From: Hexactinellida sp. DTS-2022
Lineage: Eukaryota; Porifera; Hexactinellida
NCBI GenBank assembly: GCA_028753945.1
Contig: JAPNXP010000001.1
Span: forward strand, 16,978,501 to 17,042,500
Direction: 5' to 3'
Length of the DNA stretch: 64,000 nucleotides
In this document: positions 1 through 64,000 of the stretch, piece by piece
Position numbering within the stretch: position 1 is the stretch's first letter
Layout: the number at the start of each line of letters is the position of its first letter
The notes under the pieces: model-generated
Database searches by the model: none
Told to the model about the DNA's origin: nothing
The model's input: the letters and a program-made list of their open reading frames with translations, nothing else
Program-made: the position numbers and the translations under genes

Positions 1-3000
1 ATCGTCGCCGTACGATGGGTCATCAACTGATGGAGTGCCTAGATTGTGTGCTGTAATAGCAATGCTTTCTGAGGTAACAGCTCCTGCCAAGCCAAGCAAA
101 TTAAAACCTCGAACTGTAACGTAAACGAATGGATAATCCGTCAATGTAACTTGAACTAAGTACTCATTGATCAGTCCAACGTCATGGAAAGAGTAAATAT
201 TATCTTGTCCTGCAGTATCACCTACCCCTATTTCATAATACTTCATTGGAGTTTCATAATCTATAAAATCTTCCCACTTGGCACGAATCTCAGTGTCAAT
301 TGTCTTGCAAGTAGTGTTTGAAGAATAGTTGTAATAGCTGAAGGTAGAGTTTAGCTCTCCTGTAGAATAGAAATACGCTCTTGTTTGATCCACTAGCACT
401 TCCAATGATTGAGGTATAGGAAGAGTATTATCAATAGTCAGGAATGCAAACACGTTATTCTTTAATTCTACGTTGTTAACAATATTCATAGTATATACTT
501 TAACTCCATCAAGCAGTTCTCTCGAAAAGTCGTCGAGAATTATTGAATAATCGCCTTTATATGCAACAGTATAAATGTACCTCGACCCACCTTCATCATC
601 ACCAAGAAGAATCTGGTATTCTTTTATATCACTGTAAATGTCAACAGCCCCGCTCCAATGACAATTCAGTTCTAACACTTTTGGTAGAGCATATGGAGTA
701 CAGGAGAATTTAATATTGTCAACATTTGGGTAATTCGTGCTGATAGTGACACCAGGGGCTATTAGCAATCTAGACAAACCAGCTCTGTTAAACACTGTGA
801 TCTGTAGAATATTAGGTACACCTGTAGTATCAGGCTTAACTTCATTGGTAGAGAGACTGCTTCTATTAGTTGCTGTAGGCCTAGTGACGCCGTCACTGAA
901 GGGGGAAGTACCCACTGTGTAGTAAGCATACCATATACCACTTTGTGGGTCTGTTGCCTTCCATTCAGCAATTAGAGAAGATGTGTAGAATTGATAAATG
1001 TGTGAACTTGGATAAGGGTTACCTCCGTCCTTCGTTTTACCTAACTCTATAATCCTCACATCAGGTATAGTCCAGTCAATTTTGATAACTATTTACAGTA
1101 GAAATAATAAAATTCCAAATAAAACTAAATAAATTCACAAATTTATTTTAAGCTTTCAAAAACAGTATTAAATGTGTTTTTAGCAGGAGATACACAACTA
1201 TTTTAGACTTTAAAAGTTATCATAAAACTTCTATCAATCTTCTAATAAATTACAGAAATTAGTCACTATCTTCCTAAACCCTACAGTACTTACCTTGCCC
1301 ATAGCTACTGATTATATTCTGACCATCTCCAGCAGAGCAAGCAGTGATTGCCCATACTCCAGTGTACACTGACTCATTCAAGTTAAGACTAACCAAGGAT
1401 TGCGCAACTCCAGAACCTCCACCTGTATTTACAACTCCTGCTGTTGTTATATCTTGTATCTGGCTCTCCCCGAAACTAGTGCCAATCATCCATTCATAGT
1501 ATTGTATACCACACAGCTCACTGGAGAATCCCTCAAACCTGAGTGTAACAGTATCTTTCTCTGCCTGGAATCTACCGTCCACACCAACACCTGAGTGGCC
1601 TACTGTGACTACTCCGGCTACATTAGCACGTAGGACTTTAATCTTAGTTGATACTACTGACTTCGAGTAGAGACCAGCTCCGTTCTTCGCTCTCGCTATA
1701 ACGTAGTAGTACTCCTTAGAGACTTCGTATAGAGTTAGATTGACTTTAATGAATACGTTTTCAGATGGTGGGTATAGCGTGAAGTTTGGTATATCTGTGC
1801 TGTTATCAGTTGTGCTGACAGCTGCTTCGTAGCCAATGACTCCACTGTCTGGGTCTGTGCCAAACCACTGGACAGGGATACCTCCTGAGTTGCCTATCTC
1901 AACCTAATAGGAATGCTTTTTAATTTACGAAAATATAAATTTTTTGTTATTATTTTATTGAAACAAATTGAAATTTAGTCACATACAATAGATTAGCTTT
2001 GTAGCTGTGAATTTAAATACCACACTCAGTGTTTGTTTAGTACAGTGTAATCTTTTTAGTATGTAGCAAAAGATTCTACCTACCAATGCCAAAATTAAAG
2101 TACAATCGCAGAAAATTCGTGTGCAAATTTATACTCTAGTATGCCTTAAAAAACTTACCACATTATAACTTAGTACTAATTATTATATACAGTGGATTCA
2201 GGTTACAAGAACATGGTTGGAAACTGCATATGATTTTCTTATAACCGTCATGTTCTTATAGCCAGACTAAATCATATTGGGGTATATGGCAACCGTTTTC
2301 CAGTAGAATGTTCTTATATTCGGCATGTTATTATAACCGGTGTTCTAATATCCTGCACCTACTGTATTAGTTTGCAATTGTAATACATTAATGATACATT
2401 CGACTCCGCTTAATAGAGTCACCTCGGGACCAGGTAACTTTGACTCGATTAAGCGGAGAAATCTATTAAACGAAAAATATTTTAAGCCAAACTGTCATTC
2501 CGTCCTATAAATGCTGTGAAATTTTGACCTCATTAAACGAGAAATCTATTATCCGGTGGCTCTATTAAGTGGAGTCGACTGTATATATAAAACTTTATAT
2601 AATAAAGTAAGTACTCACAGCTCCTTCTTGATCCAGCTCTTCTGACAGGTCTCCGTATGTATCAATCTTAATGTAGTCAATAGTCGGTGGTGTGTTATCC
2701 GGAATAATGCCAGTAGAGTCATAAAATGCTGATAAGCCAGCTCTGTTAATCGCCTCTATTCTAACTGTATATTGACTGCCAACAACTAAACTGATACTAT
2801 CATCAGTCCAGCATGTCAATACACCTGACTCCCCTATCTCCTGTGGCTGTATCGTTATTTGACCGGAGGCGGGGTAGAACAAGGACTTTGTACCTTCAGA
2901 TGTGACATAAACAGAGAGTTTGTATTCCTGAATGCCAGACTCTGTGTCTATCATTATCCAGGTGGCTTGCAGAGATTTCACTGATATCTGATAGTCTGCA

Positions 3001-6000
3001 TTGGTAGATGGGTCTCCTCCATCGAACAGTTGGAAGGATATGGGAGGTGTCAGATCAATTAGAAATCCTATATAAACATAACAATTAATAAAGAAAGTAA
3101 GTACAGTCGACTCCGCTTAATAGAGTCACCTCGATACCCAAGTTAATTTGACCCAAATAAGCGGAGAAATCTATTAACCGAAAATATTTTAAGCCAAAAT
3201 GTAATTCGGTCCTATAAATCCTGTTAAATTTTGACCCAATTAAGCGGATAAATCTATTAACCGGTGGCTCTATTAAGCGGAGTCGACTGTAATTGTAATG
3301 ACTGATAACAAGTTTAATTTGTATGTCTGTCTCAATTGTATTCAATTTTGTACTGAAAGTACAATTTGATGTAGTACCAATTAATTTACAAAGTGAATTT
3401 GGAAATATATGTCCTTCGATAACTATGAGGATTCTCCCGTTGTTATAATAGAACAATAGTATTGTATATATTGATTCACTAGTTAATTACCTTGACTCGT
3501 GATCTCAACAGTGCGAGTAGCCCCATCCTGTCCTATTATTTTTGTTCTAATAAAGCTGTTGTCTGAAAGGTCATAGTGTTTAACATTTAATGCAGTTTTC
3601 AGACTCAGAGATCCCAAATCCTCTAGAACTCTAAACCTCACCTAGAGATACAAGATTCGGTCTTAAAATATTATTCTGCATACAACAGTGTTTTAAGTCA
3701 TATTTGACCCGAAAATGTGGGTCTAACTTTAAAATCACTAGCTACTACTACAAGTTCTTTTGCGACGGTTGAGTGTTGAATAAGAGATAATTTTCCCAAT
3801 GGGTTGCACTATTTGTTGCATATTTATCGATTAATTTACGGACAAACGGACAAACACATAACCACACAAACACACATATAACAATTGTGCTTTTAATAAA
3901 TAGATATTATATTCATTATTGTACCGCGAGCAGAGTAACCGCGTACGTTCGTACGGTACGGTACGGAGAGTCTCCGTACCGTATTATTTCGTACGGTACG
4001 TCTTACGGTACGCAATAATACGTTGTGAACAATTAACAATATATACAAGTATTACTATAATTCGAAAAATAATTAATAAACAAGGCTCTAATCTATTATA
4101 GTTCGAAATTATGCGATTACAAATAAAAAATTCGGTACCTAATAATCTGATCGCGCAAGCTAAAAACAATACTTTGGTATCAACCAAATCTGCTAAATAA
4201 AACTAATATTACTAATCTGATCAAATAACAGTTTCCCAAGTAATTTTTTCTTCCTCATATTCATAGGAAGATAATTTATCAAGGAGTCTCAAATTATGGT
4301 GGACGGCTAGGTGCTAAAAGATAAGATTATATACTATCATTAAATAAGTACGTACGGAGTGCGTAAGTACGGTACGGAAGGATAATCTGCGTACTAAGTC
4401 CGTACCGTACCGTACAGTACGCCGTACGCGGTTACTCTGACCGCGAGTCAAATTTTGGCACATACGGCGGGTATAGCCAGAAGCTTACTCAATATACATT
4501 CGAAATTTGTTGGTATTATCCGGGAATTTGTGTTAATTGGTGTTACTTGTATGTATTATATAGGTAGAGTAATTATAATATATTGTAGGGCTGAAACGAA
4601 AAATCGAAATGTAGCGAAAGAACCTTTTCTAAACGAAATAATATTTGAATATTCATTCGTTGTGATGACTAAGTATTATATCAAATTCATGACTCAAAAG
4701 TCAAAATACTGTTGAAATAGCTTTTATTAATGTTACAAATTTGCTAGTATTAATCAGCTTGTTTAGGTAGGAAAGTATATTTACAATATCTATACAAAAA
4801 TCATGTTGTTGTCCAAAAAGATGTATACAGTCGAAATCGGGTTTTTTTGCCACGGGTTTTTTTGCTTATTGGGTTTTTTTGCCTCCTTTTGTCGTGCAAA
4901 AATGTGATATCTTAATGTGTTTTCCATCGGGTTTTTTTGCTTATTGGGTTTTTTTGCCTCCTTTTGTCGTGCATTTTGGGGGGCAAAAAAAAACGATTTC
5001 GACTGTACTAATATTCGTTTGTATTTTATATTCATCAAACGAATATTCGTTCAATAATTTCGAACAAATATTCGAATATTCGGTATATTCGTTTCAGCCC
5101 TAGTATATTGTATAAATAATTTGTTTCTACACTTACACTAGCTGGAGGAATGAAGGGAGGTTTAATTGGTATAACAGAATTGTTGGAAATCGCTGGACAT
5201 TTCTGGTTTGGATTCGGAAGGCTATAAGCTGACATGAGATTCTGCACATGAGCCACGTAAATGGTAGCATTGTATTGTGCAATACCAGACTCTGGATCTG
5301 AGAAGTTCCCCCACACAGCCCGAACTGTAGTAGGATTTGAAGTGTAGTGGTCGTTCGTATTTACGTTGTCACCGTCCTTAACAAACCCTCCAATAGGATC
5401 TGTGAGGTCTACAAGCACGCCGTTAGAAGACACAGAAGTGTTTCTAGGATGATCAGTGTCGGAGTTGAATGCTATCACAGTAGAATAGTATGTGGTGTTT
5501 TGGATGAGACGGAGACCAGATCTACAGATGGAATCTTGGTCTGGAGGGAGATTCGCTGTGAAAGAAATTGTATTGGAAAGTCCAGGCGCTGTGCCTGCTC
5601 CCCAGCGGTAGGCAGATATACCGGATTCGGGGTCAAAGAAGTTTCTCCATTTGGCACATAATTTAGTGCCTGAAGGTTGAAATTTCCAATCTGAATTACC
5701 AAGTCCCTCTCCGTCTAGTACTTCGCCAGCTATTGGGGGAGTACGATCCACTACGATTGGTATAGGGCCGTAGGAAGTGCTCATCAGATCAACTAATAAG
5801 ATAGGTGAATAATCAGTGCGCGTTGATAAATCTAATTATTCGAATGGGCATATACTGAGGTTTAGGAATTGCAGAGTTATTTGGACCACTTTTATTATAA
5901 GTTATGGAGGATAACTATAGTTTGATAGTATATTAAGCGCTTATTTTATAAGAACTGGATTAATTGATACATTATTTATTAATCTATTAATTAACTTACC

Positions 6001-6919
6001 GTTGTTTATAGCTCTAATCCTAACGAATGCTCTCTTCCCATCTGCAACATCAATCTTGTAATGAATAGTAGCTGAAATGTTTGTGAATATTTTCTTCCAA
6101 CTGAGTTCTAACGTATCTGTAAATGTTAATCCTGCTCCAACGTACACCTGCTTCAAGCCAGATTGTTTATCACTAAATATGAATATTGTAATTATTAATG
6201 TTTCTATATATTATACAGGTTAATCATTATAATTTGTAAAGTTGGAATAATTTTATTAGGTCTGTACATACATATTTAACGAAGTTGGATAACGAAATAC
6301 CCGCTTGCAACGAAGTTAGATAGTATATTCTCGTGAACGGATAAAGTAGTTGATCATACTCAGATACTCTGCTAAGTCTGCTTATAACGAACTCAACTTA
6401 TAAACCAAGGGTTATTTGGACTTCTTTATAATGGGAGTTCAATGGGAAATTTATATATAATATTATTTTGAGTGAGATTAGAAAGCTGAAATGCTTGATT
6501 GCTTGGTCTACTGTACTATTAGTATACTGAGTTCTGAACTTTAGTATTAATTAATTAAATTTCTGTTTACTGTGCTTAATTTGAAAGTAAATGGTGAACT
6601 CACTTTGCATTGTAGTAGAATGTAGTTATATTAGACATCTCATTGTAAGCTATTAGTCTTACAGAGTAGATGATTGGGCGTGTTGTGTCAATAACATAGC
6701 GAGTAGAATGACAGAGAGTTAGAACTCCGGATCCGCCGAATATAACCTGATTCAGAGCCTGAACTGTAGCATAGTATATTCCGTCATCAAAATGCTGGAG
6801 CACTCTACCCTGGTTAATGTCAGACAGAGAAGAGGTAGCGTCTGCGTTGGGATCTCGAGGGGAGAGAGCTCCAGTTCCACAAGGCTGATATCCCATGTAC
6901 CAGGCATAGGCGTATATAC
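1..6919 (-). CDS. Exons 9-15: tandem fibronectin-like 'D-x-TPP' domains
   Basis: Seven exons encode repeated ~110-residue beta domains. Each carries W-x-x-F-x-D-P-E-S-G-I-x-x-Y (seen as W-R-N-F-F-D-P-E-S-G-I-S-A-Y, W-G-N-F-S-D-P-E-S-G-I, W-F-G-T-D-P-D-S-G-V, W-K-A-T-D-P-Q-S-G-I), then an A-x-N-x-A-G-L strand, then a V-D-x-T-P-P linker. These are features of fibronectin III-like domains of animal extracellular proteins. Exon phases are consistent (G/GT, AA/T, G/TT, 0, G/GA, 0, G/TT). Exon 15 is open through base 1, so more domains are expected to the left. Introns are 0.25-1.5 kb and most carry MITEs. Likely roles are adhesion or matrix binding; no enzyme motif was seen. Confidence 0.88.
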
Positions 6920-9900
6920 CTAAAAGATATGTATGTTATGTTGATTTTGTCAAATGTTGATTTTACAAAATCAACATAAAACAAGTAATCTACTTTGGCT
7001 ATATTACTCGGATAGGCCTTAGTTTTATTGCATTTTGTTCAGAATTCGCTTCATCCAAGTACCGTAATTACCTAAGTATACACTTGTATGAAGAAAATTT
7101 TTACTAGGATGAAAAAATATTCCATGGTGATTTTGCAAAATTAACGAATAAAATATGTCGATTTTATATAATCAACATTTTTTATTAGAGGATTTTGGAA
7201 AATCGACATTTTTTATTAGTTGATTTTGTAAAATCAACATTTCTAATTAGTTGATTTTGGAAAATCGACATTCTGAAATGTCGATTTTACAAAATCAACT
7301 TATTAAAAATGTCGATTTTATAAAATCGACTATTTTTCAAATTTAACTTAAGTTTGTATGTTGATTTTACAAAATCGACATTTTGGATGTTGATTTTGTA
7401 AAATCGACTATTTGACAAAACGACATAACATATACATACGTATTTAATATTTATACATCCAGTGGAGTTCGTTTAATAGCAACCCGTGTTTGCCACTAAA
7501 TCTCTTTGCTACTAGGCGAAGTTGCTAATAAGCAAACTCCACTGTATACGGTATATAACAGTAAAGGATATTTCAGTAGGTCAATAGATTTATATCATAA
7601 AATATAATAAAATTAATTTTAATTTTATCATATATGAATGTTTATTTTAAAAGGATTTAATATTGACTTTTATTATATTTAATTGATTTTAAGGGGAAAT
7701 ATTTAAACCAATGGGATTGTTGCTAGCTTCTATTTGATTTAACTCAATGTCATAAAAGCAAAGTTTCATAGAATAAAATAAATATGATATACTTGAGATA
7801 ACAAGAAGAATTGATAATTAACAACTCACCAGTTTCATTGTCATGGAATCCGTGAAAAGTAACACTCACAAACGTGTTGAGTCTAGTGTACATTAGTTCT
7901 GACTCAATTGTAGGACCGTTATAAATGCAATCAGAACCATGTCCATCTATGATAATCCTGTTGTTCTTCTGAGACGTAACATTAACACAGCGTTGGTTAA
8001 TGGCAGCAGCACAACCAACTGCGAGGAAATCATTTCGAGACGCGTTCACTATTATACCCGGCTCTGGTGGGGTAAAGTCAACCAGGATTCCTTCGGAGCT
8101 CAGATAGCTTTCGTAGAGAAGTGTGTTAGTAACGTATAGGTTGAGAAAATATAGTTCATTATGTGATAACAGAAGATTTTCTTGAGTGAACACTTTATGA
8201 CTCCCGATTCCTTGTTTCTCGTAATAATTAAACTCTTTAGAGCTTAGTAGTTCTATATCAGATGCCCCGGCGATCTCACTCAAAATTTGACAAATCTTTA
8301 GAATTGGGGCATAATTGAATGAATAGCAGTCATCTGGAAAGGTGGCACATTCAGCGATACATTTGTCAATTGACACTCCAGTGGTTGTCTTGAATGGAGT
8401 AACACCTAAACGTTGATCTGGAAATTTCAAAAAATCACTAGGAGTGTTGCCTTTGTTATATTGATTAGATTGAGGATCAAAGCTGAACGCGGTATACTGT
8501 ATAGTTTGATCTCCCACTACTCCTTTACCATAACCAATAGCAAAGTGTTGAGTCGCGAGAGGAGTTTCATCTATAACCACCGTACCTCCAATTAGTATAG
8601 AAGGATTACTTGAATATTTATAGTTGAATTTCACTCTACCGATTGGTGGTGTGGTATCGTAATTAGGGAGAGTACACTGGGAGGAGGCACCCACACCCTG
8701 AGAGTTAGAAGCCTTTGCAGTCCAGTACAGAGGGACACCTGATTTGAGTTTCTCAGCAATAAGCACTGTACTACCTGACATTCTCTCGTCTTTCACCAGA
8801 TCCTCTCCACCTGGATATGTGCCAACGGAATACGTTAATTTAACCTGACTCTTATCATCTGCTACATTAATCTGCAGTATAAAACCTGGGTTAGTATAGT
8901 CTCTTCCTGCTACCTGTGTAACAGTACAGGGAGTAACTACAGCGCGTCGAGAGATGTAGTGATCTCTTGTGAGAGCTCGTCTCCTCCTCGATGGACTTGT
9001 AGTGGGGGAGAACTCCGGAGGAGACTTATCTTCGTTTGCATTGGAAATAGATAGTAAGCTAACTTTAATGGAAGGAGCAGTCCAACTGAATATATCCTTA
9101 TCAAAAAGTGTCTTGTCTATTGTGACAAATATTAAATGGATTGTTATTTTGAGATAGACATGGAGTGATATTGATAATGGGATTAGAACCAAGTTTATGT
9201 CAATTGAAACAGCCAATGGAAACTTTTTGAATATAATTGTACCTGTGGTGGGTAAGTGAGTGTCCATCACTTTCCCTACCAGTTTAATTCCAGCCTCAGC
9301 GATCCCGAGAGAAATAGCTGCACTCCCAGTTAGCACCAAGGCTATGTTAGGATCTGCCCCTACACCTGCCTTCATTGATAAAAAACATAATTTTACACTT
9401 ATGTCGACGCCAAAAACTCCATCAAGTGAGAACTCAAAATGCAAGGGTACAAATCCAACAAATACGTAATCATTAAGTGAGTAGAAGTTATGTGGTTGGG
9501 GGTTTATCGGAATTACCCCAGTGATACAGAAGTCGAAAGAAGTTGGAAAATCTGATTGAACAGAAGACAGTGGATTCTTACCGCTAAGAATGGCTTTCAG
9601 TAATTCTTCTAGAAAAATAGTTTTCAAGTTTTGCGTAAGTTCACTTAGACTATTCGACGACTCGGATGCGCTACCTGAATCACCTAAATCCTTTATATAA
9701 GAAATAAACTCACCAATACCCATATTGTAAAAATCTGGGATATCGACACCGCAACTTGTGGTATCATCACCATTTCCATTTCCATTTCCATTGTAATCAC
9801 TATTAGAACTATCTTCATTTTCATCTCCATAATCTCCATAATCACTGCTCGATTGTCTTCTTCTTCTGCTAGTACAATTTAATATATCTGGAATTGTGAA

Positions 9901-12900
9901 TACACTTCCTGATAATAAATCTATCGAATAAAAACAGTGTGAGTTATCTTCACTTGATTCCCCGGCTTTACACAAATGTGCAGTGAAATCTATGTGGATT
10001 TTGGAGCTATTTCTGACGATATTAAGAGAAAGACTACCATTAGCTAACCCTTCAGTTTCAGGTACTTCAGTTGGCATGATGAGTTCTAATCCTCCCGTAG
10101 AACTTGGTAGATCTATTACTTTCTCCATATCTTGAAATTTGAATGATATTGAAGGTATACAAGGTGAGAGAATAAGAGAAAAGTTGACTGAGTATTGTAG
10201 AAAATCTAGCTTTAGTGTTGAGGCACATTTCAAAGTGAGACAATCTTTTGTAATTATACACCATCGATTCTCAGGAATTCCCTGTTGCAAATCCGGACAT
10301 AAACTCGAAGGCAGCTTAATTAGCTTTGCTATTAGTTCTTCTTTGTCTCCAGTTTGATCTTCTCCCCTCAATTTGAGCGCATTCTTGACTGAGTCAACAT
10401 CCAGGAGTGATGGATCTGTTAATTCCTGGTTATCACAGTTTAAAGCACTCTTTGCCTCAGCGATAGAATCATTAACTGCTTGAACTAACTTATCTATATT
10501 TGGGTTATTGAATCCAGAAAGTATTTGCATCACTTGTTTAAGATTAAGAGAGTCAACTGAAAAATTAAAACCGCTCTCTTCACTTGAATCATCACCATCA
10601 TCATCTCCATTGTCGTCTCCATTACTACGAGCAACTCGGAGTTTTTTCAACTCTTTTTCCTGATCCTTAGTAAAGTATTTTGCAAGACTGCCAGAAAGAC
10701 GGTTACTAGGCTTATTAGGACCATTTGAACTTGCTTTTGGTAATATCTTCTGTGAACTACCAGAAAGATCTTTTTGATAATTAGGTATTGGGTCAATTTT
10801 TCGGGTAGGATTCTCGTTTCCCTGATCTACATTTGGTGTAGTACAGGTCTTACATTTTGTGCGTGCTCTCCCCATCTTGCTTTTTTTAGGTTTAGACACC
10901 AAAGTTCCTTGTCTAATTACAGCACCCAAAATCTCTAGTTTATAATCATTGCAGTCACTTATCCATTTTGGCTCTACAAGTAAACGTGGTTGTAAGTATT
11001 TAGCTGGACTAAGTGGCGTTCCATGAGATTTTGTCATCATTGTCAAGTGAATGAAATTGGGTTTGCATTTTGATTTGCTAACCTTACCAATTTTGGTGCC
11101 TGAGTTTATATTAATACCAGCTTTTGTAATGTTTTTCACTAGGGTAACGTGATGTATGCTCATTACGTACTTACGTAGAGAACCTCCAGGTACAATAAGA
11201 ACTTGATCTGGGATTATATTTTGATATAGTCCTGTAACAGGAGCTATCACATTATCACCTTCATTTGCTAGGATCTGTAATCCCTCTTTGTATACCTTCG
11301 GATCCCCAGAAGTGGTGGGGTAGAAACCACATTTGCATTCAGTTTGTTCGCATCCGTCTTCTCCACGTATTTTGCGTGGGAATTCTCCGTTCAATTTTGG
11401 TCCAAATAATCGTTCTATCAACCCCGAAACCTTCTCATAAACCTCTCTCAGTGTCTCATATGCCTTTATTCCAGTTTGTATAATATTGACTGTGGATTTG
11501 AATGCAGATACAAACGGTTTAACTATATTCAAAATAGTAGTTATTGGTGCTGTAAAATTGTGCAACGCAGATTTGAGATCTTCATAAGCCTTCATACGCA
11601 ATGCAGCTAAATCTATACCAGTTGCTTCTTCAAAGCTGGAAATATCCGTAATTTGAGAAAATTCTTGTGCTTGTTCAATAATGAGATCTCTTGTCACAAT
11701 AGTTGTATTGTATACTCCTTTTAATCGATTGATCAAATCCATCCAACCTCTAATATGTGCACCTTGGAACTTGGTGGCATTTATTAGAACGTCTTTACAT
11801 TCTATTACAGCTTCGAAAGCACTTTTAAGCTGAACTACTGAAGAAGTTATATCTGCTATAGCTGGTAGTGGATTAGAAATGAAATTTTGGATGGAATCCA
11901 CAATTGTTGTTATAGCAGTCTTTATTACTCCACCAACCCAAGGCATGGTAACAGTAACACAATCAGATATCTCTTGGTAGAACTTTAATACATCACCACG
12001 TACATCGTTAAATACAGACTTAATCTGATCAATAAGTACCATTGCACTCTGAATGAAAGGAATTTGTTTCAATCTTTCCAACAATTTTCGGAATTCAGTA
12101 GAGACAACTAAGTTTTTTATCACCCCAGGGAGTTCTTTCACAGCTGTAGAAATCTCATGAAATAGATACTTCAAATCAATTCCCTTCGCAAATGCATTCC
12201 TGAAGTTAACGATAGCTGATTTTACGGAATTAACAACAGCTCCAATTGTGTTGTCATATAAATGAGCCAAATCACTGAAGGAATTAATCCCGAGGTCTTG
12301 AAGAATATTTAGATTGTATGTAATATGTCCCTTAAAACAAACACGAGTAAGAAATACATCGATTACAACACCTACATACCCGAGATTAGCTTTAAAATAA
12401 CCTTCATTGAATATATCTACCTCAAATGAACCACTTAATGGCTTTATATTGAGGTCCATTATATTGCGTACAATGAGGCCCATTGAAGCTCCAAATTTTT
12501 GGCTGCCAATTACTTTCTTCCAATTGTAACTAGGAGTTTGTAAATGAAAAGATAATGTATCAAATATGCTGAACCTTCTAATTCTACGCCTGCTAGCCCC
12601 AGCAGGAGACTGTTGAGCATTTGTGTAGTTATAAAACTCGTAAAGGATGTCAGACATTTCATCTGCTCTCGGATGTTTCTTATATCTAAGTGTGGCTTCA
12701 TGACGTACAACTTCCTCTTCATCAATCAGCGCAGCTGATAGTATTGTATCTGCTGCCTATTAATATTAACACACGAGTGAATCAGAGAATGGATTTGTAC
12801 AAGTAGAAACGACATCAAAAATTGCGAATTGATGGATTAGATTAATTAATGTATTTTACTTTATTTTGAATTTTTGATAACTACAAACAATTAATCTTTA

Positions 12901-15900
12901 TAAACTTGGTTACTGGGTTCTCAATATATAATTTGATGCATAAATTAAACAAAATCTCATTATTCAACATATTATTAAATTGTTTTGAAAATAACTGAGT
13001 GTAATGTAATATATCTTAGCTTCACATCCTCTAATATATATGTTGACAAAGTTACTTAAATTCCAAACACAATACCAAATAAATGCAAAATTTATATCTA
13101 CCTCATCTGTATGGTATTTTCTCATTGAGTAAATAGCCGATCTCCGTAGCAGAGAGGGAGCGTGTTTAGACTCAACAAAGCTCTTTAGAAGATTAAAGCT
13201 CTGTTCATGTGCTGCATTTCCTAATGAGTCTATTAGACTCGATTGTCTCATAAGCCCGATACTCTCGCTGGACAATCTACGTGGACTCATCGAACTATCT
13301 CGTTTGTATCTAAATTGTAATAATAAATTCTATATAGTATATTCCGACAAGTGATATCAAGCGCATTAACCTATCGTGGTCATGTGGCTGTATCATGTGA
13401 TGTAGTTTAGCTAGGATCCTATCAGATAGCAGAGGATCGGAACTCTTCAGAGAAGCACTCATGGAGCCAAGAGCTAATACAGCCATATTGGAGAGAGTAT
13501 CATTGTAGAGCTCCTCTGGAAAGGAACTGGTATTGAAAGCTAACTGATCCATCATGTCAATAGTAAAGAGAGATGGTATTTTTGTTGTCGCAAGGTGTGG
13601 TAAGATTGTAAAGGCCATTTCTCTCTCCACACAGCTAGCATTGAGTAAATTTACCAGGATGAACTGGCATGTGGCCCTATGACACATACCAAAAGCATTA
13701 ATCATAGATAGTACATGACTGTGTATGTGTATGAATGGACAAGATAAGTAGTCAGCTGATAGCAGAGTTATATCTTGCTCTCGCATCAGTTGTATAACGT
13801 TGACAATCTTCCTGATTGTCTTTACACACTCTGCTGTAGCACTTGGAAAGCAATTTTCTGTCAGTGATAAGTTTGAGTGTATCTGGCAATAGGAATTGAT
13901 ATTTAGTAATAATAGAAAAAATATTTTGTTAATGGAATACAATAAAACCTTAGTTATAAATTTAGTATTTTTAATTCGAGATATTTACATGAGTTTATTT
14001 TATTATTATTATAAATTAACCTGAGTTAGAGCAATCTTGTAACGTAACGGTTCACTTTCAACGAGCTGAGCTATAATACTATCCATAATGAGACCAGCAG
14101 GTTCTTGAATAGATTCAGGATTGAAGTTGGACATTGCAATGAGATTAACGTTTGAGAGGCTGTTTGCTTTGATAGGAGGAGGTTCTTCAATAGAGTATGA
14201 CTGAGTGGGAGATGAGTGTGATATAGTTGCCGTATCTTCCACCCGAACCAACTTAATGTGACCTAATTCAAATCTATATTTATTGTTGCATTATAGAAAA
14301 TTATTCAAACTTACCTGTTTCGCTATGGATCTGTACTTCTTTATTGTGTACATGATCTCTATTGGGATCTCTCTTTATCTTCTTGTAAGTAACAATATCA
14401 TCTTTTTCATTCACTTCATATCTATTTGAGAGGAAATAAGTGTTATATTATTAATAAAATATTTATCTCCAAATTATACCCTTTTTATATTACAAATTTG
14501 TCAAAAAATCGTGACACGGGGAACGGAAGTATGTAATTTTTCCTAGAAATTTCAGTTATGTAACGTTTTATTTTATATGTTGTACTATATTTAAATAAAG
14601 AGAACAAGGAAACGCTTGAGTTGATTCTAACCTTGCCGAATGAGTCCCCGAGTGGTCTACGTCAGGTATCCGATATGTCCACCCTCCGTGCTGCTTGTTA
14701 GTACCCTTATTCCTAATATAGTTGTGCAGTCTGATGGAGAATGAACTTGTTATTGCTTTCTTCAACTGCAGTATTTCTCTATCTTCGTTCTCGGAATAGA
14801 GCACGTTGCTATTGGAAATAGTTATTAACATTAATACAGTATACACAGTATAGTCAGTAGAACTTCGTTAGTACGAATACGGTTAATATGAATTTCCGGA
14901 TACGACGAACATATATTTACACAAAATCAGGTCCCTACAATGGCTATTCAATGGCAGGGCCGTAGCCACCAAAATCAAAGTGGTCAGGTTAATCTGACCA
15001 ACCTGACCGAGAGGTGCCATATTGGGAAAATTCATCAACCAAAAGTGGTCAGGTTGAAACATGATCAACCTGACCAGTGGCTACGGCCCTGAAAGGGTAT
15101 TACTCCGGTTAATACGTACTCCGGATAAGAGAAACAAATTTTTACCGAACGTTGGTGCTCGTATTAACGAGGTTCTACTGTACTCCTTTACTATTGAATA
15201 TAATATTAATTTAAACATAATTTTATACCTGTCTAGAGCCAACCGATTCCGATTATTTATTTTCCACGAGTATTCCTTCTTTTTAGCAATAATAATATAC
15301 ATATACGATATTTTGCTTGCTTATTCAACTAAGTAGCTAATTACAAACCTAATAAGTCCATCCTGTCGCTGGTAGAAAGAAAACCATTGAGAGAAATTCA
15401 GATTATGTTGCCGTATACTCTCATGGCCTTGTTCCTTTGCTTGTACACTTACAAGGCTTGGATTAGTGAGTATAACTTGTACCGAGGTACAATTTAAAAC
15501 TCCGAATATATCTTCTCGCATCAATATTCCTTCCTTTTCTGCGCACTGGCCTACTCGATAGCCGGACAGGAAGGCTCTTGCATTGAAATGAAACTTGTCC
15601 ACTTCTTTCAATGTTATCTGAGAAATTCAACTGAGTATATATGTACGTATGTAAGACTAGACTAGAATATGGTTAAGTACGTACACCAAACGACCTTAGA
15701 AATTATATGTATTATGTTATCCGGGAATCGTATTCAACGAAGAGTAGCCAGAATTTTGCTGATCCCTGGTCCATGGCATTATCGAGCTTGAGTACGCGAC
15801 TTATTGCAATTATTTGCTAAAGTTTCAATATTCCTTTGTAACCACTTTTTATGGGTGTTGGAAATATTGTACTATTGCCGACGAAGTTGAACCCAATGGG

Positions 15901-16159
15901 AAAGCGGGGACTCCCTGAAATAATTTAACCAAATTCGATCCTGGTAAATTTAGATTTCTAGACTACAGCTTAATCACCTATTAAAGCTCAATGTTGATTC
16001 AGGATGTATGTATGTATGTAGTTTTGGTATTACACTCACCTCTGCTGAGTAGAAGTACTCATACTGAGTTCCTAATGCAAAGGAATTTGGATGGAACGTA
16101 TTTATTGTCCTGAAAGCAAATCCAATAATAATTAATAACAATATATATTTAAGATCCAT
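1..16159 (-). CDS. Giant secreted LLTP-like multidomain protein, 15 exons, 3' end outside window
   Basis: I reconstructed exons on the minus strand from GT/AG sites and reading frame: 16040-16159, 15349-15617, 14632-14808, 14315-14421, 14021-14262, 13371-13882, 13102-13309, 7830-12756, 6604-6919, 6000-6172, 5137-5792, 3491-3641, 2619-3067, 1294-1903 and 1-1088 (open at the edge). Every junction is in phase, giving 3335 codons with no stop. The ATG at 16159 opens a hydrophobic signal peptide. Domain order: vitellogenin/MTP-type lipid-transport N-terminus (about residues 25-600), beta-rich region, degenerate M23/LECT2-like domain (~1015-1120), acidic linker, SAP-like motif (~1330-1360), cysteine-containing domains, PAN/apple (~1985-2042), then fibronectin-like domains with 'D-x-TPP' linkers to the end. 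Three poly-arginine furin-like sites suggest processing. The family (large lipid transfer proteins) carries lipid outside cells or in yolk; the C-terminal half looks like an adhesion or matrix module. The combined architecture is unfamiliar to me. Confidence is high for exon structure, moderate for function. Confidence 0.9.
2190..2364. mobile_element. pogo/Tigger-like MITE in intron 13
   Basis: The ends are CAGTGGATTCAGGTTAC and the inverted partner ending CCTGCACCTACTG, flanked by TA on both sides. At 175 bp it is non-autonomous with no coding capacity. Family placement rests on the CAGT termini and TA target. Confidence 0.75.
2397..2581. mobile_element. pogo/Tigger-like MITE in intron 13, 'CGACTCCGCTTAATAGAG' family
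   Basis: Its right end is GGAGTCGACTG; the left end is CATTCGACTCCGC (one change from CAGT). It is the same family as 3104-3289. The interior is near-palindromic, with 'ctattaa..gga' blocks repeated. Confidence 0.75.
3104..3289. mobile_element. pogo/Tigger-like MITE in intron 12
   Basis: The ends CAGTCGACTCCGCTTAATAG and its inverted partner are near perfect and flanked by TA. It is a second copy of the 2397-2581 family, less than 1 kb away. Confidence 0.8.
3931..4439. mobile_element. hAT-type MITE with perfect 8-bp target duplication (intron 11)
   Basis: Inverted ends CAGAGTAACCGCGTACG / CGTACGCGGTTACTCTG. The flanks ACCGCGAG at 3923-3930 and 4440-4447 are identical, giving an 8-bp target-site duplication as made by hAT transposases. 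The subterminal regions are dense in GTACGGTACG-type palindromes. No ORF of its own. Confidence 0.88.
4586..5102. mobile_element. hAT-type MITE 'TAGGGCTGAAACGAA' (intron 11)
   Basis: Inverted ends TAGGGCTGAAACGAA / TTCGTTTCAGCCCTA with flanks ATATATTG and GTATATTG (7 of 8 match). A second copy is at 46294-46834. A smaller CAGT-type MITE is nested inside at 4828-5005. Confidence 0.82.
4828..5005. mobile_element. Nested CAGT-type MITE with internal 'gggttttttt' repeats
   Basis: The ends CAGTCGAAATCG / CGATTTCGACTG are flanked by TA and sit inside the 4586-5102 element. The interior repeats a ~65-bp block with gggtttttttgc and cctccttttgtcgtgca, partly duplicated in tandem. Confidence 0.75.
6932..7432. 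mobile_element. TIR element filled with GTCGATTTTACAAAATCAAC palindromes (intron 8)
   Basis: Terminal inverted repeats TATGTTATGTTGATTTTG / CATAACATA-type. The interior holds many short palindromes related to TGTCGATTTTACAAAATC. It shares a unique core ('ctttggctatattactcgg' and 'ttcagaattcgcttcatcc') with 17355-17858. Its end lies 11 bp from the exon 9 acceptor at 6920-6921. Confidence 0.8.
7460..7544. mobile_element. 85-bp CAGT-type palindromic MITE (intron 8)
   Basis: Ends CAGTGGAGTTCGTTTAATAG / AAACTCCACTG, TA on both sides. The family recurs at 36097-36197 and as fragments near 29190-29275 and 32466-32516. Confidence 0.75.
7830..12756 (-). CDS. Exon 8 (4.9 kb): central region with M23-like, SAP-like and PAN/apple domains
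   Basis: A single 4927-bp exon, far longer than its neighbours; splice acceptor at 12757-12758, donor GTGAGT from 7829. It covers residues about 546-2187. The ATG at 12657 is internal. Contents in order: S-R-R-R-I-R-R furin-like site (~600); beta-rich region and long amphipathic helices; a Cys-rich start then I-A-P-V-T-G-L-Y and N-S-G-T-K-I-G-K-V, which match the M23/LECT2 fold, but the final HxH is I-H-L-T, so zinc binding is probably lost; Lys/Arg-rich linker with C-K-T-C; acidic run D-D-N-G-D-D-D-G-D-D; SAP-like V-K-N-A-L-K-L-R-G; T-S-R-R-R-R-Q and S-P-S-R-R-R-R-A-L furin-like sites (~1506, ~1800); PAN/apple C-I-A-E-C-A-T-F-P-D-D-C-Y-S-F-N. Two fibronectin-like domains flank the PAN domain. 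Confidence 0.9.
13102..16159 (-). CDS. Exons 1-7: signal peptide and vitellogenin/MTP-type lipid-transport domain
   Basis: Exon 1 encodes a signal peptide followed by a Tyr-rich stretch, G-T-Q-Y-E-Y-F-Y-S, typical of the first strand of vitellogenin_N. Exons 2-3 give Q-D-G-L-I-S-N-V-L-Y-S then E-N-E-D and L-K-K-A-I, the conserved 'G-x-I / N-L-K-R-G-I' block of the family. Exons 6-7 are helical, with M-I-N-A-F-G-M-C-H-R-A-T and repeated Leu-rich helices that match the superhelical part of MTP, apoB and vitellogenin. Exon 8 begins with D-E-E-E-V-V-R-H-E-A, which continues the helical repeat. Split codons: AG/C at exon 2-3, AG/A at 3-4, G/GT at 4-5, AG/A at 6-7. The domain is normally about 600 residues; here it ends near residue 600 at a poly-arginine site. 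In known members this part binds lipid and chaperones assembly. Confidence 0.88.
14855..15180. mobile_element. CAGT-type MITE in intron 2, carrying a nested element
   Basis: Ends CAGTAGAACTTCGTTAGTAC / inverted GAGGTTCTACTG. The interior has 'ggttaatacg' blocks in both orientations. It is interrupted by the element at 14955-15091. Confidence 0.75.
14955..15091. mobile_element. hAT-like short element nested in 14855-15180
   Basis: Inverted ends CAGGGCCGTAGCCAC / GTGGCTACGGCCCTG are near perfect. The interior repeats 'gtggtcaggtt' and 'aacctgacca' in both orientations. I could not find a matching 8-bp flank, so class is inferred from the termini only. Confidence 0.65.
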
Positions 16160-17354
16160 TGTAGATAGTTGGGTATTGAAGAGTCCTCACCAATTAAAGC
16201 CTGTTATTCTAAAAGTAAACTATGAGATTATTAATTTATTAAAAAATGTTATTAAATTATATGGCATTAGAAATCGCACTTTTATGGCGAACTCATTTTT
16301 ACTGTACCCTGTGTTCGCACTAAGTAGGTTCTACCGTAGTTTAGATTGTTTTCATTCAGGTTTGAAGAACAAAATAGAGCAGCATCTATATAAATTAATT
16401 TACAATTGTAATAATCAAACATGTTATTCTTAAGGATCGTACACAAGAGATGGGATTGAAGGGCTCAATTGTAAATTGTTGCAGATTAGTAGGGCTTTTG
16501 TAGAGTCATGATTGAGGGAGATTTTTGCGACAATTTGCACCATGATTGAAATGGATTAATTAATTTAATTTCTCTCAACAAACTATTAGTTTGGTAATGA
16601 GCCTCCCAATCCTACCGAAGCGTAAGCAAATGTCTTAATTTAAAACTTTAAATTCTTAATAATACAAAGATTAACTGACCAATATATTGTCTATCAAAAT
16701 AAATATATAAAATTATTATACTAAATCTGTTTGATTTCTAGTTATATAAGAATTTACCGAATTCACAAATAAATTGAAGGTTTATCAACTTATAGAGAAA
16801 AGAATAATTCAATGAACTGGGCGCTGTGTTCATAGAGCGAATCTAAATTTTCGATTTATTTAAATAGTTAATTGTATTCCCAATTCATGGTTGAATTGCT
16901 AGATTTAAAAGTAGCACATAAGCAACTAAATCCGTCAAGATATGTACATATAACAGGGCTTCATCCAGGCGTGCGCGTAATTTTTAAAAGAAACTTTTAT
17001 AGGCGCGCGAAAATCGAGAGATCCTCCCACAGAAGTAATACAAATTGAGTATTTTAGGCGCCCTGTGTGTGTCTAAATCTAGGCGCACAGTAAATTTTTC
17101 CTGGATGAAAGCCTGATGTATATAGCCATTAAATATTTGGATTCGTATTGAGATTGATTCAGTTCAACTCGGATAAGTCACCAACGTTGATAAGTAGATT
17201 CAAGCTAATAAATAATCAGAAAAACAGAATTATGAATTTTAGGTGGTATTTAAATACGTATACCTGTACTATGTATTATATTCTTGGCATTAATTATTCC
17301 CAATTTCCAATCCTTAAAAAAAGTTTTTTAATAATGCCATTTAATACATTTATG
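16160..17354. other. Gene-less upstream region of the giant gene
   Basis: No convincing coding signal on either strand and no TATA box next to the ATG at 16159. It contains one short hAT-like element (16954-17115). A 136-codon open frame at 17148-17558 runs into the next MITE and has no codon or domain support. The promoter of the giant gene is probably in 16160-16500. Confidence 0.5.
16954..17115. mobile_element. Short hAT-like MITE
   Basis: Inverted ends CAGGGCTTCATCCAGG and CCTGGATGAAAGCCTG differ by one base. The interior has mirrored 'aggcgcgc' and 'taggcgc' segments. No clear target duplication. Confidence 0.6.
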
Positions 17355-17858
17355 TATATGTTATGTCGATTTTGTCAAATGTTAATTTTACAAATCAACA
17401 TGTCGATTTTACAAAATCAACATGAATCAACGGAACTACTAAAACAAGTGTCCGACTTTGGCTATATTACTCGGATAAGCCTAGGTTTTATTGCATTTTG
17501 TTCAGAATTCGCTTCATCCAAGTATATACCTTGTATGAAGTATTTTTTACTAAAATGAATTTTTTTACTAGAATGAAAAAATATTCCATGGTGATTTTGC
17601 AAAATCAACGAATAAAATATGTCGATTTTGTAAAATCAACATTCTGAAATGTCGATTTTACAAAATCAACTAGTTACAAATGTTGATTTTATAAAATCGA
17701 CATTCTGAAATGTCCATTTACAAAATCAATTAATTAAAAATGTCGATTTTATAAAATCAACAAATTAAACTTAAGTTTGTATGTTGATTTTACAAAATCG
17801 ACATTTTGGATGTTGATTTTGTAAAATCGACTATTTGACAAAATCGACATAACATATA
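17355..17858. mobile_element. TIR element filled with TGTCGATTTTACAAAATC palindromes, second copy
   Basis: Inverted ends TATATGTTATGTCGATTTTG and its complement are identical over at least 24 bp. The core shared with 6932-7432 is followed by about eight tandem palindromes of the GTCGATTTTRYAAAATCRAC type. Palindrome number differs between the two copies, so the internal array has expanded or contracted. Confidence 0.82.
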
Positions 17859-18349
17859 TATAATAGTTTAATAAGCCAAGAATACATGATACAACTTTGT
17901 TCCCTCGTGTGAGTTGATTTTTTATGCAACTCGCACTGTGTGTTGAGTTTTCATGCAACTTTGTTAAATGAAACCTGTTGCATTGAATTTAAGGTAAGAA
18001 AGCAACAATTTGCATAGTTTTGTTTTTAATTTGTTTGTTTGTATAAATATTTTATTTGTTGTAACTTTGATAAAATACCAAAAGTAATTCAAAATACTAG
18101 TACAAATAATATTTCTAACTTATGGGATATCAGGAAATTCATCTTTTAGATGGATTTTTGAAAACAAAGTCAATTATCTATTTAAAATTAATTAATCAAG
18201 AGACATCAATCCATATCATAAATGAAAAATAAAATTACTTACCTTGCTTGTGAATTTTGTGCCTTGATAATGCTGGATCAATTAGAAACACAATATGTTA
18301 GATAAATGTCCTATACTCCATCTAACGCTTCTCTAGTACCCTCAGTCAT

Positions 18350-19440
18350 TAAAGAACAATCCGCCACAAACTTAGTTAGATAGCAGCAGTGTTGAGTATT
18401 TAGGAAATCTGTGGTTAATTTTCGAGTCGGGGACTCGCTAAAGATAGCTTTAGCGTACGTGAGGCATTTTCTATGCTGGTACAAAATATCTACTCAAATG
18501 CTTCTGTGTATAGTTAGGCTCCATACACCCACACCCGCTCTTGGCAATCACTGTATAGCGATGATAGCAACAATGTAGATAAATCCAAAGAGTTAGCATA
18601 CCTTATTATAGGAAATTAACGCGCCATGAAATTAACGCGAATTTCTCCAAATCGCGTTAATTTCCTTAGCGTCAATTTCATGGAGCGTTAATTTCCATGA
18701 CCTTAATTTCCTGCTACGTATTTAGCAAAAGTATAATGGATGACAAACTTCCGAGCTACATATTTTCAGATGTGCAACTAGTTTGAAAGGATATACCAGC
18801 ATGTCTATCAAGTAGATTGGAAGCCTATTTGGGCACAATAATAGTATTCAATCAGGGGATTAATAATCCTGAAATTTTTTTATAAAATTTATTCGCATTA
18901 ATTTATGTATTTGAAAATGTTCAGCTCCAATTCGCGTTAATTTCATGGAGCGTTTATTTCCTTCGCGTTAATTTCATATACTAAGGTAGTTCAGAATATT
19001 TGAATGTTAAAGGATTTAAACTAAAATAACTATAATCCTTTCCACATGTATTTAGTTTGAACAGCGTGGATGATATCAGTATACCAGTATGGATAACATT
19101 ATGATGGTATGTATCTATGGTATCCAGTAATTAAGGGCTTGTGGGCACTTGTACTCTTGTGGGAATACATTTCTTCCATCTTGGAGAATATTCTATAAGA
19201 GATAGAATGGGATGGTTAGATAATCACCAATAAAAAAGTTTTCGATATTTAAATAATAGATGTGTCACTTATGAAAATTAATTAGCCAAGATACACATTA
19301 GATATGCTAAAAAGTTATCTCACGAAAAATTCTCGGAAATTAGACACCCCACGGTACGACCTTTTACCCTTTTGTATGTAGAACAAAAAAGATGACCTGT
19401 CACACATGTAAACATCCCCCGTCCCCTTCTTGCAAGCGTA
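18350..19440 (+). repeat. Segmental duplication, copy 1 (partner 56082-57078)
   Basis: Shared blocks in the same order and orientation: 'ccgccacaaacttagtta', 'cgagtcggggactcgc', 'agctttagcgtacgtgagg', 'ttaagggcttgtgg' and 'gtatgtagaacaaaaaagat'. No coding capacity. This copy carries a MITE at 18601-18986 that its partner lacks. Confidence 0.85.
18601..18986. mobile_element. TA-target MITE, 'CCTTATTATAGGAAATTAAC' family
   Basis: The left end CCTTATTATAGG and a right end in CTAAGG are flanked by TA. The interior repeats 'gcgttaatttc' in both orientations. A second copy is at 51429-51855. The empty site is seen in the paralogous segment near 56448. Confidence 0.85.
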
Positions 19441-21485
19441 ACGGCTCCTGACAAAGACGAAAACAAAAACGGGTGCTACATTAGCAATGACAAAAACGGC
19501 TCCTGTACATCATAAGGTGAATAAAAGTTTATCCACGGGGAGTTGAGTTAAGTCAATAAATTTATTATCTAATTATTATTAATTTAATCCATTGTATAGT
19601 AATACTACAATTAAATAGAAGCCAGCTGGAATTTATAAGTTAAATCAATATAATTATCGCAAGTTGAAACAATAGAATAAGATTTAACAAGTTAAGTCAA
19701 TAAAATTATTACAAGTTGAAACAATAGAATTAGATTTAACAGTTTACTGAAATTGAAGTGTGAGTAAACAAAGGAAATTTGCTAATCAATTGTGGCACAA
19801 ACTAAGCCCAATTTTAAAATTCGTCCACTGTGAAAAGGTGAAAAATTTAATTCTCTATCCAAATATGTAAATTTTATCAAGCTCACTATTTATTATTTAA
19901 TGTCATGAGGTATAATTAGATTAAATAGGTGTTAAGAAAATTTGAACGGAAATCGTAGCCCCAGGTGAAATTAGACGGTCACTCCGCACCTACATGCCAA
20001 GATTTAGCCCTTAATGTATAAAAGTGAGGGCAGGGTACCGTCTACGGAGAAATAATAATAATAAAAATCCAAAATTGCAGCTGTGCCGACGCATGTTCCT
20101 TTGGTGACACTATATTTTGGTGGTGGTTTATTGATAGTGCCTCCAATGGAACATGCTGTCGGCACAGGCTGCAATTTTTGATTTTTTTTCGCCATGTCAT
20201 CATCACTATGAAGGTGTTAAACTATTTCAGAAAAGTGATTCAAAAGGCAACGACCCTTAGTGAGTTGGAAGTTTCGTTTTAGCTCACTTCATTTGAGAGA
20301 TATTCAAGTTTCAGTAGAATGTAATATGTGCTGAGTCAGCATTTTTTAGGTGCCGTTTGGGTATTCACCCAACTCCTACCAACCCATGCGAATTATTTAA
20401 TTCACAAAATTGTAAAAATACATTTTTTTGACGATGTCATAATCACCTCAAGGTGTCAAGACCCACTTGTATAGGTGGTACCTGGCATAAGGACCAATTG
20501 ATAAATTGAAAGTTTGTTTCTATCTTGTATCATCTCTGAGATTAATGAAATTTAGCTAATTAGTATAAATATTTAATTAATTTATCAATTATTTAACACC
20601 ATTATTATATACAGCAAAATAAATTAAGTTCAATTATTTGCAATTATTATTAAGTTAAATTGAATTTCACTATAATATTTGAATTCCACGCACTCGATAA
20701 CCCCAATAATCCAATTGGAACCGTCTATAAGTTAAATACAAAAGGAATTAATTATAAATAATTACGTCAGTACATTAATTGTGCAAGAATATTCTCGCCG
20801 AAATAAATATAATCACTTAATCTGTCGTTGTTGTGGTATGTAAAATTTTAACGGTTCTATCATAAACCATCTTGAGTTTAATGCCATTCATTCATTACTT
20901 ATTGATAATAAATTAAATTATTAGTTATTTATTTTAGCAATGTTATCCACGGTGATTTGAGTTTAGTCAACAAATTCCTTATATCATTATATTTTATTTA
21001 ATCCATTGTATAGTAATACTACAATTAAATAGAAGCCAGCTGGAATTTATAAGTTGAATCAATGTATTTATCTCAAGTTGAAACAATAGAGTAAGATTTA
21101 ACAAGTTAAATCAATATAATTATTACAAGTTGAAACAATAGAATTAGATTTAACACTTTTACTGAAATTGAAGTGTGAGTAAACAAAGAAATTTCAAATC
21201 CCATTTATGGCAGAAATTAAACATATTTTTTAAAATATTCTTGTCCCATCAGACGCAGAATTTTATGGTGAATCCAAATGTGAAATAAAATTTGGGGGTT
21301 TAGTAAAACATATTTTGAGTTATGGACCAAACAAATTTTGAAAGGTGTTAAAGATGTGTCAAAAATTTGTCAATAAAAAATTGTAACCCCAGGTGCAAAT
21401 CAGACGTCGACTCCGAACCAACATTCCAAGTTTTAGCCCTCTATGTATATAGGTGTGGCCAGGGCACCTGCTACGGAGAAATAAA

Positions 21486-23510
21486 AAATCCAAAATTGCA
21501 GCTGTGCCGACGCATGTTCCTTTTGTGGCACTATATTTTGGTGGTGGTTTATTGATAGTGCCTCCAAAGGGACATGGTGTCGGCACAGCTGCAATTTGGG
21601 ATTTTTTTCGCCATGTCATGAACGCCTCATAGTGTTTTAACAAGTTGTATGGGACAAAGGAACGATTGTTGATTTTAAATTATTTCTATCTTGAACCATC
21701 TTGAGTTTAATGCCATTCATTCATTATGTAGAGATAATAAATTATATAAATAGTTAATAATTTTAGCAATGTTATCCACTGTAGTTGAGTTAAGTAAACA
21801 AATTCCCAAATTCATTTAATTTGCTTTAATCCATTGAATATTAATATACTGTTAAAAATTGGAAATCAGCATACTTGTTTACTTAGAATGACAAAAGGGA
21901 TAAAGTTTATATTCCCATTATAACCCCTATCACTCTAATACAATTCGGGCACCAAACACGCACACAGACGAATAGTCATTTAATAGATATTCCATTTCAT
22001 TAATCCATTGTTTGTACATCAGTCATCGTTTTAAATTGAAATCAGCATTCGCTTACTTTGAATGACATATGGGATTAAGTTTATATTTCCATTATAAATG
22101 CGTTATAACCCCCCCCCCCCCCTTACACTTTAATACATTTCGGGCACCAAGCACACACACATAGACAAATATATATACAAATAGATATTCCATCTCATTA
22201 ATCCATTGTTTGAATATAAGAAATCGTTCTGAAATTGAATAACTGTTGAGTGAAATTGAATTTTCATATAGGAGAAAACTTTAATACAACTATGTATTAG
22301 AAATCGATTTATATAGTAGCAGCTATTGAATCAAATTGAATTATTCATATAAATAGAATAATTTATTGTAACTATGATATCAGAAATTGATTTGTATAGT
22401 AATAGCTATTGAATGTAAATTAATTATTCATATATACTAGAATTTGTATTGTAATTATGATATCAACAATAACTTGAATCGAAAAAATCCAAAATTGCAG
22501 CCTGTGCCGACGCATGTTCCTTTGGTGGCACTATATTTTGGTGGTGGTCTATTGATAGTGCCTCCAATGGAACATTCTGTCGCACAGCTGCAATTTTGGA
22601 TTTTTTTTTCACCATGTCATGAACGCCTCATGGTGTTGAGACTCATTTAACAAGTTGTTACGGGACAAAGGAACGATTGTTGAATTTGAAGTGTATTTCT
22701 ATCTAGAACCATCTTGAGTTTAATGCTATTCATTCATTATGTATTGATAATAAATTATATTATTTAGTTAATTATTTTAGCAATGTTATCCACTGTGAGT
22801 TGAGTTAAGTAAATAAATTCCCAATTTAATTTAATTTGCTTTAATCCATTGAATATTAATACACTGTTAAAAATTGGAAATCAGCATACTTGTTTACTTC
22901 GAATACAAAAGGGATTAAGTTTATATTCCCATTATAACCCCCTATCACTCTAATACAATTCGGGCACCAAACACGCACACAGTCGAATACTCATTTAATA
23001 GATATTCAATTTCATTAATCCATTGTTTGTATATCAGTCATCTTTTTAAAATTGAAATCAGCATACTCGCTTACTTTGAATGACATATGGGATTAAGTTT
23101 ATATTTCCATTATAAATGCGTTATAAACCCCCCCTTACACTCTGATAAATTTCGGGCACCAAGCACACACATAGAAAAATATTTATACAAATAGATATTC
23201 CATCTCATTAATCCATTGTTTGAATATCAGAAATCGTTCTGAAATTGAATAATTGTTGAGTGAAAATGAATTTTCATATAGGAGAAAACTTCAATACAAC
23301 TAGTATTAGAAATCGATTTATATAGTAGCAGCTATTGAATCAAATTGAATTATTCATTTACAATATAATAACTTATTGTAACTTTGATATCAGAAATAGA
23401 TTTGTATAGTAATAGCTATTGAATGTAAATTAGTTATTCATATATACTAGAATTCTTTATTGTGATTATAATATCAACAATAACTTGAATCGAAATAACA
23501 CTGAATCTAA
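21486..23510 (+). repeat. Tandem duplication, period about 1.0 kb, two units
   Basis: Unit 1 (21486-22485) and unit 2 (22486-23510) align throughout: palindromic element, 'gggacaaaggaacgattgttg', 'ttaatccattgaatattaat', 'ttcgggcaccaa', and 'gaaatcgatttatatagtag'. They differ by small indels and by a poly-C run at 22110-22122 that is shorter in unit 2. Open frames within are not conserved. Confidence 0.85.
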
Positions 23511-24445
23511 TTGAATTATTCATAAATATTAAATAGTAGTTATTCATCGAAACCACGAAATAATTGCATAATTGAATATTAATGAATTTACGATTTTAGA
23601 AAGTTAAGGGTGAATTGTGGCAACTTTGAGCCTAATTCTCAGGAAAATGAGGACGGATTAAAAAGATCGTGAAGAGCTATCAGTTGCAAAATACTTTTCT
23701 GATACTAATGATTCTAAAAATTTTCTTGTTATTGCATTTATTTTCTTGTGGGACAAAAAAAGCTAAAAGTCCCGTTAAAAATTTTCTCAAGTCGAAATTG
23801 AAAAATCAGGCCACGAAGTGCACATTAATCAACAACCAGACACCTATTCTGAAAATCTCAGAGCTCTAGCACTTATGGTTTAGCCTGGGGAGGCGACACG
23901 GAGAAAACAAAAAAAAAACATCCAAGGCACTAAGACCAATACTGGGCCACTATACTATAGTATAGTCGGCACAGTAATAACACTGAATCTAATTGAATTA
24001 TTCATAAATAGTAGATCTTCATCGAAACCACGAAACGATTGCATAATTGAATATTAATGATTTTACGATTTTAGAAAGTTAAGGGTGAATTGTGGCAACT
24101 TTGAGCCTAATTATCGGGAAAATGAGGACGGATTTGACAAATCGTGAAGAGCTATAAGTTCCAAAATACTTTTCTGAAGCTATTGATTTAAAAAAAAAAT
24201 TAGTTATTTCTTTCGTTTTCCTATGGGACAAAAAAAGCTAAAAGTCCCGTTAAAAATTTTCCCAAGTCGAAATTGAAAAATCAGGCCACGAAGTGCACAT
24301 TAATCAACAACCAGACACCTATCCTGAAAATCTCAGAGCTCTAGCACTTATGGTTTAGCCTGGGGAGGCGACACGGAGAAAAAAAAAAAAAAACCAAAGC
24401 ACTAAGACCAATACTGGGCCACTATACTATAGTATAGTCGGCACA
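23496..24445 (+). repeat. Tandem duplication, period 480 bp, two units with 18-bp perfect palindromes
   Basis: Both units (from 23496 and from 23976) begin AATAACACTGAATCTAATTG and end at a GGCC/ACTATACTATAGTATAGT/CGGCAC motif. ACTATACTATAGTATAGT is a perfect 18-bp palindrome, present near 23949, 24421 and 24489, with a related form near 51193. Confidence 0.85.
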
Positions 24446-24948
24446 GTAAAATAATAAAAATAAAGGCAGTAAGATTAGAACTGGGCCACTATACTATAGT
24501 ATAGTCGGCACAGTAAAAATCCAAAATTGCAGCCTGTGCCGACGCATGTTCCTTTGGTGGCACTATATTTTGTTGGTTGTTTATTGATAGTGCCTCCAAA
24601 GGAGCATGCTGTCGGCACAGGCTGCAATTTTGGACTTTTTTCGCCAAGTCATCAACGCCTCAGGGTGTCAAAAACCAGCTGTTAATTGGTCCGAGTCACA
24701 AGGAACGGTAGATAAATTTGAAGTTTGTTTCTATTATAAACCATCTAGAGTTTAATGCTATTCATTCATTATGTATTGATAATAAATTATATTATTAACT
24801 ATATATTTTAGCAATGTTATCCACGGTGAGTTGAGTAAAGTCAACAAATTCCTTATACTACGTATAAATTAATTTAATTTAATCCATGTATAGTAATGCT
24901 ACAATTAAATAGAATCCAGCTGGAATTTATAAGTTGAATCGTGACCTT

Positions 24949-25560
24949 CGTTATATAAGGCCATACTACTGAGTAGATTTTGCTGGACCATGGATTACTT
25001 AAAGGCCATTGATTATTGGCTAACATATATTTATCTCTATAGCTAGTAATGACAGACCTGAGAAATGCATTATAATTGTATAGGAAGTTAGGAACATGAT
25101 ATCAAGGCATACATGACACCCTTTAGAATTGTGATATATCACTATTTGATTACGTAATCGTTATTTTTCGTGGGAATTATCGTGTTTTTATAGCCTTCTT
25201 TTAACATAGTTAAACGCGTTATAAATGTTCAAAATTGGAACATGAGGATGTCCATAACTAGTTGAATGAAATATATAGAAATTATAGATGGAATGTTGAC
25301 ACATTCCTCGGTTGCCAGGGAAAAGCATATTTTTTTAAAATGAGCCATAACTCAAAAACTATCTATTTTATGGAAACTATGCCAGTACTAATCTATCCGC
25401 AATTGGCAACTTCCTATTCATTGATAATACATTTTCGAGGCCTAACTTCATTATCTTTTGAGATAATGAGATTATTACCACTTAATTCTTTATATGGTAA
25501 TACACTCATTATCTCAAAGAACCATACAAATTTTGAAAGGTGTTAAAAATGTGTCCAAAA
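24949..25560 (+). repeat. Dispersed repeat X, copy 1
   Basis: Begins CTTCGTTATATAAGGCC and contains 'ccattgattattggctaacata', 'gttcaaaattggaacatgagg' and 'ctcggttgccaggg'. Reverse-complement copies are at 53455-54003 and 52060-52745. An open frame at 25262-25546 lies wholly in this repeat and is not conserved in the copies, so I do not call it a gene. Confidence 0.8.
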
Positions 25561-25895
25561 TGTGTTAATCAAAAATCGTAACCCCAGCTGATAGTTAGAC
25601 GGTAACAGCGCACCTACATGCCAAATTTCAGCCCATCAACCATAAAGCACTGGCCAGGGCACTGTCTACGGAGAAAAAATAATGATAAATTTAAAATTAC
25701 AGCTGTGCCGACAGCATTTTAATTTGGAGGATTACTAATAGTGCATCCATAAGCCCACATTCATAATAGTTCATAATACATCCATCTAATAGTACAGCAT
25801 TTTCAAGGGGTCAATGAAATCATTGAAATGAAGAAAAGATATAAAATCGAAAAGAATAGTAAATAAATAAGAATAGAGTTAGTCCTATACGAGAA

Positions 25896-27662
25896 TCAAA
25901 GAAGTGAGGCTTGCAAGAGTAGAGAGAGGAGTGCAAGGAGTATATGAGCCGTCAGCTGACTAACTTCTGATACACAGGATGACATATCTGACTGTAGCGT
26001 GAAACCAGACATACAGGAACATGTATAGGAACCGATTGTGTTAGTACAGTTGTGTTTACAGTTGTTGGGAGTAGAACACTCGTTTGTATCTTCACAGGAG
26101 TTAGGGGGGTTAAGAGTAAATCCAGACATACAGGAACATGAGTAGGAACCGATGCTGTTAATACAGTTCTGTTCACAGTTGTTGGAAGTAGAACATTCGT
26201 TAGTATCTTCACAGGAGTGAGGGGGGTTAAGAGTGAATCCAGATAAACAGGAACATGTATAGGAACCGATTGTGTTAGTACAGTTGTGTTCACAGTTGTT
26301 GGGAGTAGAACACTCGTTTGTATCTTCACAGGAGTTAGGGGGGTTAAGAGTAAATCCAGACATACAGAAACATGAGTAGGAACCGATGCTGTTAATACAG
26401 TTGTGTTCGCAATTATTGGTAGCAATACACTCGTTTGTATCCACACATAAGTTGTTGGTTCCATTTAGTGTGTATCCATCTCCACAGTCACAGTAGGCAC
26501 TGTCTGCTGTGTTAACACAGTTGCTCTCCGAAGGACAAATGAAACTATCATTGAAGCAATGATAGGATTGATTATTAGGACAGTTAGCGTAATTGGAACT
26601 AACAGCAATTGAGTTCCCATTCAAACTGGAAGGGGTTTCACATATGCCACCAATAACTATCCAACCCAGATTATTAACAACATAACTAACCCATGCCATA
26701 TCACAGTTACAATGGAATGGAACAGAATAACAAGTTATTGCGGATAATGCTTTTTGTCGTTCAAAAAATCTTTGTTCGAGTGAAGTTATAGAAGAAGAGC
26801 TGAAATCGAATTGTGTTAGACTAGGAAATGTCTCTTTGGAAACCAAATCGAAATTCGTTTGCAAGTTCCGAGTATATAATGTTGTCAATCCATCCAATCC
26901 AGATAGTGCGTTCTCTTCAAATGTGAAATTAGAGAAAAATCTGTACAAATACAAATATGCCAAACGTGTCAAGTTAGCAAACTGGTAACTATAGAGGTGT
27001 TGTATTCCTTCCAGAGATAAAACATCAATACGAGTATTAGCGAAACTGCTGGGAATAGCATGATACCACTGTGCGTCTTCTAATTGATACAATCTTAAAA
27101 TATCCAAGTTAGGTAGAATAAGCATTGACGGAAGAATTGTTACGACATTAGGTAGCCTAAGGTAGCGGAGATACAGTCGTGCTAAACTTGTCGAGTTTAA
27201 GTATGGAAAGCGATCGAATACAACATTCTCTACATCGAGGTGTGTAGCGCTTGGGAAATAGTTTAAGAAATCATTAGGACAATATATAACATCCTGATTG
27301 GTTCCATATAAGTATAGAGTTTGGATGACATTTTGAGTCTTGTTGAATTCAATCGAGATTGTATTAAAAACATACAATTGGAATGTGGTTATACCTCCAG
27401 CTATATCCAGTGTGATAGTTTCATTATTCTCCGTAAAATACACTCTAAAGACAATATGAACTCTTCCAGTCTCTGCTGATTCACCAGAACACTTCTTTAT
27501 AAGGTAGCTTGTCCTGATTCCGTTAGATGCCCTTATTGAACAGGCTCTGATAGTAGGCCCAATAGTACAAGTTATTTCTGGCTCATCGAAAATTCCATGT
27601 ACCACAGGGGTATAACTGCAGAGTAGCAGGAAAATAGGAATCGATAGGATCGATAGAAACAT
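25896..27662 (-). CDS. Secreted or GPI-anchored LRR-EGF protein A, single exon, 588 aa
   Basis: Residues 1-23 are a signal peptide. Residues about 90-320 hold irregular leucine-rich repeats (L-x-x-L-x-L and L-x-Y spacing), closed by an LRRCT-like cap with F-H-C-N-C-D-M-A-W and later cysteines (~317-361). One EGF-like domain follows (~369-407), then four calcium-binding EGF domains with the D-T-N-E-C start, N-C-x-H-N-C and G-S-Y-x-C-x-C motifs (~408-568). The last ~20 residues are hydrophobic and end the protein, as in a GPI-attachment signal or short anchor. The EGF units are near-identical ~126-bp DNA repeats, so unit number probably varies. No intron is visible. Probable role is cell-surface recognition; the ligand is unknown. 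A paralogue lies 2.4 kb upstream on the same strand. Confidence 0.9.
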   Translation of the reverse strand: MFLSILSIPIFLLLCSYTPVVHGIFDEPEITCTIGPTIRACSIRASNGIRTSYLIKKCSGESAETGRVHIVFRVYFTENNETITLDIAGGITTFQLYVFNTISIEFNKTQNVIQTLYLYGTNQDVIYCPNDFLNYFPSATHLDVENVVFDRFPYLNSTSLARLYLRYLRLPNVVTILPSMLILPNLDILRLYQLEDAQWYHAIPSSFANTRIDVLSLEGIQHLYSYQFANLTRLAYLYLYRFFSNFTFEENALSGLDGLTTLYTRNLQTNFDLVSKETFPSLTQFDFSSSSITSLEQRFFERQKALSAITCYSVPFHCNCDMAWVSYVVNNLGWIVIGGICETPSSLNGNSIAVSSNYANCPNNQSYHCFNDSFICPSESNCVNTADSAYCDCGDGYTLNGTNNLCVDTNECIATNNCEHNCINSIGSYSCFCMSGFTLNPPNSCEDTNECSTPNNCEHNCTNTIGSYTCSCLSGFTLNPPHSCEDTNECSTSNNCEQNCINSIGSYSCSCMSGFTLNPPNSCEDTNECSTPNNCKHNCTNTIGSYTCSCMSGFTLQSDMSSCVSEVSQLTAHILLALLSLLLQASLL

Positions 27663-28282
27663 GAAATGTAGAATAATTATGGAACAAATTGAAAGGTAAA
27701 GTTTTTTTTATAAATAATTATTCAAATTGGTTATCGTAGGAAATCTGTAAATTAGTAATATGGGTGTATTGTAATAGGAGTGTATGTAGATGGTATGCAT
27801 ACTAACAGTATGGTATAATTGTAAATGGCAATTGCTCTATTATCAAGTTACATGCATAGTAAATATGCACTATAATTTTAGAGAGAGCATAAACTGATAT
27901 TTGTGTAGAATTCACCAAACAATAAATTAGGTACATTCTTTTCTTGTAAACATGTAGGAGAAAATTATGTCAAGAAGGAATTTTATATAAGATACACCCC
28001 TGTTTGGGATAGTGATAATTATTGGGAGAAATTTTGTCGATTATGTGACATGGTGTTTCCTCTTTTATTTAATTATCTATTTATGACCTGTTGCTATTAT
28101 ACTAGATAAACAGGCTTGGAGATAAACATATTTGTTGTTGTTGTTATGAGTATTTATTCATTACTACGTAATTATTCTTTCCAAAACTCAAATAACATCA
28201 ACAAATTCCAATTTAAAAACTTGCATATCGGGCAACACCTTTCTAGTATAATTTTCAGACATTAGCAAATTCATTTATTTAA
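27663..28282. other. Upstream region of LRR-EGF gene A
   Basis: The first ~130 bp match the region upstream of gene B (27720-27790 resembles 32345-32410: 'attagtaatatgggtgtatt'), so the duplication included the promoter. On the minus strand an A/T box ATTTATAAAA lies about 45-55 bp before the ATG. Nothing else recognisable. Confidence 0.5.
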
Positions 28283-28528
28283 TTAACAACAAAAATTCGC
28301 CTTAGCTAAGGCTGGTTTTATATGAATAGGTGTTGGCCGATTGGCGTCTCCTCTCAATTTGAGTACAGCTCTAACCTGTTGTTCACTGCAATCTCGACAA
28401 CTGTTCGCGTGTCTACATAGCATAAATAGGTAAGTGACATTTTCTTTGTAGACAGACCACAGCCCACTCTTCCACATAGTTTTGTTACCTATTGTACATC
28501 CTTGATAAACTGCAAGGTGAATAGCATC
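28283..28528 (-). CDS. Candidate terminal exon, unknown Cys-containing protein
   Basis: A minus-strand frame opens after an AG at 28529-28530 and runs 81 codons to a stop at 28283. AATAAA follows within about 10 bp on the minus strand (28274-28279 read as TTTATT on plus). The peptide holds C-R-H-A-N-S-C-R-D-C-S and A-V-L-K-L-R-G-D-A-N-R-P. The L-K-L-R-G-D piece resembles the SAP-like motif of the giant gene (A-L-K-L-R-G-E), which may be chance. The acceptor has a weak pyrimidine tract, and I could not find earlier exons before gene B. I do not recognise a family. Confidence 0.3.
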   Translation of the reverse strand, partial: DAIHLAVYQGCTIGNKTMWKSGLWSVYKENVTYLFMLCRHANSCRDCSEQQVRAVLKLRGDANRPTPIHIKPALAKANFCC

Positions 28529-28787
28529 CTGATATCAGTGTTTCTATAAATAAAGCACGGCGTTCTTCATGTTATATATTTTGATTTAATCTTGATCTTG
28601 TTATTTCCAGACCGTGGAGGTATCTAACTAGTTGAAAATGGTGTCAGTTATTATTTCATTTAAGATTGACATTAAATTCCAAATTCTATTATGACTTCAC
28701 TTGACTCGTCCTTATGCTGTTATACATATCGATGAAAATTTATATGTACATGGAGGATAAAGTTTATTACAGATAGATGCATATACT

Positions 28788-29043
28788 CAGAGGCGGATCC
28801 AGGGGGCCTGCCCCCCCCCCCCCCCCTTCGAAACTGAAATTGACTGAAATTTAGGCTGAAATTGACAAAATATTTATTTGAATTATGGCTCCTTATAAAG
28901 AAATTAGCGTGTACAATTATTTCTGAGTGTATATAACTCAAACAAATATGGGGGGTTACCCCCCAGACCGCCTTATAAGTTGCTCGCTACGCTCGCATTA
29001 TTTCTTGGGGCCCCCCTTTTCAACATGTCTGGATCCGCCACTG
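28788..29043. mobile_element. hAT-like MITE, 'CAGAGGCGGATCCAG' ends
   Basis: Inverted ends CAGAGGCGGATCCAG / CTGGATCCGCCACTG. The interior has G- and C-homopolymers and 'gctcgctacgctcgc'. No matching 8-bp flank was found. A related left end is at about 37752. Confidence 0.7.
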
Positions 29044-30028
29044 ATATTGAAGACTTTGTTAACTGGAGCATTAGTCAATGAACCACCAAATATAGTGAGT
29101 GCCTCCAAATAAATATGCAGTTGGCACAGCTGTAATTTTAGATTTTTATAGTTCTGAAGTGAGTATTTAATGATATAGCTAATTATGTTCCTCTAATAGC
29201 GAATTTTCCCATTAGCAAGCGAATTTCGTGCCAAATGTGACTTAGTTTTCGCGAACCCCACTGTATATACAGTACGTAGTGGTTCTTGTATTGTACGACT
29301 CTGTCACGAGCGAACACGCCATAGCACGGATAGTAATGTGTTACAAATTTTTAACCACTCAATCATTTGTCTATTCTATTGCATGTTTTTCTTTAGTATT
29401 ATTTGGATTCGAGCTATCCGTGTCGTGCAACTGAAATATATTGAGCTACTTACTAATGGGAGTATATTTGAATTTCCTAAACAAATTACAATGTGTAGCA
29501 TTCTTATTAAGGGGACTTTATGAGGAATATATTTAATACACCACAGAGATGTATACTTCTAAATGATTAATTTCAAGGCGTAGTAAGGCCGCGCAGCGGT
29601 AGTCAATTGAGGCGTGAACGCCGAACAGTCGGTCTGGCAGTCTGGATTTTAATAGAAACCGCATTTTTATATCAGATAAAAACTAGCTTTTAAATGATGC
29701 AATAGGAATAGGTAAATAAGTATGCTGAACATGGGATTTTATAGTAATAGACCGTCTACAATGACTCTACATATAAAGTGATAGAAATCACACGAGATAG
29801 TGCCCCATTAATATTTGAATATAAAAGTAACAAATAGCAAATAGAGATTTATTATCGAATATTAGTGAGTGTAGTTACACACATAAATGAAACAAATAAA
29901 AAGAGAATAATAATAATGAAAAGAGAGGGGTCAATGAAATGAATAAAATATAGAAATTCGAAAAGAATTGTAACTATAAAATAAGTTTAGAAAATAAATG
30001 AGAATAAATAGAGTTAGTCCTATACGAA
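29044..30028. other. Gene-less stretch with repeat fragments
   Basis: Holds half of the GTGCC palindromic element (about 29085-29145), a fragment of the 85-bp CAGT-type MITE ending CCCACTGTATA (29190-29275), and a hairpin cluster with GGCCGC-type stems (29588-29625) next to a 'aatagaaaccgcattt' repeat. No coding signal. Confidence 0.6.
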
Positions 30029-32287
30029 TCAAAGAAGTGAGGCTTGCAAAAGTAGAGAGAGGAGTGCAAGGAGTATATGACCCGTCAGCTGACTAACCCC
30101 TGATACACATGATGACATATCTGACTGTAGCGTGAAACCAGACATACAGGAACATGAGTAGGAACCGATGCTGTTAATACAGTTCTGTTCACAGTTGTTG
30201 GGAGTAGAACATTCGTTTGTATCTTCACAGGAGTGAGAGGGGTTAAGAGTGAATCCAGATAAACAGGAACATGAGTAGGAACCGATGCTGTTAGTACAGT
30301 TGTGATCGCAGTTATTGGTACCAATACACTCGTTTGTATCCACACATAAGTTGTTGGTTCCATTTAGTGTGTATCCATCTATGCATTCACAGTAGGCACT
30401 GTCTACTGTGTTAACACAGTTGCTCTCCGAAGGACAAATGAAACTATCATTGAAGCAATGATAGGATTGATTATTGGGACAGTTAACGTAATTGGAACTG
30501 TCAGCAATTGAGTTTCCATTGAAACTGGAAGGGGTTGCACATATGGCATCATTAACTGTCCAACTCAGATTGTTAACAACATGACTAACCCATGCCATAT
30601 CACAGCTACAATAGAATTGAGTAGAATAACCGGATATTGTGGATAATTCTTTTTGTCTTTCAAAAAATATTTGATCGAGTGTCGTTACAGAAGAATAGCT
30701 TAAATCGAAATGTGTTAGACTAGGAAAAGTCTCTTTGAAAACTAAATCTAGATTTGTTTGCAAGTGCCAAGTAGATAATTGTGCTCATAGGCGTCGAACT
30801 TTCCAATTTTCTGAAAATCTGGAGGGGGCAGCCAGAGAACATTTAAAAGACATTTATTTTATTTTGCAATTAATACGCAAAAATCACGCATTAATAGTAA
30901 ATAAATAACGTAAGTGAGATGTAAATTTACTGAGAAAGCATTATGCAACTTGAAAGTTTTGGCAAATTAAAAAGCTGTTATCCTCCACTGTTTCAACTAA
31001 TTTTCAAGAGTAACGCCAGCTGAGGGGACGAAATCATACTTGCCAAATCTACAGGGATTCCCTGTACAGTACAGGGATTTAAACATTTTGGCGGTTCAGT
31101 ACAGGCGTACAGGGATTTTTAATTTACTAATTATGTGTCAAATAATGCCTAAAAATGTCTACAGTGATGATAGTATATTCTGCCATGCATTCTGCATTGA
31201 CCAGATAAAGGCACAACTGGTTTATATATATATTCAAGCGTACAGGAATTCCCTGTACAAGATATAATTCAATGCTTTCTCCTTTCCAAATACTAATTTA
31301 GCAATGTAAGTGAATAGTAATTCCTTGGACGAGCGAGCGCAGCGAGCGAGAGATTTTTGGGAGGTGTACATGGATTTTGGCCAATGTACAAGGGAAAATT
31401 GGAGCCCTGTACAGGGACATGACTCAAATAGGTTGGCAGGTATGCGAAATCTGGGGGGGGCGAGACCTATGCTGCCCCCCCCGCCCCCCCTGCAACGACG
31501 CCTATGATTGTGCTAATCCATCCAATCCAGATAGTGCGTTCTCTTCAAATGTGAAATCAGTGAAAGAATAGGCCAAATGCAATGTTCTCAAACTTGTCAA
31601 GTGAGCAAACTGGTAACTATAGAGGTGTTGTATTCCAATCATGTCTAAATAATCAATACGAGTATTCTCGAAACTGCTGGGAATAGCATGATACCATTGT
31701 GCGTCTTCTGATTGATACAATATTAAAAAATTCAAGTTAGGTAGAATAAGAATTGATGGCAGAATTGTTACGACATTAGGTAGCCTAGGGTAGCGAAGAC
31801 TCAGTTGTGTCAAACTTGTCGAGTTTAAGTATGGAAAGCGATCGAATACAAGATTTCGTATGACGAGATTTGTAACGCTTGGGAAATAGTTTAAGAAATC
31901 ATAAGGACAATATATAACATCAGCATTGATTTCATATAAATATAGAGTTCGGATGTCCATTTGAGTCTTGTTGAATTCAATCAAGATTGTATCATAAGCA
32001 TACAAAATGAATGTGGTTATACCTCCGGCTATATCCAGTGTGATAGTTTCATTATTCTCAGTAAAATACACAGTAAATCTAGTATCAGTTACTCCACTCT
32101 GTTCTAATTCACCAGAGCACTTCTTTATCAGGTAGCTTGTCCTAGTTCCGTTATCTGCCCTAATTTCACAAGAACTGTGACTACCAGTAGTACAAGTAAA
32201 TTCTAGCTCATCGCAAATTCCGTGTACCACAGGGGTATAACTGCAGAGTAGCAGAAAAATAGGAATCGATAGGATCGATAGAAACAT
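30029..32287 (-). pseudogene. LRR-EGF protein B, split by a transposon
   Basis: Paralogue of gene A with the same signal peptide start (ATG at 32287), LRR region, LRRCT cap, EGF, two (not four) D-T-N-E-C EGF domains and the same hydrophobic tail. The frame is cut at 31506/30786 by a 721-bp element: upstream it runs to ...L-D-G-L-A-Q then a stop, and downstream it resumes in the matching register (Q-T-N-L-D-L-V). The rest of the frame is open, so the insertion is the only lesion visible and is probably recent. As assembled it could give only a truncated secreted LRR fragment. Whether all individuals carry the insertion is unknown. Confidence 0.88.
30786..31506. mobile_element. hAT-like insertion in the LRR-EGF B coding exon
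   Basis: Inverted ends CATAGGCGTCG / CGACGCCTATG. The 8-bp flanks ATTGTGCT at 30778-30785 and 31507-31514 are identical. Inside, at about 31035-31443, a second element with CATACTTGCCAA / TTGGCAGGTATG ends is nested; its relatives are at 33380-33780 and 61930-62680 ('tacagggattccctgtaca'). Confidence 0.92.
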
Positions 32288-32731
32288 GAAATGTAGAATA
32301 TTCAAGAAACAAACTGAAAGGTGTAGTTTATTGTAAATAATCAGTCAATTTGTTATTGTATGAAACTTGTACATTAGTAATATGGGTGTATTATAAAAGG
32401 AAGTGTATATAGATGATAGATTAGTAGTGTTAGGCAATACCTATTACCGAGCATTTAATGTAAATTATGTTCTTCTAATAGCAAGTTCGCCTATTAGCAA
32501 CAAATTTCGTGCATAATATGAACTTTTCGTCGCCTAGGAGGTCGAGAGTTACCCACCTGATCATAGGAGTCGCAAATACGTTGTTTGGCTTACCGGGACA
32601 CTCTTCCAATGAAATCCAGGGACAGAGTTCGAACTACACTCCCGTTATAAGTTATAACGAAGTGCTCGGGAAGTTTCATTTCGATATAACCGGAGTTTGT
32701 TATAAGCGGAGTAAAATCAATAGCTTAGAGT

Positions 32732-33187
32732 CAGGGAATGAAAAGTTCACGAACGAACTTATTGAACTTGAACTGAACGTGCTGAACGCAAGACTTTTAT
32801 GGCATTTAAGCTGAACGAACTGAACGAACACCAACGGTTGCCTGAACGGCAGTTGAACGAACTGAACGAACGATCTGAAAGAACTAAACTGAATATCGAT
32901 AAATTAGAAATACTGAATCATTAATCCGTATGTATAAATATATCACTAGAAAAGTAAAATATAAATAGATCACTACTTATACCTGCTTTTCATACTAATA
33001 ACCACAACCAACTCAACTGAACTGAACGAAAGAATTGAACGAAATAACGAGCTGAACGAACGCGGGTCAGCCCGTTAAACGAACTGAACGAACGCTGGTG
33101 GTGTTAAAGTTAGGAGGTGAACGTGCGTTAATTTGAAATGAACTGAATTGGGTTTATTAAGTCCGTTCGTGAACCTTTCATTCCCTG
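32732..33187. mobile_element. hAT-type MITE with 'gaactgaacgaac' repeats
   Basis: Inverted ends CAGGGAATGAAAAGTTCACG / CGTGAACCTTTCATTCCCTG. The flanks CTTAGAGT (32724-32731 and 33188-33195) are identical. The subterminal regions are packed with GAACGAACTGAACGAAC-type repeats, likely transposase-binding sites. A fragment of the same family ends at about 52832. Confidence 0.92.
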
Positions 33188-33565
33188 CTTAGAGTCTATT
33201 TGTGATTTAAATGACTTCGTTATAAGCGGAATTTCGTTATATCCATTTCGTTGTAACCGAAGTTTTAATAATGTAATAAGATGAAAGGATTTCCGGACCA
33301 TTGAATGACTTCGTTATAAGCAGGTACTTCGTTATATCCGACTTGGTTTAAACGGGACTTGACTGTACCTATATCCAAGTGTATTATAATTCATTTCTGC
33401 CGAGTGTACAGAGATTTTAATTTTTTTTTTGCTGTTATATACAGGTGTGGAGGGATTTAGTACATTTCTACAGAGATTTTTAGTTTGGACAAAATTACTC
33501 ATTGTGAGTCCAATAATACCTAAACTGTTACACTGTCTAAATGTTGCATTTTTGTTTGTGTAAAT

Positions 33566-33670
33566 CAGAGTAGACCTTGGGTAAACATTGGTGACCCATG
33601 ACCCATCAATTTAAGTGACCTATCTGACCCATGAGCCATGACCCATCGACGCATGGCATGGTCCACTCTG
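33566..33670. mobile_element. 105-bp hAT-type MITE with perfect 8-bp duplication
   Basis: Ends CAGAGTAGACC / GGTCCACTCTG. The flanks GTGTAAAT at 33558-33565 and 33671-33678 are identical. The interior repeats 'tgacccatgacccat'. It is inserted in a 'tacagggattt'-type element. Confidence 0.9.
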
Positions 33671-33977
33671 GTGTAAATTATCAGTTCTTATTCAAGCGTA
33701 AAGGGATTTCCTGTACAATCTAGTATATAAGTACTATCTTATTCAATGTTTTCTCCTTTCAAAGTGGTTAATTTGATTTATGTCAACCTTAATAAATAAA
33801 TATAATTAGCAACAACACTCAAGCTTGTACGTATAAAGAAGCTTTGGTTGTACGCAAGCTTAGGAACCAGTCTATAAAGATAAAATATTTCTTATCAGTC
33901 CACTGATTACTGTAAATAATGGTCATGGTAGTATTTATATACAATATTTTCCTCTATGTTGCATCTTCTCTCTACCA

Positions 33978-34031
33978 CTAGATGCTGCATAGCAATATAG
34001 CAGAACTAATATTAGAGAGAATTGAACTCAT
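33978..34031 (-). CDS. 17-codon leftward frame of cassette 1 (M-S-S-I-L-S type)
   Basis: Downstream of the leftward TATA box. It encodes M-S-S-I-L-S-N-I-S-S-A-I-L-L-C-S-I. Equivalents: 36730-36783 (-), 38711-38767 (+), start 39290 (-), 42206-42259 (-). Copy 5 has ACG instead of ATG, and the C-terminal residues and length vary, so coding is doubtful; the transcript could be non-coding. Confidence 0.25.
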   Translation of the reverse strand: MSSILSNISSAILLCSI

Positions 34032-34108
34032 TCTACTATTCAACAATAGCACAGTAGTTAGAAAGTAGAAAGAGAATCAATTTCTTGTCAAGTGAAGCTT
34101 CTCGCTTC

Positions 34109-34221
34109 TATTTATACTTTTGAGCTCAACTGGTGAATACAATTCCAATTCAGTATTCAATACAAGCGTCTGTGCTGGAAATACTTTAGTAGCTGCTTAG
34201 CAACTCACACAAGTATAAATA
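34109..34221. promoter_or_regulatory. Back-to-back TATA boxes of cassette 1 (pattern in all units)
   Basis: TATTTATA at 34109-34116 (minus-strand TATAAATA) and TATAAATA at 34214-34221 face away from each other. Both have the same core context, AGTATAAATAG. Equivalent pairs: 36861-36868/36966-36973, 38521-38528/38626-38633, 39368-39375/39473-39480, 41235-41242/41340-41347, 42337-42344/42441-42448. Spacing is constant at about 97 bp. The right-hand box lies ~100 bp before the heptad ORF's ATG, leaving a ~65-nt leader if transcription starts ~30 bp downstream. Confidence 0.7.
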
Positions 34222-34313
34222 GGGAACACATTAGAGTGAAATAACTCGATCAGAATACAACTACACTCTTCTCTCCTTTCTTCTCAAACAACAACCTACT
34301 CCACTAAAGCAAA

Positions 34314-34442
34314 ATGAAATTCTTCATGAACAACAAAAGCTCTCTCGATGACGACAAGCACTTTATCGATGACGACAAGCACTCTCTCGATGACGACAAG
34401 ATCTCTGTAGATGACGACAAGATCTCTATAGTGACAGTATGA
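34314..34442 (+). CDS. 42-aa DDDK-heptad peptide, copy 1
   Basis: ATG in an AAAATGA context after a CT-rich leader. The peptide starts M-K-F-F-M-N-N-K-S and then has four heptads: S-L-D-D-D-K-H, F-I-D-D-D-K-H, S-L-D-D-D-K-I, S-V-D-D-D-K-I, ending S-I-V-T-V. No signal peptide is visible. The position downstream of a TATA box favours this strand. The opposite strand has longer open frames (68 and 73 codons) because the 21-bp repeat keeps all frames open, so coding strand is not proven. Function unknown. Confidence 0.5.
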   Translation: MKFFMNNKSSLDDDKHFIDDDKHSLDDDKISVDDDKISIVTV

Positions 34443-35441
34443 AGTCCAGAGGTGGAGTCTAGATCTCTCCACTCTTTTGATGCTCCAATTGTTCCCTGAC
34501 ACCTATTCCATCTACAGCTTAACAACTTGCCATTAACACCATTTGTTAGATTGTATTCTTGATCAACTGTTCTGACCCTATTTGTTGTACCAATTAAATT
34601 CCTCTTCTACTGATTATCCCACTGTATTATAGCAATACGGCACTCTATTCACAGTACAATAATGTGATACTGAGTATTTCGGAATATACTATGTGTTAGT
34701 CATGCTATTGTTGAGACAATTACAGTACAAACTCGCTATTCAAACATTTTGGGGCTTGAGACCAGCCAAATAATGTTCGGATAATTTAACACTGAAATAA
34801 ATTAAATGCAACAAGTTGGGACCAACCTGGGCAATGGGATAATCGAATGCTACAAATTGTGTGTTACGAATAGTACGAATGAAACAGTTGTGAAATCTTA
34901 CATTAGTGTATTTACATTATCCATTTCACTGGCCAAATACTTATTAGCAATTCATCCTTACAAAAAAAGCTTCATATTTGTACGCAATGGAGAGTCGCAA
35001 ATTTTACCTATTGAGCCTAATGCCTAATTTCGACATCCAAATTCAACAAGGGAATGTCTTTTTGTACTCTACTAGAGTTGGTATCGATATTTCAAAATAA
35101 GGGATTCAATTTGGAACTTTAGCTTACATTTAAGGTAAGGAATGACCACTGATTTAAATAACGATTTATTTATATTGGGAATTTATTGATACTTTTAGAT
35201 TATCAAGAACTGGAGAAAAATCACCCCTATATTTTACTTATCCCTGTGTCCAATATGATTATATGTAAGCAATAGACGAGTAGTACATTTATTTGTTAAA
35301 CAACAAAATACAGTTGAATCGATTAATAGTAATACTCTAACTGTAATTAAAATCTAGACTTTAGGTGTTAATAAGGTTGTAGATCAGGTTGTCTTTGCTT
35401 CAATCTAGAATTTGAACGTAGGTTTGCTGTAGGATGGCGAA

Positions 35442-35811
35442 TCAGATGTCAGATGTACTCCCCTGTTCTTGTCCTAATATGAAATCCAACATACAGTAGC
35501 GACAAGAAACATTGTAGCATTGGCCGATCATCATCATGTTGTGTAGTAGAGTTCTGTTGAGCGAAGAGTGTAGAAGTGAAGTCCAATCTTAATTAGTGAA
35601 TTTTTTCAAAATTATTCCTATTTATACTTTTCGATTTTGCTACTCAATTACTTTCAGCAGTTGACAAGCTGAACTCAAAAAGTATAAATAAGAGAGAATG
35701 CTTCACTTGACAATTTCATTCTACTTTCCAACTACTGTGCTCTAATTGAATAGCAGAATGAATTCAATTACCTCTATTGCTAAAACTGCTAAATGTGTTG
35801 AGCAGAAATAG
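35442..35811. repeat. Diverged seventh cassette with different peptide frames
   Basis: The two TATA boxes are again divergent (35619-35626 minus, 35683-35690 plus) but only 57 bp apart. The plus side keeps the leader blocks 'gcttcacttgacaa' and 'aactactgtgct' and opens a 17-codon frame at 35758, M-N-S-I-T-S-I-A-K-T-A-K-C. The minus side has no DDDK repeat; instead a 31-codon frame (35537-35442) starts M-M-M-I-G-Q-C-Y-N-V-S-C. The promoter and one leader are thus shared with the six main units while the other product has been replaced. Confidence 0.6.
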
Positions 35812-36096
35812 TTATAAAGGCTGTTAAGTTATTAACAACAAGGAAAATGCCAATGACTTGACTGGAACTAGGTAATTGAGCCCAATTGAAGGTATGTAAC
35901 ACCGAGTATGTTTACGACAGTCTCATTAGTGTGAGCATTTATGAACCAAAACAATCCGTATGACTATAAAGGAATCATCTAAATTTCTAAGTTTATTGAT
36001 TTGTGTAACTAAGTATTTATAATTGATGAAGGAAACTGAATATGTACACTTCTTAACCAGAATTTCATAATAACTGTGTTCAAATTAATGAAAGTG

Positions 36097-36197
36097 CAGT
36101 GAATTTCGCTTAATAGGAACCCGTGTTTGGCACTAAATCTGGTTGCTAATAGGCGAATGTTGCTAATAAGGGAGTTGCTAATTTAGCAACTCCACTG
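36097..36197. mobile_element. 101-bp CAGT-type MITE
   Basis: Ends CAGTGAATTTCGCTTAATAG / inverted AACTCCACTG, with 'gttgctaat' repeats inside. Same family as 7460-7544. Confidence 0.7.
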
Positions 36198-37065
36198 TAT
36201 GCCATAAAACAGGTATACATAGTATGTTTCTGAACATATGCTTAGCACGCGGTCCGATTGGGTCTGACCTGTTTTAATTTACTGTAGCTATATTATATAA
36301 GAGGTTCCAGTTTTGGCCGGCAACTTTCAACTGTTTTGCAGAGCCGTGCTACGCCCTGATGAATATATATTGATAGTAATATCATCTTGTAAAAAGTAGT
36401 TTATGTAGTATGAATGCATTTCAACTTAGTATATTATAATTATAATTTGTCAATGTCATTGACTAATAAAAATGAAGATATGCCAAATACCATTATGTTC
36501 ATCGAGTTTATATAAACTTAATTATGAAGAATTGGTTCAAATTGGAACATAATTTTGTCAAAAATTACATGATCATGCAAAATACGTCCAGAAAGGTCAT
36601 TACTTGTAATCAACTTCAAAAGCTTATCGATACAGGGAGATTGTCAATAATGATCATTTTTTAAATTAATAAAGTCAAACATTTGTAGATATTTTGTTAG
36701 TACGTATATGTAACATCTTCTCTCTACCACTAGTTGCTGCCTAGCAATATAGCAGAACTAATATTAGAGAGAATTGAACTCATTCTACTATTCAACAATA
36801 GCACAGTAGTTGGAAATAGAATGATGATCAGTTTTCTTGTCAACTGAAGCATCTCGCTTCTATTTATACTTCTGAGCTCAACTGGTCAATACACTTCCAA
36901 TGCAGTATTCAATGCAAGCGTCTGTGCTGGGAATACTTTAGTAGCTGCTTAGCAACTCACACAAGTATAAATAGGGAACACATTAGAGTGAAATAACTCG
37001 ATCAGAATACAACTACACTCTTCTCTCCTTTCTTCTCAAACAACAACCTACTCCACTAAAGCAAA

Positions 37066-37194
37066 ATGAAATTCTTCATGAACAGCAAAAGCTCTCTCGA
37101 TGACGACAAGCACTTTATCGATGACGACAAGCACTCTCTCGATGACGACAAGATCTCTGTAGATGACGACAAGATCTCTATAGTGACAGTATGA
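37066..37194 (+). CDS. 42-aa DDDK-heptad peptide, copy 2
   Basis: Intact frame. It differs from copy 1 by an Asn-to-Ser change at residue 7. TATA box at 36966-36973, leader nearly identical to copy 1. Confidence 0.5.
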   Translation: MKFFMNSKSSLDDDKHFIDDDKHSLDDDKISVDDDKISIVTV

Positions 37195-38299
37195 AGTCCA
37201 GAGGTGGAGTCTAGATCTCTCCACTCTTTTGATGCTCCAATTGTTCCCTGACACCTATTCCATCTACAGCTCAACAACTTGCCATTAACACCATTTGTTA
37301 GATTGTATTCTTGATCAACAGTTCTAACTCTATTTGTTGTACCAATTAAATTCTACTTCTCCCAATTAATCTCAATTTAATATGGTACGATTTGGGCTCT
37401 ATATACACAATAATACAACATTGTTTGTGAAATATTACAATTGGCGATAATTTTCTTAATTTAATTAATACAGCGTGTCACAATGGTTGCTGCAGATAGA
37501 TGGCGCACAGGAAAACAAACATGCATGGTCGGTTCATGGGTGTCTGGATTCATAGGATCTATAGAATTAGGGCCCGTCCCCCTTCAACTAATATTTGAAT
37601 CACAAATAAGTGTATTGTATTTCCATTACTTATTAGTTATTACACAAAGTATAACTTCATTAAATGAACATGGTAATACGAAATTCCGGTAAATAGGAAC
37701 ACTATTTCAGTCCCCTTCAAAGGCTTTTCAATACAAAGGATATTTGTGAATCAGAGGCGAAGCCAGGATTTTTCGGCAGGGGGGTTTCAGGGGTGAACCT
37801 CTATGAGAATTTTATGCTCACAGGGGGGGCAGCCTCAAATTAGGGGGCTGAAAAAACAATTCTCTACATGTCCTCTCAAATAGTCTCATTTATAAATTTT
37901 ACTATTATTAATTTAGTTTAAAAACTCCTACTAATCATTAGTAGTTGATTGGGAATGCAGTTAAGTATAAGCACTAGTGTTAATTAGGGAGTTTAGAGTT
38001 TAAAGATTAGTTTCATCCTAACAGATGTGTGCCATTCAATTTGCATTATTTATAGTATTATGTTTACCAGTATTATATTGTGTCTGAGTCCCAGTAGAGT
38101 CCCTTGTTGCTATATTAAATTTAGATGAATTTGGAGAAGTAGAATTTAATTGGTACAACAAATAGAGTCAGAACTGTGATTAAGAATACAATCTAACAAA
38201 TGGTGTTAATGGCAAGTTGTTAAGCTGTAGATGGAATAGGTGTCAGGGAACAATTGGAGCATCAAAAGAGTGGAGAGATCTAGACTCCACCTCTGGACT

Positions 38300-38428
38300 T
38301 CATACTGTCACTATAGAGATCTTGTCGTCATCTACAGAGATCTTGTCGTCATCGAGAGAGTGCTTGTCGTCATCGATAAAGTGCTTGTCGTCATCGAGAG
38401 AGCTTTTGTTGTTCATGAAGAATTTCAT
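38300..38428 (-). CDS. 42-aa DDDK-heptad peptide, copy 3 (minus strand)
   Basis: Intact, same four heptads as copy 1. TATA box on the minus strand at 38521-38528. The opposite side opens an 18-codon M-S-S-I-L-S-I-I-S-S frame at 38711. Confidence 0.5.
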   Translation of the reverse strand: MKFFMNNKSSLDDDKHFIDDDKHSLDDDKISVDDDKISIVTV

Positions 38429-39572
38429 TTTGCTTTAGTGGAGTAGGTTGTTGTTTGAGAAGAAAGGAGAGAAGAGTGTTGTTGTATTCTAATCGAGTTA
38501 TTTCACTCTAATGTGTTCCCTATTTATACTTGTGTGAGTTGCTAAGCAGCTACTAAAGTATTTGCAGCACAGACGCTTGCATTGAATACTGCATTGGAAG
38601 TGTATTCACCAGTTGAGCTCAAAAGTATAAATAGAAGCGAGAAACTTCACTTGACAAGAAATTGATTCTCTTTCTACTTTCTAACTACTGTGCTATTGTT
38701 GAATAGTAGAATGAGTTCAATTCTCTCTATTATTAGTTCTGCTATATTATTGCTACGCAGCAACTAGTGATAGAGTTAAGACAACAAAGATGAACAGATT
38801 GCTTAGGTTATATTCGCAATTATATCCGCAGATATATTCAAGTGCCCTGTATCGTTAAGTAGTGACAAAAAACACGATAGGTTTTGTCTTGCACGTATAA
38901 ATTAGTTCAAGTCAGCATACTTATAAACAAGCTTCATTTTACAAACTTGATTCTAGCTGATTAAATTTGGGATAATTTCTCAAGAATTGAATTTATAATA
39001 TGAAAAGAAATATACATCATTGTTATTGTGCCATTATTTTTAGATTTTATAGAATTAAATTTAATAATTCAAACTATTTGCTATATAATATCTACAATTT
39101 ATTTATAAATCTAACTTTAGGATGTATGCATTATCATGTTGAACTTATTTTCTCGCCAAACCATCATTAGTTGCTCACTAGAATATGATAGAGCCCTAAC
39201 TTTCAGTAAATCTATCTTACATCTCTCTATCACTAGTTGTTGCATAGCAAATAATATAGCAGAACTAATAATAGAGAGAATTGAACTCATTCTACAATTC
39301 AACAATAGCACAGTAGTTAGAAAGTAGAATGAGAATCAATTTCTTGTCAAGTGAAGCTTCTCGCTTCTATTTATACTTTTGAGCTAAACTGGTGAATACA
39401 CTTCCAATGCAGTATTCAATGCAAGCGTCTGTGCTGGAAATACTTTTGTAGCTGCTTAGCAACTCACACAAGTATAAATAGGGAGCACATTAGAGTTAAA
39501 TAACTCGATCAGAATATAACTACACTCTTTTCTCCTTTCTTCTCAAACAACAACCTACTCCACTAAAGCAAA

Positions 39573-39668
39573 ATGAAATTCTTCATGATCAACAAAAGCT
39601 CTCTCGATGACGACAAGCACTTTTCGATGACGACAAGCACTCTCTCGATGACGACAAGATCTCTGTAG
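39573..39668 (+). pseudogene. DDDK-heptad copy 4, frameshifted
   Basis: One base is missing after the first heptad ('cacttttcgatg' where intact copies read 'cactttatcgatg'). The frame leaves the DDDK register and stops at 39666-39668 after 31 codons. The TATA box and leader are intact. Confidence 0.6.
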
Positions 39669-41046
39669 ATGACGACAAGATCTCTATAGTGACAGTATGA
39701 AGTCCAGAGGTGGAGTCTAGATCTCACCACTCTTTTTATGCTCCAATTGTTCCCTGACACCTATTCCATCTACAGCTTAACAACTTGCCATTAACACCAT
39801 TTGTTAGATTGTATTCTTGATCAACAGTTCTAACTCTATTTGTTGTACCATTAAATTCTACTTCTCCAAATTCATCTCACTTTAATATAGCAACACGGGA
39901 CACTTTGTATACAGTTATATAATACTGATGAGCCAATATTTTAGAATAATATAATTAAATAATGTACTGTATATGGGACTAATCATCATGATCATAAGTG
40001 TCCATTACGGCGGGAGGTGTAATCTGTCCACAGTATCTGGAAAGATAAGAAAAGAGTATTATTCTTTTCTCTCACCCAAATAAATTTGTTTATCCAAACA
40101 AGTTATCGGGATTACATCGTATATAAACCTATGAAGCGAGAAGTGCTAAGCACTCTGATTCGTATCTGTATTACTTAATTATTTAAAACCCGAATTTTAT
40201 TTGTGTGTTTGTTTGTCCGGAGTGTATTAAAGTGCTATAGATTAATAGAAACCGCATTTATAATTGAGAGAGAAACTAACTATCAAATGTTACTACAAAT
40301 GACTGATAAATTGGTTGAGATTACCAAAATTTATACTAATATGAATTATTTTTATTTGTTTCAAAATATGTGATTCAAATTCAATTGAAACTAGTCTAGT
40401 TCTAACGGGCAATGTAAGTGATAATTGTATTGTTTTCGAATGTTACATTGAATACTTTCTATTTACTACGTATATTACATTAAAAATATGTCCAATTACG
40501 TATAATATTTATTGTTGACAAAATTGGTAAACAAGTTTGTGGAATCTTAAATTCACTCAGAGATTTGCTACTAATTTATATTATACAGAATGATTAGTCC
40601 AAGGTTGCAAATGAACAAAGATATTTTCGGGTAAGAGGAATATTATATCGATTGCAAACCAAGAATTGAGTATCAAACCGAATATCTGGGATTCGGTAAG
40701 AATCAATTTATGAATACTGACTATCGGTTCATCCTTGATTTATATCAGTATATTACTCTATTGCAGAACTCTGAATAATCAGTTAATTAATTATATTATT
40801 GCTATTGGAGAGTCCCGGAGTGCTACATTGAAGTGAGAAATATTCAAAGAAGTAGAATTTAATTGGCACAACAAATAGAGTCAGAACTGTTGATCAAGAA
40901 TACAATCTAACAAATGGTGTTAATGGCAAGTTGTTTAAGCTGTAGATGGAATAGGTGTCAGGGAACAATTGGAGCATCAAAAGAGTGGTGAGATCTAGAC
41001 TCCACCTCTGGACTTCATACTGTCACTATAGAGATCTTGTCGTCAT

Positions 41047-41142
41047 CTACAGAGATCTTGTCGTCATCGAGAGAGTGCTTGTCGTCATCGAAAAGTGCTT
41101 GTCGTCATCGAGAGAGCTTTTGTTGATCATGAAGAATTTCAT
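41047..41142 (-). pseudogene. DDDK-heptad copy 5, same frameshift as copy 4
   Basis: Carries the same one-base deletion as copy 4 in inverted orientation, so the two descend from one damaged copy. The opposite-side start codon is also lost (ACG). Confidence 0.6.
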
Positions 41143-42540
41143 TTTGCTTTAGTGGAGTAGGTTGTTGTTTGAGAAGAAAGGAGAAAAGAGTGTAGTTGTA
41201 TTCTGATCGAGTTATTTCACTCTAATGTGTTCCCTATTTATACTTGTGTGAGTTGCTAAGCAGCTACTAAAGTATTTCCGGCACAGACGCTTGCATTGAA
41301 TACTGCATTGGAAGTGTATTCACCATTTGAGCTCAGAAGTATAAATAGAAGCGAGAACTTCACTTGACAAAAAATTGATTCTCATTCTACTTTCTAACTA
41401 CTGTGCCATTGTTGAATAGTAGAACGAGTTCAATTCTCTCTAATATTAGTTCTGCTATATTGCTATGCAGCAACTAGTGGTAGAGAGAAGACAACAAAGA
41501 TGAAAATATTGTATATAAATACTACCATGGCCATTATTTACAGGTAATATATATCGGTAATTAGTGGACGGATATTTAATAGGTGATCTTTATAGACTGG
41601 TTCCTAAGCTTGCGAACAACCAAAGCTTCTTTCTACAAGCTTGAGTGTTGTTGATAGGATTTGGGATATAGTATACGCTTAATTTTATAGACTTTAAATA
41701 ATTAAATGAATTATAGTGAAATTCCTTATTATTTGTGTTTTGAACTTAAGAGATGCAACATAAATCTAGTTTAGTTGACTGTAGAATAATGTTTAGTACA
41801 ACATGGCGTGTTTTTGATAACATTAAATAATTTTTACATAAAACAAATTAGTAAACAAATGTTTGTGGTTTTGCTACGAAATTACCTTGTTAAAATGTAA
41901 ATTATTGAAAAATTCGTATATCAAATTCAAAGAATGAATTGTATTATATTATATGCATATGTTAATATGTACTTAGCTAATGAAACAGGTGTGGATATAC
42001 TCCTCTGGTATTTTAATAGCAATTAGACTGGCCAAATCATTATTAGTAATTTGGAAAATTACAACCATTACAAATACTAGTTGATTGGGCAAAAGGTTTA
42101 GCCGAGGCAACTAGTACAGTGCTAATTAATGAACCTTCGTATGTAGTCTGTACAAAAGCTATGAAGTTCTTCTGTCAATCATTGTCATATATCTTCTCTC
42201 TATCACTAGTTGCTGCACAGCAATATAGCAGAACTAATAATAGAGAGAATTGAACTCATTCTACTACTCAACAATAGCACAGTAGTTAGAAAGTAGAATG
42301 AGAATCAATTTCTTGTCAAGTGAATCTTCTCGCTTCTATTTATACTTTTAGTTCAACTGGTGAATACACTTCAAATGCAGTATTCAATGCAAGCGTCTGT
42401 ACTGGAAATACTTTAGTAGCTGCTTAGCAACTCACACAAGTATAAATAGGGAACACATTAGAGTGAAATAACTCGATCAAAATACAACTACACTCTTCTC
42501 TCCTTTCTTCTCAAACAACAACCTACTCCACTAAAGCAAA

Positions 42541-42669
42541 ATGAAATTCTTCATGATCAACAAAAGCTCTCTCGATGACGACAAGCACTTTATCGATGAC
42601 GACAAGCACTCTCTCGATGACGACAAGATCTCAGTAGATGACGACAAGATCTCTATAGTGACAGTATGA
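42541..42669 (+). CDS. 42-aa DDDK-heptad peptide, copy 6
   Basis: Intact. Residue 6 is Ile where copy 1 has Asn, and a silent change (tct to tca) lies in the last heptad. TATA box at 42441-42448. Confidence 0.5.
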   Translation: MKFFMINKSSLDDDKHFIDDDKHSLDDDKISVDDDKISIVTV

Positions 42670-43233
42670 AGTCCAGAGGTGGAGTCTAGATCTCGCCACT
42701 CTTTTGATGCTCCAATTGTTCCCTGACACCTATTCCATCTACAGCTTAAACAACTTGCCATTAACACCATTTGTTAGATTGTATTCTTGATCAACAGTTC
42801 TGACTCTATTTGTTGTACCAATTAAATTCTACTTCTCCAAATCCATCTCAATTTAATATAGCAACACGGAACTTTCCAATAGCAATAATATTTTAACTGA
42901 TTAACTGATTATTCAGAGTTTTGCAATAGAGTAATACACTGATATAAATACAATGATGAACCGATAATCAGTATTCATAAATCGATTCTTACCGATTCCC
43001 AGGTATTCGGTTAGATACTCAATTCTAGGTTTGCAACCGATATCAAGTATTCACCAAATAATATTCCGTTTAACCGAAAATATCTTTGTACATTTGCAAC
43101 CTTGGACTAATGATACTGTATTATAATAAATTAGTAGCAAATCTCTAAGTGAATTATAAGATTCCACAAACTTGTTTAACCATTTGGTCAACAATATATA
43201 TTTAAGTAATTAGAACTTTTTGAATGTATTGTA

Positions 43234-43405
43234 CAGTGAACTCCCGTTATAACGAAGTCAAATATAACGAAATACTCGCTTATGATAAAATTGATACTTT
43301 CCCCATTTATATTTTAAATGCATTATTTATTATCCGCTTATAACGAATATTCGGACATAACGAAGGAATTTACAGGTCCCACGCACTTCGTTATAACGAG
43401 AGTCT
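43234..43405. mobile_element. CAGT-type MITE in the right arm of the inverted duplication
   Basis: Left end CAGTGAACTCCCGTTATAAC flanked by TA; right end 'ttcgttataacgagagtc' is diverged. It is absent from the matching place in the left arm. Confidence 0.65.
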
Positions 43406-43751
43406 TTTATACGTAAAGAGAATATTCAAATTTACCAATCGAAATCAGCACAATTATTATTTACATTGCCCGTTAGAACTAGACTTTAGTTTCATTTGAA
43501 TTTAAATCAATAATTTTGTAAACAAAGACTGATTATTCATATTAGAAATTTTTGAGATCGTATCCAATTTATTGTTCATTTGTAATAACATTTGGAAGTT
43601 AGTTTCTCTCTCAATTATAAATGCGGTTTCTATACATCTATAGCACTTTAATACTATCCGGACAAACAAACACACAAATAAGAATCGGATTTTAAATACT
43701 TAAGTAATACAGATACGAATCAGAGTTCTTAACACTTCTCTTTATAGGTTT

Positions 43752-43830
43752 ACGAGCCCTTCGGTCTCGGTCGCTTTGCGACAGATCGGTGCTACGCACC
43801 TCAAGTTAACGGCCGCTATGCGGCCTTACT
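43752..43830. repeat. Cluster of 3-nt-loop hairpins
   Basis: Three consecutive perfect hairpins: GTCGC-TTT-GCGAC, GGTGC-TAC-GCACC, GGCCGC-TAT-GCGGCC, preceded by CCCTTCGG. Counterparts: 55005-55085 (reverse orientation) and 29588-29625. This is a GC-rich island in AT-rich sequence. Confidence 0.75.
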
Positions 43831-43869
43831 CCTCACATTTTCTACCATGGAAATGGTAGATAGGGACGT

Positions 43870-44700
43870 TATGATTTTGATTTTCATTAATTTGTTTACC
43901 TATTTGTGCAAACAACAACAACAACAAAGACTCATATTAGTATTTTATAAATGCGAAATTCGTGTTCAGCACACTTGTTTACTTATAATACCTATTGAAA
44001 GTTAACTTCTAGGTTGATTTTGAATTTTCATTAATTTGTTTACCTATTTGTGCAAACAACAACAACAACAAAGACTCATATTAGTATTTTATAAATGCGG
44101 AATTCGTGTTCAGCACACTTGTTTACTTATAATACCCGTTGAAAGTTAACTTCTAGGTTGATTTTGAATTTTCATTAATTTGTTTACCTATTTTGTGTAA
44201 ACAACAACAACAAATATTCATATTAGAAAATTTTAACCGCGAAAATCGTGTTCAGCTACTTGTTTACCTATAATACTCGTTGGAAGCTAACTTCTAGGTT
44301 GATTTTGAATTTTCATTAATTTGTTTATCTATTTTGTGTAAACAACAACAACAAATAATAATATGAGAAATTTATAAACGCGAAATTCGTGTTCGGCATA
44401 CTTGTTTACCTATAAAATCCGTTGGAAGCTAACTTCTAGGTTGATTTTGAATTTTCATTAATTTGTTTACCTATTTTGTGTAAATAACAACAACAAATAT
44501 TAATATGGGAAATTTATAAACGCGAAATTCGTGTTCGGCATACTTGTTTACCTATAATACCCGTTGGAAGCTAACTTCTAGGTTGATTTTGAATTTCCAT
44601 TAATTTGTTTACCTATTTTGTGTCAACAACAACAACAAATATTCATATTAGAAAATTATAAACGCGAAATTCGTTAACAGCATACTTGTTTACCTATTAT
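43870..44700 (+). repeat. Tandem array, ~141-bp period, six units
   Basis: Unit starts near 43870, 44011, 44154, 44295, 44437 and 44580, each with 'ggttgattttgaattttcat', 'acaacaacaacaaa', 'cgcgaaattcgtgttc' and 'cttgtttacctataat'. Two reverse units are at 54700-54960, again next to a hairpin cluster. Confidence 0.88.
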
Positions 44701-44796
44701 AACATTTGTTACCAATTATAACATTTGACAGTTAGTTTATATCCCATATATTAATGCGGTTTCTATCCCCCCGTCACTTTTAACACAATCCGGACA

Positions 44797-44828
<32 letters not shown>

Positions 44829-45046
44829 ACAATCGAGATTTAATAATATAGATATACGATGTAATTAAAAACAAATTTATTCTGGCGAGGGAAAGAAAGA
44901 ATACTATATTCTCATCTTTTCAGAAATTGGGAACAAATTACACCTCCTTCCAGCCAAATTGGACTTATACAGTACATTATTTAATTTATGTTATTCTAAA
45001 ATATTTGGCTCATTAGTATTATATAACTGTATACAAAAAGTGTTCC

Positions 45047-45587
45047 GTTGTCGGAGTGCCAGCGGTCCCCCCGTGTCAGATGTCCCCCCGGACCAGTAGC
45101 CCTATGGTCAGATGTCCCTCGGACCTGTGGCCCTATGGTCAGACGTCCCCCCTTATGGTCAGATGTCTTCCCTCAGAAACCTGAAACTAGGAACACTTAA
45201 ATTTCACAATGCCATCGCTATAGTTTATATTCTATATTAAAGTGTCGCATATCTTCCCAATATCGATCTCTATCACATTAGTTTAGCAACTATGTTTCCT
45301 CCATAAAAAAAGCCACTGCGAATAGGCTTAAAGAGATGGCATATAATGATGTTAGTAAAATAGATGTTAATAGTATTACATGTAGTAGCAATTCATTAGT
45401 TTTCAACATGTATCTGTGTCAGAATATGGGATATTATATAATTTCTGACGGGAGGACAACTGGCCTTAGGGTGAGTAGTCCGAGGGGGGACATCCAACCT
45501 TGAGGGAGGACAGCTGACACTAGGGCCACTGGTCCGGGGGGACATTATTTTTGGGGGATCGCTGGCACTATGACAACGGTTTAGGAG
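45047..45587. mobile_element. TIR element with poly-C blocks
   Basis: Ends CCGTTGTCGGAGTGCCAGCG and its inverted, slightly diverged partner ending GACAACGG. The subterminal 'gtccccccggaccagt' and 'cctatggtcagatgtc' blocks recur in both orientations. Confidence 0.7.
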
Positions 45588-45809
45588 AAGATTCCAATTT
45601 TTCGCGTTGCTAATTTTTTTCCTAAGTTCATACTCCAAAAGAAGCGTCTCGAGCTCCTGGATAATTCCCTGGATATTCGTATTCGTATTCGGTAGGGCAA
45701 CTATTAATTAATAATGATATTCGGTTAGAGCGATTTCAACCTTGCTTTAAATACTACATTGCTATATTTAATAATTTATTGTGATTTTACATCATTTTCA
45801 GACAATAAA

Positions 45810-46034
45810 CATTAATTGGCATTAGTGCTCCTGCCATTAATTGGCATTAGTGCTCCTGCCATTAATTGGCATTAGTTCTCCTGCTATTAATTGGCATTAG
45901 TGCTCCTGCCATTAATTGGCATTAGTGCTCCTGCCACTAATTGGCATTAGTGCTCCTGCCATTAATTGGCATTAGTGCTCCTGCCATTAATTGGCATTAG
46001 TGCTCCTGCCATTAATTGGCATTAGTGCTCCTGC
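45810..46034 (+). repeat. 25-bp minisatellite, nine copies
   Basis: Nine head-to-tail units of cattaattggcattagtgct+cctgc, with only three units carrying a substitution. The period is not a multiple of three, and no spacers are present. Confidence 0.95.
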
Positions 46035-46293
46035 CACAAGTGGGTATGTGTCTGTATCTCAGTATCAAATAATCTTAATGATTAGAAATTTAGCACCTGG
46101 AGTAATTGCCCTCCCCCCCCCCCGTTCTATTCAAATCTTAAATCTGAATTTGTTGATTCTAAATGCCTCATAAGTATCCGAAATTCAAATTTAATTAGCT
46201 CATTGTATAGTTAATGAGCTTATCACATCTATAAATATTCCAATAACAAAAATTTGCTATTTTATCATACTGAACATAACGTTTTAAATAAAT

Positions 46294-46834
46294 TAGGGCT
46301 GAAACGAATATTCGAAATGTAACGAACGAACCTTTTTCTAAACTAACGAATATTCGAATATAGTACTCTGAAATTTCCCGGGCGTGTTTTTTGTCTCTGT
46401 AATCCTCACAATTATCATCATAATACAAGGCTTCTCACGAGCTACCGCCGGTCCTGGTCATTAATAAAAACCTATTTTACAATGTATTTTGTGTTTTAAA
46501 TTGAATTAATGCTAGTCATCCAAACGAACGACTTTCAAAAAATCACAGAAAAAGTGGGGCGGTCCAGGCCGCCCCAGCCACCCATCTTCCGCCGGCCCTG
46601 AATGTTACAAATGTTTAATATTAGTTACAAAGTGTATTAGACACAAGTTGACTAATTATCAGCTAATATAGGTAGGAATTTCTATTTACGATCTCTCCAA
46701 GCAAAACAAAAGTCATGTTGTTGTCCAAAAGTAGTCAACAAATATCCGTTTCAATCTAATTTTCGTCCAAACGAATATTCGTTCAATCATTTCGAACAAA
46801 TATTCGAATATTCGGTATATTCGTTTCAGCCCTA
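46294..46834. mobile_element. hAT-type MITE 'TAGGGCTGAAACGAA', copy 2
   Basis: Inverted ends as at 4586-5102. Flanks AAATAAAT and ATATAAAT match at 7 of 8. No own ORF. Confidence 0.82.
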
Positions 46835-48988
46835 ATATAAATATCCATGTATAAGCATCTAAAAAGGTAATAATGATGCTAAACACGTTACTGTTTATAT
46901 AATAATTTTTGTTGACCTTTTGTTGACCTGGTATTAGGATCGTAGGCCAATTATTATTGGTGCGGCCAAGTGACGTCACTTAATTGATTCGCAGTGTATA
47001 ACCCGAATTATGATGCGGGCACCTAAAATATTGGTGCGGCCTATGCCGCACCTGCCGCCCGTGTTCCTACGGCCCTGGATATGAATAATTATTAAATAAC
47101 TTAACTGTTATCATGAAGTCTGATTGAAGTATATCTGCAGAAGGGGAATTTTCCCCTGTACATCGGTGGCCCTTGTATGAATGAACCGCCTGAACTGCCT
47201 ATTGCTACTCCACTGTGTACCTATATGCAAATCCGTATAGATTTTATGTATTAGTATGGATTTTGAAATCTGTATGGATTATGGACTGGATTTGGAATTT
47301 TTAATTCTAGATGAGATGACTTATAAGGATTCCCATCCATTCGGACCCTCAGCTTATGCAAGGTTATTTATTCATTTATTGCGTAAGATCTTAAATTATT
47401 AACTACTAGCCGGGTACCCGCGCTTCGCCGCGGTATTCAAATTCACGGGATGTCTTATAATGAGTTTATGATTTGAAATATGACGGATGTGTAATGTGTA
47501 ATATGACAGACGGGTGTGTAATATGACGGATGTGATATGAGAAATATGACGGATTTCACAGAACTTAAAAATATTGTAAACAATTGTATTAATATTACGG
47601 GCACCATAGGAATGAGACTATTGACAACTCAATGCAAGCTGAAATTTTATTGGTTAAATCATGTCAGCTATAGCAAGAGACATTCAATTGTTGTTTTCTT
47701 TCATACACAATTGACCCATTGAATTATAGGCCAATAAAACTCGAGTCAGAATAATGTGAAAACTCTGCAATCAGATAGGTCAAGGTCGGTTCCCATTGAA
47801 ATGTATGGGAAGGTGCCAAGAAAATCACATATTTTGACTTAACTTCGCGAGGAATGTAAATATCTCTTAAAAACTCCTTATTCAGGGTGGTGGGGTAACT
47901 CCTAGATGGCATGCAAATTTGGTTCAGATCTGTAGTGAACTCTCGGAGGAGATGTGGTGACAGACACACAAACCTACTACTTTATATATATAGATATAGG
48001 TACAATATGCCAGTAAGATATTTTGATAACATTAAATTGTTCTAACCAATATTTCGGCGAGACAATAAAATAGTTTTGTGGGCCTTATTTGGCCAACGGC
48101 AGCCATTTTCCGACCCCTGCTTGAAATAAAGGTTCGCAGGTTGCATTACAAATTTTCTTTTTAACCCTAAATTAGGGTTATTGATTATGTACTCACTAAT
48201 AAATAATTATCGTGAAGAAATTTAAAGTATGCCAGTACTATTTTATATTAAAGGAATAATTGTACAGTGTGATTGTAAAATAATCCTCAAAATTACATGT
48301 TAAGTCCAACCATAAAAGTACATATGAAGAAATATGATATTCAACTTGTGATTTATGGATTATGCACAGTAGTTCTATGAATTTATATATTAACGCTAAG
48401 TGATTGTGTTAAAATCTTATACTTCATTGGATTAATATTTTCTGAAAATTTCAATTCCTAGCAATATACTTGGTTACATTTTTGATCTACTTCTTCAATT
48501 ATAAATTCTTTACGGTGAGCTACTTTGTTCATTTTGTATTATTTTAAATATACCTACTTGTGTCTCAAATGCTAAAAATAGTAATATCTCATAGGGTTGC
48601 CTGCCCGTCAAGATATTATCCTATATAAATCCTACATAGGTGTCGCAGTTGCATCGGCTGATGCGACCATGTCTGTCTCAATATTTCCAGCTATAGTGCT
48701 AGTTTTATAACCAATTGAGCTGAGTCAACCAATTTTGCTATACCATATTGATAATTTCCGCCCCAATATATATGAAATAATGACACCTATATTTATATTG
48801 GGTTTCAAATGCGCCTTTCTCTTCATTATTGAATTGCATGGAATTTACTTGAATTATCTGATTGCTAGATTTATGATGCCCCTAGAATTAGATTAATGCT
48901 TAGAACTTAATTTATGAAAATCTTTTCTGCAATAGTTTTCCCACTATGAATTCCTGTCCAAAAATACTTACATTTAATATAGTCAATC
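46835..48988. other. Gene-less stretch before the helicase
   Basis: At 47400-48000 lies a retroposon-like element (separate entry). The rest (46980-47390 and 48000-48960) shows no coding signal or named repeat that I can support. Confidence 0.5.
47400..48000 (+). mobile_element. SINE/RTE-tail-like retroposon
   Basis: Starts in a GC-rich motif 'gccgggtacccgcgcttcgc' and ends 'gcaaatttggttcagatc...gacagacacacaaacctact' followed by 'ttatatatatagatat'. This combination is typical of RTE-derived short retroposon tails in invertebrates. Related tails ('ccggacaaacaaacacaca') occur near 3845, 40210, 43660 and 44790. Confidence 0.55.
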
Positions 48989-50929
48989 ATGGATGCTTCG
49001 CCGAATTTTGATTCCACAGAAAGTGAACATAGCGAGAATTCCGATGCAAATAGTGAGATTGAGGATACTTTAGATGAAAGTGATGTTGTCTCCAATCAAG
49101 AACAAGATGCAATTTATACTGAGTGTACAACTCATGCGAAATCCCCTCCAAATTCACATCAATTAGAAATACTGAAATCTCGTTTTAAACTTGATGGGTT
49201 CAAAAATTCGCAGTGGAAAGTTATTAGTACTCTTCTAGATTGCTTTGATAATAAGAAGTCCTCTGATATAATAGATCAATGTATTATAGCTGCAAGTGGA
49301 TTTGGCAAGAGTCTTTGTTATCAGTTTGTACCAGTTTATACAAATACTCTAGCTTTGGTAATCAGTCCATTAATTTCATTAATGCAAGATCAGGTGCGAC
49401 TCATGAAGGAAATTGGTATCCCTGCTACATTCCTAGGCTCAGGACAGAAAGATTCGCGTAATGAGAAAATACGACTCTTCAATCGAGAGATGAACCTGCT
49501 GTACATTACTCCAGAACTTTGCTTTAGCAAAGGATCTACTTTGATATTAGATTTGCAAAATAAGGTACCAATTTGTTTGGTTGCTATAGATGAGGCACAT
49601 TGCGTTTCATGTTGGGGCCACGACTTCCGACCCAAATATGGGAAACTGTCACAAATACGAGAGTTAATGCCCGAGGTACCTTTTATAGCACTCACAGCTA
49701 CTGCTAGTAAAATTGTGCTTCATGACATAGTAAATAAACTATCATTTAAAAATACTCTCGTTCACACCACTACTCTCAATCGTCCAAATCTGTATTTCGA
49801 ATTTTATAGAAAACAGGAAGGCGCCGGAAGAGCGGAAGGTAATCTAAAGAAATTCTTAAAAGTCAAAGACCCACTATCTTCTAATGAAACGTACTCATTT
49901 GGTTGTTCATGTATTGTATATTGCATTACAAGGGCCTCTACTGAGCGTGTTTGCCAAACACTAGCAAATCTAGGCGTTAAGTGTAGTTTTTATCATGCTG
50001 GAATGAATAAAGTTTCACGAGAAATTGTCCACGATAAATTTGTAAGAAATGAAATAGAATGCATCGTTGCAACAATTGCTTTCGGTATGGGAATTGATAA
50101 GCCTGATGTTAGGATGATTTTACACTATGGAGCTCCCAAAGATATGGAGAGTTATATGCAAGAAGCTGGGCGTGCTGGTAGAGATAAACAGCCTAGTAGA
50201 TGTATCGTATTAAATTCTAATGTGGATTATAGACTTTGGCGAAACATTATAACTAAATCGACTTCATCAAATCCTATTTTAAGAGAGCATCGCCTAAATA
50301 AACTAACTAAAGTTGAAATTTTTTTGAATTCAGATGATTGCAGGCGTAAACAATTACTTGAATATTTTAGTGAAACATATTCAGAAGACCCTTCTATACG
50401 TTGTTGTGATATATGTACTAGAAAGCTATTAGTTTCAGAGTTGAACCTGAGACTCCTTGCTATTCGGGCAAAGCTCGGAGTTGAGTTAAATGTTGAACCA
50501 ATTATGATCTTTTCGAATGGTGTGATTATGCAATTTGCTCAATCACAAAGTATTGGTTTAGAAAACAGTGAACACGAAGAACTTATTTCAAAGACTCTTT
50601 ATTCAAAGTATTCCCCGTATTTCTTGCAGGAAATTACAGACTTTATTAATAAAAATCCAGAAATCGAATCGAAAGTGGTTACAAATACCGCGGTTCGTCC
50701 TCGCAAACGGTCATACAAACAGTATGCTTTACCAAATGAACCTCAGGTATCATCCCAATCCACATTAATAAATGTATCTGATACAGTACTGTTTCATAGA
50801 TCCGAGCATCTTCCCCCAATTTCTGATGAAGATGAACAAATGATAGTTGGCCCAACTCACGAAGAAGATCCTTTATCCTACCCAGTCAAAAGAACCAAGA
50901 TTTCTTCAAACTGGGAAAGACCAGTTTAA
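48989..50929 (+). CDS. WRN: WRN-like RecQ DNA helicase, single exon, 646 aa
   Basis: Acidic N-tail (1-50), then a complete RecQ core: Walker A A-S-G-F-G-K-S (~102-108), I-S-P-L-I-S-L-M-Q-D-Q motif Ia, DEAH box with H-C-V-S-C-W-G-H-D-F-R (201-213), A-L-T-A-T-A motif III, Y-H-A-G-M (336-340), A-T-I-A-F-G-M-G-I-D and Q-E-A-G-R-A-G-R-D motif VI (391-399). A zinc-binding C-R-R-K...C-C-D-I-C follows (~448-475), and then an HRDC-like piece I-M-I-F-S-N-G-V-I-M (~500). The H-Y-G-A-P-K-D-M-E-S-Y-x-Q-E run is closest to WRN. It unwinds 3'-5' in DNA repair in the nucleus by family knowledge. The WRN exonuclease domain is absent and the winged-helix part looks short or missing. An AG 6 bp before the ATG could be an acceptor for an upstream exon. 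Confidence 0.9.
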   Translation: MDASPNFDSTESEHSENSDANSEIEDTLDESDVVSNQEQDAIYTECTTHAKSPPNSHQLEILKSRFKLDGFKNSQWKVISTLLDCFDNKKSSDIIDQCIIAASGFGKSLCYQFVPVYTNTLALVISPLISLMQDQVRLMKEIGIPATFLGSGQKDSRNEKIRLFNREMNLLYITPELCFSKGSTLILDLQNKVPICLVAIDEAHCVSCWGHDFRPKYGKLSQIRELMPEVPFIALTATASKIVLHDIVNKLSFKNTLVHTTTLNRPNLYFEFYRKQEGAGRAEGNLKKFLKVKDPLSSNETYSFGCSCIVYCITRASTERVCQTLANLGVKCSFYHAGMNKVSREIVHDKFVRNEIECIVATIAFGMGIDKPDVRMILHYGAPKDMESYMQEAGRAGRDKQPSRCIVLNSNVDYRLWRNIITKSTSSNPILREHRLNKLTKVEIFLNSDDCRRKQLLEYFSETYSEDPSIRCCDICTRKLLVSELNLRLLAIRAKLGVELNVEPIMIFSNGVIMQFAQSQSIGLENSEHEELISKTLYSKYSPYFLQEITDFINKNPEIESKVVTNTAVRPRKRSYKQYALPNEPQVSSQSTLINVSDTVLFHRSEHLPPISDEDEQMIVGPTHEEDPLSYPVKRTKISSNWERPV

Positions 50930-50934
50930 ATAAA
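50929..50934 (+). terminator. Poly(A) signal overlapping the helicase stop codon
   Basis: AATAAA begins at the last base of the TAA stop. If used, the 3' UTR would be only ~10-30 nt. Confidence 0.45.
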
Positions 50935-51428
50935 GTATAAATTTGTACGTATATCAAATCCGCAAGGATTTGTCTGTACTTTTTATAGGAAAATAGTTTT
51001 GTATATGTAGTTTATATTAAGTTTTGTTAAGATATTTAGCTATACGTATACATTTACAGGTACCAGGCTCAAGACAATTTTATATATATATTTTGTATAT
51101 ATTTTATATTCCACGGAGGATTAAATTAAGAATAATACTTGTTGTGCTTCTATTTAATGAATAATTTAAATGTAATTAACCATTTTACTGTGCCACCTAT
51201 ACTATACTATAGTGGTTCAGTTCTAATCTCACTGTCTTGGTTAGTTTTTATCCGTAGCTCCTCCACAAAACAAAGCTTTATTAACTAAGAACTTAAAATT
51301 TCAGGAAAGGTGTCTCATGGGTAACTTACAGATGAGTACCTGGGGTCAAGATTTTTGATTACATTTTTTGGACACATTTTTACACCTGTTTAATGTCACA
51401 ACTGGGAACAATAAATAATGCCCGAATA

Positions 51429-51855
51429 CCTTATTATAGGAAATTAACACGCCATTAAATTAACGCGAATTGGAGCAATTCGCGTTAATTCATGGAGCAT
51501 TAATTTCCTTCACCGTTAATTTCCATGCAAATTATACTATTTAGCAAATTTATTCAATGGATGGGCAAACTCCAAACTGAGTCCCAAGTTACATATTTTC
51601 CGATGCGTGACTGGTTGAGAAGATACCATGTCTATCAGTTAGACTGGAAACTTATTTGGGGACAAGAGATAGTTTTCAATCAGGAGACATTTTTTTTCCA
51701 TTTATTTAGGTTTAGAAAATTGAATTTTTTTATAATATTTATTCGCGTTAATTTCATGTAATTAAATTCACCTCAATCGCGTTAATTTCATGCATTTGAA
51801 ACTGTTCAACTCAATTCGCGTTAATTTCATGGCGCGTTAATTTCCTTTAATAAGG
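51429..51855. mobile_element. TA-target MITE, 'CCTTATTATAGGAAATTAAC' family, copy 2
   Basis: Ends CCTTATTATAGGAAATTAAC / GTTAATTTCCTTTAATAAGG, flanked by TA. Internal 'cgcgttaatttcatg' repeats in both orientations. Confidence 0.85.
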
Positions 51856-52059
51856 TATTTAATTTATATTCATTCGATAGAGAATTTAATTCTACACCTT
51901 TTTAAGTGCAAAAATTTCAAATTGGGCTTAGTTTGTGCCACAATTGAGTTGTTAATCTTCTTTGTTTACTAATACGTCTGTTCAATTGAAAGTATCAAAT
52001 CTAATTCTATTGTTTTAACAATAGAATGATATACATTGATTCAACTTGTGAGATGGCTT

Positions 52060-52745
52060 CTATTAATTATTGAAGTTAGGCATAGAAAATGTATTATCGA
52101 TGAATAGGAAGTTACCTATTCTGGACAGATTAATACCAGCCTAGTTAATATAACATTCATAGTTTTGAGTTATGACACATTTTAGGAAATACAGTTGAAA
52201 CCGGATATTTTTAACACCGGATATTTTTAACAATCGGATATATTTAACACATTTTCTTGTAAATAATTAATTATTGTTGTTGTTGTAAAATCGGGTATTT
52301 TTAACAATCGGATATTTAACAAATTTTCGTGAAAAGAATGTGTTAAAAATATCCGGTTTCAACTGTATACATTTTCCATGGCAACCAAGGAATTTGTCAA
52401 CATTCCATTTATAATTTCGATATATTTTATTCAACTAGTTATGAACATCCTCATGTTCCAATTTTGAACATTTATAACGCGTTTAACTATGTTAAAAGTA
52501 TGCTAGAAAAGCAAGATAATTCGAAACCAAAATCACCATAACGTCATCAGATGATGACATATCACAATTCTGGAGGGTGCTATGTATACCTGGATAGCAT
52601 ATTCCTATATAGTTATAATACACTTTTCAGCTCTATCATCGCTAATTATTGGAATAAAGATCAATTCTCCATTTTTCAATGCACTTTAAGTAATCCATGG
52701 TACACAAATTTTCGCTTAGCACTCAGGCCTTATATATCGAAGGTC
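52060..52745 (-). repeat. Dispersed repeat X, copy 2, with a MITE inside
   Basis: Aligns with 53455-54003 ('attattgaagttaggc', 'aactagttatgaacatcctc', 'gcgtttaactatgttaaaag'). Interrupted at 52192-52365. Confidence 0.8.
52192..52365. mobile_element. CAGT-type MITE 'CAGTTGAAACCGGATATTTT'
   Basis: Ends CAGTTGAAACCGGATA / TATCCGGTTTCAACTG, perfect, flanked by TA. The same site is empty in repeat X at about 53620. Confidence 0.88.
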
Positions 52746-53454
52746 CCAGTTCAGCGTAAATTCCCTAAAAGTTCAAGTTCAGTTCGTTCAGTTCAAGTCC
52801 AATAAGTTCGTTCGTGAACCTTTCATTCCCTGGATATATGATAATGCAGAGCTTTTGGATTTACAACACAACCTGCTCCCAAGCACTCGCGTCCTTACAA
52901 CTTGCACTCGGGCCTGCGGCCCTCGCTTGTTTGAAAAGCAAATAATTTTTATAATGTTATGCCGGTTCTATTTAAATATTGTGAAATGTAACAAAAATTA
53001 CCGAAAATTATACACCCCCTCTCTCTTAGTCACGTTTTTGCCATTTTGAAATAAAAACCACGGTCTGTCACAGTCTTAAAGTTTTCCTCCTTCGAAGCGT
53101 TACGTAACGTTTGAAGGCCTCATACACAGGTTGATAATAATAATAATAATAATAATAATTTCTTATAGAGCACTATACTCATAACGACTCTAGGCGCTGT
53201 ACAGATTAAATGTTCAATATAATGCATGTACAAGTCAAAAAAGATAAGTTTTTAATTTTCTTTTGAAATTATCGATTTCCTGGATCATTCTGATCGAAGC
53301 AGGTAGTTTATTCCAAAGTAATGGTGCTGTATTGACAAAGTCCTTTCTCCATATACACAATTAGAGAGTCTATGATGCTTTAATATAAGAGAGGTTCTTC
53401 CATCCGACATAATATTGCTTCGTAGGCTCCTGAATTGTTGTTTAATCTCGATTA

Positions 53455-54003
53455 GCACTTAATTCTTTATATGGTAATACAATCATTATCTCAAAGATTA
53501 TTGAAGTTAGGCCTAGAAAATGTATTATCAATGAATAGAAAGTTACCAATTGCGGATAGATCAGTACTAGCATAGTTTACATAAAATCGATAGTTTTTGA
53601 GTTATGGCTCATTTTAGGAAATATACATTTCCCTGGCAACCGAGGAATGTGTCAACATTCCATTTATAATTTCGATATATTTCATTCAACTAGTTATGGA
53701 CATCCTCATGTTCCAATTTTGAACATTTATAACGCGTTTAACTATGTTAAAAGCAGGCTATAAAAACGCGATAATTCCCACGAAAAATAGCGATTACGTA
53801 ATCAAATGGTGATATATCACAATTCTAAAGGGTGTATTGTATGCCTTGATATCATGTTCCTATATAATTATAATGCATTTCTCCGGTTTGTCAATACTAG
53901 CTATTGAGATAAAGATATGTTAGCCAATAATCAATGGCCTTTAAGTAAATCCATGGTCCAGCAAAATATACTCAGTATAGTAAGGCCTTATATAACGAAG
54001 GTC
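53455..54003 (-). repeat. Dispersed repeat X, copy 3
   Basis: Reverse complement of 24949-25560. It ends at 'ccttatataacgaagg', directly abutting the decayed retrotransposon fragment. Just to the left (53130-53420) is a (taa)n run followed by 'actctaggcgctgtacag', SINE-like. Confidence 0.75.
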
Positions 54004-54385
54004 ACGGGTGGACTTAGCCCATTTATTATTTTGAAGGTTAGAAGAATTACTTTAAAATTGATTCTTTTCCGGATCGGGAGCCAATGCAAGTTCACCAAAA
54101 TCGGAGTTATATGTTCATGTTTCTTAGCACCCCTAATCAGGCGTGCTGCAGAATTCTGAACACGTTGCATCTTATTCAGGAGTTTGTCAGGAAGTCAAAC
54201 TAGTAGTGCATTGCAGTAGCCTAATCTTGGAGTTATGACGGAGTTTACAAGCTTTTTTGTTAATGATATATCCAAGTAACGTCTAATCATTCCTATGCCC
54301 TGATTGAACGCATTGCAGATCTACAGATCATGTCCACATGGGGTCCCATTGTCAACTGACCATCAAGAATCACTCCTAAGTTAGT
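53988..54385 (-). pseudogene. CR1/L2-like LINE reverse-transcriptase C-terminal fragment
   Basis: Minus-strand translation gives G-V-I-L-D-G-Q-L-T-M near 54380, L-G-Y-C-N-A-L-L, then M-Q-R-V-Q-N-S-A-A-R-L-I and L-H-W-L-P-I-R-K-R-I-N-F-K. This is the well-known end of CR1/L2-clade reverse transcriptases. A frameshift lies near 54300 and a TGA near 54195. No catalytic core is present. The fragment ends where repeat X begins. Confidence 0.85.
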
Positions 54386-54689
54386 ACATACGTACTTAAC
54401 TTCTTAGTGAATACAGGCCCTGTTTTCTTAAGTTGTTAAAGTAGATGTTTGAAATGATCTTGTTAACTAATTCTTTTGACTTCTCTGAATGACAACTGCA
54501 AGCAAAGGTAGAATCCCACACAACTGTTGCGATTCTGAGTAGTGCCAGAGCTAGAGTTCCAGGGAAAGCTGGAACTTCTAATTTCTCTTTCCGAAACTTC
54601 AAGTAAACAGAAGGCACTCAACACATAGTATTGTAATGAAGTTAACAGGGTAGAGTCAAACCACCTTGGTTTAAGTTGCTGACATGACG

Positions 54690-55090
54690 TCTAGTTATAA
54701 AAATTAATAAAAATTCCAAATCAACCTTGAAGTTTGCATTCAACAGATATTATAGGTAAACTAGTATGCTGAACACGGATTTCGCATTTATAAATTTCTA
54801 ATATGGATATTTGATGTTGTTTACAAAAATAGGTAAACAAATTAATGAAAATTCAAAATCAATCTATAAGTTGCTACAACGGATATTATTGGTGAACAAG
54901 TATGCTGAACACGAATTTCGCATTTATAAATTTTTAATATGAATATTTATTGTTGTTAACGTCCCTTTCTGCTATTTTCCATGTTCGAAAGGGTGAGGAC
55001 TCTGAGGAGTAAGGCCGCACAGCGGCCGTAAACTTGAGGTGCGTAGCATCGATTCGTCGCAAAGCGACCGAGACCGAAGGGTTCGTTTAA
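54690..55090 (-). repeat. Reverse copy of the 141-bp units plus hairpin cluster
   Basis: Two ~140-bp units (54700-54960) followed by the hairpins GGCCGC-ACA-GCGGCC and GTCGC-AAA-GCGAC. The order mirrors 43752-44700, so both belong to one dispersed element. Confidence 0.75.
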
Positions 55091-55305
55091 ACATTGTTTC
55101 TAGATGCAGTATTTCGTGACCCAATAAGTTGGTATTTACTAAACAAAAACTTAAGCAAAAGTTAAGAATTTGCTTTAAGTTAAGCAATTTCTAAGAATTT
55201 TCTAAGTATTTTCTTAACTTTGGTAAATTTAGTAAAAACTTAAGTAATGCCGGTGTAGCAGCCCAGATAAACCCCTCACCAGTATATATTCGGATGTAAT
55301 CTGGC

Positions 55306-55343
55306 CTAGGACAGAATATACCCTCGGATATATTCTGTCCTAG
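55306..55343. repeat. Perfect 15-bp-stem hairpin
   Basis: CTAGGACAGAATATA, an 8-nt loop, then TATATTCTGTCCTAG. A isolated structure with no ORF or MITE ends that I can define around it. Confidence 0.8.
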
Positions 55344-56081
55344 CCTAAAACATACAAGGGTATGAAGTGGGCTAGCCCAAAATATATCCCTCTCTTATTG
55401 GGTATGCCTAATTTTCGGAACTGGACGGGACAGTCCCGAAAATCCAGGTTATCAAACATGTAGTATTTCGAAATGACGATTGAATAAAAAACCCAACACA
55501 TGTTAATATTATTTGGTTTTAATTTTTATATAACTAAAATACGTACTAATTTATCGAAAAAATGACAAATATTACTTGTGCATAGATTATAAACTATTCT
55601 TTTTGCTGAAAAATCCATTATTGATTGTTAAAACTACCAAACTAATGTTTGATCAAATTCAACTTCTCAGCGGGTAAAACTCGCAAATAAACTATCCATA
55701 TCGCGAATACCCAAAATTTGCCAAAAAGTTAATAGTTCATGAATAATTCGTTATATTCGAGAATTATTCAACTTAGAGATGGGACATACGTTTATTTGCT
55801 TATATACGAAGAAAATTAGATACGTAGTAGAACAAAGTTGCATCGTATATTTGGAATGTTGCATACAAATTAGTTTTTGCGAAATTTCATGCAAATTGTT
55901 GAGTGTTCGATATTCATGCATATTGTTGCACCTTGAAAATTACAACGTTGCATCGAGTGTGATGGGATTTATGTATACATAGATTACACCAGACGCCCCA
56001 CATTTTTGCACATACAGGTGATGGCTTAACTAGCCACCATCAAAATTTCATTTTGTCGAGCACTGCTTTAGTCCTTAGAGA

Positions 56082-57078
56082 ACAAGCCGCCACAAACTTA
56101 GTTATATAGCAGCAGTGTTAATCAAAGATCGCTATCCACGCGCTTCCGCTCTCGCTCACGAATACACAACTCACATTCTGGAGAGAGATTGATTATAATC
56201 TTTCTAGGTATGCACCTTTACGTAGTATAAATTATAAAAATAATGTTCATTAAAATCTTGTAGTTAGGAAATCTGGTTTAATTTGCGAGTCGGGGACTCG
56301 CAAAAAGATAGCTTTAGCGTACGTGAGGTATTTTCAACACTGGTACAAAAGATATACTCAGATTTCATACACCCGCTCCCGCTCTTGGCCATCACTGTCT
56401 GTATAGCGATGATAGCAACAATGTAGATAAATCCAAAGAGTTACCTAATTCAGAAAATTTTAATGTTAAAGGGTTTCAACTAAATAACGATGTGTACTTA
56501 GTTTGAACAGCGTGGGTGATGTCATTATTCCAGTATAACATTATGATAGTATTGTATGCTACCCAGTAATTAAGGGCTTGTGGGAACTTGTAGGAATACA
56601 TTTCTTCCATCTTGGCGAATACTCTAAAACTAGATAGAATGGGACTGTTACATAATCACCAATAAAATGTTTTCAAATTTAAACAATAGATAGGTGTCAC
56701 TTATGAAAAATTAATTAGCCAATATACACAATATACAGTGGAGCCTCCCATAACGGACACTCCAAATAGCGGACAACCTCTAAATAACGGACAACCCTCG
56801 TGGCACGGATTTATTTATTTAGCATATGTCTAATAGAAAAGCAACCTCTAAATAGCGGACAACCTCTAAATAACGGACAACGGTTCCGGTCCCAAGGTGT
56901 CCGTTGTTCAGAGGCTCTACTGTATATGCTAAAAAAGTTATCTCACGCAAAATTCTCGAAAATTAGACACCCACACCTAGGTCACGCTTTTTGACCCTTT
57001 TGTATGTAGAACAAAAAAGATGACTTGTCAGTTGTCACACATGGTAAACATCCCACGTCCCCTTCTTGCAGCGTCGTG
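56082..57078 (+). repeat. Segmental duplication, copy 2 (partner 18350-19440)
   Basis: Same blocks in the same order as copy 1. It lacks the MITE of copy 1 and carries its own at 56736-56932. It ends ~220 bp before the broken gene at 57296. Confidence 0.85.
56736..56932. mobile_element. CAGT-type MITE 'CAGTGGAGCCTCCCATAACG'
   Basis: Ends CAGTGGAGCCTCCCATAACG / inverted GAGGCTCTACTG, TA flanks, 'ctaaataacggacaac' repeats inside. Empty site in the paralogue near 19296. Confidence 0.88.
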
Positions 57079-57295
57079 GAAGCCCCTATAATGGAACATC
57101 ATAATGTGAATAAAGGTTTTTACAAAAGATTTGTATAAAATATAATAGAACGGTTATAAATTAGATACTGTTAAGATTATAAAACAATATAGTAGGTTTC
57201 AAAAATAAATTGAAAATAATTGTTAACTGAGGGATAGTCTAAATAATATAATAATATTGTATGAGAGTAGTCTAGAACTAATGAATTATGTAATA

Positions 57296-58156
57296 TTACA
57301 TAGCATCACGAATCCTTCTCAGCTCTTTAGCAGCATTGGAATACTGTCCTTCATCAAAGTTTTTCTTGAATTCATATAAGTCCCAACAAGAGAAGCCAAT
57401 ATTCATAGCAGAGTAAGCTAAATTCCAACTCTTGTTGCTATTTCCAAAATCTTTAGTGGAAATAGTTTTACGAAGATATATTTTTATCCCTAAATTAGAT
57501 AAGTTAATCATTCCTGCAACGATATTAACAACAATTTTACGGGGGCCTTTAAGAATTGATCCAATATGCAAATTGAGCACTTCAACAGCAGCATTAATTT
57601 CTTCCCCTTTCTCGTTCATTATGTTTCTTGCATTGTCATATTTCTCAAATACTTCTTCATAAATATTATACTGTATATAAGTCTCAATTCCAATTTCGAA
57701 AATATTCGTGGCGACTCTCGCACCGCAACTACCATTATCAATATAATCACCCATCTTACTTGCCATTTTACCAGCAGGATATCCCATAAATGACATTGCT
57801 TCGCCACTAATTATGAGAACATTTCCAATCAAGCTAGCTGCATCTGAAGTAGCGTTAATAACCTGAGTATATTCTATCACAGAATCTAAATTGGTGATAA
57901 TTTTGGACAATTTATCTTTGCTACAATTACGCTGGATTTCAAAGTCAGTTTTCATTTTTTCATATTCACGTTTTAACGCTTAAATATTTTCAACGTCTTG
58001 AAAAATTTCTATAGCTGCTTCAGGGTTATCAGAGGCTAGATCTTTTATAATTTCTTTGCCAAATTTCGCTTTTTGTGACATGGATAATACATTATATAGT
58101 TCTAACGCCTTAATCACTTCGGGGTCCTGATTGTCATCAATATCATTATTTGCCAT
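57296..58156 (-). pseudogene. Unknown helical protein, split by one in-frame TAA
   Basis: ATG at 58156 (M-A-N-N-D). A pyrimidine-rich tract and AG at 58166-58167 just before it look like a splice acceptor. The frame runs 58 codons, meets TAA at 57980-57982, and continues in the same register for eight codons into an ATG at 57955 and 219 more residues to the stop at 57296. The first part is acidic and helical; the second has a Gly/Ala/Ser-rich hydrophobic stretch (S-L-I-G-N-V-L-I-I-S-G-E-A-M) and a Lys-rich end. The layout loosely recalls apolipoprotein L-type membrane-inserting helices, a weak guess. Options: pseudogene, stop readthrough, a functional shorter protein from the second ATG, or a base error. 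Confidence 0.55.
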
Positions 58157-58165
58157 GTCCAAGTT

Positions 58166-59568
58166 CTAGGGAAAAATGAATTTGATGGAAAGTATATTAT
58201 GTAGATTAAACAGTATCGGATTAAACTCTATTAAACTCTTTGATTTCCCACAATCTGAACTGTGGACCCCTCCTAACTTCAGATTTGGCAAATGGGAAAA
58301 TTATGAAAACAATAACGTTTCATTGAAAATCACAAGATTTTCTCTTATCCTAGCCTAAAATTTGAAAATTATAAATATATACAAGTTTTGAAAACGTCAT
58401 AACCAAAGGGGGTTGTGTTTTTCTATGGTATGTTACTTTGTTTGCTATGGTCCTGATATACTCACTACACGAGTGATATAAATAAATTTCCAACCTACAT
58501 TGCAACAATTAACCGATGTTGATTTAAAATTTTTTGCCAGTTAACCCGAATCTTGTACAGAACATCAAAAATTAGACTCAAATAATTATTACTAATTGAC
58601 ACGATTAACCGAAAATATTAGCTTATATTGGCATAAATCTGTTGATAGAAAAATAACAATATCAAGCGGTTGACTCCATTAACCAATGATCCCCTTAATT
58701 AAGCGGAGTTGATTGTGTTTCCAAAAACTTCATTAATTTGTAATATTTTCAATTGAGTATATTGTAATAAAATATAGTACCTATCTATTCAACTATAATT
58801 TGTTAATTTTCCCCTTGACTAATATATAAAGAAAATTTATAATCGCCAGTGATGTCAATCCCGGTATTTTGAGCAGATATGCTATGTATGAGAGATATTT
58901 TCGAGATTATAGGGATGTTCAGTGTGTAATACCGTATTCTTTCTAATTAAGGCGCCGCATTAAAATAATTACGTGTTCCAGGGGCGCCATAATTGGGAAC
59001 CAAAGAAATATGAATAGGTTCCGACGACGCTTAACATAGGACGGCACCTACCTAATTAGAGCCTCTCAGGCAAGTTCATGGCAAAGCAACAGAAGTAGAT
59101 AATTACACACATGGCTACATAGTACTATTGACAAATACTACATATTCTAGCTACTGGTGCCGCTTAGTGTACAGTGTACTAACTAATTTCTTATCAATTC
59201 TCAGACTCAGTTTTGAAAAGTGCAACTGTATCTCTAATTATGTAAGTGCCCTAAAAAAAATTATTCCGTAAGGGGCACCTTTTAATAGGACAGGGAAAAT
59301 CCCCATTACGCGCCAGGGCGCTTAACTAAGAACGACGCCTGAATTAGAACGAATACGCTACGAAGGATCGCCGTATAATAATCAATAAATATCATGAATT
59401 TTCACGAGTGATCTGCCTTACTAGAATCGAGAGTCACCACGAGTCATCGAGTCAAGAGACTTGGTAACTCGAGTCATTGAATTTTCTCACGAGTTTGTTC
59501 ACTCGGTGACTCAAGTTGTAAAGATCTTCACTCATGAAATGCCCGGGTAAATATTTATAGTATTAATA
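58166..59568. other. Gene-less stretch
   Basis: No coding signal. Near 58680 and 58710 are remnants of the 'ttaagcggagttgattgt' CAGT-type MITE family. At 59400-59520 'cgagtcatcgagtc' and 'actcgagtcattga' repeats occur. Confidence 0.45.
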
Positions 59569-59679
59569 CAGTACACCCTCGCTAATCCGATCATCGCTAA
59601 TCCGAACCCCACTAGTCCGAAAAGGAGATCCAAAACCATAACTATTTTTCGTATTAATTTGGGAATGATTAAACATCTA

Positions 59680-59865
59680 CAGTAAAACCTCCCAAAGCGG
59701 CACCTCCGAGGAGCGGCAACCTCCGAGAAGCAGCACAAAATTATTCTCCCGATGGGTCCCGCTTTGGGAGGTTTACCTGGATGAACAACCTCCGAGTAGC
59801 GGCAACCTCCGAGAAGCGGCACAAAATCATTCTCCCGATGGGTGCCGCTTTGGGAGGTTTACCTG
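59680..59865. mobile_element. CAGT-type MITE 'CAGTAAAACCTCCCAAAGCG'
   Basis: Ends CAGTAAAACCTCCCAAAGCG / inverted TTTGGGAGGTTTACCTG. A ~90-bp inner segment ('ctccgagaagcggcac...gggaggttt') is present twice in tandem. Confidence 0.8.
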
Positions 59866-60027
59866 TATATATTAAATGGAAGTATAAAAAAATAAGTCTC
59901 AGACAAGTATTTAGGTATGCTATATGTTTAAGTTTTAATTAAAAAGGTTTGAACAAGTTTGGTTCGGATTACCGGCGTCTCATTTTATAGAGGCCTAGTG
60001 AAAATGTATTACTTCACTAATCCGAAC

Positions 60028-61526
60028 CAGGGACTTCTTTAATATAGGGACTGTAAACTTCGTTTTACGGTCAAATTAGCGTAGGCCTAAAACAGTATTG
60101 TTACTTATTGATATCCCGTAATCCGCTAATGCTAGACACAGGAAATGTATTATTGTCGTATAGGAAGTCATATTTTGGGAGTCCAACGGTCATATTGGTT
60201 TATCGAAAATATTTGTGGAATGTAAGTTATGCGATTTTCACACCCTTCCATATATGGTAATATTGTTAAAATCTCGAGATTACTTAACTATGTACATATG
60301 AAATGTATCATTTTCGTACAGGAAATCATATTTTGGGAGTCCAACGGTCAAATTGGTTTATCGAAAATATTTGTGGAATGTAAGTTATGCGATTTTCACA
60401 CCTTTCCATATATGGTAATATTGTTAAAATCTCGAGATTAGTTAGTTTTATACATATGAAATTTATTATTGGCGAATGGGAAATGGGAATTCATATTTAG
60501 GGACTCAGTAGATCACATTGATTTACCTAAGGCGTTCCCCTTAGCCTATATTATTTTTTTGGCACTCTCCACAGGAGGATTTCCCCGACCCTGTTTTGTA
60601 GTTTGGCTAATTCTTACCTATCAGATATCTGTAATTATGTTGTTTATTAAAAAACAACAAGGTTGGATTCGGTTAACCGGTTAACCGTTACTGACATCGG
60701 TTAACGGTTAGAGATTTTATTAACCAGTTAGCCGGTCTATTGAATAACAGCGGAGTTATTTGGAAATTAATGTATAAAGTATTAAAATTTTTTGAATTCT
60801 ATCAGAATATGTAGTCCTAAATCCATTTCTCATCACCACTTAATAAATTTTATTGGACACCATTGATTTAAATATAGAATTGAAAGAAACTTATCAATAT
60901 TTTTTAATAAACAACATAATTACAGATACCTGATAGGTAAGAATTAGCCAAACTACAAAACAGGGTCGGGGCAATCCTCCTATTGAGAGTGCCAAAATAA
61001 TAATATAAGCTAAGGGGAACGCCTTAGGTAAATCAATGTGATCTACTGAGTCCCTAAATATGAATTCCCATTTCCCATTCGCCAATAATAAATTTCATAT
61101 GTATAAAACTAACTAATCTCGAGATTTTAACAATATTACCATATATGGAAAGGTGTGAAAATCGCATAACTTACATTCCACAAATATTTTCGATAAACCA
61201 ATATGACCGTTGGACTCCCAAAATATGATTTCCTGTACGAAAATGATACATTTCATATGTACATAGTTAAGTAATCTCGAGATTTTAACAATATTACCAT
61301 ATATGGAAGGGTGTGAAAATCGCATAACTTACATTCCACAAATATTTTCGATAAACCAATATGATCGTTGGACTCCCAAAATATGACTTCCTATACGACA
61401 ATAATACATTTCCTGTGTCTAGCATTAGCGGATTACGGGATATCAATAAGTAACAATACTGTTTTAGGCCTACGCTAATTTGACCGTAAAACGAAGTTTA
61501 CAGTCCCTATATTAAAGAAGTCCCTG
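60028..61526. mobile_element. Fold-back element with ~630-bp inverted arms
   Basis: Left arm 60028-60655 and right arm 60895-61526 are near-identical in reverse complement; ~240-bp centre. Ends CAGGGACTTCTTTAATATAG / CTATATTAAAGAAGTCCCTG. Flanks TCCGAAC (60021-60027 and 61527-61533) are identical, a 7-bp or decayed 8-bp target duplication. Within each arm a ~130-bp block ('gtccaacggtca...atctcgagatta') is repeated. Open frames in the arms are mirror copies with no recognised domain. Confidence 0.85.
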
Positions 61527-61929
61527 TCCGAACATAAAGTATTTAACAGGAACAGCTCTGTTGGGATGAGCGAGGGGTAACTGTAATAGTAATATGTGTG
61601 TTTGTGTTTCTCCTGATTATAGGCGGAGGTTTCAATCTTTCGTGGGTCCCGAGAAGAATCAAATTCGAGCGTAGAGAGTGACCAATAGGGGATCTGAAGG
61701 CTCCATGAAATCCTGAAACCATGTACAAACTATTTTTATAATTTCTAACAAACTACGCAACCATTTTATAATGCTAAAATACTGTAAATAACTTAATTAA
61801 GACAGGCCCGTAGGGGCTGAGAGTCCCTGACAATTTTCTTGACTTTTGTAATATATCTGACATTTGAATACAAATGGAATTTTATTTGAGTTAGAGATTA
61901 AGTTCTGAATGTAGTTTAATAGGTAAACC

Positions 61930-62680
61930 AATATCATACTTGTCAACCGTACAGGGATTTTACCATTTTGGCTGATCACATACAGGCGTACAGGGATTTA
62001 TTCCATTTGTACAGGGATTTTTAATTTATTAATTATGAGTCAAATAAATTATTGCCTAAATGTCTACAGTGATGATAGTATATTCTGCCATGCTTTCTGC
62101 ATTGACCTGTCATGGAAATTTTGGTCCCCTTGGAAAATTGGTCCGGGGGGACCAAAATTTTAATGAAAATTTGGTCCTTTTGTGAAATATTGCTCCCTCT
62201 GAGGTTTGTGTTATTTAGCTACCGTATTTACTAGAATAGGAGCCTAGGCGATTTTTCGCGATATTGGGAGCAAAAATTATTATGAATAAGCCTGTCACTG
62301 GAAAATTGGGCCCCGAAAAATTGATCCGGGACCAAAATTCCATGGAATATTGGAATATCAGGCTAGGACCATTTTCCATGGAATTTCGGTCCCCCGGACC
62401 AATTTTTTCGGGGACCAATTTTCTAGTGACAGACCACATAAAAGCACAACTTCGTTTATATATTTATTCAAGCGTACAGGGATTCCCTATACAGTATATA
62501 ATTCAATGCTTTCTCCTTTTCAAAGTGATGATATTGATATGTCTATAGTAATTCCCTGTATAGCAATTTCCTGGACGAGCGAGCGCAGCGAGAGATAAAA
62601 TTTTTGGGAGGTGTACAGGGATTTTGTCCATTGTACAGGGGATATTGGAGCCCAGTACAGGGATATGTAATGATATAAAT
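61930..62680. repeat. 'tacagggattccctgtaca' element with a nested palindrome
   Basis: Related to 31035-31443 and 33380-33780: 'aatgtctacagtgatgatag', 'tctgccatgc', 'caagcgtacagggatt' and 'gagcgagcgcagcgag'. It is interrupted between 'gcattgacc' and 'agaccacataaaagc' by palindromic material. Confidence 0.75.
62292..62432. mobile_element. 141-bp palindromic MITE in the 61930-62680 element
   Basis: Ends CTGTCACTGGAAAATTGG / inverted CCAATTTTCTAGTGACAG, with 'ttccatggaa' near the centre on both arms and ggaccaaaatt-type repeats. Confidence 0.7.
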
Positions 62681-62689
62681 AAATGACAG

Positions 62690-64000
62690 AGAACAATAAA
62701 AGTGCAATGCCCTTTGAAAAAAGAATTCATATTGAAAAACCAAGGAAAAAATATGATATGATATGATAGATGTGATATCACTAATAAACATACCTTGAGT
62801 AGGTTAACAAAGTTTCAAAGAAAAATTCAATAAAAATGAAGAATTCACAAATTCACAATTGAATAATTATCATGTTTGATGTGCCTACAAATAATTTATA
62901 TAAATTATTGCTTAGAGGTTTTACTTTGATATAAACTGTAACCATAATAACATACTTCAGTATAGGGTCATTAACAGAACACCTATAAATGTTTATATGA
63001 TTACGCTTAGTGTTTGGATCGGATTGAAGTAAGATTGAAGTTCAGTCCACTTGTTGCTGAAATACTTCACAATTACCAATTTGCGTGCTTATAAAGTGAT
63101 TGTAATAGCATAAATACCTAAAAGTAAATGTTAAAAATCTGAAATTTTATTGATCATGTTAGCATATTGACTTGTTTGAGTCCGCATCATTAATGTAAAT
63201 GTTCTCTTGTATTTTCAGATTTTCTTTCGTAGAGGGTGCTTATGTGCGATTAAGTAAATTTTACGCTTCTCAAAATATGACACTGACGTCATAACGTGGC
63301 TAGAGTGAGAAATTTTAATTGGAAACCTATATGCCAAAATTCAAATTTGGATCCGTTAGGAACATACAAACGAATATACCTATGTATACGTATGTATATA
63401 CACAAATTTTTGTGTTCTAATACTAGGTGGGTTTAGACTATATTTAGGTGCAGGGCAGGCCAGTAGGGGATGGGGCTTCATCATTGGTTATCCTTTTGGG
63501 ACATTTCCATCATGAGTCATGACTACTAGAAAATACTACTCTGTAAAGTAGTATTTTATAACTGAGAACGGACGGATATGGTCCTAAGTGGTCGAAGGTT
63601 ACCCTCCCCTCTTTATCATTATATGTATGTATAATTGCGTATTTCTATGCTAATGACTAGTGAAAGCTTATCTAAGTATGCATGTCAAATCGAATGCAAC
63701 CATTAAATATCTATTCGACCAATTCTCACATCTCCACTGTAGCATATGGAGGCTTTATAAGCTTCAATCAGATGATCTAACAAGAATAATGCTCTTATTC
63801 TTATGTGTTGTAACATTGATTACACAGGAATTTATTTTCTTATAAATTGTCACATATCTTAAGTTATTTAGCATTAAGTATTCTCGAATGTTAATCAAGA
63901 CCCTACTTAAAAGAAGTTTATTTTGGGTAGGCGATTATTCAAGGGGAGGAAATACCTACATATTACTTGTATACATTGCTCAATAAATTTGATATTTATG
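62690..64000. other. Right-edge stretch with no gene recognised
   Basis: No MITE ends or domains found. A 61-codon frame at 63660-63845 ends in a hydrophobic run (M-L-L-F-L-C-V-V-T-L) but has no clear start context or splice support. Confidence 0.4.

Follow-up and report, generated by a model that had tools for sequence, protein, structure and literature searches.

Divergent-promoter units in alternating arrays of a glass sponge genome, with a candidate DDDK-heptad micropeptide gene on one side

Histone H2A and H2B genes form multicopy divergent pairs with a short common promoter. The units described here, from a glass sponge, are likewise multicopy and divergent about a short common promoter, although they carry no histone-like protein, end in an ATTAAA-type signal and match nothing in Rfam, no family reaching its gathering score within the window (the whole stretch of 64,000 nucleotides that was analysed). 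In the silkmoth chorion locus, as far as the part of the account covered here extends, 127 genes lie over 871,711 bp and both duplication and gene conversion are invoked; HcA/HcB and the middle A/B genes are divergent pairs with a common promoter, the HcA/HcB inter-TATA promoters being more than 90% identical, and the Hc region holds 18 pairs in one orientation and 3 reversed (PMC4639761). Our best reading is that the sponge array is organised like these chorion pairs, except that successive units are inverted; the likeness is one of organisation, and no sequence relation is claimed. Specifically, within what that partial account covers, the sponge units resemble the chorion pairs in having a promoter common to two TATA boxes, 35 full units within 0.82 Mb and a mosaic copy, whereas every neighbour is inverted (33 of 33), unlike the Hc pairs, and a coding signal is found on one side only, in contrast to the chorion pairs, in which each side yields an eggshell protein of larger size. 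Of the features of a chorion-type array, divergent TATA spacing and recombination are present in the sponge units and a coding signal on both sides is not. Within the glass sponges, Aphrocallistes vastus has local tandem expansions, with many single-exon genes, that are without syntenic counterparts in O. minuta, and its largest described cluster is one of genes for AIG1-domain proteins (PMC10282587, in part). The present genome resembles it in having local, probably lineage-specific clusters, but divergent micropeptide units are absent from the cluster descriptions in the covered part of that paper. Among titles and the opening lines of abstracts on glass-sponge genomes and promoters, tandem or alternating arrays and short-ORF genes, a body in which subscription papers are mostly outside coverage, we found no description of this unit family.

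A sequence-only reading of the window had proposed a clustered family of divergent-promoter units, six of them on both strands. All six are present, and the family is larger than was noted, with another 29 full copies elsewhere along this contig. We refer to these as type A; each has an R side, which carries the heptad ORF and whose strand defines the orientation of the unit, and an opposite L side.

33963..34606 (+), type A unit 1, conserved block with edges from the 35-copy profile
36707..37360 (+), type A unit 2, BLAST extent, 96% to unit 1
38095..38801 (-), type A unit 3, BLAST extent, 94%
39222..39898 (+), type A unit 4, BLAST extent, 95%, ORF frameshifted
40848..41513 (-), type A unit 5, BLAST extent, 96%, ORF frameshifted by the same 1-nt deletion as in unit 4
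42191..42873 (+), type A unit 6, BLAST extent, 95%

The nearest named RecQ relative is that of Oopsacas minuta, in line with a glass-sponge origin of the genome. The genome contains 35 full type A copies and 3 fragments, every match falling within 0.82 Mb. Across all 112 Mb there are at least 35 matches to the peptide and at least 36 to the promoter (both counts are lower bounds), all of them at 16.55–17.37 Mb of this contig, where the approximately 35 copies are grouped in six clusters close to the contig end. Orientation flips from each unit to the next, all 33 neighbours being opposite, and through this alternation R sides come to lie face to face at a mean distance of 1.04 kb (14 gaps); the two such pairs of type A units in the window are 98% complementary over 423–485 nt. 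These face-to-face R sides would favour the idea that inverted neighbours give read-through hairpins or convergent double-stranded RNA, the product of the array then being small RNA and not a peptide. However, read-through should cease at a poly(A)-type signal that lies where the block ends, and recombination offers a simpler explanation for the alternation; we regard this idea as very improbable. The alternating orientation had been overlooked in the sequence-only reading, as had the 29 further full copies and a seventh, diverged unit at about 35,270–35,820.

The outward-facing boxes TATTTATA...TATAAATA lie 97 bp apart in five of the type A units in the window and 96 bp apart in the sixth, bearing out the earlier claim of a fixed spacing of about 97 bp, and box pairs with a gap of 94–99 bp occur six times in the window against none in 60 dinucleotide shuffles. 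In 174 kb of sequence, divergent box pairs occur 39 times inside units and never outside, and AAGTATAAATA, counted on both strands, occurs 79 times inside and once outside.

34109..34116 (-), L-side TATA box of unit 1, variable at 1 of 8 sites over 35 copies
34214..34221 (+), R-side TATA box of unit 1, invariant at all 8 sites over 35 copies
Starts at 36861 (-), 38626 (+), 39368 (-), 41340 (+) and 42337 (-), L-side TATA boxes of units 2 to 6
Starts at 36966 (+), 38521 (-), 39473 (+), 41235 (-) and 42441 (+), R-side TATA boxes of units 2 to 6

Over the 35 copies, only 1 of 16 TATA-box sites is variable, compared with 39 of 93 in the spacer between the boxes (Fisher p=0.005). Each unit would possess one bidirectional promoter with two outward TATA boxes about 97 bp apart.

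To judge by its sequence, the R side appears to have all the parts of a small Pol II gene: an invariant TATA box is followed by a leader of about 70 nt and an ORF of 42 codons with four xxDDDK heptads. This agrees with the TATA, leader and ATG anatomy recognised earlier and adds to it a poly(A)-type signal and the low variability of the TATA boxes.

34314..34442 (+), heptad ORF of unit 1, intact, 42 codons
37066..37194 (+), heptad ORF of unit 2, intact
38300..38428 (-), heptad ORF of unit 3, intact
39573..39700 (+), heptad ORF of unit 4, 1-nt deletion
41015..41142 (-), heptad ORF of unit 5, 1-nt deletion, as in unit 4
42541..42669 (+), heptad ORF of unit 6, intact
34593..34598 (+), ATTAAA poly(A)-type signal of unit 1, kept in 35 of 35 copies
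34437..34517 (+), candidate 81-nt intron of unit 1 (GTATGA...CTGAC...CTACAG), a sequence pattern

As had been reported, four of the ORFs in the window are intact and two are frameshifted, the frames with ATGs at 39573 (+) and 41142 (-) carrying one common 1-nt deletion. Genome-wide, 32 of the 35 full copies keep the frame (30 at 42 amino acids and 2 one heptad shorter), two have a common frameshift and one is disrupted. The sole clean change in repeat number is a 21-nt in-frame deletion of one heptad, shared by two copies and probably a single event. Conserved blocks that lack the ORF had been named as evidence that would count against the family; beside the 32 full copies that keep it there are three fragments, none with the heptad frame, one of which consists of the L side and promoter alone and stops some 24 bp beyond the R TATA box. 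At the other end, sequence conservation collapses shortly 3′ of ATTAAA, the block ending just after the signal. The candidate intron retains GTATGA in 35 of 35 copies and its acceptor AG in 34 of 35, but it is as conserved as its surroundings, and its conservation is therefore no proof of splicing; read as spliced, several copies give altered, frameshifted or extended tails, and because of this, and because the acceptor is found in only one of four copies of a sister unit described below, splicing is a candidate only. A trans-spliced leader of about 37 nt is known from a glass sponge (PMC10282587, in part), and spliced-leader or snRNA loci were considered and rejected: by eye, an early GT donor accompanied by an Sm-like site is missing downstream of the expected R start, and Rfam is empty here.

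The peptide has no match in Pfam, in PDB sequences or in a set of 5.8 billion proteins, in keeping with the earlier statement that no described family contains it. A single-sequence structure model (mean pLDDT 67.6, pTM 0.27) has a weak hairpin at residues 28–41. The glass-sponge silica protein glassin, rich in His and Asp, carries a signal peptide and far exceeds 42 amino acids in length (PMC10772126, in part). Compared by description only, the heptad peptide is similar in its Asp-rich repeats and some His, but it is far shorter and by eye has no obvious secretion signal or hydrophobic leader.

The distribution of variable sites among the 32 intact-frame copies bears on whether the peptide or the RNA is the product. 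The ORF (18 of 123 sites variable) varies less than the spacer (37 of 92; Fisher p=3e-5), with 5 of 38 sites variable in the R core and 45 of 49 in the right flank. However, the candidate intron and 3′ part (10 of 81) does not differ from the ORF (p=0.68), and the leader (14 of 63) is nearly as conserved as the heptad frame; as that 3′ part is as conserved as the ORF, the constraint is not peptide-specific. At the codon level, 7 of 19 ORF variants are synonymous (expected share 0.19, p=0.06). In the heptad part alone this is 6 of 11 (expected 0.21, p=0.015, a split chosen after seeing the data), whereas the N-terminal part shows no excess (1 of 8); 12 of the 19 alter an amino acid, 7 of these falling in codons 4–7. 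At the codon level, support for constraint on the heptad peptide is modest. The DDDK repeats use almost the same codons throughout, a pattern suggestive of recent or homogenised repeats more than of long-standing selection on the protein. An alternative is that the R transcript acts as an RNA, non-coding or dependent on its 3′ end, with the heptad frame an incidental by-product of a short repeated DNA motif. The conservation beyond the frame and the 12 non-synonymous variants favour it, as does the sister unit, which has the same layout with quite different R-side coding content; the maintenance of an open frame in 32 of 35 copies, the in-frame heptad deletion, the synonymous lean of the heptad variants and the empty Rfam result speak against it. 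We judge it unlikely, yet deserving of serious consideration.

The L side differs in this respect. A frame beginning MSSILS is present there as had been noted, 17 codons long in 25 of 35 copies:

33978..34031 (-), L-side frame MSSILS... of unit 1, 17 codons, neutral codon pattern across copies

With 9 synonymous and 27 non-synonymous variants against an expected synonymous fraction of 0.243, its codon pattern is neutral; an L-side peptide is unsupported, and a coding L side was dropped on this ground.

The seventh unit in the window belongs to a diverged sister family, type B, with four copies in the genome.

35270..35820 (R side -, L side +), type B unit, approximate limits, 4 genome copies
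35442..35537 (-), type B R-side frame MMMIGQCYN..., 31 codons
35758..35811 (+), type B L-side frame MNSITSIAK..., 17 codons, 12 codons in 2 of 4 copies
35288..35293 (-), type B R-side AATAAA poly(A)-type signal, identical in 4 of 4 copies

Its layout is divergent as in type A, with boxes 56 bp apart; an acceptor AG at the place matching the candidate intron occurs in one of four copies only. The type B L side aligns to that of type A well beyond 500 shuffles. For the whole R side including the TATA box, the A–B score is 47 against a maximum of 45 in 500 shuffles, and the leader and 3′ part taken separately are equalled or beaten by 23 and 13 of 500 shuffles, so that R-side homology between the types is suggestive only. 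Among three distinct type B copies, promoter and L side diverge by 0–0.037 and the flanks by 0.085–0.107.

Recombination among the copies is occurring. In unit 16793193+, sequence from two inverted copies is combined into a mosaic, with the switch between unit-1 positions 34406 and 34479, and among 595 pairs flanks are shared on the left only in 27, on the right only in 72 and on both sides in 9. Copies are slightly closer within clusters (0.029) than between them (0.035; 34 of 35 copies, 0 of 1000 permutations as large). Co-duplicated flanks diverge by 0.134 and 0.130, compared with 0.025 and 0.033 for the units of the same pairs; some pairs reverse this general trend, with identical or nearly identical flanks and units 2–3% apart, and the inspected examples are mosaics. 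Given how alike the copies are and how clear the exchange between them is, some of their low divergence could be due to gene conversion. Mosaicism, one-sided flank sharing and closeness within clusters would also suit a passive satellite-like repeat, kept uniform by growth, inversion and gene conversion, with promoters and frame as functionless leftovers. This we think rather improbable in view of the uneven variability within the unit (TATA boxes against spacer), the synonymous lean of the heptad codons beside neutral-looking L-side codons, and the type B promoter and L side, which are less diverged than their flanks. A MITE-like or other small transposon hopping locally would account for the large number of similar copies, their presence on both strands and their sharp left edge. 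However, flanks that were duplicated along with many units and that diverge several times faster than the units are not those of a bare mobile element; none of 36 promoter matches was found outside the 0.82 Mb; neighbours alternate without exception; the only terminal inverted repeat, in unit 1, is a chance-like 6-nt match; and in a simple check none of 35 copies had a 6-nt target-site duplication at its aligned edges. A mobile element, highly unlikely in our estimate, was rejected on the confinement, the co-duplicated flanks, the alternation and the absent target-site duplication.

The copies are numerous, clustered and alternating; their flanks are duplicated, exchange among them has left a mosaic, the boxes and the signal are conserved, and most frames are intact. 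The explanation that we consider somewhat likelier right than wrong is that of a lineage-specific, concertedly evolving family of divergent units. From the R side would come a short mRNA of about 360 nt, probably polyadenylated, with an acidic DDDK-heptad micropeptide of 42 residues as its main product; the L side would drive a shorter transcript, most likely without a protein product; and about 35 copies in six clusters would provide high dosage. Starting with a founding inverted pair, the arrays may have expanded through unequal exchange together with inversions between units; each of these processes leaves the alternation intact, and recombination and purifying selection together would keep the copies alike. 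We infer transcription, translation, high expression and the founding event from DNA sequence. A more speculative extension, in our view improbable, takes the alternating inverted array as a functional, glass-sponge-specific layout in which a mass-produced micropeptide (heptads modelled with low confidence as a beta-hairpin with DDDK turns) would be joined by possible double-stranded RNA from face-to-face R genes and by ongoing reshuffling through inversion.

Should the R side prove to be expressed and translated, the locus would hold an orphan micropeptide maintained in about 30 copies by a small sponge genome, and would give the insect chorion locus a natural counterpart among large divergent-promoter arrays. 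The alternation itself predicts how the array grew, from a founding inverted pair and then by alternation-preserving exchange. If the units are unexpressed, they would instead offer a clear example of recombination keeping gene-like repeats looking alive.

The blocks of about 690 bp that carry two outward-facing TATA boxes (type A units) belong to a real and strongly non-random family that is bigger than the sequence-only reading had described. The six units claimed for the window were all recovered, by reading of the sequence and by a BLAST search of the window with the reference copy (unit 1, 33963..34606, + strand). Within the genome (112,398,167 bases in 18 contigs), the window is positions 16978501-17042500 of contig JAPNXP010000001.1 (C1, 17.64 Mb), and all the listed matches to the 42-aa heptad peptide (at least 35) and to the promoter core (at least 36) lie at 16.55-17.37 Mb of this contig. 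Using unit 1 as query against fetched stretches of C1, we mapped 35 full type A copies and two fragments; a third fragment, at 16940542, consists of the promoter and the L side, which bears a short MSSILS frame opposite the heptad (R) side. A second genome search yielded four copies of a diverged sister unit (type B), one of them in the window, whose L side matches that of type A along some 150 bp that start at the TATA box and run beyond the short frame; the alignment scores 138, and the best of 500 shuffles scored 55.

The fixed spacing of about 97 bp claimed for the boxes also holds, as both TATA boxes are present in 6/6 window units at a distance of 97 bp (five units) or 96 bp (one unit), and 60 dinucleotide shuffles of the window produced no TATA-box pair at such spacing. 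Counting both strands, AAGTATAAATA occurs 14 times in the window, each time inside one of seven units (type B included), and across the 174 kb examined in all there are 79 occurrences in units versus 1 outside. Over all 35 copies, 1/16 sites vary in the TATA boxes versus 39/93 in the spacer between them (p=0.005). To see how variable sites are distributed along the unit, the 32 intact-frame copies were compared.

Variable sites by segment of the type A unit (32 copies)
L frame: 26/51
Spacer: 37/92
R core: 5/38
R leader: 14/63
ORF: 18/123
Candidate intron: 10/81
45 nt after candidate intron: 10/45
Right flank: 45/49

On the R side, the ATG lies 100 bp past the TATA box and opens a frame of 42 codons, with ATTAAA 150 bp past the stop; the transcript is expected to start about 30 bp downstream of the TATA box. 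The ATTAAA (34593 in unit 1) is present in 35/35 type A copies and conservation drops soon past it; by eye, no such signal was seen where the L block ends. The three distinct type B copies diverge by 0-0.037 in the R core, spacer and L side versus 0.085-0.107 in the flanks, the remaining R side being less protected (0.053-0.060), and an AATAAA on that side is identical in 4/4 type B copies. Splicing of the R transcript is possible, through a candidate 81-nt intron that starts at codon 42 (GTATGA...CTACAG), is conserved to the same degree as the ORF (p=0.68), and retains GTATGA in 35/35 copies and the acceptor AG in 34/35. The tail that this splicing would add is variable, sometimes frameshifted or extended, and the matching acceptor AG is absent from 3/4 type B copies.

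Codon patterns lend modest support to the heptad peptide as a coding product. Distinct variants in the R frame comprise 7 synonymous and 12 non-synonymous changes (expected synonymous share 0.19, p=0.06), 7/12 of the latter falling in codons 4-7, and third positions hold 10/19 variants (excess p=0.065). In the heptad part, under a split chosen after the variants were seen, 6/11 are synonymous (expected 0.21, p=0.015). The L-side MSSILS frame, which the sequence-only reading named as an alternative to a non-coding transcript, gains no support as a peptide, its pattern being neutral (9/36 synonymous, expected 0.243).

Counting both types together, the copies fall into six clusters that hold 3 to 16 units each; the 16.95-16.97-Mb cluster is two pairs with 10 kb between, and all other gaps measure 0.42 to 1.95 kb. 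Judged by the R side across both types, orientation is opposite in 33/33 neighbour pairs less than 20 kb apart, although duplication of parts of the arrays means that these cases do not count as independent. Among these duplications, the largest array (16.78-16.80 Mb) contains a near-perfect inverted duplication (~16780000-16803000) in which the 900-bp flanks of paired units differ by 0-0.1% and some flanks are swapped between pairs. Alternation would be preserved both by unequal exchange between direct copies and by inversion between inverted copies, and therefore one founding inverted pair would suffice to explain it.

Hopping of the bare unit as a mobile element would leave unrelated flanks, which does not fit the many pairs that share one flank: when every match of at least 150 bp next to the unit is accepted, a looser criterion, sharing is confined to the left flank in 27 of 595 pairs and to the right in 72, and extends to both flanks in 9. 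For pairs in which the best flank match is the one next to the unit and spans at least 150 bp, mean divergence is 0.134 for left flanks versus 0.025 for units (34 pairs) and 0.130 for right flanks versus 0.033 (55 pairs). Unit 1 shows no convincing terminal inverted repeat, and a simple check found a 6-nt target-site duplication in 0/35 copies. There are also reverse cases, with flanks identical or nearly so on one side and units 2-3% apart, including mosaics such as 16793193+ (named by C1 position and R-side strand). This unit is identical to 16779771- from its left edge as far as position 34478 (unit-1 numbering) and to 16790539- over 34407-34681, which indicates a crossover within the R gene between inverted copies.

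Other features of the window
7750-12657, - strand: 1635-aa single frame, PAN domain at residues 1409-1482
25896-32305, - strand: tandem related genes, one 588-aa frame with four EGF_CA matches plus a second copy
40138-40353 and 43525-43740: 216-bp inverted repeat, 86% complementary, outside the units
48989-50929, + strand: single-exon RecQ-like helicase frame (DEAD, Helicase_C, RecQ_Zn_bind)

By eye, the PAN frame has Asp/Gly-rich low-complexity parts, and the N-terminal half of the 588-aa frame is LRR-like, without a match to Pfam LRR; the second copy of this gene shows up as two separate frames (30029-30763 and 31502-32305) and is either interrupted or intron-bearing. Neither RQC nor HRDC was found in the RecQ-like frame (E 0.001), which has its best named relative in the glass sponge Oopsacas minuta (58% identity over 67% of the query), with five matches ranking higher, up to 83% identity at full length; this makes a hexactinellid sponge the most likely source of the DNA. 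Long G runs at 37740-37860, between units 2 and 3, stand out by eye in AT-rich surroundings and may come from a piece of some dispersed repeat.

Multicopy arrays of divergent units that evolve in concert are known as a kind, and the nearest organisational relative is the silkmoth chorion locus (PMC4639761), where divergent pairs are spread over about 0.87 Mb and the two genes of an HcA/HcB pair share a promoter, bounded by two TATA boxes, that is over 90% identical from pair to pair. The sponge arrays resemble this locus in layout and concerted evolution. We do not regard them as chorion-type members, because their L side lacks a coding signal, their units alternate in orientation and no relationship at the sequence level is claimed. 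To us the peptide, its lineage and the alternating order are all new, and none of them turned up in the databases and papers searched.

The earlier statement that no described family is known to have this peptide stands, as no relative was found among 5.8 billion proteins (E 0.001), in Pfam or in PDB sequences; likewise, no Rfam family was found in the window. A structure model of poor confidence hints at a beta hairpin around a DDDK turn. The Asp-rich make-up invites a link to silica deposition, albeit a weak one. Most likely, the unit encodes a lineage-specific small acidic protein that is predicted to be highly expressed, the many copies serving as its supply.
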